Part shown: positions 1-44,754 of the stretch, piece after piece | Layout: each line of letters begins with the position of its first letter | Numbering within the stretch: the first letter of the stretch is position 1 | Assembly: GCA_024641545.1 (NCBI GenBank) | Contig: JAHECW010000023.1 | Span: forward strand, 1 to 44,754 | Length of the DNA stretch: 44,754 nt | Direction: 5' to 3' | DNA from: Acidobacteriota bacterium | GTDB taxonomy: Bacteria > Acidobacteriota > Thermoanaerobaculia > Thermoanaerobaculales > Sulfomarinibacteraceae | Position numbers and translations under genes: made by a program | Notes under the pieces: generated by a model | Database searches by the model: none | Told to the model about the DNA's origin: nothing | Seen by the model: the letters and a program-made list of their open reading frames with translations, nothing else

Positions 1-885
1 GGCCATTTCGGGCAGCCACCACCCCATAGACTGAACCGCCCAGAGGATGAAGACGAAGATCGAGGTGCAGGCGACGACGATGGCGATGTGGGAGGTGGTC
101 AAGAGGGGAGGAGTGACGTTTTCCTCGATTTCGGCCTCGATTCCCGCAACATACGATGCGGCAGGATCGCGGCGGATCTTCGCGCCGTAACGGAGCATGT
201 AGGCGATGGTCACCGTCATGCAGCAGGCGAAGAAAATCAACCGGAAACCGATGGCGCTGTTGAGCGGGAGGCCGGCGATGCTCTGGGCGATCGCAACGGT
301 GAACGGGTTGGTGGTGGCGGCGGCGAACCCGACCGCGCCGGCGACATAGACCAGCGCCGTGCCGTAGATCCGGTCGCAGCGGATCTCCCGCGCGACGATG
401 AGGAAGATCGGCACCAGCGGGATGAACTCCTCGCCCATTCCCAGGGTCGAGCCGCCGACGGCCATGAGCAGCATGAGCACGACGGTGAGGAGCTGCCAAC
501 GGCTGCGGAGGCGTTCCAGGACCGCGTGCAGCACCGCGGGGATGGTCCCGGTCTTCTGCAGGATGCCGAAAACCCCGCCGATGATGAAGATGAAGAAGAT
601 GATGTCGGCCGCGGCGATCATCCCGCGCGGGATGGCGCTCAAGAACCCTTCGAGGCTGACCGGGGACGCGAAGCCCGGTTCGGGGTCGGTGAATATCAGC
701 CCGCGGGCGCTGAGGTTTTTCGGGACGGTCTCGTAGGTGCCGGCCACTACCATGGTCCGCTCGTTGCCGCCGACCAACCGCCGTTCGCGCTCGAACTCGC
801 CGGACGGCACGATCCAGGTCAGAATGCTGCAGACAAAGACAACTCCGGTGAGCAGAGCGAAGACGTGAGGAATTCGAATTCTCAA
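1..885 (-). CDS. YfcC-family (DcuC-like) membrane carrier, C-terminus cut by window edge
   Basis: I read 295 codons on the minus strand, running off the left edge of the window. The protein begins MRIRIPHVFALLTGVVF and continues through ILTWIVPSGEFER, the typical N-terminus of YfcC/C4-dicarboxylate anaerobic carrier proteins. Several hydrophobic segments follow (about residues 8-25, 85-110, 125-150, 175-195, 215-235, 265-285), with the family-like stretch MGEEFIPLVPIFL. It should be an inner-membrane transporter of carboxylates, amino acids or peptides; the substrate cannot be told. I chose a TTG start at 885 because an in-frame TAA lies two codons upstream (889-891) and the resulting start matches family starts. 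The start codon lies inside an AATT heptamer array and has no good Shine-Dalgarno. The RpiR regulator gene lies just upstream on the same strand. Confidence 0.8.
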   Translation of the reverse strand, partial: MRIRIPHVFALLTGVVFVCSILTWIVPSGEFERERRLVGGNERTMVVAGTYETVPKNLSARGLIFTDPEPGFASPVSLEGFLSAIPRGMIAAADIIFFIFIIGGVFGILQKTGTIPAVLHAVLERLRSRWQLLTVVLMLLMAVGGSTLGMGEEFIPLVPIFLIVAREIRCDRIYGTALVYVAGAVGFAAATTNPFTVAIAQSIAGLPLNSAIGFRLIFFACCMTVTIAYMLRYGAKIRRDPAASYVAGIEAEIEENVTPPLLTTSHIAIVVACTSIFVFILWAVQSMGWWLPEMA

Positions 886-1031
886 TTCTTAATTCTCAAT
901 TCTCAATTGCATCGCAAGCGATCTCGCGCTTGTTGGATCGGTCCGAAAATTCAAAATTGAAAATTCAAAATTAAGAACTCCACCGTGTGTGGTCCGAAAA
1001 TTAAGAATTAAAAATTGAGAATTCATAATTG
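871..1031. repeat. AATT-phased heptamer tandem arrays (three blocks)
   Basis: Three blocks of seven-base units lie between the carrier and the RpiR gene: 871-912 (units such as ATTCTCA and ATTCTTA), 946-973 (AAAATTC, AAAATTG, AAAATTC, AAAATTA) and 997-1031 (AAAATTA, AGAATTA, AAAATTG, AGAATTC, ATAATTG). The second and third blocks are each preceded by the same GGTCCG hexamer. The arrays are far richer in A+T than the surroundings. The third block ends two bases from the stop codon of the RpiR gene, and the first contains the carrier's start codon. They resemble the short heptamer repeats known from cyanobacteria in design, not necessarily in origin. Confidence 0.85.
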
Positions 1032-1032
1032 T

Positions 1033-1899
1033 CTAGCCTTCCCCCGAGATGACATCCGGGTCGTCGCTCAGCACCCGGCTGATCTTGGCGAAAGCATCGA
1101 TGGCCTCCTCGGGATGGCGGGTCGCGACGGCGGTTGCCAGGGCGTTGATCACCACCGTCATGGCGGCGACGGCGTTGGTGAAAGTCAGGTTGTCGCTTCT
1201 GACGGCGAGAGACCGTCCGGCACGCAGGGCGGGGGGCGCGCTGAGCCGGTCGCTGAGGACGACGGTGGCGACGCCCGCGTCGGCCGCGGCGGTCACCAGC
1301 TCCAGACTCTGGCGCGAATAGGGCGGGAGGGAGATCACCAGCACGAGGTCGGTGCCCTTGAGCGCGACGAGCTGCTCCCGCGGCGAAGTGAATCCCGTCG
1401 ACATCGGGTGGGCCGCGACCCCGACCTGGACGAGCGTGTAGGCGGCGAGCTCGGCGAGGTAGGCCGAGATTCCCATCCCGAAGGTGTAGACGTGATCGGC
1501 CGAGAACACGAGCTCGGCGATGGCGGCGAAGACCTCGCGCTCGATGTTCTCCACGGTCAGGCGGATGTTGCGCCCCTCGTGGGCGGCCACCGACTCGAGC
1601 AGGTCCTCGCCGAGATCGCCGCCGTCGCGATCTTCATCGACCCCGAGGCGACTCTGGAGCAGCTCGACGAGCGCCATCTTGAGCTCGGAAAAGCCCGAGA
1701 AACCGATCCTTTGACCGAAACGGACGATGGTGGCCTCGGAAACCCCGCACCGGCGGGCGAGCTCGGGAACCGACAGGAAGGGAACCGTGTCGAGGTGTTC
1801 GAGCAGGTAGTCGGCGATGGTGCATTGCTGAGGCGGCAGGTCGTCGACGTGTTCGAGGATGCGGTCGCGGACGTTGGTGGTGGTCTTGGCGTTCGGCAT
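1033..1899 (-). CDS. MurR/RpiR-family transcriptional regulator with SIS domain
   Basis: The 289-residue product has an N-terminal RpiR-type helix-turn-helix (about residues 1-77, with LARRCGVSEATIVRFGQRIG) and a C-terminal SIS sugar-phosphate-binding domain (about 120-250, with VYTFGMGISAYLAELAAYTL). Family members sense phosphosugars or related metabolites and repress or activate nearby catabolic genes. The frame stays open 31 codons further upstream, but I start at the ATG at 1899 because a GGAGAG ribosome site lies about nine bases before it and the N-terminus then fits the family. It lies immediately upstream of the YfcC-type carrier on the same strand, so it may control that transporter; this is inference. 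Confidence 0.88.
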   Translation of the reverse strand: MPNAKTTTNVRDRILEHVDDLPPQQCTIADYLLEHLDTVPFLSVPELARRCGVSEATIVRFGQRIGFSGFSELKMALVELLQSRLGVDEDRDGGDLGEDLLESVAAHEGRNIRLTVENIEREVFAAIAELVFSADHVYTFGMGISAYLAELAAYTLVQVGVAAHPMSTGFTSPREQLVALKGTDLVLVISLPPYSRQSLELVTAAADAGVATVVLSDRLSAPPALRAGRSLAVRSDNLTFTNAVAAMTVVINALATAVATRHPEEAIDAFAKISRVLSDDPDVISGEG

Positions 1900-2043
1900 G
1901 GCTCGGGTCTCTCCGTCTCGAGGCTCCAGAACACTGTACCGCAACGTCGGAGGGGGGTCGAAATGGAACTTGACAGCAGCGCGCTCGGACAACGAATCAG
2001 ACCTCAGAATTGCGGGAGTGGATCGTTCAATGGGCGGCCCCGC

Positions 2044-3186
2044 TCACAAACCCACCTTCTCCAGAATTCTGTCAAGAGCCTCGATCTCGCCCTTGGTGGT
2101 GTAGAAATGCGGCGACAGCCTCACCGAGCCCTGCCGGACCGAGCACACGACCTTGCGTTGAGCGAGCCGCTCGGCGGCCTCCTTGGGCGCGACCTTCGCG
2201 GGTCGGGCGGCGACGATGCCGGCGATCGCCTGGCCCGAACCCGGTGAGAAGACGTCCCAACCGTGGGCCAGCAGCACCCGCGTCAGCAGCCTCGCCAGCA
2301 TCTCCACTCTGGCCTGGATCTGGTCGTGACCGACATTGTTCAGAAGATCGAGGGCCGCGCCGAGCCCGGCGATCCCGACGGTGTTGGTGGCGCCGGGCTC
2401 GAACCTCCGTCCGCTGTCGAGGAATTCGAGAGCGTGCAGAAAGAAGCTCCCGGGCTCCCTCTGGATGTTCCGCCACCCGGTGATCGCCGGTCTGAGCTCC
2501 GGGCGAAGGGTCGAGGAAATCGCCATGAGTCCCGCTCCCTCGGGGCCGAGCAGCCACTTGTGACCATCGGCGACAACGGCGTCGATCCCGAGGGCGCGCA
2601 TGTTCATCGTCATGACGCCGAGCCCCTGGATGGCATCGACCACCGTCAGGACGTTTCGTTCGCGGCACAGAGTTGCGAGGGCGTCCAGCGGCGCGACCCA
2701 ACCGCTGTGGAAGGCCACCCACGAAACGCTGAGCAGTCGAGTGCGATCGGTGATCGCGTCCGCGACATCGGCCGGATCGATCCGGCCGTCGGGTTGCGGG
2801 TATCGGATGACTCGCACGCCCTTGCTCTTGAGATTCAGCCAGGGGGCGACATTGGCCGCGAACTCCTCCTCGCCGACCAGGACCTCGTCGCCGGTCTTCC
2901 ACGACAGACCCTCCGCAATCAACGAGAGGCCTTCCGATGTCGATCGGATGATCGAGATGTCCTCGGAGTCGCAGCCGAGGATCTGGCCCCCGAGGTGGCG
3001 GCATGCGAGTTCCGAGTTGTGCCACTCTTTCGAGTTCGCATAACCGGTCAGCTGCTGATCGGTGACCTGCCGCCGCATCGCCTCGGCCACCGGGAACGGC
3101 AGCGGGCAGACCGCCGCGTGGTCGAGGTAGAGGCAGCTCTCCCGGATCGGAAACTCGGGGAGCCAGTGGCCGAGATCGAAGGGCAT
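2044..3186 (-). CDS. Class-V aminotransferase (cysteine desulfurase/selenocysteine lyase-like)
   Basis: This 380-residue PLP-dependent enzyme has fold type I class V features: the early LYLDHAAVCPLP segment, a cofactor-binding Asp184 in VVDAIQGLG, and the Schiff-base lysine at Lys210 in DGHKWLLGPEG. A C-terminal small domain ends with VRLSPHFYTTKGEIEALDRIL. The overall pattern is closest to the CsdB/isopenicillin-N-epimerase-like group, in which substrates vary from cysteine or selenocysteine to other amino acids. The family is clear, the substrate is not. The ATG at 3186 has no purine-rich ribosome site; a TACAAT hexamer six bases upstream suggests a leaderless or nearly leaderless mRNA. No sulfur-transfer partner gene is adjacent. 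Confidence 0.82.
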   Translation of the reverse strand: MPFDLGHWLPEFPIRESCLYLDHAAVCPLPFPVAEAMRRQVTDQQLTGYANSKEWHNSELACRHLGGQILGCDSEDISIIRSTSEGLSLIAEGLSWKTGDEVLVGEEEFAANVAPWLNLKSKGVRVIRYPQPDGRIDPADVADAITDRTRLLSVSWVAFHSGWVAPLDALATLCRERNVLTVVDAIQGLGVMTMNMRALGIDAVVADGHKWLLGPEGAGLMAISSTLRPELRPAITGWRNIQREPGSFFLHALEFLDSGRRFEPGATNTVGIAGLGAALDLLNNVGHDQIQARVEMLARLLTRVLLAHGWDVFSPGSGQAIAGIVAARPAKVAPKEAAERLAQRKVVCSVRQGSVRLSPHFYTTKGEIEALDRILEKVGL

Positions 3187-3192
3187 GGAAGG

Positions 3193-3198
3193 ATTGTA
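3193..3198 (-). promoter_or_regulatory. Possible -10 box of a leaderless transcript
   Basis: On the minus strand TACAAT ends six bases before the ATG at 3186, and there is no Shine-Dalgarno between them. This spacing would place the transcription start at or next to the start codon. No good -35 hexamer is visible 17 bases further up, so this is a weak call. Confidence 0.3.
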
Positions 3199-3221
3199 AC
3201 CGGGGTGTGGAGGTCGGACGA

Positions 3222-3254
3222 AAAATTATGAATGATGAATGATGAAATGATGAG
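3222..3254. repeat. Short heptamer array (AATTATG, AATGATG)
   Basis: AATTATG is followed by two copies of AATGATG and an eight-base variant, AAATGATG. The period and A+T richness match the arrays at 871-1031, with a different unit sequence. It lies in the 248-base gap upstream of the aminotransferase gene. Confidence 0.7.
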
Positions 3255-3356
3255 TTGCGTCGCACCATCTCATCCGAGGGCAGGGCGACGGCAGTTCGGT
3301 GTTCGAGATCCGCCGGCGGATCGTGGTTGTCCCGCTCTTCCGGGTTGCTCGCATGG

Positions 3357-3407
3357 GTGCCTGGCTCCAACTTTGTTCGTCGCGAACAACGTTGCGTGCC
3401 TGGCTCC
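3357..3407. repeat. Palindrome flanked by a 12-base direct repeat
   Basis: GTGCCTGGCTCC occurs at 3357-3368 and again at 3396-3407. Between them is a perfect hairpin, TTGTTCG then TCG then CGAACAA (3373-3389). It lies just downstream of the end of the GGDEF-like gene, where it could end transcription or be a small repeat insertion. No T-run follows. Confidence 0.6.
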
Positions 3408-3434
3408 CTCAATAGGGTGTCGGGAAGCCCCTGA

Positions 3435-4112
3435 TCAGATTCCCGGCAGCAGGTGAATCCGTTGCAGCTGCAGCAGCCCCGCCTTGACCAGCGAATCCGA
3501 GTCCTGGAAGGCGAGGGGAACGAGATCGGTCTCGGGGATGTTGGCGGTGTGCATCTGAGGCCCGCGGAGGACGCCGTAGCCGGACGCCGGGCCTTTGCGA
3601 TCGCCCCGGTCGCTCATGGCCCGGGCGAGGTCGATGAGCGTTTCCCATTGGTCGACGGGGAAGTTCGGCTGGGTGGAGAGGGGATAGATGACGTAACCGA
3701 CCCGGGTTCCGAGACCTGCGGCGCGGAGAAGATCCGACCGACCCGCCAGGGTGAGAAACCGCTGCGCCACGACATAGGCGTGCTGCGGGTCGATGTCGCG
3801 CAACACGACGAGGTGTTCGTTGTCGGCGAGTTTGAACGGGATGTCGGAATCGCGCATCGCCTCGCGAAGGAGCTTGGTGACGTGGATGCCGATTTGGCTG
3901 CCGCCCTCGATGGATGACGGAAACCAGTCGCCGCTCACCGATTGCAGCCGAACGACGTAGAGACCGACAAAGGTGCTCGTGAGCACGTTGCGGGGGTCCT
4001 TGTTGCCCATCATGGCGCGCCGTTGTGCGAGCCGCAGCTCGTACGGCATGAAGACCCTGAGAAAGTCCAGATTGGGCTCTGGCAGATCGTGCACGCGCTG
4101 GTCGGCAACCAT
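3435..4112 (-). CDS. Degenerate GGDEF-like domain protein
   Basis: The 225-residue product has no signal peptide. About residues 75-185 follow the layout of a diguanylate cyclase catalytic domain: a helix ending LLREAMRDSDIPF, then LADNEHLVVLRDID where an active enzyme has a GGDEF-type loop, then GTRVGYVIYPL in place of the usual SIGVA-like strand, and a final ADRALY-like helix (LIDLARAMSDRGDRKG). The signature loop reads ADNEH, so cyclase activity is unlikely. It may be a c-di-GMP or nucleotide-independent binding module, and I cannot say more about its role. The ATG at 4112 has only a weak ribosome site. The assignment rests on pattern alone. Confidence 0.5.
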   Translation of the reverse strand: MVADQRVHDLPEPNLDFLRVFMPYELRLAQRRAMMGNKDPRNVLTSTFVGLYVVRLQSVSGDWFPSSIEGGSQIGIHVTKLLREAMRDSDIPFKLADNEHLVVLRDIDPQHAYVVAQRFLTLAGRSDLLRAAGLGTRVGYVIYPLSTQPNFPVDQWETLIDLARAMSDRGDRKGPASGYGVLRGPQMHTANIPETDLVPLAFQDSDSLVKAGLLQLQRIHLLPGI

Positions 4113-4212
4113 GTCTCGATGGTCGCAGATCGACCATCAGCCGTCAATCCACCGGCCGGAGACGCAACGACTCAAGTGTCGATCTCATGACCCGCGAGTT
4201 TTCAGTGAAGGC

Positions 4213-4305
4213 TGAATTATTAATCGAGAATTTTTGAATGATGAACTGCATAACCGCCCTCCTCCGGGAAACGCGAGGTGGTGCGATGAAATTCATGATT
4301 CATGA
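4213..4305. repeat. A+T-rich repeat remnants
   Basis: The gap between the GGDEF-like gene and aconitase holds degenerate AATT/ATGA units (about 4213-4247) and a doubled ATTCATG (about 4291-4304) right before the aconitase terminator. These look like decayed members of the heptamer repeats seen at 871-1031 and 3222-3254. No gene is visible here. Confidence 0.5.
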
Positions 4306-4307
4306 TC

Positions 4308-4335
4308 AAAAAACGCCCCGGGTTCCCCCGGGGCG
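4308..4335 (-). terminator. Rho-independent terminator of aconitase
   Basis: Read on the minus strand, a nine-base GC stem (CGCCCCGGG with CCCGGGGCG, a four-base loop) is followed at once by six T residues. It starts 22 bases after the aconitase stop codon. Confidence 0.9.
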
Positions 4336-4357
4336 GTTGCTCGCTGAGGTGCCGAGA

Positions 4358-6625
4358 TCAGTTCTTTGTGCGCAGCACGTTGAGCGCCGATCCGGCCTTG
4401 AACCAGGCGACCTGCTCGTCGTTGAGACTGTGCTTGAGAGTGATCTTCTCTTCGTCGCCGTTGCTGTGGTGGATGACCGCGGTCACCGGTGATCCCGGGG
4501 TAAGCCCGGCGAGCCCGACGATGGAGATCCGATCGTCGACCCGGATCTTCTCGTAGTCGGCAGGGTCGGCGAAGGTCAGGGGCAGCACTCCCTGCTTCTT
4601 CAGGTTGGTCTCGTGGATTCGCGCAAAGGAGCGGACGATGATGGCCATGCCGTTGAGATGGCGGGGCTCCATGGCCGCGTGCTCGCGCGATGAACCCTCG
4701 CCCCAGTTCTCATCGCCGACGGCGACCCAACTGATGCCTCGTTCCTTGTACGACCGTGCGAGCTTGGGCAGCGAAACGGTTTCGCCGGTCTCGATGTCGA
4801 CGCCGTGTCCGGGTTCGTCGGCAAAGGCGTTGATCGCACCGAGGAAGAGATTGTCCGAAATGTTGTCCAGGTGGCCGCGGAACCGAAGCCACGGTCCGGC
4901 CTGGGAGATGTGGTCGGTGGTGCACTTGCCGTCGGCCTTGAGCAGGATCGGGAGCTTCTCGAAGTCGGCGCCGTCCCACGCGGTGAACGGGTTCAGGAGC
5001 TGGAGCCGTTTTGAGCCGGGATCGACCTTGACGGCGAGAGCGCCGCGCTCCTTCGGCGGCGCGAGGTAGCCGTCCGCCTTGAAGACGAAGCCCTTGGCGG
5101 GGATCTCGGGCGCCGGTTTGGGCGCCTCGAGCTTGAACGATGAACCGTTGTGTTCGATTTCGTCGGTCATCGGATTGAAGCTCAGCCTGCCGGCCAGGGC
5201 GTAGGCGATCACGATCTCCGGGCTCGAAATGAAGGAGGCGGTCTTGGGGTTGCCGTCGTTTCTCTTGGCGAAGTTGCGGTTGAACGACGAGATGATGGAG
5301 TTGGTGGTCCCGTCGGCGATGTCGTCGCGCTTCCACTGGCCGATGCACGGTCCGCAGGCGTTGGCGAGAACGGTGGCGCCGAGCTTTTCCAGGGTCCCCA
5401 TCTGGCCGTCGCGCTCGATGGTCGCCTCGACCTGCTCCGACCCCGGGCTGACCCAGAGCGGGCACTTGACGGTCGCGCCGTGGTCGAGCGCCTGCTGGGC
5501 GACGTCGGCGGCGCGGGAGATGTCCTCGTAGGACGAGTTGGTGCACGAGCCGATGAGGCCCGAGGTGAGCTCGTCGGGGTAGCCGTTGGCGGCGACGTCG
5601 GCGGCCATCCGCGACACCGGCCGGGCGAGGTCGGGAGTGTGCGGACCGACGATGTGCGGCTCGAGGGTGTCGAGATCGATCTCGATGACGAGGTCGTAGT
5701 ATTTCTCGGGATCGGCCAGGACCTCGGCGTCGGCGGTCAGGAGATCGCGGTTGGCTTCGGCGAGGGTCGCGATTCGGGCGCGCTGGGTCGCATCGAGGTA
5801 GACCTTCATGCGGCGGTCGTAGGGGAAGATCGAGGTCGTCGCCCCGAGCTCGGCGCCCATGTTGGTGATGGTCGCCTTGCCGGTGCACGAGATCGATCCG
5901 GCGCCGGGCCCGAAGTACTCGATGATCCGGTTGGTGCCGCCCTTGACGGTGAGAATGTCGAGGAGCTTGAGGATGACGTCCTTGGGCGCCGCCCAACCGT
6001 GGAGCGAGCCGGTGAGCTTGACGCCGACGACCTGGGGCTGGAGAACCTCCCAGTTGAACCCCGCCATGACATCGACTGCGTCGGCGCCGCCGACGCCGCA
6101 TGCGACCATCCCGAGCCCGCCCGCGTTGGGAGTGTGGGAGTCGGTGCCGAGCATCATTCCGCCGGGGAAGGCGTAGTTCTCGAGCACGACCTGGTGGATG
6201 ATGCCGGAGCCGGGCTTCCAGAAACCGAGGCCGTACTTCGCCGAGGTCGACTGGAGAAAATCGTAGACCTCGCGGTTGAGGTCGATGGCGGCGTTGATAT
6301 CGGTGTCGGCGCCGGAGCGGGCGAGAATCAGGTGGTCGCAGTGGACCGTCGAGGGCACCGCGGTGGTGTCCCGGCCCGAGAGCATGAACTGGAGCAGCGC
6401 CATCTGGGCGGTGGCGTCCTGCATCGCGACCCGATCGGGTTGGAGCTGGATGTAGGCCTTGCCGCGATCGAGAATTTCGTTTTCCGGGTCGGCAAGATGC
6501 CCGAACACGACCTTCTCGGTGAGAGTGAGCGGTTGGTTGAAACGGCGGCGGATGGTTTCGAGCCGTTTCCGGGTCGTGTCGTAGACCTTTTGGACGAGCT
6601 CCGGAGTGGTTTCGATGGTCGGCAT
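4358..6625 (-). CDS. acnA: Aconitate hydratase (mitochondrial-type aconitase)
   Basis: The 755-residue enzyme interconverts citrate and isocitrate in the TCA cycle through a [4Fe-4S] cluster. The three cluster cysteines are visible: Cys361 in [10 protein letters not shown], and Cys424 and Cys427 in [11 protein letters not shown]. Substrate-site motifs are also present, including [14 protein letters not shown] (160-173) and the C-terminal swivel-domain [16 protein letters not shown]. The length of about 755 and the internal sequence match the mitochondrial-type aconitases rather than the roughly 890-residue IRP-like AcnA or AcnB of Escherichia coli, so the symbol is generic. The ATG at 6625 has an AGAGGA ribosome site. 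The gene is monocistronic, with a terminator at 4308-4335. Its upstream region carries the hexamer repeat shared with the divergent Mut7-C gene. Confidence 0.96.
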
Positions 6626-6728
6626 GTGGGTCCTCTTTCTCCCGAGAGTTGTCGGGCGGCCCGGTTGATGCCGGGCCTCGGATTTGGGGTCGTCATTCTA
6701 CTCCTCCTTTGCGGCCCCTGCACCCCCC

Positions 6729-6848
6729 GTTCCCTCTCCCTCTCCCGCTACCGTGCCCGTTTCCGTTCCCGTTCCCGTTTCCGAGTCCGAGTCCGCGTCC
6801 GAGTCCGCGTCCGAGTCCGAATTCGAGTCCGAATTCGAGACCGATTCC
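6729..6848. repeat. Degenerate GTCCGA/GTCCGC hexamer repeat, divergent intergenic region
   Basis: About 120 bases are built from six-base units of the form NNTCCG or GTTCCC, including alternating GTCCGA and GTCCGC between about 6784 and 6820. The array lies in the 367-base region between the divergently transcribed aconitase and Mut7-C genes, which is otherwise without a gene. The remaining bases (6849-6992) show nothing I can name. Confidence 0.85.
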
Positions 6849-6992
6849 TCTCTCTCCCGTCCCCGGCGGGTGAAACAGCTGGGTCACCCCATCCCCCGAG
6901 GTCCGGAGCGCCGCCCGCCGGACGCGCGGCGGGCCCTGAAACGTCGAACCGGACCCAGGCGCAGGGGAAATCCGCGCTATCCTCGGATCACG

Positions 6993-7484
6993 GTGATTGA
7001 CGCATCCCCGAGCCCCCGCTTTCTCTGCGATGCCATGCTCGGCTCGCTCGCCCGGTGGCTTCGCCTCTGCGGATATGACTGTCTCTACCTCGGCACCGAA
7101 CCGGAGGATGCCGAACTCGCCCGGATCGCGGAGCGCGAGAATCGCTGGTTGCTGACCCGGGATCGCGAGCTCGCGGCGATCGGGCCGAAGACGCAGATGG
7201 TGGACTCCGGGATCCTCGAATCTCAGCTCGCGGAGGTTCTCAACCGGCACTCGCTCCCGCCTCCCGAGGACCTGGAGCACTCCCGCTGCAGCGACTGCAA
7301 CGGGTTGCTCGAGGATGCGACCGCCGACGAGGTTTCCGCCATCGTTCCACCCTATGTCCTGGAAACAGCCGAGCGGTTTCGCCGGTGCAGCGACTGCGCA
7401 CGCGTGTACTGGCCGGGCACGCACGGTGAGCAGATCCACGTCCGGTTTGCCCGGGTCCGGCAGAAAATGACCCGAACGGAGTAG
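6993..7484 (+). CDS. Mut7-C RNase domain protein with zinc ribbon
   Basis: The 163-residue product has a PIN-like Mut7-C domain: FLCDAMLGSLARWLRLCGYD at the start with Asp13, then LLTRDREL with Asp57, the likely metal-binding acids. A C-terminal zinc ribbon has two CxxC pairs (Cys99/Cys102 and Cys132/Cys135). The domain was named from the C-terminus of the nematode exonuclease MUT-7 and is thought to be an RNase or RNA-binding module. I start at the GTG at 6993: the open frame extends upstream only through the hexamer repeat, giving a meaningless Ser-Glu-Ala run. The RNase III gene begins nine bases after the stop, so the two probably form an RNA-processing operon. Confidence 0.8.
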   Translation: MIDASPSPRFLCDAMLGSLARWLRLCGYDCLYLGTEPEDAELARIAERENRWLLTRDRELAAIGPKTQMVDSGILESQLAEVLNRHSLPPPEDLEHSRCSDCNGLLEDATADEVSAIVPPYVLETAERFRRCSDCARVYWPGTHGEQIHVRFARVRQKMTRTE

Positions 7485-7493
7485 CATATCGGC

Positions 7494-8204
7494 GTGAAGA
7501 ATGAACATGAACACCCCCTCGCCGAGCTCGAGGAGAGTCTCGGGTACCAATTCCAGAATCCGGAGATCCTCCAACGAGCGCTCCGCCACGGATCGTCCGT
7601 GGCCTCCGATTTCGCCGGCTCCTACCAACGCCTCGAGTTCCTCGGCGATGCCGTTCTCGGCCATGCCGTGGCGTTGATGCTCTTCAAGCGGTTTCCCAAT
7701 GACGACCAGGGTGATCTGACCCGAAAGCGGACCCACCTGGTTCGCTCTGAACGACTGGCTGAGCGCGCCGCTCTGCTCGGTCTCGACGGTTGGGTGGAGG
7801 TCGGCCAGAGCCTCGAGCGGGGAGGCGGCCGTGAGTCGACCAACCTCCTGGAGGATGTCTTCGAGGCCGTGATCGGCGCCATTGCCATCGATGGTGGATG
7901 GAGCCAAGCGCGAGCATTCATCATGCGCCAGCTCGGCGACGAGGTTGACGGCCTCGACGAGCGCACCCTGCTTCTGGCCAACCCCAAGTCGGCTCTGCAG
8001 GAGGCGGCGCAGGCCGGCGGCCTGCCGCTGCCCGAGTACAAGCTGATCCGCAAGGGCGGCACCGACCACATGCGGAAATGGGTCTACGTCGTCACCTGGA
8101 ACGGCGAGGATGTCGCTCGCGGCGAGGGGCGGTCCAAACGGGGCGCCCAACAACGCGCGGCGCGGCGGGCGCTCGCACGGCTCGGGCTCGTACCCGAGGA
8201 GTGA
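7494..8204 (+). CDS. rnc: Ribonuclease III
   Basis: The 236-residue double-strand-specific endoribonuclease matures rRNA and some mRNAs. The signature RLEFLGDAVL (46-55) holds Asp52, and EDVFEAVIGAI (120-130) holds Glu124, the two catalytic metal ligands. A double-stranded RNA-binding domain follows at about 163-232 (NPKSALQEAAQAGG to KRGAQQRAARRALARLG). The length is normal for the family. The start is a GTG; in-frame ATG codons nearby are absent. It follows the Mut7-C gene by nine bases. Confidence 0.95.
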   Translation: MKNEHEHPLAELEESLGYQFQNPEILQRALRHGSSVASDFAGSYQRLEFLGDAVLGHAVALMLFKRFPNDDQGDLTRKRTHLVRSERLAERAALLGLDGWVEVGQSLERGGGRESTNLLEDVFEAVIGAIAIDGGWSQARAFIMRQLGDEVDGLDERTLLLANPKSALQEAAQAGGLPLPEYKLIRKGGTDHMRKWVYVVTWNGEDVARGEGRSKRGAQQRAARRALARLGLVPEE

Positions 8205-8206
8205 CG

Positions 8207-8262
8207 GCAATTCGTCGGACGAATTGCGATGGCGCTCGCTCCGCTCGCGCCAACCGGACCGG
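8207..8262. repeat. REP-like double-hairpin element, copy 1
   Basis: The palindrome AATTCGTCGGACGAATT (8209-8225) is followed by a second GC-rich inverted repeat beginning GGCGCTCGC and ending GCGCC (about 8231-8251). Related two-hairpin units occur at 40020, 40896 and 43168. It starts three bases after the RNase III stop. The rest of the 294-base gap holds another hairpin around 8421-8445 (GTGCGGGCGTCTTGCCCGC) and no gene. Confidence 0.75.
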
Positions 8263-8498
8263 CGGACAGAAGGCGCCGGAGCGGCGTGCCGCTTTGTCGG
8301 TTCGCGGACTCGGCGCCCCTCCCGATGAATTCGTCTTCTCGACCCTAGAGAACCGGCCCTGCGCGCGAGACGCGCGCACCACAATTTACGACTTGTTTTC
8401 TTCAATTTGACCTTGGCCACTGTGGTGCGGGCGTCTTGCCCGCCAGGAGCCGATGAGGGCATGTCGTTGGATGCAGGCCCCGATCGCCGGAAACGCGA

Positions 8499-10319
8499 CT
8501 ACTCGACGTTTTCCCCCGCGTGCAGATGTTGCCAGAGATGGCGCCCCAGCCTCGGCCCGACGGCGCGCTGGAGTTCCTCGACGGTGGCCTGCTGCACGTC
8601 TCGGACCGAGCCGAACTTCTGCAGCAGCTCCCTGGCGCGTCCGGGCCCGATGCCGGGGACGTTGATGAGCTCGGTGGCGAGGGTGCGTTTGCTGCGGCGC
8701 TTGCGGTGGCGGCTGACGGCAAAGCGGTGGGCCTCGTCCCGCGCCTGGCGGAGGACGAGATGAGCCGGGTCCGAGGGGTCGAGGCGCAGGGGCTCGGATG
8801 CGCCGGGCAGCCAGAGCTCCTCCTCGCGCTTGGCGAGTCCTGCCATGACGAGCTCGAGACCGAGTGAATCAACCGCCGCCATGGCCGCATTGAGCTGGCC
8901 GACGCCGCCGTCGATGAGGACGAGATCGGGCAGTTCGGCGCCCTCGTCCCGGAGCCGCCGGTAGCGCCGGGTCACGGCCTCAGACATGGATGCGAAGTCG
9001 TCCACGCCTTCGACGGACCGGATGTGGAAGCTGCGGTAGGCTCGCTTGTCCATCCGGCCCTGACGCCAGACGACGCACGACGCGGTGGTGTCCTTGCCGC
9101 CGGAGTGGGAGATGTCGAAGCACTCCATGTGCTGCACCGGATTATCGAGGGCGAGGGCGTCGCCGAGACGGCGGGCCAGGTGCTGCGCCTGGGATCGGGG
9201 CGCTCGGAAACGGAGGTCGAAGGCTGCGCGGGCGTTGTCGCGCGCCAGGGAAACGCGGCGGGCGCGGGGGCCGCGCTTGGGCGCCGCCACATCGACCGCG
9301 GCCTCGCGCCGGTGGGCGAGCCAGGACCGCAGCAGCTCGCGATCGTCCTCGTCGAGATCGACCGAGGTCTCGACGGTGCGTGGGATCGCCGGGTTGGCCC
9401 CGTAGTACTGGGCGGTGAAGCTGGTCAGGAGTTCGGCCATCCCGACGTCGCCGACGCCTTCGAAGTGGAACTCGCGCTTGTCCACCAGTTTGCCCTCGCG
9501 GTAGGGGAGGACGCAGACGGTCGCGTGTTCGCCGTCGGTGAATACCGCGAAGACATCGGCATCGCCGCGACCCGGTTGCTCGACGTCCTGCGGCTCCCCG
9601 AGCCGGCGGACGACGGCGATGAGGTCACGGTACCTCGACGCGAGCTCGAAGTTCTCGCTCTCGGAGGCCGCCCACATACTGGTCTCGAGACGGGGCAGGA
9701 GCTCGCGGTGGCGGCCGCCGAGGAAGAGCTTGAGCTCGTCGACCGCGCCGGCGTAGGCCGCGGCATCCGTCAGGCCGTCGACGCAGGGGCCGAGGCAGGC
9801 CTTCATGTGGTAGTAAAGGCACGGCCGCGGGAGCTTCCCGTCGATCTCGATGTGGCAGGTTCTGACCTGGAAGTGGGTGCGGGCGAGGTCCATGAGCCGG
9901 CGGGCCATCCGCTGGCCCATGAAGGGACCGAAGTAGGTGTGGCCGTCGTCCGAGACCCGGCGGGTCAAGAACACCCGCGGCCACTCCTCGCCGGTGGTGA
10001 GCTTGATGTACGGGTAGGTCTTGTCGTCCCGCAGCAGCACGTTGAACCGTGGGCGGAGCCGCTTGATGAGGTTGTTTTCGAGGATGAAGGCCTCGACCTC
10101 GCTGGCGGTGACGGTGAAGTTGAGCTTGCGCGCCCGCGCCACCATCGCCAGCGTGCGTTCCGGCAGATCCGATCGGCCGAAGTACGACAGCACCCGGCGG
10201 CGGAGGTTGCGGGCCTTGCCGACATAGAGCTCGACGCCCTTGGCGTCTCGGAACCGGTAGACCCCGGGCGATTCCGGCGCCTCGTGCGCGCGTTCGAGCA
10301 GTGGATGCTTCTCGACCAT
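8499..10319 (-). CDS. uvrC: Excinuclease ABC subunit C
   Basis: This 606-residue subunit makes both incisions in UvrABC nucleotide excision repair. Domains in order: the GIY-YIG nuclease (about 15-95, GVYRFRD and LYVGKARNLRRR), a Cys cluster (Cys155, 167, 175, 179), a UvrB-interacting UVR motif near SENFELASRYRDLI, the RNase H-like nuclease domain with ECFDISHSGGKD and VLIDGGVGQL, and a C-terminal helix-hairpin-helix pair (INVPGIGPGRARELLQKFGS). The length is normal. The ATG at 10319 faces the queE promoter region, which contains the second hexamer repeat. Confidence 0.96.
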   Translation of the reverse strand: MVEKHPLLERAHEAPESPGVYRFRDAKGVELYVGKARNLRRRVLSYFGRSDLPERTLAMVARARKLNFTVTASEVEAFILENNLIKRLRPRFNVLLRDDKTYPYIKLTTGEEWPRVFLTRRVSDDGHTYFGPFMGQRMARRLMDLARTHFQVRTCHIEIDGKLPRPCLYYHMKACLGPCVDGLTDAAAYAGAVDELKLFLGGRHRELLPRLETSMWAASESENFELASRYRDLIAVVRRLGEPQDVEQPGRGDADVFAVFTDGEHATVCVLPYREGKLVDKREFHFEGVGDVGMAELLTSFTAQYYGANPAIPRTVETSVDLDEDDRELLRSWLAHRREAAVDVAAPKRGPRARRVSLARDNARAAFDLRFRAPRSQAQHLARRLGDALALDNPVQHMECFDISHSGGKDTTASCVVWRQGRMDKRAYRSFHIRSVEGVDDFASMSEAVTRRYRRLRDEGAELPDLVLIDGGVGQLNAAMAAVDSLGLELVMAGLAKREEELWLPGASEPLRLDPSDPAHLVLRQARDEAHRFAVSRHRKRRSKRTLATELINVPGIGPGRARELLQKFGSVRDVQQATVEELQRAVGPRLGRHLWQHLHAGENVE

Positions 10320-10331
10320 GGCGGTATCTTA

Positions 10332-10386
10332 TCCCGCGTCCGCGTCCGCGTCCGCGTCCGTATCCGTTCCCGATCCCGTTTCCGAA
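10332..10386. repeat. GTCCGC hexamer repeat, divergent uvrC/queE region
   Basis: Four successive GTCCGC-type units followed by degenerate GTATCC, GTTCCC, GATCCC and GTTTCC units fill much of the gap between divergent uvrC and queE. Unit sequences match those at 6729-6848. A smaller cluster of similar units lies at about 11643-11672, right after queD. Confidence 0.85.
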
Positions 10387-10470
10387 ACAGCGGCCGCGAC
10401 AGCGGCAGCGTCAGAGGCAGGGACAAGACAGAGATGGCCTCATTCACGCACGCCCGAGTACCATGTCTCC

Positions 10471-11148
10471 ATGTTCATCGCCGAGACCTTCACCTCCCTC
10501 CAGGGCGAGGGCATGCTCGCCGGGATCCCTTCGTTCTTCATCCGGACTTCGGGGTGCAACCTGCGCTGCCGCTGGTGCGACACCCCATACACCTCGTGGC
10601 TGCCCGAGGGCGACCGGCGTGCGGTTGCCGACCTCGTGGTCGAGGCGGTCGGCTCGGGCGTTGGGCACGTCGTGGTCACCGGCGGTGAGCCGCTGCTCCA
10701 GCGCGAGATCGCTGCCCTCACCCGCGGGCTCCGGCGGGCCGACCTCCACGTGACGGTGGAGACGGCCGGGACCGTCGATCCTGATTTCGAGTGCGATCTG
10801 CTCTCGCTCTCGCCCAAGACCGCCAACTCCGACCCCCAGGGCGCGTGGCGGGAGCGGCACCGCCGGCTGCGGAGCGGCCACGAATCCATGCGCCGCCTCG
10901 TCGGCCGGTTCCCGAAGCACCAGCTCAAGTTTGTCGTCGCCGATGGAGACGATCTGCGCGATGTTCTCGCGGTGCTCGAAATCGTCGGCGGGATCGAGCC
11001 GTCCCGCGTGCTGCTCATGGCGGAGGGGAGGACCGCCGCCGAGGTGGCAACGAAGGCGCCCATGGTCGCCGCCTTGTGTTTGGAGCACGGCTTTCGCTAC
11101 ACTCCGCGACTGCACCTCGACCTCTTCGGCGCGGGTCGAGGAGTGTGA
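10471..11148 (+). CDS. queE: 7-carboxy-7-deazaguanine synthase
   Basis: This 225-residue radical-SAM enzyme converts 6-carboxytetrahydropterin to 7-carboxy-7-deazaguanine in queuosine synthesis. The [4Fe-4S] motif CxxxCxxC is Cys29, Cys33 and Cys36 (CNLRCRWC), preceded by the QueE-typical TFTSLQGEG substrate segment (7-14). VVTGGEPLLQ is the SAM-binding GGEP motif. The ATG at 10471 gives the canonical N-terminus MFIAETFTSLQGEG. The frame is open further upstream only through the hexamer repeat, and the ribosome site is weak. queD follows 23 bases later. Confidence 0.93.
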   Translation: MFIAETFTSLQGEGMLAGIPSFFIRTSGCNLRCRWCDTPYTSWLPEGDRRAVADLVVEAVGSGVGHVVVTGGEPLLQREIAALTRGLRRADLHVTVETAGTVDPDFECDLLSLSPKTANSDPQGAWRERHRRLRSGHESMRRLVGRFPKHQLKFVVADGDDLRDVLAVLEIVGGIEPSRVLLMAEGRTAAEVATKAPMVAALCLEHGFRYTPRLHLDLFGAGRGV

Positions 11149-11171
11149 GAGTTCCAAAACGGGTAAGAAAC

Positions 11172-11642
11172 ATGGGTTTTTTCAGAATCGCCAAGACCTT
11201 CGAGGTCGAATACGGCCACCGGTTGAGCAAGCACCCCGAGAAGTGCCGTTTCCCCCACGGCCACAGCCTCAAGATCGAGGTGGTGGCGCGCGGCCGGCTG
11301 CTCGACGGCAACGACATGGTCTGCGACTACAAGGCTTTGAAGATGCTTGTCGTCGATCTGGTGGAGCGGCTCGATCACGCGATGGCGCTCAACTCGGAGG
11401 ATCCGCAGCTCGAGAAGCTCAATGCCATCGGCGACAGGGTTCTCGTCTTCGAAAGGCAGGACCCCACCACCGAGGTGCTCGTACGCTGGCTGTATGAGCA
11501 GATTTCCGAGCGTATCGAGGCCGACGGCACGGTTCGAACGCCATCGGGGGCGATCTACGAGATCCCCGAGGGACTCCAACTCGAAAAGGTGCGGGTGTGG
11601 GAGACGAGTACATCCTGGGCGGAGTACGTTGGGATTGAATAA
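11172..11642 (+). CDS. queD: 6-carboxy-5,6,7,8-tetrahydropterin synthase
   Basis: The 156-residue protein makes 6-carboxytetrahydropterin from dihydroneopterin triphosphate, the step before QueE. Zinc-binding histidines are His16 (EYGHRL), His29 and His31 (PHGHS); Cys25 is the catalytic cysteine; LDHAMAL and the C-terminal WETSTSWAEY complete the active site. A member with Cys25 and this length fits QueD better than eukaryote-type 6-pyruvoyl-tetrahydropterin synthase. It probably forms an operon with queE. Confidence 0.92.
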   Translation: MGFFRIAKTFEVEYGHRLSKHPEKCRFPHGHSLKIEVVARGRLLDGNDMVCDYKALKMLVVDLVERLDHAMALNSEDPQLEKLNAIGDRVLVFERQDPTTEVLVRWLYEQISERIEADGTVRTPSGAIYEIPEGLQLEKVRVWETSTSWAEYVGIE

Positions 11643-11709
11643 ACCCGCGTCCGTGTCTGCGCCCGCGCCCGACTATTCCCCGGCGAACCCTCTGGTTCAG
11701 CCCGACACC

Positions 11710-12711
11710 GTGTCGGCCTGGACGGAGGTCATCCCGCAACCCATCGCGCTGACCGGCGGCACCGGTTTTGTCGGCTCCCACCTCGTGGATACCCTTTGCG
11801 GTGCCGGTCTGCGGCCGCGGGTTCTCGTCCGGGACGCCGCCGCTCCGAGGTGGATCGCCGGAGTCGATGCCGAGTGGGTCGAAGGGTCGCTGGAGGACCG
11901 GGAGTCGCTGCGGAGTCTGGTCGATGGCGCGGGGACCGTCATCCACCTGGCCGGAGTCCTTCGCGCCGCGCGCGCGAGCGAGTTCGACCGCGGCAACCGC
12001 GTGGGTACGGCCAACCTCGTGACGGCGATCAAGGGCGTCGCGCCGGATGCGCGTCTGGTGCATGTGTCCTCCCTCGCCGCCGCCGGACCGTCGCCGGAAC
12101 CCGAAGGCCTGGCGCCCGACGACCCGCCAAGACCGGTTTCGGCATATGGCCGATCGAAGCTCGCCGGCGAGGCCGAGGTCGCTGCTCTTGGGGAGTCGAC
12201 CTGGTGGTGTATCCTCCGACCGCCGGGAGTCTACGGGCCTCGCGACAGCGATGTCTTCGAGTTCTTCAAGATGGCGTCGAAGGGGTTGGCCGCCATTCCT
12301 GCCGGCGAACGTTGGCTGACGATGGCCTACGTCGGCGACGTTGTCCGCGCCGTTTTGGCTGCGGCCGCGACCGGCGGCCCTGGTGAGATCTACCACCTGG
12401 GAGAGCCCTCGCCGCAGAAGCTCGACGATATTTTCGGCCAGCTTGCCGCGGGTGGCGGCGGTCGGGTGCGGATCGTACGGCTGCCGCCGGCGATCATCCG
12501 CTTTGCCGGTGCGGCGGGAAGCGCCGTGCGGGTCCTGGGTTGGCGCCGGCTGCCCCTGACCCGCGACAAGGCCACCGAACTGCTCGCCAGGCATTGGACG
12601 GCGCAGACCGTTTCTTCGCTGGAGGCGTTGGGGCTGGGGACCGGGACATTGTTCGCCCAAGGAGCCGACACCACGTGGCGGTGGTATCGACTCAAGGGCT
12701 GGGTGCGCTAA
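11710..12711 (+). CDS. NAD-dependent epimerase/dehydratase (extended SDR), candidate 3-ketosphinganine reductase
   Basis: The 333-residue product is an extended short-chain dehydrogenase/reductase with a Rossmann motif GGTGFVG (16-22), Ser120/Ser121 and the catalytic Tyr146/Lys150 pair (SAYGRSK). By sequence it belongs to the NDP-sugar epimerase type. Its place before a serine palmitoyltransferase-type gene matches Caulobacter CerR, an epimerase-like protein that reduces 3-ketosphinganine, so I suggest that role by context. The start is uncertain: the GTG at 11710 fits the Rossmann strand spacing, but GTG 11653 or TTG 11635, overlapping queD, would also be in frame. No strong ribosome site decides it. 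Confidence 0.72.
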   Translation: MSAWTEVIPQPIALTGGTGFVGSHLVDTLCGAGLRPRVLVRDAAAPRWIAGVDAEWVEGSLEDRESLRSLVDGAGTVIHLAGVLRAARASEFDRGNRVGTANLVTAIKGVAPDARLVHVSSLAAAGPSPEPEGLAPDDPPRPVSAYGRSKLAGEAEVAALGESTWWCILRPPGVYGPRDSDVFEFFKMASKGLAAIPAGERWLTMAYVGDVVRAVLAAAATGGPGEIYHLGEPSPQKLDDIFGQLAAGGGGRVRIVRLPPAIIRFAGAAGSAVRVLGWRRLPLTRDKATELLARHWTAQTVSSLEALGLGTGTLFAQGADTTWRWYRLKGWVR

Positions 12712-12768
12712 GCTGGCGACGGAATAGACCAGGGTAAGGAGGCGGCGGCGCCGCACCGACGGAGTTCA

Positions 12769-13953
12769 ATGGACGTTTTTCAGAAGGCTTTTGATTTCAA
12801 GGACGCCGATAACGTGCGGGCGATGGGGCTCTACCTCTATTTCCGCACCATCGAGTCCGGCCAGGATCCGGTGGTTTCGATGAACGGCCGCCGGGTGATC
12901 ATGTTGGGTTCCAACAACTACCTGGGGCTCACCAACCACCCCGAAATCAAGGAGGCTGCGGTCAAGGCGCTGCGAGAGTACGGCACCGGCACCGCCGGTT
13001 CGCGATTCCTCAACGGGACGTTGGATATCCACGTCGAGCTCGAGGAGAGGCTCGCGGATTTCATGAAGCGCGACGCCGCGCTCTGTTTCTCGACCGGATT
13101 CTCGGTCAATCTCGGGGTGATCTCGAGTCTCATCGGCCGCCGCGATGTGGTGGTGCTCGACAACCTCGATCACGCCTGCATTCTCGACGGGGCGCGCCTG
13201 TCCTATGGCCGGGTGCTCAAGTACGCCCACAACGACATGGACGCCCTCGAGGAGCGGTTGCGCGGCGTCAGCGACGACAACGGCTCGATGATCGTGGTCG
13301 ACGGGGTTTTCTCGATGGAGGGCGATGTCGCCGACCTCCCGAAGATCGTCGAACTCAAGAATCGATTCGGCGCGCGGCTGATGGTCGATGACGCCCACGG
13401 CATCGGGGTCATGGGCGACAACGGCCGCGGCACCGGCGAGCATTTCGGTCTCGACGACGAGGTCGACATCGTGATGGGGACGTTCTCGAAGTCCCTTGCC
13501 GGAGTGGGCGGGTTCGTCGCCGGCGACCGAGTGGTCATCGATTGGATCAAACACAAGGCGCGGCCGTTGATGTTCTCCGCGGCCCCGCCGCCGGCTTCGG
13601 TGGCCTCGGTGATGAAGGCCCTCGAGGTGATGATCCGCGAGCCCGAGCGGCGCGATCGGCTGTGGGAGATCACCAAGTACATGAAACGCGAGTTCACGTC
13701 CCTCGGCTTCGACACGGGCGAGTCCGCGTCGCCGGTGATTCCGCTGGTCGTCGGTGAGGATGTGACCTCCTTCGTGATGACTAAACGACTCCAGGAAGAA
13801 GGGGTCTTCGTCAATCCGGTGGTGTCGCCGGCCGTGCCGCCGGGCCGGGCCTTGATCCGCACCTCGTACATGGCCACCCACACCCGCGATCAACTCGACC
13901 GGGCCTTGGAAGCCATCGCCAAGGTCGGCCGCGAACTCGGAGTCATCGCTTGA
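12769..13953 (+). CDS. Serine palmitoyltransferase-type alpha-oxoamine synthase
   Basis: The 394-residue PLP enzyme belongs to the family of serine palmitoyltransferase, KBL and BioF, which join an amino acid to an acyl-CoA or acyl-ACP. The PLP lysine is Lys241 in GTFSKSLAGVGGFV; this FSKS form is typical of serine palmitoyltransferases, where BioF and KBL usually have LGKA. Other features are LGSNNYLGL, SRFLNGTLDIHVELEERL, His135 stacking on PLP, and Asp207/His210. The C-terminus VNPVVSPAVPPGRALIRTS also follows the SPT pattern. It has a GGAG ribosome site before the ATG. The downstream acyltransferase-like gene overlaps by four bases, which implies coupled translation. Confidence 0.82.
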   Translation: MDVFQKAFDFKDADNVRAMGLYLYFRTIESGQDPVVSMNGRRVIMLGSNNYLGLTNHPEIKEAAVKALREYGTGTAGSRFLNGTLDIHVELEERLADFMKRDAALCFSTGFSVNLGVISSLIGRRDVVVLDNLDHACILDGARLSYGRVLKYAHNDMDALEERLRGVSDDNGSMIVVDGVFSMEGDVADLPKIVELKNRFGARLMVDDAHGIGVMGDNGRGTGEHFGLDDEVDIVMGTFSKSLAGVGGFVAGDRVVIDWIKHKARPLMFSAAPPPASVASVMKALEVMIREPERRDRLWEITKYMKREFTSLGFDTGESASPVIPLVVGEDVTSFVMTKRLQEEGVFVNPVVSPAVPPGRALIRTSYMATHTRDQLDRALEAIAKVGRELGVIA

Positions 13954-15083
13954 GGGTCGATCGGGTCTCCGGGCGCGCCGATCTTGCAGCGTTCATCAAC
14001 CTGCCCTTCATCCTCTACCGAAACGATCCCAACTGGGTGCCGCCGCTCAAGGCCGATGTCCGCAAGCTCCTCGACCGGAATCACCACCCGTTCTACGACG
14101 GGGGACGCGAGGCCGAGATCGAGCTCTTCCTCGCCCGAGATGGGCGCCGGGTGGTCGGTCGGATTGCCGCCGTCCTCAATCACGCCCACAATCGAGCCCA
14201 CGAAGAAAACGTCGCTTTCTTCGGGTTCTTCGAGACGGTCCATCGACCCGATGTCGCCGATGCCCTGCTCGCCGCCGCCGAGCACTGGGCCCGGGGGCGC
14301 GGCGTCGACGCCGTCCGGGGACCTGCGAATCCGTCGACCAATTATGAGTGCGGGCTCCTGGTGGAGGGTTTCGACCGGCCGCCGGTTCTCATGATGACCT
14401 ACAACCCGCAGTGGTATGCCGATCTCATCGAAGGTGCGGGTTACGCCAAGGCCAAAGACCTCTACGCCTACATCTCGCCGGTTCACGATGCCAGCCTCGA
14501 GCGACTGAAGAAGCTCGGCGCCCGAGCCGAACGGCGCAATCCCGGGCTGACCACACGCAGCGTCGATCTCAAGCAGTTCGACCGCGAGGTGGCGATCATC
14601 AAGGAGCTCTACAACGCCGCCTGGGAGAAGAACTGGGGATTCGTCCCGGTCAGCGACGCCGAGTTCGACGCGCTCGCCGGAGAGTTGAAGGATCTGGTCC
14701 ACCCCGATTTGTTGCGGATCGCGTCCATCGACGATCAACCGGTCGGGTTCATCTTGACGGTCCCCGATTGGAACCCGGTGCTCGCCGACCTCGGCGGGAC
14801 GCTGTGGCGGCACCCCATCAAGCTCATCCGGCACCTGCTCTTCACCAAGGTCGAATCTCTGACGGGGATTCGGTTGATTCTCCTCGGCATGAGGGAAGGT
14901 TTCCGAAATCGGGGGATCGAGAGCCTCCTCTTCGCCAGCGGGATCGAGGTCGCGCTGGCGGCCGGCTACCAGTGGTGCGAGTACTCGTGGATCCTCGAGG
15001 ACAACGAACGCACCAAGGGCGCCGTCCGCCTCATGGGCGGCGAGCTCTATAAGATCTACCGGATGTACGAGAAGGGGTTGTAG
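13950..15083 (+). CDS. GNAT-fold acyltransferase-like protein, candidate bacterial ceramide synthase
   Basis: The 377-residue protein starts with a TTG that overlaps the upstream stop by four bases and has a GGAG ribosome site. It shows the N-terminal segment FILYRNDPNWVPPL, then a first GNAT-like half (VVGRIAAVLNHAHN, GFFETVH) and a second acetyltransferase-like half (VGFILTVPDWNPVL, MREGFRNRGIESLL with the CoA-loop-like part, CEYSWILEDNERTKG). Large two-part GNAT-like proteins of this kind include Caulobacter bCerS, which N-acylates sphinganine. Coupling to the SPT-type gene and the SDR upstream supports that role. The family is fairly clear; the ceramide function is inference. Confidence 0.65.
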   Translation: MRVDRVSGRADLAAFINLPFILYRNDPNWVPPLKADVRKLLDRNHHPFYDGGREAEIELFLARDGRRVVGRIAAVLNHAHNRAHEENVAFFGFFETVHRPDVADALLAAAEHWARGRGVDAVRGPANPSTNYECGLLVEGFDRPPVLMMTYNPQWYADLIEGAGYAKAKDLYAYISPVHDASLERLKKLGARAERRNPGLTTRSVDLKQFDREVAIIKELYNAAWEKNWGFVPVSDAEFDALAGELKDLVHPDLLRIASIDDQPVGFILTVPDWNPVLADLGGTLWRHPIKLIRHLLFTKVESLTGIRLILLGMREGFRNRGIESLLFASGIEVALAAGYQWCEYSWILEDNERTKGAVRLMGGELYKIYRMYEKGL

Positions 15084-15172
15084 GCGAGGGGCCGAGATTT
15101 CCGGGTCACGAAATGGAGCTGCGTTCTTCTGCCCGCTGCACACTCCTCACTCTCGGCGTTTCAACCCTGACC

Positions 15173-16207
15173 TTATCTGCACAGCGATGAGCCCTTTTCT
15201 CCGACCCCGCCGGTCGCCTTGAGGAACCTCTTTGTCAGACCCCTGAGCATGGTCCTCACATCCCGCCTGTTCCTGCCGTTCGGGATCGGGATCTGGGCGG
15301 CGGCAAGGGCCTGGTGGCCGCCGCCGAAACCACGGCGGCCGCCCAGGTTGCGGGCGATCTTGCCGGCGTTGCCTTCTCGGTCGCTGGTGCGCAGGCTGAG
15401 GTGGATCCAACCATCGATGAGGCCGAAACACATGGTCCAACTGACACCCTCGGCGCGGAGCAGCAGATCCGCCGCCTCGGCGACCATCTCGGGCGAGTCG
15501 AGCTCGCCGAGATCGGACACGATGCGGTTGCCGTAGACCACCGCCTTGTCGAGCGCCTCCCTGAGCTTGGAGAAATAACTGTGCGGCAGGGGCGCGGAGA
15601 CGATCCGTCCGAGAACGCGGGCGTTGGCCAGCGGGTAGAGACCGAGGAACGCCTCGACATCGCCCCTGGTGCTCTCGCGACCGAGATCCTGGGTGTCCGA
15701 GCGGATACCGTAGATCATGGCCGTCGCGAGCCGGACGGGAATGTCGATCCGCGCTTCGTTGAGGTACTCCCAGAGCATCGAACAGGTGGCGCCGTACCGG
15801 CTGCGGATATCGGTGAACCGCGCCGAGCGGGTTTCCCGGCGAATGGGGTGGTGGTCGATGACCACGTCGAGTCGGACCGAGGGGTCGAACTTGACGTTGC
15901 CGGCGCCGGGCTGGGCGTCGACCATCCCGATCCGGTCGAATCGATCGAGATCGATGGACTCGAGCTCGCGGGTGTTGAGCCTGAGGTAATCGAGGAGGGC
16001 CTTGTTCTCGGCGCGCCCGACCTCGCCGGAGTGCGCCACCGAACACGAGATCCCGAGGCTCTGATTGGCGATCTCCCGCAACGCGGCCGCCGCCGCGAGG
16101 GCATCCGGGTCGGGGTTGTTCTGGACCACGATGAGCATGGTCTTGGCGCCGTCAAGGAGGGACAGAAGCCGGGCGAGACGGGTCGCCGGTGTCATTCTGC
16201 CCGCCAT
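15173..16207 (-). CDS. DHH-family phosphoesterase (NrnA-like)
   Basis: The 344-residue protein has a DHH domain with PDPD (32-35), Asp97 in VDAQPG and the DHH motif at 118-120, and a C-terminal DHHA1 domain ending in a GGGHQ nucleotide-binding loop (near residue 305). NrnA-type enzymes degrade short oligoribonucleotides and pAp. The first motif reads QNNPDPD, where most relatives have His at the first position, so one metal ligand may be missing. The ATG at 16207 has a GGGAGG site nine bases upstream. It is convergent with the GNAT-like gene; the 89-base gap between them has no clear terminator. Confidence 0.8.
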   Translation of the reverse strand: MAGRMTPATRLARLLSLLDGAKTMLIVVQNNPDPDALAAAAALREIANQSLGISCSVAHSGEVGRAENKALLDYLRLNTRELESIDLDRFDRIGMVDAQPGAGNVKFDPSVRLDVVIDHHPIRRETRSARFTDIRSRYGATCSMLWEYLNEARIDIPVRLATAMIYGIRSDTQDLGRESTRGDVEAFLGLYPLANARVLGRIVSAPLPHSYFSKLREALDKAVVYGNRIVSDLGELDSPEMVAEAADLLLRAEGVSWTMCFGLIDGWIHLSLRTSDREGNAGKIARNLGGRRGFGGGHQALAAAQIPIPNGRNRRDVRTMLRGLTKRFLKATGGVGEKGSSLCR

Positions 16208-16278
16208 CAGGCGACGCCTCCCATGAATGCTCTCGGTTGGCGGGTGATTCTCATTTGCACGGTCTTCCTTCGGCGGTC

Positions 16279-16284
16279 AGTATA
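16279..16284 (-). promoter_or_regulatory. Possible -10 box for the DHH phosphoesterase gene
   Basis: TATACT on the minus strand lies about 70 bases upstream of the ATG at 16207, with a weak TTCGAT 18 bases further up. It lies in the 276-base divergent region before the acylase gene, in which I see no gene. Confidence 0.35.
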
Positions 16285-16483
16285 GCCTGGAGCGTGCGGC
16301 GCATCGAAAAGGCGGCGCCTTTCGCGCGTCGCATCGGCTCATTTCGGGGCGAACCCTCGATCCATGCCACCGGTGCGGACCTGCGGATTCGCTCGAACAT
16401 TGTCTCGATCGCACTTCCGAAATCCATCCGCCTTCGATGTGCCACACCCTTCCAGAGATGTAGAATACCCGCACGGAGGTCGC

Positions 16484-18826
16484 GTGATACGTCGAGGATG
16501 GTTTCTGACCCTGGCAGCGGGAGTCGCCGTCGCCCTCGTTGCCGTGGTGGTCGGCGGATCGGTTCGATTCGGAGTCGCGAGAAGCCGGCTCCCGGAGCGC
16601 GGTTTGAGCGTCGAACGGCCGGCAGGCTGTCCGGCGGAAGTGACGATACGGATCGATGGGCACGGGATTCCGCACATCCGAACCGACGACGAGGAAGCCG
16701 TGTGGTTTGCCCAGGGCTATGTCCACGCGAGGGATCGTTTCTTTCAGATGGAACTGGCCCGGCGGCTGGCTGCCGGCCGACTCGCCGAAGTCATGGGCGC
16801 GCGCGCTTTGACAAGCGACCGCAAGATGCGGACCTGGAGGCTCGCCGCCTCGGCGCGGCTCCAGGCTGCGTTGCTCGACGGCGAGTCGAGGGCGGTCCTC
16901 GACGCCTACGCCGGCGGTGTCAACGCGGCCCTCGAGAAGTTCGGTCGTTGGATCTCCCCCGAGATCTGGTTGATGGGAGTCGATCCGGAACCGTGGACGC
17001 CGGAAAACTCGCTCGCGGTGGCGCTGCTGCTCCAGCTCGATCTGAGCTGGTCCATGGGTGAGGAGTACGAGCGCGCAGACGAGCTGACGCGTCTCGGGCG
17101 CGATCGCGCCGTCGAGCTCTGGGGCTGGTCGCCGAGCGAAGCCAGGGCGTGGATTCCGCCGGGAGATCTCGCGGTCGAATCCCGAACCGGCGACGAGCCG
17201 ATTCGACCGCCGCTGTCGGGAGTGGGTTCGAACAGCTGGGCGCTGGCGCCCGAAAAGACCGCTACCGGTCGCGCCCTGGTCGCCACCGACCCGCATCTCG
17301 GGGTTCATCTTCCGGGCCCGTTTTCCCTGGTTCACCTGAACGGGCCCGGGATCCACGTGGTCGGAGCCTCGTTGCCGGGAACGCCCGGAGTTCTCATCGG
17401 CCACAACGAGCACGTGGCATGGAGCTTCACCGCGGCCATGCTCGATGACCAGGACCTCTTTGTCGTGACCCTCGACGAGGAAGGTGAGAACGAGCTCATC
17501 GATGGCGCATGGCTCCGAGTGAGGACCGTCACCGAGCAGATCAGGATCCGTTGGGAGGAAGACCCGGTTGTCCTCAAGGTCAGGATGTCGGAGCGCGGTC
17601 CTCTGGTGCGCGACTCCGGCACCCAGGCATTGGCGCTCTCCTGGACCGGTCGTTCGGGTGATGGGATCGTCCGTGCCGTCCTCGAGCTCAACCGCGCCGC
17701 CTCGGCAGCGGATGCCGCCCTGGCGTGGGATGGGGTCATCGGTCCATCGCTGAACCTCGTGGCCGCCGACACCGGAGGCCACATTCTCCACCAGGTTGTC
17801 GGCCTGGTTCCGGAACGAGGTCAGGGCGCGGGCCGGCTGCCCGCTCCGGGGGCCGACTCGAGGTGGGGGTGGCAGGGCTTCCTGCCCATGGCGCGCAACC
17901 CGAGGAGCCTCGATCCCGAGAGCGGCGTGCTGGCGACGGCCAACCACGATTTCTTTTCCGAAGGCGATTTCCCCATGCAGGAGCGGCTGCCCGGCGACTT
18001 TGCGTCACCGTGGCGCGTGCGCCGACTTCGGCATCTGCTCGAGGCTCGTGACGACTGGAACGTGAGCTCGACCGCCATGCTGCAGCGGGATGTCGTGTCG
18101 GAGCGGGCCATCGCCATCCTCAAGTCGATCCGTCCGGATCTCGTCGCGCATGAAGGGCCGAGCGCGCAGGCGCTTCTCGAGTGGGATGGTCGGATGGGCG
18201 AGAGCGAGTCGGCCCCGCACGTCTTCTCCCGCCTTCTTCTGGAGCTCGGCGCCGAGGTGGGGGCCGATGAGTTCGGTCGGCCGTCCGGCCTCGAGACCGA
18301 GCACCTGATGCGACTGCTGGCCGGTGGGATGAGCGACAAGTGGTGGGACGACGAATCCACCGGGAGCATCGAGACCCGCGCAGAGGTGATGATGCACGCC
18401 CTCGATGTGATCGACGGAATGAAGATCGACGCGCCCTGGGGGGATATCCATCAGATCGTCTTCAGGCACCCCCTGGATGAGATCCCCATCGCCGGCAGGC
18501 TCCTCGCCGGGTCGTGGAATCGTGGACCGTTCTCCGCGGGCGGCGACAATGTGACCGTCGACGCGAACTACTGGGACCGGGGACAACCTTTCGGTGTCTC
18601 GGCCATGCCGGCCCTCCGTCTCGTGACCGATGTCGGGAACTGGGATGCGTCGGTGGCGGCGATGCCCCTCGGGCAGTCGGGCCGACCGTGGTCGTCGCAC
18701 TACGCCGATCAGATCCAGCTCTGGCGCGGGGGCGGTGTCTTCATCCTGCCGTTCGGTGAAGCGGCCGTCGAAGCCCAGACCGAGGCGAAGCTGATTCTGA
18801 GGCCGGAAGAGCAGAACGCTCGATGA
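16484..18826 (+). CDS. Penicillin acylase family Ntn-hydrolase
   Basis: The 780-residue protein is an exported N-terminal-nucleophile amidase. An uncleaved or cleavable membrane segment (about residues 5-27) precedes the alpha-subunit region with GIPHIRTDDEEAVWFAQGYVH. The self-processing site is GVGSNSWAL, making Ser249 the likely nucleophile of the beta subunit; GHNEHVAWSFT and a GGDNVTVDANY segment follow. Such enzymes cleave beta-lactam side chains, acyl-homoserine lactones or other N-acyl amides, and the substrate here is unknown. I use the GTG at 16484 because a GGAGG site lies five bases before it; upstream in-frame codons read as noise. Confidence 0.88.
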   Translation: MIRRGWFLTLAAGVAVALVAVVVGGSVRFGVARSRLPERGLSVERPAGCPAEVTIRIDGHGIPHIRTDDEEAVWFAQGYVHARDRFFQMELARRLAAGRLAEVMGARALTSDRKMRTWRLAASARLQAALLDGESRAVLDAYAGGVNAALEKFGRWISPEIWLMGVDPEPWTPENSLAVALLLQLDLSWSMGEEYERADELTRLGRDRAVELWGWSPSEARAWIPPGDLAVESRTGDEPIRPPLSGVGSNSWALAPEKTATGRALVATDPHLGVHLPGPFSLVHLNGPGIHVVGASLPGTPGVLIGHNEHVAWSFTAAMLDDQDLFVVTLDEEGENELIDGAWLRVRTVTEQIRIRWEEDPVVLKVRMSERGPLVRDSGTQALALSWTGRSGDGIVRAVLELNRAASAADAALAWDGVIGPSLNLVAADTGGHILHQVVGLVPERGQGAGRLPAPGADSRWGWQGFLPMARNPRSLDPESGVLATANHDFFSEGDFPMQERLPGDFASPWRVRRLRHLLEARDDWNVSSTAMLQRDVVSERAIAILKSIRPDLVAHEGPSAQALLEWDGRMGESESAPHVFSRLLLELGAEVGADEFGRPSGLETEHLMRLLAGGMSDKWWDDESTGSIETRAEVMMHALDVIDGMKIDAPWGDIHQIVFRHPLDEIPIAGRLLAGSWNRGPFSAGGDNVTVDANYWDRGQPFGVSAMPALRLVTDVGNWDASVAAMPLGQSGRPWSSHYADQIQLWRGGGVFILPFGEAAVEAQTEAKLILRPEEQNAR

Positions 18827-18931
18827 GTGATGAATTACCAATCTTGGATGTTGAATCGAGCACAGGGAGTTGAACCGCGTGCGAGGGTGTGCCTGCCCCG
18901 ACCAATCAAAGCGGGTCATTGAGGCCCGAGC

Positions 18932-19558
18932 ATGAGCGTGACGCTCGCAATTGTGGTTTGTGGGCCCCAGATCGAGGTTGCCCTGCGGACTTCCTCGCAC
19001 GGGGTCGCGTCGCTGGTGCGACTGGCCGGGATCTCCCCCCGGTCGACCCTGGTATTGGCGGCGGCCGACCTGTTGGTCGAAGATGCCGGTCTCGAACCGG
19101 CGGCCATCGAGCGCGTGGTCGTCAGCCGGGGACCGGGTTCCTTCACCGGGATCCGCGCAGGCATCGCGACCGCCCAGGGGCTGGCGGCCGCCACCGGCGC
19201 CGAGATCATCGCTTTCGATTCGCTCCTCGCCCAGGCGGCGCGCTGCCGGCCGACCGGGGAGGTGTGGTCGGCGCAGCCCGGCCGACGCGGCGAGGTCTAC
19301 GCACGGTTGTTCGCGATCAACCCGGGGGGAGCGCCGGAACCACTGTCCGAGATCGATGTTCTTCCGGTTTCGGAGCTCGGCGAGCGCGGACCGTGGGTTG
19401 CGCCGGATTCCCTCGATCTCGGTGAGGTCGAGCGGATCGCAACCGCCAGGAGCGCCGCCGAGGCCCTCCTCGCGCTCGACGACGCGGGCGTCGAGCCGCA
19501 GACGATTGAACCGCTCTATGTCGAAGGTCCGCCCATCCACACGGCTCGGAAACCGTGA
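18932..19558 (+). CDS. tsaB: tRNA threonylcarbamoyladenosine protein TsaB
   Basis: The 208-residue protein is a member of the complex (with TsaD and TsaE) that makes t6A37 in ANN-decoding tRNAs. The ASKHA-fold signature SRGPGSFTGIRAGIATAQGL is present at about residues 65-85. It overlaps the rimI start by four bases, the usual pairing. In the N-terminus the expected acidic LALDTS-type strand is replaced by TLAIVVCGP, but TsaB is itself not catalytic. The ATG is preceded by TTGAGG. Confidence 0.88.
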   Translation: MSVTLAIVVCGPQIEVALRTSSHGVASLVRLAGISPRSTLVLAAADLLVEDAGLEPAAIERVVVSRGPGSFTGIRAGIATAQGLAAATGAEIIAFDSLLAQAARCRPTGEVWSAQPGRRGEVYARLFAINPGGAPEPLSEIDVLPVSELGERGPWVAPDSLDLGEVERIATARSAAEALLALDDAGVEPQTIEPLYVEGPPIHTARKP

Positions 19559-20016
19559 CCGACGCTCCCCGCTGCAGTCTTCGCGCGATCCACCCGGGCG
19601 ACATCAGGGCCCTGGCGGCGGCCGAGGTTGCGTGTTTCGACGACGCCTGGCCGGAATCGTACGTCGCCTCCGAGCTCTTCGCGCCGGCGCGTTTCCACCG
19701 GGTGCTGGTCGATCCGGGTGGCCGGCTCGCGGCCTATCTCTTCGCCGCCTGGCAGTATCTCGATCTCCACATTCTCAAGGTCGCGACGCTCCCGCCCTTC
19801 CGCCGGTTCGGTCTTGGAACCGAACTCATGCTCGCCGCCGAGGAGCACGCCCGGGAAATGGCCGGCGAGACCCTCACCCTCGAGGTTCGGGTGACCAACA
19901 TTGCGGCCATCGGGCTCTACGAATCACTCGGCTACGAGCACGTGGGTGTGCGTCCGGGCTACTACGCCGACGAAAGCGATGCGCTGATCATGACCAAGCG
20001 GGTGGGGGAGACCTAG
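19555..20016 (+). CDS. rimI: Ribosomal-protein-alanine N-acetyltransferase-like GNAT
   Basis: The 153-residue GNAT protein shows LHILKVATLPPFRRFGLGTELM, where the acetyl-CoA loop is RRFGLG, followed by LEVRVTNIAAIGLYESLGYEHVGVRPGYY, the RimI-like C-terminus. RimI acetylates the N-terminal alanine of ribosomal protein S18. It starts with a GTG that overlaps the tsaB stop by four bases. Confidence 0.85.
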   Translation: MTDAPRCSLRAIHPGDIRALAAAEVACFDDAWPESYVASELFAPARFHRVLVDPGGRLAAYLFAAWQYLDLHILKVATLPPFRRFGLGTELMLAAEEHAREMAGETLTLEVRVTNIAAIGLYESLGYEHVGVRPGYYADESDALIMTKRVGET

Positions 20017-20474
20017 CCCGAATTTCTCGCCTTGATTGGCCGCGAGGGCGGCGAAACGGATCGTCATCGAGTTCGGTCGACAGACCCGAGATCGGGGGGC
20101 GGCTCCTCCATGGCGTCGCAGTTCCCGCGAGGAGGATGACCGACCACCCCGACCAACGGAAGAGCCATCGCCGTCCTCCACCGGCATCTCGGTGGACTGA
20201 TCGATGGTGTCCGGGAGAAGTCCCGTCAAGGACTTGAGATCGGATTGTCGCTTCCATCCATGATCCTGTCGCGTCCATCCATTCATGTGCCCCGGAGCGA
20301 GGCTCAGAGTGGTGGTATGGAATTCGCCATGTACGAAGAAGCGGTCTTGTCGCGGTCGTCGGGAGGCCTCGGCCGGCTCCTGATCGGACGACGAGATTCG
20401 GGCTGCTCGGATGGGTTCCGGGATCAACCGCATGTCGGTCAAACGGTGACCATCGAGAGAAAGGCTGTTACGAA
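20017..20474. other. 458-base region before the secreted-protein operon
   Basis: No convincing gene, RNA or repeat is visible. It must hold the promoter of the 20475-38146 operon. The only promoter-like match I noticed, a GG-N10-GC spacing at 20313-20328, is too weak to call. Confidence 0.4.
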
Positions 20475-21728
20475 ATGACGTCCCATCGAGCATCGATGAC
20501 GTTGGTTGCAACATCCGCCTGCATCGTTCTGGGTGTGGTCTTCCTTTCCGCCGAAGAGGACAAACCCGATTGGCAGAATCTGGTCGCGGGTGCGGTGCAG
20601 GAGGCTCTGGAAGGCAGCGGCGACGGTGAGGTCGGGCAGATCCGCAGGGTCAAGATGACCCCCCGCCGCGACGGCGGGGTCGATCTCTCGGTCGAAATCC
20701 GCGGTGTGGACGATCCCGGCCGGGTGGCGTTCGAGGTCGTTGTTTTCGATGACAATCTCCAACCCCTCGATCCCGTGGATATCAGTTGGGACGAGATTCC
20801 GGCCGGCGAAGGAAGCACGGTGGTTCACCTGACCTACCTGGGCGGTGCGGAGGTGCGTTCGGTCGGCGGCAATCTCATGCTGGTCGATCGCGACACCGGG
20901 AGCCTCTCGAGTCGACGCAAGGTGGCGATCCCCTGGCAGTGGACCGGATCGGGCGGAGGAGGCGGGCAATCCGGCACAGCTCAGGCGCCGCCTCCCGGCT
21001 CGCTTTCGATCCGCACCGACAACGACGGCGCGAGCGATCGCGAACCGGTCGTCGTCGACCTGACTCCGGTGAGGATCGGGGACACCCCGAAACCCGAGGA
21101 GATCCGCCTGACCACGGTTCAGACAATGCACGTCGTCAAAAAACCGACCCCGACGCCGCGGGCACCCACCCCGGGGCCCACCGCGACACTGACTCAATTG
21201 GCGATCATGGCGCCCGCTGTGACAACCACCCAGAAGGTGACCTCGGTCGATCTCTACGGCATGGCCGCCAAAGCGAAGTGGAGGTCGAGCAACGGGACCC
21301 TTCCTTTCAACGGTTCCAGCAACGACAGCCGCGGTTTCGTCCGCGCCCTCGGCACCGCGACGATGCTCGACGGCAAGAAATATCCCAAGGTCCTCCAGAC
21401 CCACCCGGCGTGGACCGACAACGGGACCATCAGCGGCGCCTATGCCGGGACGATCCCCTCGAGCGCTACGAGATTCACGGCCAAAGCAGGCTTTCTCGAG
21501 GGCGTCACCCGGTCCGACGGCGTCCGGGTCACTGTCGAGGTATCAAAGGGGAATTTCAGAACGACCATCGTCGACCGCACCATTGCCGCCAAACCAGGAG
21601 TGGTGACGCTCAGCGGCGCCATCCCGGAGGGGCTGCGCGGCCAGGCGGTGGTCCTGACCCTCAACGTCCACGCCAACGGGACATCGACCCAGGACTGGTT
21701 CGCCTGGATCGAGCCGGTGGTCGAGTAG
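20475..21728 (+). CDS. Exported protein with C-terminal beta-sandwich, first gene of the operon
   Basis: The 417-residue protein has an N-terminal hydrophobic signal (about 8-25, TLVATSACIVLGVVFLSA). Residues about 40-155 form an uncharacterised beta-rich region; a Gly-rich stretch follows (158-165), then a Pro-Thr linker (about 224-237). Residues about 265-417 resemble secreted galactose-binding-like sandwiches of the NPCBM type (FTAKAGFLEGVTRSDGVRV, then TSTQDWFAWIEPVV). That comparison is by pattern only. It lies four bases before the IPT gene and opens an 11-gene run on one strand, so it is probably co-expressed with the paralogous exported proteins. Confidence 0.75.
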   Translation: MTSHRASMTLVATSACIVLGVVFLSAEEDKPDWQNLVAGAVQEALEGSGDGEVGQIRRVKMTPRRDGGVDLSVEIRGVDDPGRVAFEVVVFDDNLQPLDPVDISWDEIPAGEGSTVVHLTYLGGAEVRSVGGNLMLVDRDTGSLSSRRKVAIPWQWTGSGGGGGQSGTAQAPPPGSLSIRTDNDGASDREPVVVDLTPVRIGDTPKPEEIRLTTVQTMHVVKKPTPTPRAPTPGPTATLTQLAIMAPAVTTTQKVTSVDLYGMAAKAKWRSSNGTLPFNGSSNDSRGFVRALGTATMLDGKKYPKVLQTHPAWTDNGTISGAYAGTIPSSATRFTAKAGFLEGVTRSDGVRVTVEVSKGNFRTTIVDRTIAAKPGVVTLSGAIPEGLRGQAVVLTLNVHANGTSTQDWFAWIEPVVE

Positions 21729-21732
21729 GACC

Positions 21733-22428
21733 ATGCTCGCCACGCTCCTCCTCGCCGCGGCCGCGGCCGCCGGTGTTCCCTCGGTGGATCGGGTCGAACC
21801 ATCGACCCTGGAGGCCTACCGGCCGGTCGAGCTGACGATCGTCGGCGGCGGGTTCGGCCCCGAATGCCGGGTCCTGATCGGCGCCCCCGGGCGCTTGGCG
21901 CCGGTGCGGCACGAACTGGTTGGTGACGCCGAGATCCGGGTCCACCTGACCGCGGGCTACGGGCCCGATCCAGCGCGGCGCCAGGTGGTGGTCGAGTGCG
22001 GCCGGAATTTCCGATCGGTCCCGTTCGCGATCGAAATCGTCCGCGGGAAGACCGAGGAAGCCGAACCTGCACCCCCGGCCGAAAGGGCCGCGGCAGAGCC
22101 GCTCGTCGATTCCGAGATTCCGACCGTCACCCGGCTCGAACCCGCCGCCATCGACGCGGGTCAGGTTTTCACACTCACCGTCATGGGAGGCGGTTTCGCC
22201 GCTGGCGCCGAGGTCGAGATCTTCGCCAACAGCCATGCGGGGAGCTCGCACCTCCCCGCGTATGAGATGTTGCGATTTGCCGCCGAGGTTGCCTCCGACA
22301 CCGTGATCCTCGTCGATCTTGATCGCGGCTTCGCAGCGTCTCCCCGGCTGCGCCAGGTGGTCGTGATCAATCCCGATGGCGGGACCAGCGCCCCTGTTTA
22401 TCTGGAAATCAAAAGGAGTTCGCCATGA
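21733..22428 (+). CDS. Exported protein with two IPT/TIG-like domains
   Basis: The 231-residue protein has a short signal peptide (about 1-16). Two Ig-like IPT/TIG repeats are visible: about 17-105, starting VPSVDRVEPSTLEAYRPVEL with a GGGF turn, and about 128-228, starting IPTVTRLEPAAIDAGQVFTL with a second GGGF. A Pro-Ala-Glu linker joins them. Such domains usually mediate protein-protein or surface contacts. The stop overlaps the next start by four bases (ATGA). Confidence 0.8.
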   Translation: MLATLLLAAAAAAGVPSVDRVEPSTLEAYRPVELTIVGGGFGPECRVLIGAPGRLAPVRHELVGDAEIRVHLTAGYGPDPARRQVVVECGRNFRSVPFAIEIVRGKTEEAEPAPPAERAAAEPLVDSEIPTVTRLEPAAIDAGQVFTLTVMGGGFAAGAEVEIFANSHAGSSHLPAYEMLRFAAEVASDTVILVDLDRGFAASPRLRQVVVINPDGGTSAPVYLEIKRSSP

Positions 22429-23903
22429 AGCGCGCCCTGATCATCCTGTGTGTCGTCGTTGCAACGTCATCGTGGGCCGTCGCCGAGAAACGGCCCCCCG
22501 GATCGCGGGGCATTTTTTCCCCGACGACACCGACACCGGCGCCGAACATCATGATCCACACCCTGCTGCTGTCACCATTCGAAGCCGTCGAGGTCGCCCG
22601 TGATGAAGTGGCGGACCGCAACGGCTGGGGCCCCGTCCGCCCCGGCTACGACCTCTCGACCGTCGAGGTCGACCAGCTCGACGAGTTCTACGGCGTCGAT
22701 CTCCGCCAGCTGTGCCGCTACAGCCTGGAGGTCTACCCCGATGCCAATCCTGACTCGGGTATCTTCTACTACCGGCCCCAGAACTTCGCTCTCAAATTCG
22801 AACCCCCGGACTTCTTTCTGAGCATCGAGTACAAGGCCGGTAATGCGGGTGGGGAAAACGTGCTCATGCAGGCCCAACTCACCCCCGGCGCCGACCAGGC
22901 TGATCGCAAGATCCTCAAGGCTCTTCTCAAGGCCTATCTGAAGGAACGCGACCAGCAGGTGACCAACCCCAACCTGCTCCCACTCCCGGTCACCTACGAG
23001 GCCGACTTTCAGTTCCAGCACTGGAATATCCAGGAAGTGACCGTCAACGGCGTCGACCCCGACACTGGCGAAATCCAGATCACTCTCTCGGCCGATGTTC
23101 CCGCCAAAGAGCTGGTGACCTCCACCCTCGGCAACACCAACGGGCTGACCGGCTGGGTGGATCTCAAACCGATCATCATCGATCCCGACCGCCAGAACTT
23201 CACCGAACCGTTGCGGCTCGTCGCCGGTATCAGGCTTCCCGACGCCCTCGGCGGGCCGTCGCCGCGTTGGCGACCACCGACCTCGGGAGCCCAGGCGGAG
23301 TTCACCAACGAGTGGCCGTTCGAGATGCGTCTTGAGTATCTCGCCTATCTCATCGAAGACGATGGTGCGCTTCGGCTTCGAGGTTGGAGACTTGGTGAGA
23401 CCACCCTCGGCCCCGGCGACACGGCGCGGCTCTCCATCCTCCAACTCAACTCCGAACTCTCTTCTGACGACGTCGTGACCGCCCTCTACCTTGGCGATCT
23501 CCAGCGCGATGACAAGGCGGTACGGAGAGTCGTGGAGAGATGCACCAGTGGAGTCGGATCGCTGCCCGTCAAAGACATCCTCATCGTGGCCCTGGACCCG
23601 GAGGCCCTCTTTGCCCAGTACAACATCTACAAGGTGGTGGTCGAAGTCCGCAGCGCCCACTTCGACCCCGACGGGCGGGAGGTGGTGAGCCACTCCTACG
23701 ACATCGACGGCAGCGAGGAAACGGTACGGACCGACCAACTCCACCTATGGGAGGATGCGGGAGACCTGTACCACTTCAGGATCGCGGTGGTCACGCGCGA
23801 CGGGGCCGTCCACGCCGACCGCGTCTGGTGCGCGCCGGACGTCTCGGTTCCCGATCAGATCCTGATCGGCTCGAAGCTGGTCGAGGAGGCGCTCGCTCAA
23901 TGA
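22425..23903 (+). CDS. Exported protein, likely diverged member of the paralogous family
   Basis: The 492-residue protein has a signal peptide ending about WAVAE (residue 21) and a Pro-Thr linker. Family likeness is weak: FYYRPQNFALKFEPPDFFLS stands where the core members have YYLPxxPxxA, followed by MQAQLTPGADQADRKILKAL in the position of the usual LHFL...YGL and helix. The C-terminal part (YKVVVEVRSAHFDPDGREV, then YHFRIAVVTRDGAVHADRVW) resembles their final beta domain. No catalytic motif is recognised. It has an AAGGAG ribosome site and four-base overlaps at both ends, so it is tightly coupled to its neighbours. Confidence 0.7.
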   Translation: MKRALIILCVVVATSSWAVAEKRPPGSRGIFSPTTPTPAPNIMIHTLLLSPFEAVEVARDEVADRNGWGPVRPGYDLSTVEVDQLDEFYGVDLRQLCRYSLEVYPDANPDSGIFYYRPQNFALKFEPPDFFLSIEYKAGNAGGENVLMQAQLTPGADQADRKILKALLKAYLKERDQQVTNPNLLPLPVTYEADFQFQHWNIQEVTVNGVDPDTGEIQITLSADVPAKELVTSTLGNTNGLTGWVDLKPIIIDPDRQNFTEPLRLVAGIRLPDALGGPSPRWRPPTSGAQAEFTNEWPFEMRLEYLAYLIEDDGALRLRGWRLGETTLGPGDTARLSILQLNSELSSDDVVTALYLGDLQRDDKAVRRVVERCTSGVGSLPVKDILIVALDPEALFAQYNIYKVVVEVRSAHFDPDGREVVSHSYDIDGSEETVRTDQLHLWEDAGDLYHFRIAVVTRDGAVHADRVWCAPDVSVPDQILIGSKLVEEALAQ

Positions 23904-24940
23904 GTCGCCGCCTCGCGGCCCTGCTCGCGGTCGTTTGGGCATGCCTGGCCTCCGCCGCGCCGGTCCTGGACCAGGGCCGACGGACCGCGGCCGGGTGGTG
24001 CTACCCGGATCATGAGGACCGCCGGGTGTGGTGGCTGCCGCCGCCGGCCCCGGTGCTGATGATGGCCGGGGATCGGCCGGGAGTCGATTTCACGGTCTTC
24101 AACTACCAGGGAACGAGGGCGACCGTGGACGCCGATCAGGCGTGGACCGGCGCCATGCTCCAGTTCACCGTGGTCATGCCGGAGGCGACCGAGGCGGCGG
24201 CCGCCGCCAGGCGAATTCTGGGGACCGCCGTCGACCTCCGCACCATGCCGGCGGCCGGCATCGAGGCGGAGGTGGTCTTTGCCGGCGTCAACAGTGCGCG
24301 TTCCGCGGCGGTCGCTGGATGGGAGGAGACTACGGTTGGCGCGTGGCGTGAACGCAGCTTCGCGATCAGTCTGACCCCCGAGGAGACGGCGGTGGTCCAC
24401 GACGCCTGGGAGGCCGGCTCGGTGGTCCTCTCGGTCAACACGGCCGTGAGCGCCTACGCCTTCGCCACACGCCCGGACGAGGACGACGCAGCGGCTGATC
24501 GCACGGTGGTGACAGTGGACTCGGTACCGGTCACGGTCGATACTCGACGTCACCCTGAGGTTTTCCGCGTCCTCGAGCTCGACGCCACCATGCCTTTGGC
24601 CTACACCAGTGTCGAACTCGGGTGCAGCGAACTCACTGACGGATACGGGCTCAGCGATCTGGCACAGGTGATCGCGGTCGTCGAAGCCGAGGCCGTCAAC
24701 GGCGACGTCATCGCGAAGGAGCTCCGATTCACCAGTCGGTCCGCACCGACCCTCGAGATCCGCTTCGACCGCGCCGTGCGTCTCGATCACGGCTATCGCC
24801 TGCGCGTGGTCCGGGTCTACGCGACCGGCCGGACCGAGGAAGCCCCACCCCGGCGAATCGACGTGTGGCAGGGGTTCGAAGACATCTGCAGCGCGCCGTC
24901 CGATGAACGGATCGGGCCGGACCCGCGGCTGCTCTACTAG
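23900..24940 (+). CDS. Exported protein, short member of the paralogous family
   Basis: The 346-residue product has a signal peptide (MSRRLAALLAVVWACLASAA). RRVWWLPPPAPVLMMAGD (about 43-60) matches the YYLPxxPxxAxD motif of the larger genes downstream. A region FAISLTPEETAVVHDAWEAG corresponds to their VSxxLxxxGAxLLxESL part. The C-terminus YRLRVVRVYATGRTEEAPPR aligns with their last beta domain. The middle of the typical two-domain core is missing, so it is a compact variant. The ATG at 23900 overlaps the previous stop by four bases and follows a GAGGAGG site. Confidence 0.7.
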   Translation: MSRRLAALLAVVWACLASAAPVLDQGRRTAAGWCYPDHEDRRVWWLPPPAPVLMMAGDRPGVDFTVFNYQGTRATVDADQAWTGAMLQFTVVMPEATEAAAAARRILGTAVDLRTMPAAGIEAEVVFAGVNSARSAAVAGWEETTVGAWRERSFAISLTPEETAVVHDAWEAGSVVLSVNTAVSAYAFATRPDEDDAAADRTVVTVDSVPVTVDTRRHPEVFRVLELDATMPLAYTSVELGCSELTDGYGLSDLAQVIAVVEAEAVNGDVIAKELRFTSRSAPTLEIRFDRAVRLDHGYRLRVVRVYATGRTEEAPPRRIDVWQGFEDICSAPSDERIGPDPRLLY

Positions 24941-24949
24941 GAGGATCGG

Positions 24950-26755
24950 ATGAGTGCAAAAACACGGTGGGCCGTTTCCCTGATACTCATGGTCTCGGCG
25001 ATGCCCGCATTCGGTCTGGTGTGGTACGACACCGGCCGACTGACCATCGACGGGGTCGAGCTCTTCCAGGACGCCGACCATCCGACCCAGTACTACTACC
25101 TGCCTCCGGCGCCGTCCCTGGCCATGGACGCAAACGGCAATCCACAGCTTCTGTGCCTCAAGTATGTCGACCCCAAGGGCGAGTCGTCGGGCGGGCTTTT
25201 CCACATGCTGGCGTCCCTCGAACTGGGTCCCGAGCGGGTCGCGGAGATCGAGGAGCAGCTCAAGGAGAAGCGGCCCGGCGCCACCATCGTCGGCGCGTTG
25301 AACCTCCTCGAGGCCAAAACCGAGGAGGGCGGGCCCGCAACGGCGTCGTTCCAGGTGGTCTCTGCGGTGCTCTCGGACTCCGAAGACGGGGGCTTCACCC
25401 GTTCGCTCATCACCTCGGGCCACGCCCCGCTCACCGCCGGCAGCCGGGCCGCGGTCGCGGCCAGCCTCGATCCGCGGGGCGCGACCCTGCTCTTCGAGTC
25501 GCTGACCGGGGTGACATCGGATGTCTCGGTGAGCATCGCGGCCGAGTACGAGGCCAGGGTCCGCGGCTACAACGCCACCGTCACCGCCGAGGTGGCGACC
25601 ATCTACGAGCACCTCTCCGGCGTTTACAACAAGCAGGAGGGCTACAAAAAGCGCGAGCTCCGGCAGGTGGTGGACGAGCTCTACCACAACAACGTGATCG
25701 AGGTCGAAGTCTTCGACCGGAGCAAGAGCCTCGGGATCAACGCCGCGGCGGTCGAGGGCATTCTCAACCTGGTCACCGACAAGATCGTCAGCCTGATGTT
25801 CGACCACACCAGCGGGCTGGCAAAGATGCCCGAAAAGGAGGTCGCAGTCGAGAAAGGCCAGATCCGCGGCCGCCAGGAGCGCGGCGCCTTCGTCAAGTTC
25901 TTTGCCGGCACCGGCAACCAGGAGTACATGACCGACGACCAGTTCGTCCTCAAGAGCCGTCAGGACATTCGCCGCACCACCTTCTTTCTCAATCTCTCCC
26001 AGGACACCACCGTGAGGATGCCGGTCTATCTCGCCGGCAACATGGGAGGCCTCTACGAGGCGCACAAGGACAACCCGGACATCTTCCGGGTGATCAACCT
26101 GGGCGACCCGTCATTTCAAGTGCGCGAGGTCCGGTTCGTCCTCGACGGCGAGTGGGCGGCAGCCTTCGACGGGCTCGTCAACTGGGTCTCGGTCCAGTTG
26201 CTCAAGGAGTATGGCGGCGACCAACCGGCGGTCGACGCCCAGGCCCAGCTGACCGCGAAGGACGTCGGCGAGGGTCAACTCGAACGGTCCGTCAGCTACC
26301 CGCGCCTGGGGATCGCCGGACCCGAGTGGCTCGACTACCGCTACCGGGTCAACTGGAGCCTGCTCAGGCGGGACACTCTCAGTGAGCCTCCCGACGGTGA
26401 GTGGCTGACCACGTCCGAACCCGTCATCACCCTGCGGCCACCCCTGGAGATGACCGAGGCCGAGCTCGAGGTCGATCGCGATGCCATGATCGACCGCGGC
26501 GTTCGGGTCGGCGTCGTCGAGGTGCGGACCAGGGTCATGGGCGCCGCCGAGACCCGCCGGGTCGGGGTCCTCCGGGTCACCGACGCCGAGTCGGTGATCC
26601 TGCTCAACGCCATCCACGATCCTGCGGCGGAGCCGGAGGTCCGCGTCACCTGGGTCGCCATCGAGGGCGGCGGCCGCCGGGTTGGGGAGTGGCAGGGCAT
26701 GGGGGCCGGCTACCTCTGGATCGAGGTGCCGGATCTGGTCGGAGGCGCGTCGTGA
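24950..26755 (+). CDS. Exported two-domain family protein, member A
   Basis: The 601-residue protein has a signal peptide (about 1-22) and two parts. The N-terminal part has YYYLPPAPSLAMDANGNPQL (48-67), then GGLFHMLASLELG and LTAGSRAAVAASLDPRGATL. The C-terminal part has the family motif VINLGDPSFQVREVRFVLD at about 383, a tyrosine-rich strand WLDYRYRVNWSL and a final Ig-like region. No transmembrane helices, catalytic motifs or metal sites are seen. I do not recognise the family. It has a strong AGGAGG ribosome site, and the stop overlaps the next start by four bases. A periplasmic or surface structural or binding role is the safest guess. Confidence 0.75.
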   Translation: MSAKTRWAVSLILMVSAMPAFGLVWYDTGRLTIDGVELFQDADHPTQYYYLPPAPSLAMDANGNPQLLCLKYVDPKGESSGGLFHMLASLELGPERVAEIEEQLKEKRPGATIVGALNLLEAKTEEGGPATASFQVVSAVLSDSEDGGFTRSLITSGHAPLTAGSRAAVAASLDPRGATLLFESLTGVTSDVSVSIAAEYEARVRGYNATVTAEVATIYEHLSGVYNKQEGYKKRELRQVVDELYHNNVIEVEVFDRSKSLGINAAAVEGILNLVTDKIVSLMFDHTSGLAKMPEKEVAVEKGQIRGRQERGAFVKFFAGTGNQEYMTDDQFVLKSRQDIRRTTFFLNLSQDTTVRMPVYLAGNMGGLYEAHKDNPDIFRVINLGDPSFQVREVRFVLDGEWAAAFDGLVNWVSVQLLKEYGGDQPAVDAQAQLTAKDVGEGQLERSVSYPRLGIAGPEWLDYRYRVNWSLLRRDTLSEPPDGEWLTTSEPVITLRPPLEMTEAELEVDRDAMIDRGVRVGVVEVRTRVMGAAETRRVGVLRVTDAESVILLNAIHDPAAEPEVRVTWVAIEGGGRRVGEWQGMGAGYLWIEVPDLVGGAS

Positions 26756-28467
26756 AGAGATCGCTCACCGCGGTGGTCCTCGCGCTGGTGCCGGCGCTGC
26801 CCGCCCTTTCGCAGGAGGTCCTTCTCGACACCTCGCTGACCGTCGCCGGGGTGACCCTCTTCGCCGCGCTCGACGAGCCCGGCGGGTGGTGCTACCTGCC
26901 CGACGAACCGCGCATCGCCACCGACGAGAACGGTCGACCGGAGTTCTCGCTGGTGAAGTACGCCTCGGCCGCCGAAGCCACCGGGGGCGGCAGCCACGGC
27001 ATCACCGCCGCCAAGGGAGGCGGGGTGCTCCACTTCCTCGCGACCTACGGCGTCGACGAAGCGCGACTCGCCCGGGCCCGGGCGGCGCTCCGCGAGTTGG
27101 AGGGCCACGAGGAGGATCGGATCCTCGGTCCCATCCAGTTCCGCGCCGGTTCCTTCGCCCTGGTCTCGACCGTCGCCGCCGCCGACGGCGGGATGGCGCG
27201 CAGGGTGACCGGCGCCGGCCGCGCGCCGTTGCTCGAGGGCGGCAAGATCGCGGTCTCGGTGGGGCTGACGCCCGAAGGTGCGACCTTCCTCGAACGGTCG
27301 CTGGAGATGGAAAACCCCGACCTCAGTCTGAGCTTCTCCATGGAGATGGAGGGCTATCGCGAGCCCTACGAGGCCGACCTCGTGGTGAACTGGGACAAGA
27401 TCTGGTCGCACCAGGAACTCGAGGCCCGGGTCAAGGTGCTCTTCGTCGGCGCCGAGGTGGATCTGCTGCTCGACGAGATGGCGACCAACGGCGCCATCCG
27501 GGTCGAGGCCAAGGGCGAGAGCGCATCGATGGAGAAGCTCCTCGACGCCGCCTACGCCAAGGTCAGCGACATGCTCTTCGACCAGGCGCCCCCGGGCGAG
27601 GCCGAGCGGGAGAGCATCGACAGCCTCGGCGATACGGTCAGCCGTCTGGTGGGCAGCGTCAAGCGCTCGACCGTCGATCTCTTCGCCGGCTACACGCTGT
27701 CCAAGAAGAAACGCAGCGGTGTCGCACGGATCAGCCTGAGCCACCAGCGGGGGGAACGGCTCTTCATCCTGCTCACCGGCAACGTCGGGCCGCTGGCCCG
27801 CGAGTGGCGCGACGACCCGCGGTTCTTCCGATCGGTCAACCTCGAAGACCCGGCCTTCAGAAACCGGGAGGTGACCTTCAGCTTCGACGGCGACGCCGCC
27901 GACTTCGGCAAGGTCGTCAACCACCTGGTGATCCAGCTCCGCAAGACCCACGGCGACGGTTCCCAGACCACCCGTGAGGCGATGCTCGACCCGAGAACCC
28001 TGGTCGAGGGCGACAACCGCATCGTCTTTGCCTACGGCTGGGCCGGCGAACCCGATCAGGCCGGCTGGCTGAGCTATGACTGGCGCGCGGTGTGGAGCTT
28101 CCGCGGCGGACGATCGCACGACACCGGCTGGCAGGCGGCCGACAGCTTCGCCGTTGCCCTCCGGCCGCCCTACGACGTTCGAACCGTCATCTTCGACGGT
28201 GTCCCCGAGACCCTGGATCAGGCCGGGGTGCGATCGGTCCTCGCCCGGATCGAGTGGGATTTTCTCGGCGAGGCCAGGAGCGAACGACTGACGCTGCGAC
28301 GCGGGCATTGGAACGATGAGCTCGAGCTCGTCCTGCCCGCAGAACGACCGACCTACAGCGTGTTTCTCGAGTGGCATCTGAGCGACGGAACTCGGCCGAG
28401 CCGGGGACCGTGGAACGAGGAGTCGGGCGTCGTCTACATCGACGAGCTGCCCGACGCCGGAAACTGA
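26752..28467 (+). CDS. Exported two-domain family protein, member B
   Basis: This 571-residue paralogue starts at a GTG overlapping the upstream stop by four bases, after a GGAGG site. The signal peptide ends ALSQE (about 20-21). The N-part motif is WCYLPDEPRIATDENGRPEF (about 45), followed by GGGVLHFLATYGVDEARL and APLLEGGKIAVSVGLTPEGA. The C-part motif is VNLEDPAFRNREVTFSFD at about 360, then YGWAGEPDQAGWLSYDWRAV and a final VVYIDELP. It has no insert between the domains apart from a helical stretch at about 255-310. Function unknown. Confidence 0.75.
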   Translation: MKRSLTAVVLALVPALPALSQEVLLDTSLTVAGVTLFAALDEPGGWCYLPDEPRIATDENGRPEFSLVKYASAAEATGGGSHGITAAKGGGVLHFLATYGVDEARLARARAALRELEGHEEDRILGPIQFRAGSFALVSTVAAADGGMARRVTGAGRAPLLEGGKIAVSVGLTPEGATFLERSLEMENPDLSLSFSMEMEGYREPYEADLVVNWDKIWSHQELEARVKVLFVGAEVDLLLDEMATNGAIRVEAKGESASMEKLLDAAYAKVSDMLFDQAPPGEAERESIDSLGDTVSRLVGSVKRSTVDLFAGYTLSKKKRSGVARISLSHQRGERLFILLTGNVGPLAREWRDDPRFFRSVNLEDPAFRNREVTFSFDGDAADFGKVVNHLVIQLRKTHGDGSQTTREAMLDPRTLVEGDNRIVFAYGWAGEPDQAGWLSYDWRAVWSFRGGRSHDTGWQAADSFAVALRPPYDVRTVIFDGVPETLDQAGVRSVLARIEWDFLGEARSERLTLRRGHWNDELELVLPAERPTYSVFLEWHLSDGTRPSRGPWNEESGVVYIDELPDAGN

Positions 28468-28495
28468 CCGACGAACCGGTCGGGGGAGGAATGAC

Positions 28496-30595
28496 ATGAG
28501 ATCCGACACAACGATCCGCCTGGCCATTGCGGCCCTCGTGCTCGCGGTCGCGGTACCGGGAACCATCGACGCCAAGCTCGTGTACGAGGAGATGGTCACC
28601 ATCACCCTCGACGACGGCACCCAGGTGGTGCTGGTCATGGATGACTACGGGGTCACGCGCCCGACCGGGTCGCCCGGCTCGTCCAAGGTCGAGCAGGCCA
28701 AGTTCGACTATCTCGACCGGGTGCGCGCGGCCAAGGGAGCGCCGCCGCCGCCACCGGTGGTCGTGGCCCACGGACCGGGCGCCTCCCAGCCCCAGCGCCA
28801 ACTCCTCGATCAGCTCGATGGGCGACGAGGCCTCGGTAACGATCTGATGAAGCTGCGGGATCACAGCAAGAACCAGATGCTGTGGGCCGGCACCGCAGGG
28901 CCCGAAAAGCGTTACTACTATCTGCCGCCTCCTCCGCGCGTCGCCGCCGACGCCGAAGGCCGACCCCAGTTTCTCTTTATGAAGTTCACCTCGGACCGGA
29001 CCACCGAGGCCGGCGGCGTGACCGGCGGCATCCTCCACTTCCTCTGCGAGTACGGTCTGACGCCTGCGCAGGAGAAGGAGCTCGAGAAGAAGCTCGCCGA
29101 CAAGATCAAGGGCGGCAAAATCATGGGTGCGGTCCGCATGGAGGGGGGCGAAGGCGATTCCACCTTTCGCGTGATCTCGGCCACCATGTCCGAGGGCGGG
29201 TTCACCGAGAAGCTCGTGGCCTCGGGCAAGGCGCCGCTCCTGCCGGGCCAGAAGGTCGCGGCGGCGGCCAGGCTGGACGCGGTGGGTGCGGTGCTCATCG
29301 AGGAGTCCCTCAAACGACCCACCTCGGACGTCTCCATCGAGTTCAACCTCAGCTACACCGCGTTCATGCCGGCGTTCGACGGCAGCATCACCTTCGACTG
29401 GGAGAAATTCGACGCGAACATCGACAAGTGGGAGGTGGACTTCGACAGCTCCAAGCGGAAGTACTGGAAGAACGGACACTACCAACGGGACCACACCGTC
29501 ACCTCCGACGAGATCCGCGAGATGTACGATTTCATGTGTGAGCACGAGGCGATCCGGATCGAGTGGACCGAGGGCATCGTCGATGAACGGCTCGAGGTCA
29601 TCCGGCAGGCGTTCTTCCGATTCATGGAGACCTCGTTCTTCGAGAAACAACCGCTCGAGATCCCCGACGATGAGGACGAGTCGGACGAGGAGATGACCTC
29701 TCCCGACACCGGCGCGGTCGACACCTCGAACCGCCGCCACACGGCTTCGTACGACTTCGACCGTTTCATGGCCAAGAGCGAGGAGGCCTTCGTCAACAAG
29801 ACGATCAACATGCGGGCGACCCTGCCGGTCAAAGTGGAGTACGTCACCGTCGGCAACATCTCGGGATCCTGGTACCGGGAGGCGCGGGGGGAATACCCGG
29901 AGCTCTTTGCCGAGGTCAACGTGGACGATCCGTTCTTCCAACAGCGCCAGGTCTCCTTCACCCTCGATCTCGACGCCATCGAGGTCTTTGACGACGCGAT
30001 CAATTTCGTCACTGTCGAAGTCCGCAAGGACCGGCCGACCGGACGGGACTTCCACACCTCGTTCACCATGACGAAGGACGAGATCGCCGCCCACGGCACG
30101 TCGAAGATCGTCACCTACGCCAAGATGCGCGACGACTCGCCGGAGGTCTTCGAGTACCTGGTCCGCTGGAGCCTGCGCGGCGGGGTCGAGTGGCCGTCGC
30201 GGCCGGTCTGGGCGAAGGGCCAGTGGGAGGGCGTCACCCTGGCGCCGCCGGTGATGCCCCTCAACGTCGAGGCCGAGGCCGATCTCGCCGAGCTCGAGGA
30301 GCTCGGCTTCACTCGCGCCACCGTGGAAGTGAAGTACACGCAGTTCGGCGAGGAGATCACCGAGAGCCGTGCGCTGGCGCTGTCGCCGGCGAAGGGCGAA
30401 CCCCTGGCCTCGGTCATGATCTTCAGGGACCGGCGAGACACCGACTGGCAGTACCGGACCAATCTCTATCACAAGCGCCTGGGTCGCCGTCAGAGCCGAT
30501 GGGTCCGGGGCGGTGAGGACGGCTATGTCTACTGCACCATCCCCGAAGATCTCATCGCCGAAGCGTCGCAGGCGATGGCGGGCGCCGGTGAGTGA
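28496..30595 (+). CDS. Exported two-domain family protein, member C, with N-terminal extension
   Basis: The 699-residue paralogue follows a GGAGGA ribosome site. After the signal peptide (about 1-26) come about 95 extra residues, KLVYEEMVTITLDDGTQVV then a Pro-rich stretch, before the family motif YYYLPPPPRVAADAEGRPQF at about 139. GGILHFLCEYGLTPAQEKEL and KAPLLPGQKVAAAARLDAVG follow. An acidic linker (DDEDESDEE, about 393-401) separates the halves. The C-part motif is VNVDDPFFQQRQVSFTLD at about 473. The last region lacks the FIYxDEIP ending of the other members. Function unknown. Confidence 0.75.
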   Translation: MRSDTTIRLAIAALVLAVAVPGTIDAKLVYEEMVTITLDDGTQVVLVMDDYGVTRPTGSPGSSKVEQAKFDYLDRVRAAKGAPPPPPVVVAHGPGASQPQRQLLDQLDGRRGLGNDLMKLRDHSKNQMLWAGTAGPEKRYYYLPPPPRVAADAEGRPQFLFMKFTSDRTTEAGGVTGGILHFLCEYGLTPAQEKELEKKLADKIKGGKIMGAVRMEGGEGDSTFRVISATMSEGGFTEKLVASGKAPLLPGQKVAAAARLDAVGAVLIEESLKRPTSDVSIEFNLSYTAFMPAFDGSITFDWEKFDANIDKWEVDFDSSKRKYWKNGHYQRDHTVTSDEIREMYDFMCEHEAIRIEWTEGIVDERLEVIRQAFFRFMETSFFEKQPLEIPDDEDESDEEMTSPDTGAVDTSNRRHTASYDFDRFMAKSEEAFVNKTINMRATLPVKVEYVTVGNISGSWYREARGEYPELFAEVNVDDPFFQQRQVSFTLDLDAIEVFDDAINFVTVEVRKDRPTGRDFHTSFTMTKDEIAAHGTSKIVTYAKMRDDSPEVFEYLVRWSLRGGVEWPSRPVWAKGQWEGVTLAPPVMPLNVEAEADLAELEELGFTRATVEVKYTQFGEEITESRALALSPAKGEPLASVMIFRDRRDTDWQYRTNLYHKRLGRRQSRWVRGGEDGYVYCTIPEDLIAEASQAMAGAGE

Positions 30596-30607
30596 AGGGA
30601 GGGCGGG

Positions 30608-32968
30608 ATGCGAGCCTCTGTTCTGATCGCGTGTGTTCTGATGCTCGCCGCCGGCCCGGCCGGAGCGCAGGAGATTCTCCTCGACCAGATGGTCGAGGCG
30701 GGCGGGCTCAAGTGCTACCCGGTCCACGGCGATCCCGCATCGTGGTACTACCTGCCGGACCAGCCGCACGTGGCGGTCGGCGACTCCGGCCGGCCGCAGT
30801 TTTCTTTTCTGATGTACTCGAGCCCCGAACAGCGCGGGGAGGAGGGCATCACGTCCGCGCCGGGTGGCGGCGTGGCACACATGCTGGTGGCCTACGACGT
30901 CCCGGAGGACATGGTCCGGCGGGCCCAGAACGAGCTCCAGCGACAGAAACCGGGAGCTCAGCTCAAAGGCCCCGTGGCCTACACCGACGGCACCTTCAGC
31001 CTGGTGACGGCCGTGACCGACCCCGAGGCCGGGATGTCGCGGCGGGTGGTCGGGGTCGGCAACGCACCGGTCATGTCCGGCCACAAGGCCGCGGTCTCCA
31101 TGCATTTGACCCCGTCGGGCGCCATGTTGCTCTGGGAGAGCTTCTCGCAGCGCACCCCCGACATCTCGGTCAACTTCGAGATGACCCTCTCGGGCTATCG
31201 CAACCCGGTCGAGGCGACCATGACGTTCGACTATCAGCGGATTCACAAGACCATGGAGATCGAGGCCGGGATCGAAGCGAGCTTCATCGAGGCCGATGTC
31301 GACATCATGCTCGGCAAGATGGTCGACAGCGGCGCGATCTCCATCGAGCTCAAGGGCGCGCCGCCAGAGCAGTGGAACGATGTTCAGAAGCTCGGCCTCG
31401 AACTCGCCAAACACCACCTCTTCGAGAACCTCGGCGCGGCGCCGCTTTCGCAGGTTCGCGAGTTGACCAGTAGCACCCGATCGAACCGGCGCTCGTCGCT
31501 CGAGCAGCCGTTGGCAGAGAGAATCGAGGTCTATGCGCTCCCGCCGCCTGGCGAAGAGGAGGCGAGACGGCTCGACGAGCGCGCCGAGCGCGCGTACCGC
31601 GCAGAACAGTACTCGGCCGCGATCGAACTCATGGAGGCCGCCCAGGAGGAATATCCGGGAACCTCCCGGCTCTACAACATGGCGGTGTGCCACCTTCATC
31701 TCGGGCACCGCGATGAAGCCCTCAGGTTTCTCGATCAATGGCAGTCGGAGGTCGATGTCGACGAGTATCGGAACAGCGAGGCGATTGCGGAGGTGAGAGA
31801 ACAGATCTCCGATCAGCCCGAGCGGATTCCGGTCGATATCCGTGATCAACTGGCACGACGCCTGAGCGACGCCCGCCGATCTTCTGCCGGCGAATCCGTC
31901 GATTCGCCCGAGGCGGACACCGTGGGCGAAACAACGGCGACTGCTGCGCCGGCGACGTCCGAGGGTCCGGGCGGATCGGTCGAGGACCCGGTCGAGGAGC
32001 GAAGCTCCGAACCCGCCTCCACCCCGACACCCGCCCCGCGATCGGCCGCACCGCCAGCCGAATCGGAGACGAGTGCCAGGTCCGCCGGCGCCGGTGCGAG
32101 CCGGACCCCTGCCGCCACTCCGCGGCCGGGAAGTCGCGGACGATCCGCACAATCCCGCGGCGATGACGGCGGCTCCAACTTCTCCATCTCCATCGCCTTC
32201 CGCTACCGCAAGATCGAGCGCAGCGGCAAGTTCAGCATCAACATGAAGCAGTGGAACCGGGTCGAGATCCCGGTCCGTTTCGCCGCCAACGTCGGCGATC
32301 TGTCGCGCTACATGGACGACTCGCGGATGTTCCGCCGGGTCAGCCTCAACGACCCCATGTTCAAGCAGCGCGAGATCCCGGTGACCGTCGACGTCGCGAG
32401 CGAGGAGGCCTTCGGCGCCATGCTCAACGCGGTCACCGTGACACTGAAGAAGCGCCACCAGTCGGGCAGGGAGACCCTCGACGAGGTCAACATCCACCGT
32501 GCGGACTTCGGTTCGGGGGAGATCGAGACCCTGGTCTACGGCTGGGACGGCGACGACGATCGCGACGGCTGGCTGGAGTACGACCACCGGGTGCGTTGGA
32601 GCTATGTCGGCGGACCGGTGATCGAGACCGACTGGCAGCCGACCACGGCCGGCGCCCTGGTGCTCGAACCGCCGCTGCGGCCGCGTGAGTTGACCCTCGA
32701 AGCGGACCCCGACCTGCTGCGCGAGCAGGGCGTCCGAGATGTGGTGCTCGAGATCCGATATCCCGCCGGCGACGCCGAACGATCGGCCCACGCCACCGTC
32801 AGGCCGTCGGACGAGGTGGGCCGGCAGACCGTCGTGCTCTACCAGGACCCGCAGCACCCCGACTACACCTACAGCTTCGACTGGCGTCTCTTCGGCGGAC
32901 GGCGGGTGGAGGCCGGGCCGTTCGACGACACCGCCGACTTCATCTACCTGGACGAGATACCGCGGTGA
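30608..32968 (+). CDS. Exported two-domain family protein, member D, with TPR insert
   Basis: The 786-residue paralogue has a clean signal peptide (cleavage near AGAQE, about 20) and a GGAGGG ribosome site. The N-part motif WYYLPDQPHVAVGDSGRPQF lies at about 45. A TPR-like module (about 310-395) contains LYNMAVCHLHLGHRDEALRF. A low-complexity Ser/Ala/Pro linker covers about 420-520. The C-part motif is VSLNDPMFKQREIPVTVD at about 576; the protein ends FIYLDEIPR. It is very similar to the next gene in both core domains but not in the linker. Function unknown; the TPR suggests binding to partner proteins. Confidence 0.78.
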   Translation: MRASVLIACVLMLAAGPAGAQEILLDQMVEAGGLKCYPVHGDPASWYYLPDQPHVAVGDSGRPQFSFLMYSSPEQRGEEGITSAPGGGVAHMLVAYDVPEDMVRRAQNELQRQKPGAQLKGPVAYTDGTFSLVTAVTDPEAGMSRRVVGVGNAPVMSGHKAAVSMHLTPSGAMLLWESFSQRTPDISVNFEMTLSGYRNPVEATMTFDYQRIHKTMEIEAGIEASFIEADVDIMLGKMVDSGAISIELKGAPPEQWNDVQKLGLELAKHHLFENLGAAPLSQVRELTSSTRSNRRSSLEQPLAERIEVYALPPPGEEEARRLDERAERAYRAEQYSAAIELMEAAQEEYPGTSRLYNMAVCHLHLGHRDEALRFLDQWQSEVDVDEYRNSEAIAEVREQISDQPERIPVDIRDQLARRLSDARRSSAGESVDSPEADTVGETTATAAPATSEGPGGSVEDPVEERSSEPASTPTPAPRSAAPPAESETSARSAGAGASRTPAATPRPGSRGRSAQSRGDDGGSNFSISIAFRYRKIERSGKFSINMKQWNRVEIPVRFAANVGDLSRYMDDSRMFRRVSLNDPMFKQREIPVTVDVASEEAFGAMLNAVTVTLKKRHQSGRETLDEVNIHRADFGSGEIETLVYGWDGDDDRDGWLEYDHRVRWSYVGGPVIETDWQPTTAGALVLEPPLRPRELTLEADPDLLREQGVRDVVLEIRYPAGDAERSAHATVRPSDEVGRQTVVLYQDPQHPDYTYSFDWRLFGGRRVEAGPFDDTADFIYLDEIPR

Positions 32969-33015
32969 GGGGCGGCAGCAATGGGATTGACGCACGACAT
33001 CGACGGGAGAAGACC

Positions 33016-35415
33016 ATGAGAAACGCTGTCCGTATTGCGTGTCTGTTGCTGATCGCGGCCTGCCCCGCGGTGGCGCAGGAGGTCCTCTTTGACCAGATGG
33101 TGGAGGCGGGAGGCCTGAAGTGCTACCCGGTCCACGGCGATCCGACGTCCTGGTACTACCTGCCGGATCAGCCCCATGTGGCGACAACAGGTGAGGGGGA
33201 GCGTCCTCAGTTCTCCTTCCTCATGTACACCACGCCCGAACAGCGAGGCGAGGAAGGGATCACCACCGCTCCCGGCGGCGGTGTGGCGCACATGCTCGTC
33301 GCCTACGACGTCCCCGAAGACATGGTGCGACGTGCCCAAAGTGAGCTTCAACGTCAGCAACCCGGTGCGCAGCTCAAGGGGCCGGTGTCATACACCGACG
33401 GCACTTTCAACCTGGTCACCGCGGTGACGGATCCCGAGGCGGGGCTGATGCGCCGGGTCGTCGGTGTCGGCAACGCGCCGGTGATGTCAGGTCACAAGGC
33501 GGCGGTCTCCATGCACCTGACACCGACGGGCGCCATGCTGCTGTGGGAGAGCTTCTCGCAGCGTACCCCCGATATCTCGGTCAACTTCGAAATGACGGTC
33601 TCGGGCTACCGCAACCCAGTCGAGGCCAGCCTGGTCTTCAATTACGAACGGATCCAAGAGACGATGGAGTTGGAGGCCAGCATCGAGTCCACCTACCTCG
33701 AGGCCGAAGTCGAGGTAGCTCTAAGCAAGATGGTGGACAACGGCGCCATCACCATCGAGATGAAGGGAGCGCCGCCCGAACAATGGGCGGACGTCCAGAA
33801 GCTGGGACTCGAACTCGCCAGACATCATCTTTTCGAGAACCTGGGCGCCGCGCCGCTGAACCAGGTCACTGATCTGGCCCGCGCCGGCCGATCGGGGAGC
33901 CTCGGGTCGAGCCGGGCTGGAGGCTCCTCCGAACTGGAGTCGGGTGGCAGCTCGGGGGCGTCGGAATCGAACTCTGGGAGCGGGACCGATCCCGCCGGTG
34001 GTCGTTCCGCAATGCTGGATCAGGATGGTCTGGAGAGGATCGAGGTCTTCGCCCTGCCGCCGGAAGGGGACGAAGCCGTGAGCGACGCCCGGGAGTTCTA
34101 TCTGGACGGCAGGTTCCGCGAAGCAGTCGACCGGCTCGATGAGATCGCGGCCGGGGAAACGGCCACCGGTCACTACCTGCTGCGGGGGCTGAGCTTGCTG
34201 CGCCTCGGTGAGCGGGACGAATCGCTGGCGGCCCTTCGGGAGTGGACGAATGAGGAGGGAATCGCCAGCGAAGCGGTGCGATCCGCGATCGCTGCCGTCG
34301 AGCGCGCTCCGGACTCGACATTCACCGCAGCACCCCAGGCACGGGCTGCCCGCGCCGAGCTGGCCGGCGCGATCGAGCGGGCGTCGCAAGCGGCATCTGG
34401 AGCGGATGGAGGGGTGGGATCGACGACGGCCGGTCCCACGTCGTTCCCGCGTGAGTCTTCGGACGACGACGCTTCGACCGCACCTCGCCCAGGTTTCCGC
34501 GAGGAGGACGACGACGAGGACCTGCCTCTCACGGCGTACGAGTTCGAGGAGGACGATGATCCGGAGCTGCGTCGGATTCGACCTTCGGATCGCACGGGAT
34601 CGAGGGTCCGGGAGGAAGAGGATCCCACTCGCGTCACGGTGTCCTTCCGGATGCGGAGGATCGAACGACGGGGCTCGTTCCGCTTCAACATGAAGCAATG
34701 GAACAGGGTCGAACTTCCTGTGCGCTTCGCCGCGAACATCGGCGATCTCTCCCGCTACAAGAACGACCCGCGGATGTTCCGGAGAGTCAGCCTCAACGAT
34801 CCCATGTTCAAGCAACGAGAGATTCCGGTGAGTGTGGATGTGGCGAGCGAAGAGGCCTTTGCCGACATGCTCAATGCCGTCACCGTCACCTTGCGAAAGC
34901 GGCACCAGTCGGGCAGGGAAACCATCGACGAGGTGACCATCCAACGAGCGGATTTCGCTTCCGGCGAGATCGAGACCCTGCTGTACGGTTGGGACGGCGA
35001 CGACAACCGAACGCGCTGGCTCGATTACGACCACAGGGTACGCTGGAACTATGTCGGTGGGCCGGTGATCGAGATCGACTGGCAGCAGACATCGGCAGGG
35101 GCTCTGGTGCTTTCGCCACCGCTGCGGCCGCGCGAGTTGACTCTCGAAGCGGATTCAGTGCTGCTCCGCGAGCAAGGGGTGCGCGATGTGGTGGTCCGGG
35201 TGACCTACCAAGCCGCCGGCGCCGAGCGCACGGCCACCGCGACGGTGCGGCCGTCGGAAGAGGTCGGCCGGCAGGCCCTGGTGCTCTACCAGGATCCGCA
35301 GCAGCCGGGTTACGCCTACCGCTTCGACTGGCGACTCTACGGCGGGCGCCGGGTGGAAGCAGGACCGTTCAACGACATTGCCGACTTCATCTACATCGAT
35401 GAGATTCCGAGGTAG
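33016..35415 (+). CDS. Exported two-domain family protein, member E, with TPR-like insert
   Basis: The 799-residue paralogue is a close duplicate of the preceding gene. Signal peptide MRNAVRIACLLLIAACPAVAQE, then WYYLPDQPHVATTGEGERPQ (about 45). A Gly/Ser linker (about 297-335), a TPR-like region (about 355-425, with GHYLLRGLSLLRLGERDESL) and an acidic linker (about 485-530) precede the C-part motif VSLNDPMFKQREIPVSVD at about 590. It ends FIYIDEIPR. I start at the ATG at 33016 because of the GGGAGAAG site and the signal peptide; a GTG at 32965 overlapping the previous stop is an alternative. Confidence 0.78.
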   Translation: MRNAVRIACLLLIAACPAVAQEVLFDQMVEAGGLKCYPVHGDPTSWYYLPDQPHVATTGEGERPQFSFLMYTTPEQRGEEGITTAPGGGVAHMLVAYDVPEDMVRRAQSELQRQQPGAQLKGPVSYTDGTFNLVTAVTDPEAGLMRRVVGVGNAPVMSGHKAAVSMHLTPTGAMLLWESFSQRTPDISVNFEMTVSGYRNPVEASLVFNYERIQETMELEASIESTYLEAEVEVALSKMVDNGAITIEMKGAPPEQWADVQKLGLELARHHLFENLGAAPLNQVTDLARAGRSGSLGSSRAGGSSELESGGSSGASESNSGSGTDPAGGRSAMLDQDGLERIEVFALPPEGDEAVSDAREFYLDGRFREAVDRLDEIAAGETATGHYLLRGLSLLRLGERDESLAALREWTNEEGIASEAVRSAIAAVERAPDSTFTAAPQARAARAELAGAIERASQAASGADGGVGSTTAGPTSFPRESSDDDASTAPRPGFREEDDDEDLPLTAYEFEEDDDPELRRIRPSDRTGSRVREEEDPTRVTVSFRMRRIERRGSFRFNMKQWNRVELPVRFAANIGDLSRYKNDPRMFRRVSLNDPMFKQREIPVSVDVASEEAFADMLNAVTVTLRKRHQSGRETIDEVTIQRADFASGEIETLLYGWDGDDNRTRWLDYDHRVRWNYVGGPVIEIDWQQTSAGALVLSPPLRPRELTLEADSVLLREQGVRDVVVRVTYQAAGAERTATATVRPSEEVGRQALVLYQDPQQPGYAYRFDWRLYGGRRVEAGPFNDIADFIYIDEIPR

Positions 35416-35420
35416 AGACG

Positions 35421-36311
35421 ATGCTTCACAGGACTGCTGCAATCATGGGCGTCATCGGAGTCATCGCTGCAGCCGAGGTCTTCGCGACGACGAGCACGGC
35501 GGTCAACGCCGAACGCAGGAGGTTGTCGCGAGAGGGAGTTCGGTTGGTCAGGCAGGGCCAAACCGAGCGCGCGTGCGAGTTCTTCGAACGTGCCAACGCG
35601 TACGGTTTCCGGCCCAACGCCGTCTGGAATGTTGCTGAGTGCCACGCCTATTCCGGCCGTCGTGATCTTGCAGTGGCGGGTTATGAGAAATACATTGAGT
35701 TCGTCCCCGCCGCAGGAGCCAGCGAAGCGGTCCAACAGATGTTGTGGGAGCTCGAAGGCGAGGCCCCGATGATGGGAGATTTCGCGGCCGGTTCCGGCTG
35801 GGGGAGTCGATTCGCCGCTGCAGTGGAGGCGGCGATCGCGGGCGAGGGAACCGCGATCACGCTTGACGAGCAGATCTTCGGAACGGGCCGGGACAGTCCC
35901 GGTGCGCCGTTTCGGAGGGAGGCTCTCCGTCGGCACGGGACCGATCTCTTCCTGGAGGGGCTGGCGCGTGTCCAAAGAGGTGATTGGGACGGCGCGCTCG
36001 CGTTCTTTGAACGCTCGCTCAACTACCGTCAGCTCCGTAACGCGATCTTCAACATTGGCGAGATCTGGCTTTTTCGTGGACAGCGCGACCTCGCCCTCCA
36101 CTTCTTTCGCTACTATGTTGCGAGCCTCCCAGCTCTGCAGGCCGATGCCGGCGTTGCGTCCGTCCTCCGGGAACTCGAGGACGCACCCTCGAGGGTGGGA
36201 AACGAAGAGCGTCGAACGGAGTTTTCTACTCGGATCTCGGCCGAGATCAGCCGAGCCCTCGGGGAAGGTGGCGCGGGGACCGCATCTCCCTCGCCGAATC
36301 CGCAACGGTAG
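35421..36311 (+). CDS. Exported TPR protein
   Basis: The 296-residue protein has an N-terminal hydrophobic signal (about 8-22) and two TPR-like blocks: about 35-95 (GVRLVRQGQTERACEFFERA, then NAVWNVAECHAYSGRRDLAV) and about 170-235 (GLARVQRGDWDGALAFFERS, then NAIFNIGEIWLFRGQRDLAL). Together with the next gene and the TPR inserts in the two preceding genes it carries the same sub-type of repeat, with an aromatic-N-(I/V/M) turn and GxRDxA. It is probably a periplasmic scaffold or partner of the paralogous proteins. It begins five bases after the previous stop. Confidence 0.78.
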   Translation: MLHRTAAIMGVIGVIAAAEVFATTSTAVNAERRRLSREGVRLVRQGQTERACEFFERANAYGFRPNAVWNVAECHAYSGRRDLAVAGYEKYIEFVPAAGASEAVQQMLWELEGEAPMMGDFAAGSGWGSRFAAAVEAAIAGEGTAITLDEQIFGTGRDSPGAPFRREALRRHGTDLFLEGLARVQRGDWDGALAFFERSLNYRQLRNAIFNIGEIWLFRGQRDLALHFFRYYVASLPALQADAGVASVLRELEDAPSRVGNEERRTEFSTRISAEISRALGEGGAGTASPSPNPQR

Positions 36312-36337
36312 ACAACCCTTTGAGGTTGGAGGAGATA

Positions 36338-38146
36338 ATGGTCTCCATATTGAAGACTCTATCGATCGTCAACACGATGACCGCTCTCGCGATCTCGACG
36401 GTCGCGTCGGCAGGTTCGGTCGGCGACGAAGCTCGAAGACTCACCGGGGCGGCGGAAGAGAGCTTCGATCAGGGTCGCTACGAACAGGCTCTCGCGGGGT
36501 TTGAGCGCACCATGGCCTACCGGCCGACCGCGAGCGTCGCGCTGGCCGTGGCGAGGTGTCACATTCTCCTGGGTAACGGAGACCTCGCCGTTTTCGCTAT
36601 TGACAGGTTTCTCGCGGCATCGGACCGCCATCGCAATTCCTTACCCATGCAGGAGGCGACCGCAGCCATCGCGGGTTCGGGGGGCCAGATCCAGGACGAA
36701 CAGCGACGCAGGGCCCTGCTCACCCAGCTCCAATCCGCTGTGGACCGCGTCAATCGCGAATCTGCGGAGCTTGCATCAGGATCGGAGCTGCGCTTTGGGA
36801 CCGGCGCCGATTCAGACGCAGCGGGATCCCCACGCGAGGCGGCCCGCCTGCGGGGAGTCGAGCTCTTCCGTGCCGGGATTGAGGCGGTGCAGGGAGGAGA
36901 TGACGGTGAGGCTCTTGCCGCATTCGAGCGGTCGATGGCCTACCGCCAGCGGCGGAACACCCTTTACAACATCGCGGTCTGCCACGTCCTGCTCGGGCAC
37001 CGCGATCTCGCATCGACATGCCTCGATGCCTACCTGCGGGGGAGGCAGGACGAATCGGACGATCCTAGGGTTCAGGCGGTCCGCCGCGCCCTCGACGAGT
37101 CACCGGGCGACCTCGGGGATACCGACCGAAGGAATCTCCTGTGGCAGGGCTTGAGCGAGGGCGTCGATGATCCCGTTCGAGTCACCGCTGGCGGCAGCGA
37201 TTCAAGAGAGGTCCCCGATCATCTCGACCGAACTCTCGCCTCAATCGAGTCGAGCTTCCACACCACCGTAGGCGGAAACACGACGTGCTTTCTCGTCGGC
37301 GTGGCGCGATCGAAAAGCGAATATCTGCTGCACCCGCCGGCGCCCCAGGGACCGTGCCAGCGGGGTGCGGTGGCGCGTTCCCTGATTCTGATCGATGAGG
37401 AGTTGGACCGGCGCCTGGCGAGGGCCCCGCTCGGTCCGGCTGGATACCCGGAGCTCGAGTGCTTGGATATGGACCCCGACAGCCCCCTGGCTGGGGACCT
37501 GAGTGAGGTTCCGCCGTTTTCGATGCTCGATGCGTGGACCGCGATTCACAGCGAATCGTCAAGGCAGTGCCCTTCAGAGCTTTCGAGACCCACTCCGGCT
37601 CCTCGGCCCGTTCATCGTTCCTCGACCCGAACTCCAACGCCAACCCCAACGCCGAGGGAGCTCACCACGACGCCTCCGGGTGTGAGTCCGACACCGACGC
37701 CGACGCCGTCCGCGAGTTCCTGTGCGAGACGCGAAAACTGGATCGCGTGTGCATTGCGCGATCCCGAGATCACATCCTTCCGGATTCGGCACATACTCCA
37801 AACCTACCCGAATCTCGCGCGGGAGTTCATCACCTATCCCGGGGTGTGCACGATCCTCCAGAACAGCGGCTGGGACTTGGAGGATATCGAGGTCATCGGA
37901 CGCGGCGACGATCCGAACCGGTGGATTCAGGGTGCGAAGGAGACCGGACGCGACTACGAGTCGTTCGTAGCCGCTCTTCGAGATCTCGAAAGAAGAGTCA
38001 ATGCCAGTGCGGCATTCATCAGCTCGTGTGAAACGGACCAACAGGGTTGCCCGGGCACGATTTGGAGTTCGTGTCTCCTGCTGAGAGAACAGTGGTACTG
38101 GCCGCGACAGAGGAATTCCAGCAGCGTGTTCTTCCTGCCGCGTTGA
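36338..38146 (+). CDS. Exported TPR protein with Pro-Thr linker and unique C-terminus
   Basis: The 602-residue protein has a signal peptide (about 1-25). TPR blocks lie at about 35-95 and about 170-240, the latter with LYNIAVCHVLLGHRDLASTC, almost the same as the insert of the 30608 gene. A region at about 285-410 with several Cys is not recognised. A Pro-Thr linker (about 430-465) leads to a Cys-containing C-terminal domain (about 470-602). The ATG at 36338 follows GGAGGAG, better than the in-frame start at 36320. It is the last gene of the run. Confidence 0.75.
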   Translation: MVSILKTLSIVNTMTALAISTVASAGSVGDEARRLTGAAEESFDQGRYEQALAGFERTMAYRPTASVALAVARCHILLGNGDLAVFAIDRFLAASDRHRNSLPMQEATAAIAGSGGQIQDEQRRRALLTQLQSAVDRVNRESAELASGSELRFGTGADSDAAGSPREAARLRGVELFRAGIEAVQGGDDGEALAAFERSMAYRQRRNTLYNIAVCHVLLGHRDLASTCLDAYLRGRQDESDDPRVQAVRRALDESPGDLGDTDRRNLLWQGLSEGVDDPVRVTAGGSDSREVPDHLDRTLASIESSFHTTVGGNTTCFLVGVARSKSEYLLHPPAPQGPCQRGAVARSLILIDEELDRRLARAPLGPAGYPELECLDMDPDSPLAGDLSEVPPFSMLDAWTAIHSESSRQCPSELSRPTPAPRPVHRSSTRTPTPTPTPRELTTTPPGVSPTPTPTPSASSCARRENWIACALRDPEITSFRIRHILQTYPNLAREFITYPGVCTILQNSGWDLEDIEVIGRGDDPNRWIQGAKETGRDYESFVAALRDLERRVNASAAFISSCETDQQGCPGTIWSSCLLLREQWYWPRQRNSSSVFFLPR

Positions 38147-38157
38147 CGCTGTTTCAA

Positions 38158-38193
38158 TCGAAATCGGGCGCCGGGTCTGCCCGGTGATTTCGA
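38158..38193. terminator. Hairpin after the secreted-protein operon
   Basis: TCGAAATC pairs with GATTTCGA around an inner CCGGG/CCCGG stem with a four-base loop. It begins 12 bases after the stop of the last operon gene. There is no T-run on either side, so a factor-independent terminator is not certain; it may instead stabilise the mRNA 3' end. Confidence 0.5.
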
Positions 38194-38309
38194 CGGGAAT
38201 ATCTATGGTCGGGGGTCCGCGATGAGGCGATCGTGTCGAATTCCCGCCGTCGTCGTAGGTCCATGACCGTGTCGAGAAGATGAAGCGCGTACGACCTTGA
38301 CAGGATAAG

Positions 38310-40019
38310 ATGGACCCAGTCATGAGCTACCGACTCGTCGTTCGTCTCGGTGATCGCACCCTCAGGTTTCCGTTGAAACCCGGCGAGCATGGGATCGGCT
38401 CCAAGTCGGACGCTGCCATCAGGATCAGTCACCCGACGGTTTCGCGGCACCATGCGTCCCTCGTCGTCGATGAAGAAGGGGTGCGGCTCACCGATCTCGG
38501 GTCATCCAACGGCACCCGGGTCGCCGGCTCCAGGATCACGGACCAAACCCTCGTCGAGCCCGGTCTCCCGATCAAGTTCGGGAGTGTGGACGCCCGGATC
38601 GAATCGGTGAGGGAGGATGATCTCGCGGCGGGTATCGCCATCGAACCACCGTCGGCCGCGCCCAAGTCAGCCGTTCCGGTGATTGAAGATCCGCCATCGA
38701 CCATCGGGCATACCGTCCTCGAGGCGTTCAGCCTCGGCCACCTGCCGGATCTCATCGAGCGGATCGCGCGAGGGGAATCCCGGGACCAGGTCGCCCGGGC
38801 GGTCGGTGCGGCGCTCCTGCGCACCCTGCCGTGCCGCCGGGTCGAGGTGGTGAAGCCCGGCAAGGGAGAGGACGGAGTGCTCTTCGCCGGCGAGAGGGAG
38901 TGCACCGACGCCACCACCGAGATCACGGTCTCGGCCGGCGACGGGATCGAGCTCAAAGTCGCCTTTGCCGGCGCGGCATTGGCCAACGCATTCCAGCCTC
39001 TTCTTCGCGCCGCCGCGGCCCTGGTGAGCGCCGCCGGGAGAAGGGCGAACGGCGAGGTTCGCGGTCACGCCGCGCAGGCCCGAGCCCCGCAGCCCCCGGA
39101 CCCGCCGACCCTGGTCGCCGCCATGCGCGAGATCTACGACCAGGGGGCGCGGATCGCCCGCAGCAAGGTGAGCGTGCTCATCCGCGGTGAGTCGGGAACC
39201 GGCAAGGAACTGTTGGCGCGCTACCTCCACCTCGCCTCCGACCGTGCGGACCAGCCGTTGGTCACCCTCAACTGCGCTGCGCTGCCGCGCGATCTCCTCG
39301 AGAGCGAACTGTTCGGCGTCGAGCGCGGGGTGGCGACCGGGGTCGACGCCCGCGCCGGCAAGTTCGAGTCCGCCCACGCCGGCACCCTCTTTCTCGACGA
39401 GATCGGCGACATGGCGGCCGAAACCCAGGCTCGCATCCTCCGCGTCCTCGCCGAGGGTGAGGTCTACCGCATCGGCGGCCACCAGGCGCGCCCGGCGGAT
39501 GTCCGGATCATTTCCGCCACCAACCGCGATCTCACCGCCATGCTCGAGAACGGCGGGTTTCGCAGCGACCTCTACCACCGAATCTCTGACTGGGTGGTCG
39601 AGCTGCCGCCGCTGCGCCGCCGGCGCGCCGACATTCCCAACCTCGCCGCACACTTCCTCGGCCGCGCATGCGCCGGACGCGGAGTTCAGGCGGCGGGGAT
39701 CTCCCGCGCCGCGGTGGCGGCGCTCGTTGCCCACGACTGGCCGGGCAACGTCCGCCAGCTCGAGAAGGAGATGGGACGGGCCGCGCTCTTTGTCGAAGAC
39801 GGCGAGCTCCTCGACACCGGTCGGCTCCAACCGTCCATCGTCGCAGAGGGGGGTGGAGGCGATTCCGACGACCTCAAGGAGGTCGTCGAACGGGCCGAGA
39901 AGACGCACATCGAGCGGGTCCTCGCCGAGTGCTCGGGGGACGTCTCCGGCGCAGCCGAGCGCCTGGGAATCGGGGTTTCGACGCTGTATCGGCGGATGAA
40001 ACACCTCGGGGTCGGCTAG
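38310..40019 (+). CDS. FHA-domain sigma54-dependent transcriptional activator
   Basis: The 569-residue bacterial enhancer-binding protein has an FHA phosphothreonine-binding domain (1-95; VSRHHA and GSSNGTR), a GAF-like or linker region (about 130-245), an AAA+ domain (about 265-495) and a Fis-type helix-turn-helix (about 523-568). Walker A is GESGTGKE (293-300), Walker B FLDEIGD (361-367). The sigma54-contact loop, GAFTGA in most family members, reads GVATGV (340-345). The FHA domain implies control by a Ser/Thr kinase. It lies between the secreted-protein operon and a near-consensus sigma54 promoter, so it may regulate one or both. Confidence 0.93.
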   Translation: MDPVMSYRLVVRLGDRTLRFPLKPGEHGIGSKSDAAIRISHPTVSRHHASLVVDEEGVRLTDLGSSNGTRVAGSRITDQTLVEPGLPIKFGSVDARIESVREDDLAAGIAIEPPSAAPKSAVPVIEDPPSTIGHTVLEAFSLGHLPDLIERIARGESRDQVARAVGAALLRTLPCRRVEVVKPGKGEDGVLFAGERECTDATTEITVSAGDGIELKVAFAGAALANAFQPLLRAAAALVSAAGRRANGEVRGHAAQARAPQPPDPPTLVAAMREIYDQGARIARSKVSVLIRGESGTGKELLARYLHLASDRADQPLVTLNCAALPRDLLESELFGVERGVATGVDARAGKFESAHAGTLFLDEIGDMAAETQARILRVLAEGEVYRIGGHQARPADVRIISATNRDLTAMLENGGFRSDLYHRISDWVVELPPLRRRRADIPNLAAHFLGRACAGRGVQAAGISRAAVAALVAHDWPGNVRQLEKEMGRAALFVEDGELLDTGRLQPSIVAEGGGGDSDDLKEVVERAEKTHIERVLAECSGDVSGAAERLGIGVSTLYRRMKHLGVG

Positions 40020-40080
40020 CAATTCGTCGAACGGCAATTCGTCGAACGAATTGCGGTGGTGCGTCGGACGCGCCAATTCG
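40020..40080. repeat. REP-like double-hairpin element, copy 2
   Basis: The first hairpin is partly doubled (AATTCGTCGAACG then AATTCGTCGAACGAATT), followed by GCGTCGGACGCG and CCAATTCG. It starts at the end of the activator gene. Confidence 0.75.
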
Positions 40081-40181
40081 GAAGGCTGGCCGAGACCGTC
40101 CAAGCAATGCGGTACGTAGGGGTTGCTGGGTCTCGGCGCCTGGCTCTGCTCCCATCGCGCTCCGGGAACGATCCGATGAGG

Positions 40182-40300
40182 TTTCTCTCATCCAAGAAAA
40201 CTCCTCCCAATTCAGAGAAATTGTTGAACTCATTCTGTTTGAACCAGTTCTCGTTGATGTTCAGCGGCGTCAGGCGTTGAGTTTTCTCGATAGTGAGAAA
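40182..40300. promoter_or_regulatory. Candidate enhancer sites for a sigma54 activator
   Basis: TTTCTC-N6-GAGAAA (40283-40300) is an exact inverted repeat about 100 bases upstream of the -24 element. GAGAAATTG recurs at 40215-40223 and 40295-40303, and a second TTTCT-N8-AGAAA pair lies at 40182-40199. Distance and symmetry fit activator-binding sites; no binding evidence exists here. The rest of the 427-base gap between the activator and the next gene shows no gene. Confidence 0.5.
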
Positions 40301-40400
40301 TTGACTCTGGCCCCCCTATGCCTGCCGGATTTCAAGTAAATCACTCGTACAAATAGATTTGTGTGGTATTCGGCGAGAGTATTTCCCGCCTTTCTCCGGT

Positions 40401-40415
40401 TGGCACGAGCCTTGC
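40401..40415 (+). promoter_or_regulatory. Sigma54 (-24/-12) promoter
   Basis: TGGCACG, four bases, then TTGC matches the sigma54 consensus TGGCACG-N4-TTGC exactly. The predicted start, about 12 bases on, falls just before the GGAGG ribosome site of the 40447 gene. Confidence 0.88.
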
Positions 40416-40446
40416 CCTTGGAGTGGCCAGTTGAAGGAGGCACTCC

Positions 40447-40896
40447 GTGATCAAGAAAGAGCAGATCGCACAACTCGGCATCCTCGTTGCGACACTGGCG
40501 GTGGTGGCGTTCGCCCAGCCGGCATCGGCGGCCACCTGCAATGTGCCGTCGGCGCCGCACCCGACCATCCAGGCCGCCGTCGACGATGTCGGCTGCGACC
40601 CGATCGTCGTCGCTGCCGGCACCTTCGCCGAGGCGCCGGTCATCGCGCGAACCCTTGGTGTTCAGGGGGCGGGTAGCGGCCAGACCTACATCCAGGGCCA
40701 GGTCGAGGTCTCCGCCGGGACGGTCAGCCTCTCGGGCCTGAACATCTCGGCTCCGGGCGAGGCTTTGTGGGCGCACTCCGGCGCCGAGGTCTCGGGCTTC
40801 GACCTCGAAGTGGTCAACGGTTTCGTCGAAGCGCCTCTCTTTGCCGACGGCTTCGAGTCGGGAGGGACGGGAGCGTGGTCGGCGGTTTCACCTTGA
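40447..40896 (+). CDS. Small exported beta-helix-like protein with C-terminal GFESG motif
   Basis: The 149-residue product starts at a GTG six bases after GGAGG. A signal peptide ends about PASAA (28). HPTIQAAVDDVGCDPIVVAAGTF is the usual opening of right-handed beta-helix (pectate-lyase-like) proteins, followed by short beta turns, but only about 80 residues remain, so it is much shorter than normal helix proteins. The tail LFADGFESGGTGAWSAVSP is a motif I associate with the C-termini of secreted proteins in several environmental phyla. A sigma54 promoter lies directly upstream. Its stop codon touches a REP element, so the gene may be a truncated relic. Confidence 0.7.
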   Translation: MIKKEQIAQLGILVATLAVVAFAQPASAATCNVPSAPHPTIQAAVDDVGCDPIVVAAGTFAEAPVIARTLGVQGAGSGQTYIQGQVEVSAGTVSLSGLNISAPGEALWAHSGAEVSGFDLEVVNGFVEAPLFADGFESGGTGAWSAVSP

Positions 40897-40951
40897 AAAT
40901 TCGTAAGACGAATTTTGGTGGCGCGTCGGACGCGCCAGTCCGGACACACGG
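40896..40951. repeat. REP-like double-hairpin element, copy 3
   Basis: AAAATTCGT and ACGAATTTT form the first stem (40896-40916); GGCGCGTC and GACGCGCC form the second (about 40919-40936). It begins within the stop codon of the small exported protein gene. Confidence 0.75.
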
Positions 40952-41170
40952 ACCGATGGCGTCGAGGGTCGGGAAAAGGGATCTCGAACGGACGTGCCGT
41001 CTCCGACGATTTTGGGAACGAATGCCTTCCGGCGGGGGATGCGTTTTGGGCCCAAATATCGTTGGAGGGGGAACTCACGGGCAACAGCCCCGGGAAAACC
41101 AAGCTCGGAATCGCGCATCGGGGCAGGGTGGCAAACAGGCGCCTCCCACCGGAAACTGAAGGAGAACACC
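40952..41170 (+). other. Duplicated 5' leader, copy 1
   Basis: This non-coding stretch before the first fibre-like gene is repeated, with only a handful of base changes, before the second (43209-43560). It contains GC-rich inverted segments (for example TTTTGGGCCCAAA near 41045) and a GAAGGAG ribosome site. No riboswitch class is recognised. Confidence 0.6.
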
Positions 41171-43162
41171 ATGAAGAACGCACGAACTCTCACAGCACTT
41201 ATTGCGATCATGCTGCTGTCGCTCGCGGCGATACCAACCACAGCCACCGAGACCGTCTCGCCCGGCGCCATCGACCGGTTGGCGCAGGTTAACAACGCCT
41301 GCCCTACCTTCAGCTGGGGTGCTGAAGGCGGCGTTGTAGCCTACGACCTCGTCGCCTACGTCCTGCCCGACGACGCTTCGCACCAGGTCGAGCTGACCGC
41401 CGAATCCGAGGCGCTGTACACCCGGGTGTCGGGTGGCGCTACGAGCTGGACCCCGTCCGCCGACCAGTGCTTCGCACCTGGCGGGCGGTACGTGTGGTTC
41501 GTTCGCTCGGTGACCGAGCTCGCGGGCGACGAAGTGGTCGCCGCGAGTGAGTGGTCGGCCGGGCGGTATTTCACCGTGCCGGACGCGCCGTCGCCGGAGG
41601 AGATCGAGAGAGCGATTGAGGTGATGAACTGGTTGGAGGCGACTGGGAGGTCCGGTGCGCCGATCATCTCGTCGGGCACGGGCTTTCTTTCGGACGCGGA
41701 CTCGGACGCGGACTCGGAAGCGGGTTGGGCTTCGCCCAAGTCGGTGCCGACGGCGTCGGCGGCGATTCGCGGGGAGCACCCGGACATTTCGGGTGAAAAG
41801 TACGGTGTGGTCGGGGTTTCGTCGTCACTCGACGGCGCGGGGCTCGCCGCTGTCAATCTTGGAAGCGGGCCGGATCTGGTGCTCGACGGGTCGGTGGATG
41901 GCGAGACGGACCTACGGATCTGGGAGTGGGGGATCGACCGGGCGTCGTCATCGGACGAGGTCTTTCAGTTCAACAACTCAGCCGCCGGGGTGCTGCACCT
42001 CGATGTCGAGGGCGACATCGCCGGTTCCGCAGTCCGCGCCTCCGAGGTCGTGATCAACGGCTCGACGGTGATCGACGGCACCGGCGCGTGGACGGGCGCA
42101 GGAGACATGCTGCCTTGCCCCGGTTGCGTCTCGTCGACGGACATCGCGGCCGGGGCGGTGACGGGGCCGAAGATCGCGGCCGAGGCGGTGTCGAGCCTGC
42201 AGATCGAGGACGGCGGGGTCGGGACCTCGGACATCGACGGCGGCGCGGTGGTGGCGGGCCACCTGGCGGCGGCGTCGGTGACGACGGTCAAGCTCGCCGA
42301 CGGTGCGGTGACGGCGGCCAAGCTCGCGCCCGGGGCGGTCGGCTCTGCGGTGCTGGGGCCGGACTCGGTGGGGTCGAGCCACATCGTCGACGGTGCGGTG
42401 GCGACCGCGGACCTGGCGGTCAACGCGGTGGACAGCACCAAGATCCTCAACGCGAGCATCCAGCGCCACGATCTGGCGGACGACATCATCACGAGCCCGA
42501 AGATCGCTGACGGCAGCATCGCCGGCAGCGACCTCGGATCGAGCGTGATCACCGGCGACAAGATCGCGGACGGCGCGGTGGACTCGATTGACCTGGCGGA
42601 CGGGGCGGTGACCTCGTCGAAGGTCGGCAACGGGGCGGTGACGTCGAGCGCCATCCGGGCCAACGCGGTGAGTTCGACGCACGTGGCGGACGGGAGCCTG
42701 ACCGCGGCCGATCTCGCCGTCGGCGCGGTGACCGGCGCGGCGATCGCGGACGGCACGGTGACCGGCGCCGACATCGCCGCCGACACGATCACCGCAACCC
42801 AGCTCGCCGCGGGCGCGGTGTACAGCTCCAACATCGCCAACGGGACCATCACGGCTGCCGACGTCAGCCCGACCGGCGGCGTCTATGTCTCGAAATCGGC
42901 GGTGTATGTCGTGTCGGTCTCTGTCACTGTTCCCGCGTGGTTGTGCAACGTCGCACGAGCCTACTGCAACGATCCGAATGACCTTCCGCTTTTCGGCTTC
43001 TTCGACGCCGACATTTATGAGAACAGCTTGGAGAGGCAGGAGGTCATCGACTGGGACTCCGAGACCCTCGCTTCCTCGTATCTCGCGGAAGTCTGCAACA
43101 GGGATGGGTCCGACTCGAACCTGAGCGTGTCGATCGTCTGTGTCGCGGTTCCGGGATCGTGA
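41171..43162 (+). CDS. Exported fibre-like protein with DGAVT pentad repeats, copy 1
   Basis: The 663-residue protein has a signal peptide (about 1-26), then an Ig/fibronectin-like domain (about 37-138, CPTFSWG to GRYFTV), a helix EEIERAIEVMNWLE, a short Asp-Ser-Ala hexamer-coded run (about 174-185) and a region GEHPDISGEKYGVVGVSSS like phage-tail-fibre or endosialidase-associated modules. About residues 315-575 consist of near-regular pentads and decads of the type DGAVT-xxKIA. These probably form a beta-solenoid or trimeric shaft. A Cys-containing C-terminal head (about 585-663) ends the protein. It is likely a surface adhesin or fibre. The ATG follows GAAGGAG. Confidence 0.78.
   Translation: MKNARTLTALIAIMLLSLAAIPTTATETVSPGAIDRLAQVNNACPTFSWGAEGGVVAYDLVAYVLPDDASHQVELTAESEALYTRVSGGATSWTPSADQCFAPGGRYVWFVRSVTELAGDEVVAASEWSAGRYFTVPDAPSPEEIERAIEVMNWLEATGRSGAPIISSGTGFLSDADSDADSEAGWASPKSVPTASAAIRGEHPDISGEKYGVVGVSSSLDGAGLAAVNLGSGPDLVLDGSVDGETDLRIWEWGIDRASSSDEVFQFNNSAAGVLHLDVEGDIAGSAVRASEVVINGSTVIDGTGAWTGAGDMLPCPGCVSSTDIAAGAVTGPKIAAEAVSSLQIEDGGVGTSDIDGGAVVAGHLAAASVTTVKLADGAVTAAKLAPGAVGSAVLGPDSVGSSHIVDGAVATADLAVNAVDSTKILNASIQRHDLADDIITSPKIADGSIAGSDLGSSVITGDKIADGAVDSIDLADGAVTSSKVGNGAVTSSAIRANAVSSTHVADGSLTAADLAVGAVTGAAIADGTVTGADIAADTITATQLAAGAVYSSNIANGTITAADVSPTGGVYVSKSAVYVVSVSVTVPAWLCNVARAYCNDPNDLPLFGFFDADIYENSLERQEVIDWDSETLASSYLAEVCNRDGSDSNLSVSIVCVAVPGS
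41691..41724. repeat. Hexamer repeat inside the fibre gene, copy 1
   Basis: CGGACG and CGGACT units alternate in frame and encode the Asp-Ala/Asp-Ser run. On the other strand this is the same GTCCGA/GTCCGC repeat as at 6729-6848. Confidence 0.8.
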
Positions 43163-43167
43163 GCCGT

Positions 43168-43223
43168 GGCAATTCGTCGAACGAATGGCGGTGACGCGTC
43201 GGACGCGCCAATCCGGACACGCG
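43168..43223. repeat. REP-like double-hairpin element, copy 4
   Basis: AATTCGTCGAACGAAT and GGCGCGTC-type stems as in the other copies; here and at 40896 the element continues into the duplicated leader. Confidence 0.75.
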
Positions 43224-43560
43224 GACCGATGGCGTCGAGGGTCGGGAAAAGGGATCTCGAACGGACGTGCCGTCTCCGACGATTTTGGGAACGAATGCCT
43301 TCCGGCGGGGGATGCGTTTCGGGCCCAAAGATCGTTGGAGGGGGCACTCACGGGCAACAGCCTCGGGAAAACCAAGCTCGGGATCGCGCATCGGGGCAGG
43401 GTGGCAAACAGGCGCCTCGCACCGCGCCCATCGCGCCCCAGGATCGTTTTGTGGCGCCCACTTCCAAGTGGGCGATGGAATCACCCCGTTGCAGTTTGCG
43501 ACCATCGCCGACGGGACGTCGGCGCTACAAAGCGCGCACCGGAAACTGAAGGAGAACACC
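43209..43560 (+). other. Duplicated 5' leader, copy 2, with insertion
   Basis: It matches the leader at 40952-41170 closely up to 43418 and again from about 43536, with about 117 extra bases between. The sequence ends in the same GAAGGAG ribosome site and start. Confidence 0.7.
43447..43532. mobile_element. 86-bp inverted-repeat insertion (REPIN/MITE-like)
   Basis: Ends TTTTGTGGCGCC and GGCGCTACAAAG are inverted repeats with two mismatches. Two internal hairpins are visible: CGCCCACTT/AAGTGGGCG (43455-43474) and GCCGACG/CGTCGGC (about 43507-43523). The whole extra segment in this leader is flanked by GCACCG at 43419-43424 and 43536-43541; the other leader copy has a single related site. It carries no gene and would need a transposase in trans. 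Confidence 0.65.
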
Positions 43561-44754
43561 ATGAAGAACGCACGAACTCTCACAGCACTTATTGCGATCA
43601 TGCTGCTGTCGCTCGTCGCGACATCGACCTTCGCCACGGAAACCGTTTCCCCCGGCGCCACTGATCGCATGGCGGTAGTCGAGACCCGCTGCCCAACCTT
43701 CAGCTGGGGCGAAGACAATGACCCAGCTGCGTACGACCTCGTCGCCTACGTCCTGCCCGAAGACGCCGCGAAGCAGGCGGATCTGACCGCCGAGACCGAG
43801 GTGCTCTACACCCGCGTCGCGGGCAACGCCACGAGTTGGACCCCGTCCGCCGACCAGTGCTTCGCACCTGGCGGGCGGTATGTGTGGTTCGTGCGGGCCG
43901 TGAGCGAGCTCGACGGCGACGAGGTCGTCGCCGCGGGTGAGTGGTCCGCTGGACGGTACCTCGAGGTGCCGGCGGCGCCGTCGCCGGAGGAGGTCGAGAG
44001 AGCGATTGAGGTGATGAAGTGGTTGGAGGCGAGTGGAAGTTCCGGTGCGTCGATCATCTCATCGGGCACGGGCTTTCTTTCGGACGCGGACTCGGACGCG
44101 GACTCGGACGCGGGTTGGGCTTCGCCCAAGTCAGTGCCGACGGCGTCGGCGGCGATTCGCGGGGAGCACCCGGACATTTCGGGAGAGAAATATGGGGTAG
44201 TCGGCACGACGGCATCGATTGACGGCGCCGGGGTGGCGGCGGCCAACCTCGGGAGCGGGCCCGACCTGGTGCTCGACGGGTCGGCAGCCGGGGCGGCTGA
44301 TACGCGGCTGTGGGAGGGCGGGCTCGACCGGCCGTCGGCGGCGGACCAGAGCTTTGTCTTCGCCAACAGCGGTGCGGGGCTGATCGACGTCCACGTCCAG
44401 GGCGACCTGTCGGGGAACCGGGTGACCGGAGACGAGCTGTGGGTGCCGTACGGGATGGTGGTGGATGACGAGGGGCAGTGGCAAGGTGAGGGCGCCACCG
44501 TGCCCTGCGCGGGGTGCGTCTCATCGTCGGACATCGCCGATGGAAGCGTTAACGCTTCGGACCTCGCGACCAGCTCGGTGACGAGCCCCAAGATCCTCAA
44601 CGGCGCGGTGGGAACGGTGGACCTCGCGGACGACGCGGTGACCGGGGCCAAGATCGCCGACGCCACCATCGGGCCCGATGACATCCACGGAAACTCGGTC
44701 GACGGCGGCCACCTCGTCGACGGCTCGGTCGGCAACGCCGATCTCGCCGACGGC
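43561..44754 (+). CDS. Exported fibre-like protein with DGAVT pentad repeats, copy 2, cut by window edge
   Basis: 398 codons are visible, with no stop before the window end. The signal peptide starts with the same 18 residues as the gene at 41171. The Ig-like domain, the EEVERAIEVMKWLE helix, the Asp-Ser-Ala run (hexamers at 44081-44114), the GEHPDISGEKYGVVG region and the start of the pentad repeats (from about residue 320) are in the same order. The repeats are just beginning at the edge. It is a tandem duplicate together with its leader. Confidence 0.8.
   Translation, partial: MKNARTLTALIAIMLLSLVATSTFATETVSPGATDRMAVVETRCPTFSWGEDNDPAAYDLVAYVLPEDAAKQADLTAETEVLYTRVAGNATSWTPSADQCFAPGGRYVWFVRAVSELDGDEVVAAGEWSAGRYLEVPAAPSPEEVERAIEVMKWLEASGSSGASIISSGTGFLSDADSDADSDAGWASPKSVPTASAAIRGEHPDISGEKYGVVGTTASIDGAGVAAANLGSGPDLVLDGSAAGAADTRLWEGGLDRPSAADQSFVFANSGAGLIDVHVQGDLSGNRVTGDELWVPYGMVVDDEGQWQGEGATVPCAGCVSSSDIADGSVNASDLATSSVTSPKILNGAVGTVDLADDAVTGAKIADATIGPDDIHGNSVDGGHLVDGSVGNADLADG
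44081..44114. repeat. Hexamer repeat inside the fibre gene, copy 2
   Basis: CGGACG and CGGACT units in frame as in the first fibre gene, with one unit differing (CGGACG where copy 1 has CGGAAG). Confidence 0.8.

Follow-up and report, generated by a model that had tools for sequence, protein, structure and literature searches.

We describe here a run of eleven co-directional genes, seven of which encode homologous proteins of one superfamily, predicted to be exported and maintained in fixed order by a patchy set of Acidobacteriota. Our reading, put forward with evenly divided confidence, is that this island encodes one extracytoplasmic hetero-oligomeric assembly. A wider proposal, which we hold only tentatively, is that it represents a new exported Acidobacteriota assembly of seven position-specific subunits with an unrecognised N-domain fold, whose sister system on alphaproteobacterial plasmids is non-exported and coupled to proteases and conflict-system genes. 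The run occupies positions 20475-38146 of the window, i.e. the whole stretch of 44,754 nucleotides analysed, which corresponds to contig C31 of a 5.4 Mb host genome.

Genetic organization of the island

The genes, called A to K (Table 1), display a single-operon layout, with successive gaps of 4, -4, -4, 9, -4, 28, 12, 47, 5 and 26 bases (negative values are overlaps). An N-terminal hydrophobic segment is present in 11/11 products and a later transmembrane segment in none; they are therefore predicted to be exported and soluble. In the exported branch as a whole, a segment above KD 1.8 was found in 45/45 collected members. The eleven-gene exported run proposed in the earlier note is thus confirmed, as are the five open reading frames E to I on which that note was centred, and a codon-usage gene caller chooses the same frames for these five. 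For K, the start is most likely the ATG at 36338, with GGAGG upstream, rather than the TTG at 36320. The run contains no gene for an usher, an outer-membrane channel or an anchor; secretin genes are present elsewhere in the host genome. Counts of promoters and terminators were no higher than in shuffled sequence.

On one side the run is flanked by a widespread penicillin-acylase/tsaB/rimI trio, on the other by a gene for an FHA-sigma54 regulator. The latter is a possible regulator of the run. As a conserved regulator it was rejected: no orthologue was found beside the islands of genomes G004, G011 or G026, and regulators of this type are very abundant in these genomes, with 19-35 matches per relative.

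Further along the window, 40898-43162 and 43171-44754 form a tandem duplicate; the encoded protein has a signal peptide and an extended repeat region of DGAVTSSKIADGS type. Upstream DNA of the two copies is 94% identical and the 5' coding part 84%; two further copies exist elsewhere in the genome, and no Pfam match was obtained.

Table 1. Genes of the run and the regulator gene that follows it (positions in the window)
Gene	Position	Strand	Product and remarks
A	20475..21728	+	Predicted exported; C-terminal beta-sandwich domain of ~165 aa, in Aminicenantes part of a fusion with a C-type gene
B	21733..22428	+	Predicted exported; IPT/TIG-like repeats; NCBIfam NF058597 E 1.4e-14; PF01833 E 5e-4, just below cut-off
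C	22425..23903	+	Predicted exported; very divergent family member; degenerate FYYRP...FFLSIEY motif
D	23900..24940	+	Predicted exported; short divergent family member; N-domain and one C-terminal Ig-like domain
E	24950..26755	+	Core family member, no insert; evolves most slowly, dN/dS 0.19
F	26752..28467	+	Core family member; structure modelled, pLDDT 84
G	28496..30595	+	Family member; N-terminal extension and acidic linker
H	30608..32968	+	Family member; insert with TPR and low-complexity sequence separates N-domain from Fn3-like pair; PF14559
I	33016..35415	+	Recent duplicate of H, 60% identity, own insert
J	35421..36311	+	Predicted exported TPR protein; PF07719 E 2.4e-9; orthologue in G004 only
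K	36338..38146	+	TPR protein, predicted exported; rich in Pro/Thr, with a Cys-rich tail; relative of J and of the H insert
Regulator	38310..40019	+	FHA, sigma-54-interaction and Fis-HTH domains; 163-base gap after the run

Seven genes of one superfamily

Homology of the five paralogues E to I, recognised in the earlier note from shared motifs, is real: in pairwise BLAST both halves are aligned, with E from 1e-15 to 0, H and I sharing 60% identity, and a profile built from the five sequences retrieves each of them at E 1e-222 to 1e-276 in their own genome, where it finds no sixth copy elsewhere. A strict YLPxxP...GxP pattern applied to the six frames of the window gave four matches, all inside the E-I genes. 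The family is larger than five, however. D matches the family profile directly (hhalign probability 98.8, E 8e-17), its orthologues showing family-profile matches at 7-103 and 482-555. For C the match is to an A-C fusion protein of Aminicenantes, in the C half (hhalign probability 96, E 1.5e-9), where the YYYLP motif is intact. From the direct match of D and the match of C via the fusion, 7/11 genes (C to I) belong to one superfamily.

Gly, Pro and Tyr, hence structural residues, account for most of the best-conserved positions of the family, and no conserved catalytic residue set appears among these positions. Along the family regions of E-I no Pfam-A, NCBIfam, PHROGs or PADLOC family was matched, the TPR in the H insert being the sole match. 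With PHROGs, at most 3 of 47 members matched uncharacterised families, weakly. A PDB sequence-profile search gave no significant match, the best being E 0.023 over 40 residues (Med22), and the literature passages retrieved by term search mention no such gene set. The view that the family is undescribed and maintained as a tandem operon therefore stands. New means here that no described family or system was matched, for the family as for the system; we make no claim of a demonstrated new mechanism. A phage or viral origin was rejected, as phage records and viral-contig scans gave no match, PHROGs only these weak rows and BFVD folds a TM of ~0.1.

Domain architecture

The model of F (47 sequences; pLDDT 84, pTM 0.56) displays a signal helix, an alpha/beta N-domain at about residues 22-365 and two Fn3/Ig-like domains at about 370-470 and 475-570, whose strands are confidently modelled with pLDDT mostly above 90. 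The C part of E-I, read as one domain in the earlier note, would consist of two Fn3/Ig-like domains, as suggested by this model (VIA Z about 6 for F). Modelled alone, the N-domain of F reached pLDDT 80 and pTM 0.66. It gave no convincing fold match: the best Foldseek E-value was 9e-3, and VIA Z did not exceed 7.3 (cytoplasmic domains of Kir channels). The Kir match was rejected as the fold of this domain, being at the background level for a beta-sandwich; the fold may nonetheless be a known one.

TPR, acidic and Pro/Thr-rich inserts occur at the junction of the N- and C-domains in the H type, and at the same junction in the p2 protein of Aminicenantes. The TPR of H reaches 29.9 bits with PF14559 (cut-off 25). 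A common origin of H and p2 through their TPRs was rejected, the AU test refusing an H+p2 clade (p-AU 2.6e-5); this exposed loop thus acquired TPRs twice. In G004 (locus L052, 6039-8484) the first H-type gene is split into an N-domain ORF of 303 aa and a TPR/C-domain ORF of 507 aa, and an intact second copy adjoins it.

The domains previously assigned to the accessory genes were retained in part. TPRs are above cut-off in J (PF07719, 37 vs 27), and the TIG character of B is supported by NCBIfam NF058597 (53.9 bits, cut-off 30), PF01833 falling just short (20.4 vs 20.9). The NPCBM-like assignment of A, on the other hand, did not reach the Pfam cut-off: PF08305 gave no match in the window protein, and a relative scores 14.0 bits for a cut-off of 23.9.

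Distribution and evolution of the islands

Homologous islands were detected in 10/396 sampled Acidobacteriota genomes and on 18 GTDB contigs, every time clustered and in several copies; these counts cover the sampled Acidobacteriota genomes, contigs of other phyla having been scanned with restrictive patterns only. Named contigs with the same islands belong to Holophagae, Thermoanaerobaculia and Aminicenantes MAGs. Single homologues, which would have spoken against a joint system, were not seen in complete loci. Gene order is A-B-C-D-E-F-G-H in G004, G011 and G026 as in the window, and so constant across four genomes of two families; in G098 it is C-D-E-F-G-H. The Aminicenantes set consists of the A-C fusion, p1, D, p2 and p3. 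Orthologues of J and K lie beside only one other island.

In the maximum-likelihood tree, positions E, F, G and H, as well as p1, p2 and p3 of Aminicenantes, each form their own clade across genomes. Support is at least 100/99 for E, G and p1-p3, and for F and H too if the long-branched G098 rows are excepted. The paralogues therefore predate the divergence of these genomes and have kept their identities; H and I are the only recent duplicate pair in the window. E-H are under clear purifying selection (dN/dS 0.19-0.28), A-D less so (0.41-0.50) and J and K are the least constrained, these values being rough as synonymous divergence is high (dS 0.7-1.5).

The acylase-tsaB-rimI flank has no island behind it in two congeners and in another member of the family, and in G004 this flank is empty while the island sits at another location. 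In the E and F subtrees, G026, which belongs to another family, joins G000/G004 ahead of G011. Altogether the island is patchy and probably transferred; it seems to have moved horizontally or to have been lost often.

A divergent branch without signal peptides

Divergent members form arrays of about 4-9 in G076 (same class), on two Paracoccus plasmids and on one Pararhizobium plasmid, and hardly any of them has a signal segment. A C-like protein is found in all three carriers (hhalign 93.6% to the A-C fusion profile). Two S8 peptidases come immediately after a family gene in G076 (L061, 9306-15394). These paralogous proteins of ~1000 aa are themselves without signal peptides; their S8 domain is matched in two separate stretches, and an N-terminal region of ~400 aa is unmatched.

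In Paracoccus, EAD1-trypsin, EAD1-protein and STAND NTPase genes lead into the family genes across a 129-base gap; PLD, tyrosinase and trypsin genes also belong to this run, all on the same strand (plasmid pNSM5TCa, L088, 8020-33872). Described conflict systems include EAD1 with trypsin, S8 and STAND among their components (PMC7159879). As this association concerns one plasmid lineage, we consider it a lead; the EAD1/STAND context is absent from the Pararhizobium array. On that plasmid (p2, L089, 27-4298), a protein of 1423 aa, to which P450 matches in part and Dyp-peroxidase weakly, is encoded upstream of the family array.

Discussion

For tandem paralogues of one operon, the earlier note had proposed either a hetero-oligomer or a set of variants for different targets. 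Clades of the tree follow position and not genome, which speaks for fixed, distinct subunits rather than interchangeable variants. An allelic-like set of variants diversified by recombination or selection could account for the recent H/I duplication and the divergence of the two inserts, yet it is disfavoured by this topology and by the purifying selection on E-H, and we regard it as highly improbable. Separate binding proteins that act independently, each on a ligand of its own, would also agree with fixed orthology; they would share an operon and form no single particle. Fn3/Ig-like domains are common in binding proteins, A and B resemble ligand-binding modules, and the N-terminal extension and inserts vary from one position to another. 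No transporter, receptor or enzyme gene accompanies the run, however, and the set is gained and lost whole, never down to a single member, so that independent binders appear rather unlikely to us.

We give still less credence to the island being the exported offshoot of a system of inter-organism conflict or killing, with a particle or a sensor gated by proteases. The S8 peptidases adjoining the non-exported branch in G076, the Paracoccus neighbourhood with its EAD1, STAND and protease genes, and the restriction of the island to few genomes would all agree with it. Against it, exported islands, including that of the window, are without protease, STAND or EAD gene, PADLOC matches no family member, the EAD1/STAND context is missing from the Pararhizobium plasmid, and the family genes of Paracoccus lie 129 bases away from the EAD1/STAND genes.

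Position-specific, co-inherited homologues under purifying selection, exported together and with Ig-like tails, are best fitted by a hetero-oligomer; the joint complex, its geometry, its surface location and its ligand are what we infer from these observations. In this model, the seven subunits C to I would be exported by Sec, each combining a signal segment with an alpha/beta 'YLP' N-domain and with C-domains of Fn3/Ig-like type, of which E-I have two and D fewer. N-domains and Ig-like tails would pack between subunits, giving perhaps a ring, a filament or a shell assembled in the periplasm or at the surface. The TPR/low-complexity loops of the H type, at the N/C junction, may be the surface on which partners dock, possibly J and K, whereas A, with its carbohydrate-binding-like beta-sandwich, and B, with its TIG repeats, might anchor the assembly or bind its ligand.

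To our knowledge, hardly any exported multi-subunit system is recognised in Acidobacteriota. A seven-subunit set in fixed order across genera, gained and lost as a block, provides a defined target for work on structure and on a role at the surface, and the sister branch next to EAD1, STAND and protease genes would tie the set to conflict biology.

Comparison with known systems

By E-value, the top Foldseek rows for F are alpha-2-macroglobulin and complement proteins (CD109, C3, C5). With a TM-score of ~0.1, an rmsd above 23 A and a single Cys in F, the match is more probably explained by the presence of several beta-sandwiches than by homology. The C-terminal 200 residues of F also align with Ig/Fn3 surface proteins and pilins such as streptococcal major pilins and Fn3 arrays (3l5i, 3.4 A over 76 residues; 3gld_C, 6.0 A over 181), at a VIA Z below 8 that corresponds to background; unlike these, the family has no sorting signal, sortase, chaperone or usher, and its N-domain is unmatched there.

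The EAD1/trypsin/S8/STAND conflict systems (PMC7159879) have their counterparts among the neighbours of the non-exported branch in one plasmid lineage, whereas none of these genes occurs in exported islands and Pfam detects no EAD domain among A-J. Literature passages retrieved by term search do not name the family itself.

Chaperone-usher pili resemble the island in being encoded by an operon of exported, homologous, position-specific Ig-like subunits. They differ from it in their usher and PapD-like chaperone, neither of which Pfam finds among A-J, while the subunits of the run are 350-1300 aa long and carry an extra alpha/beta domain.
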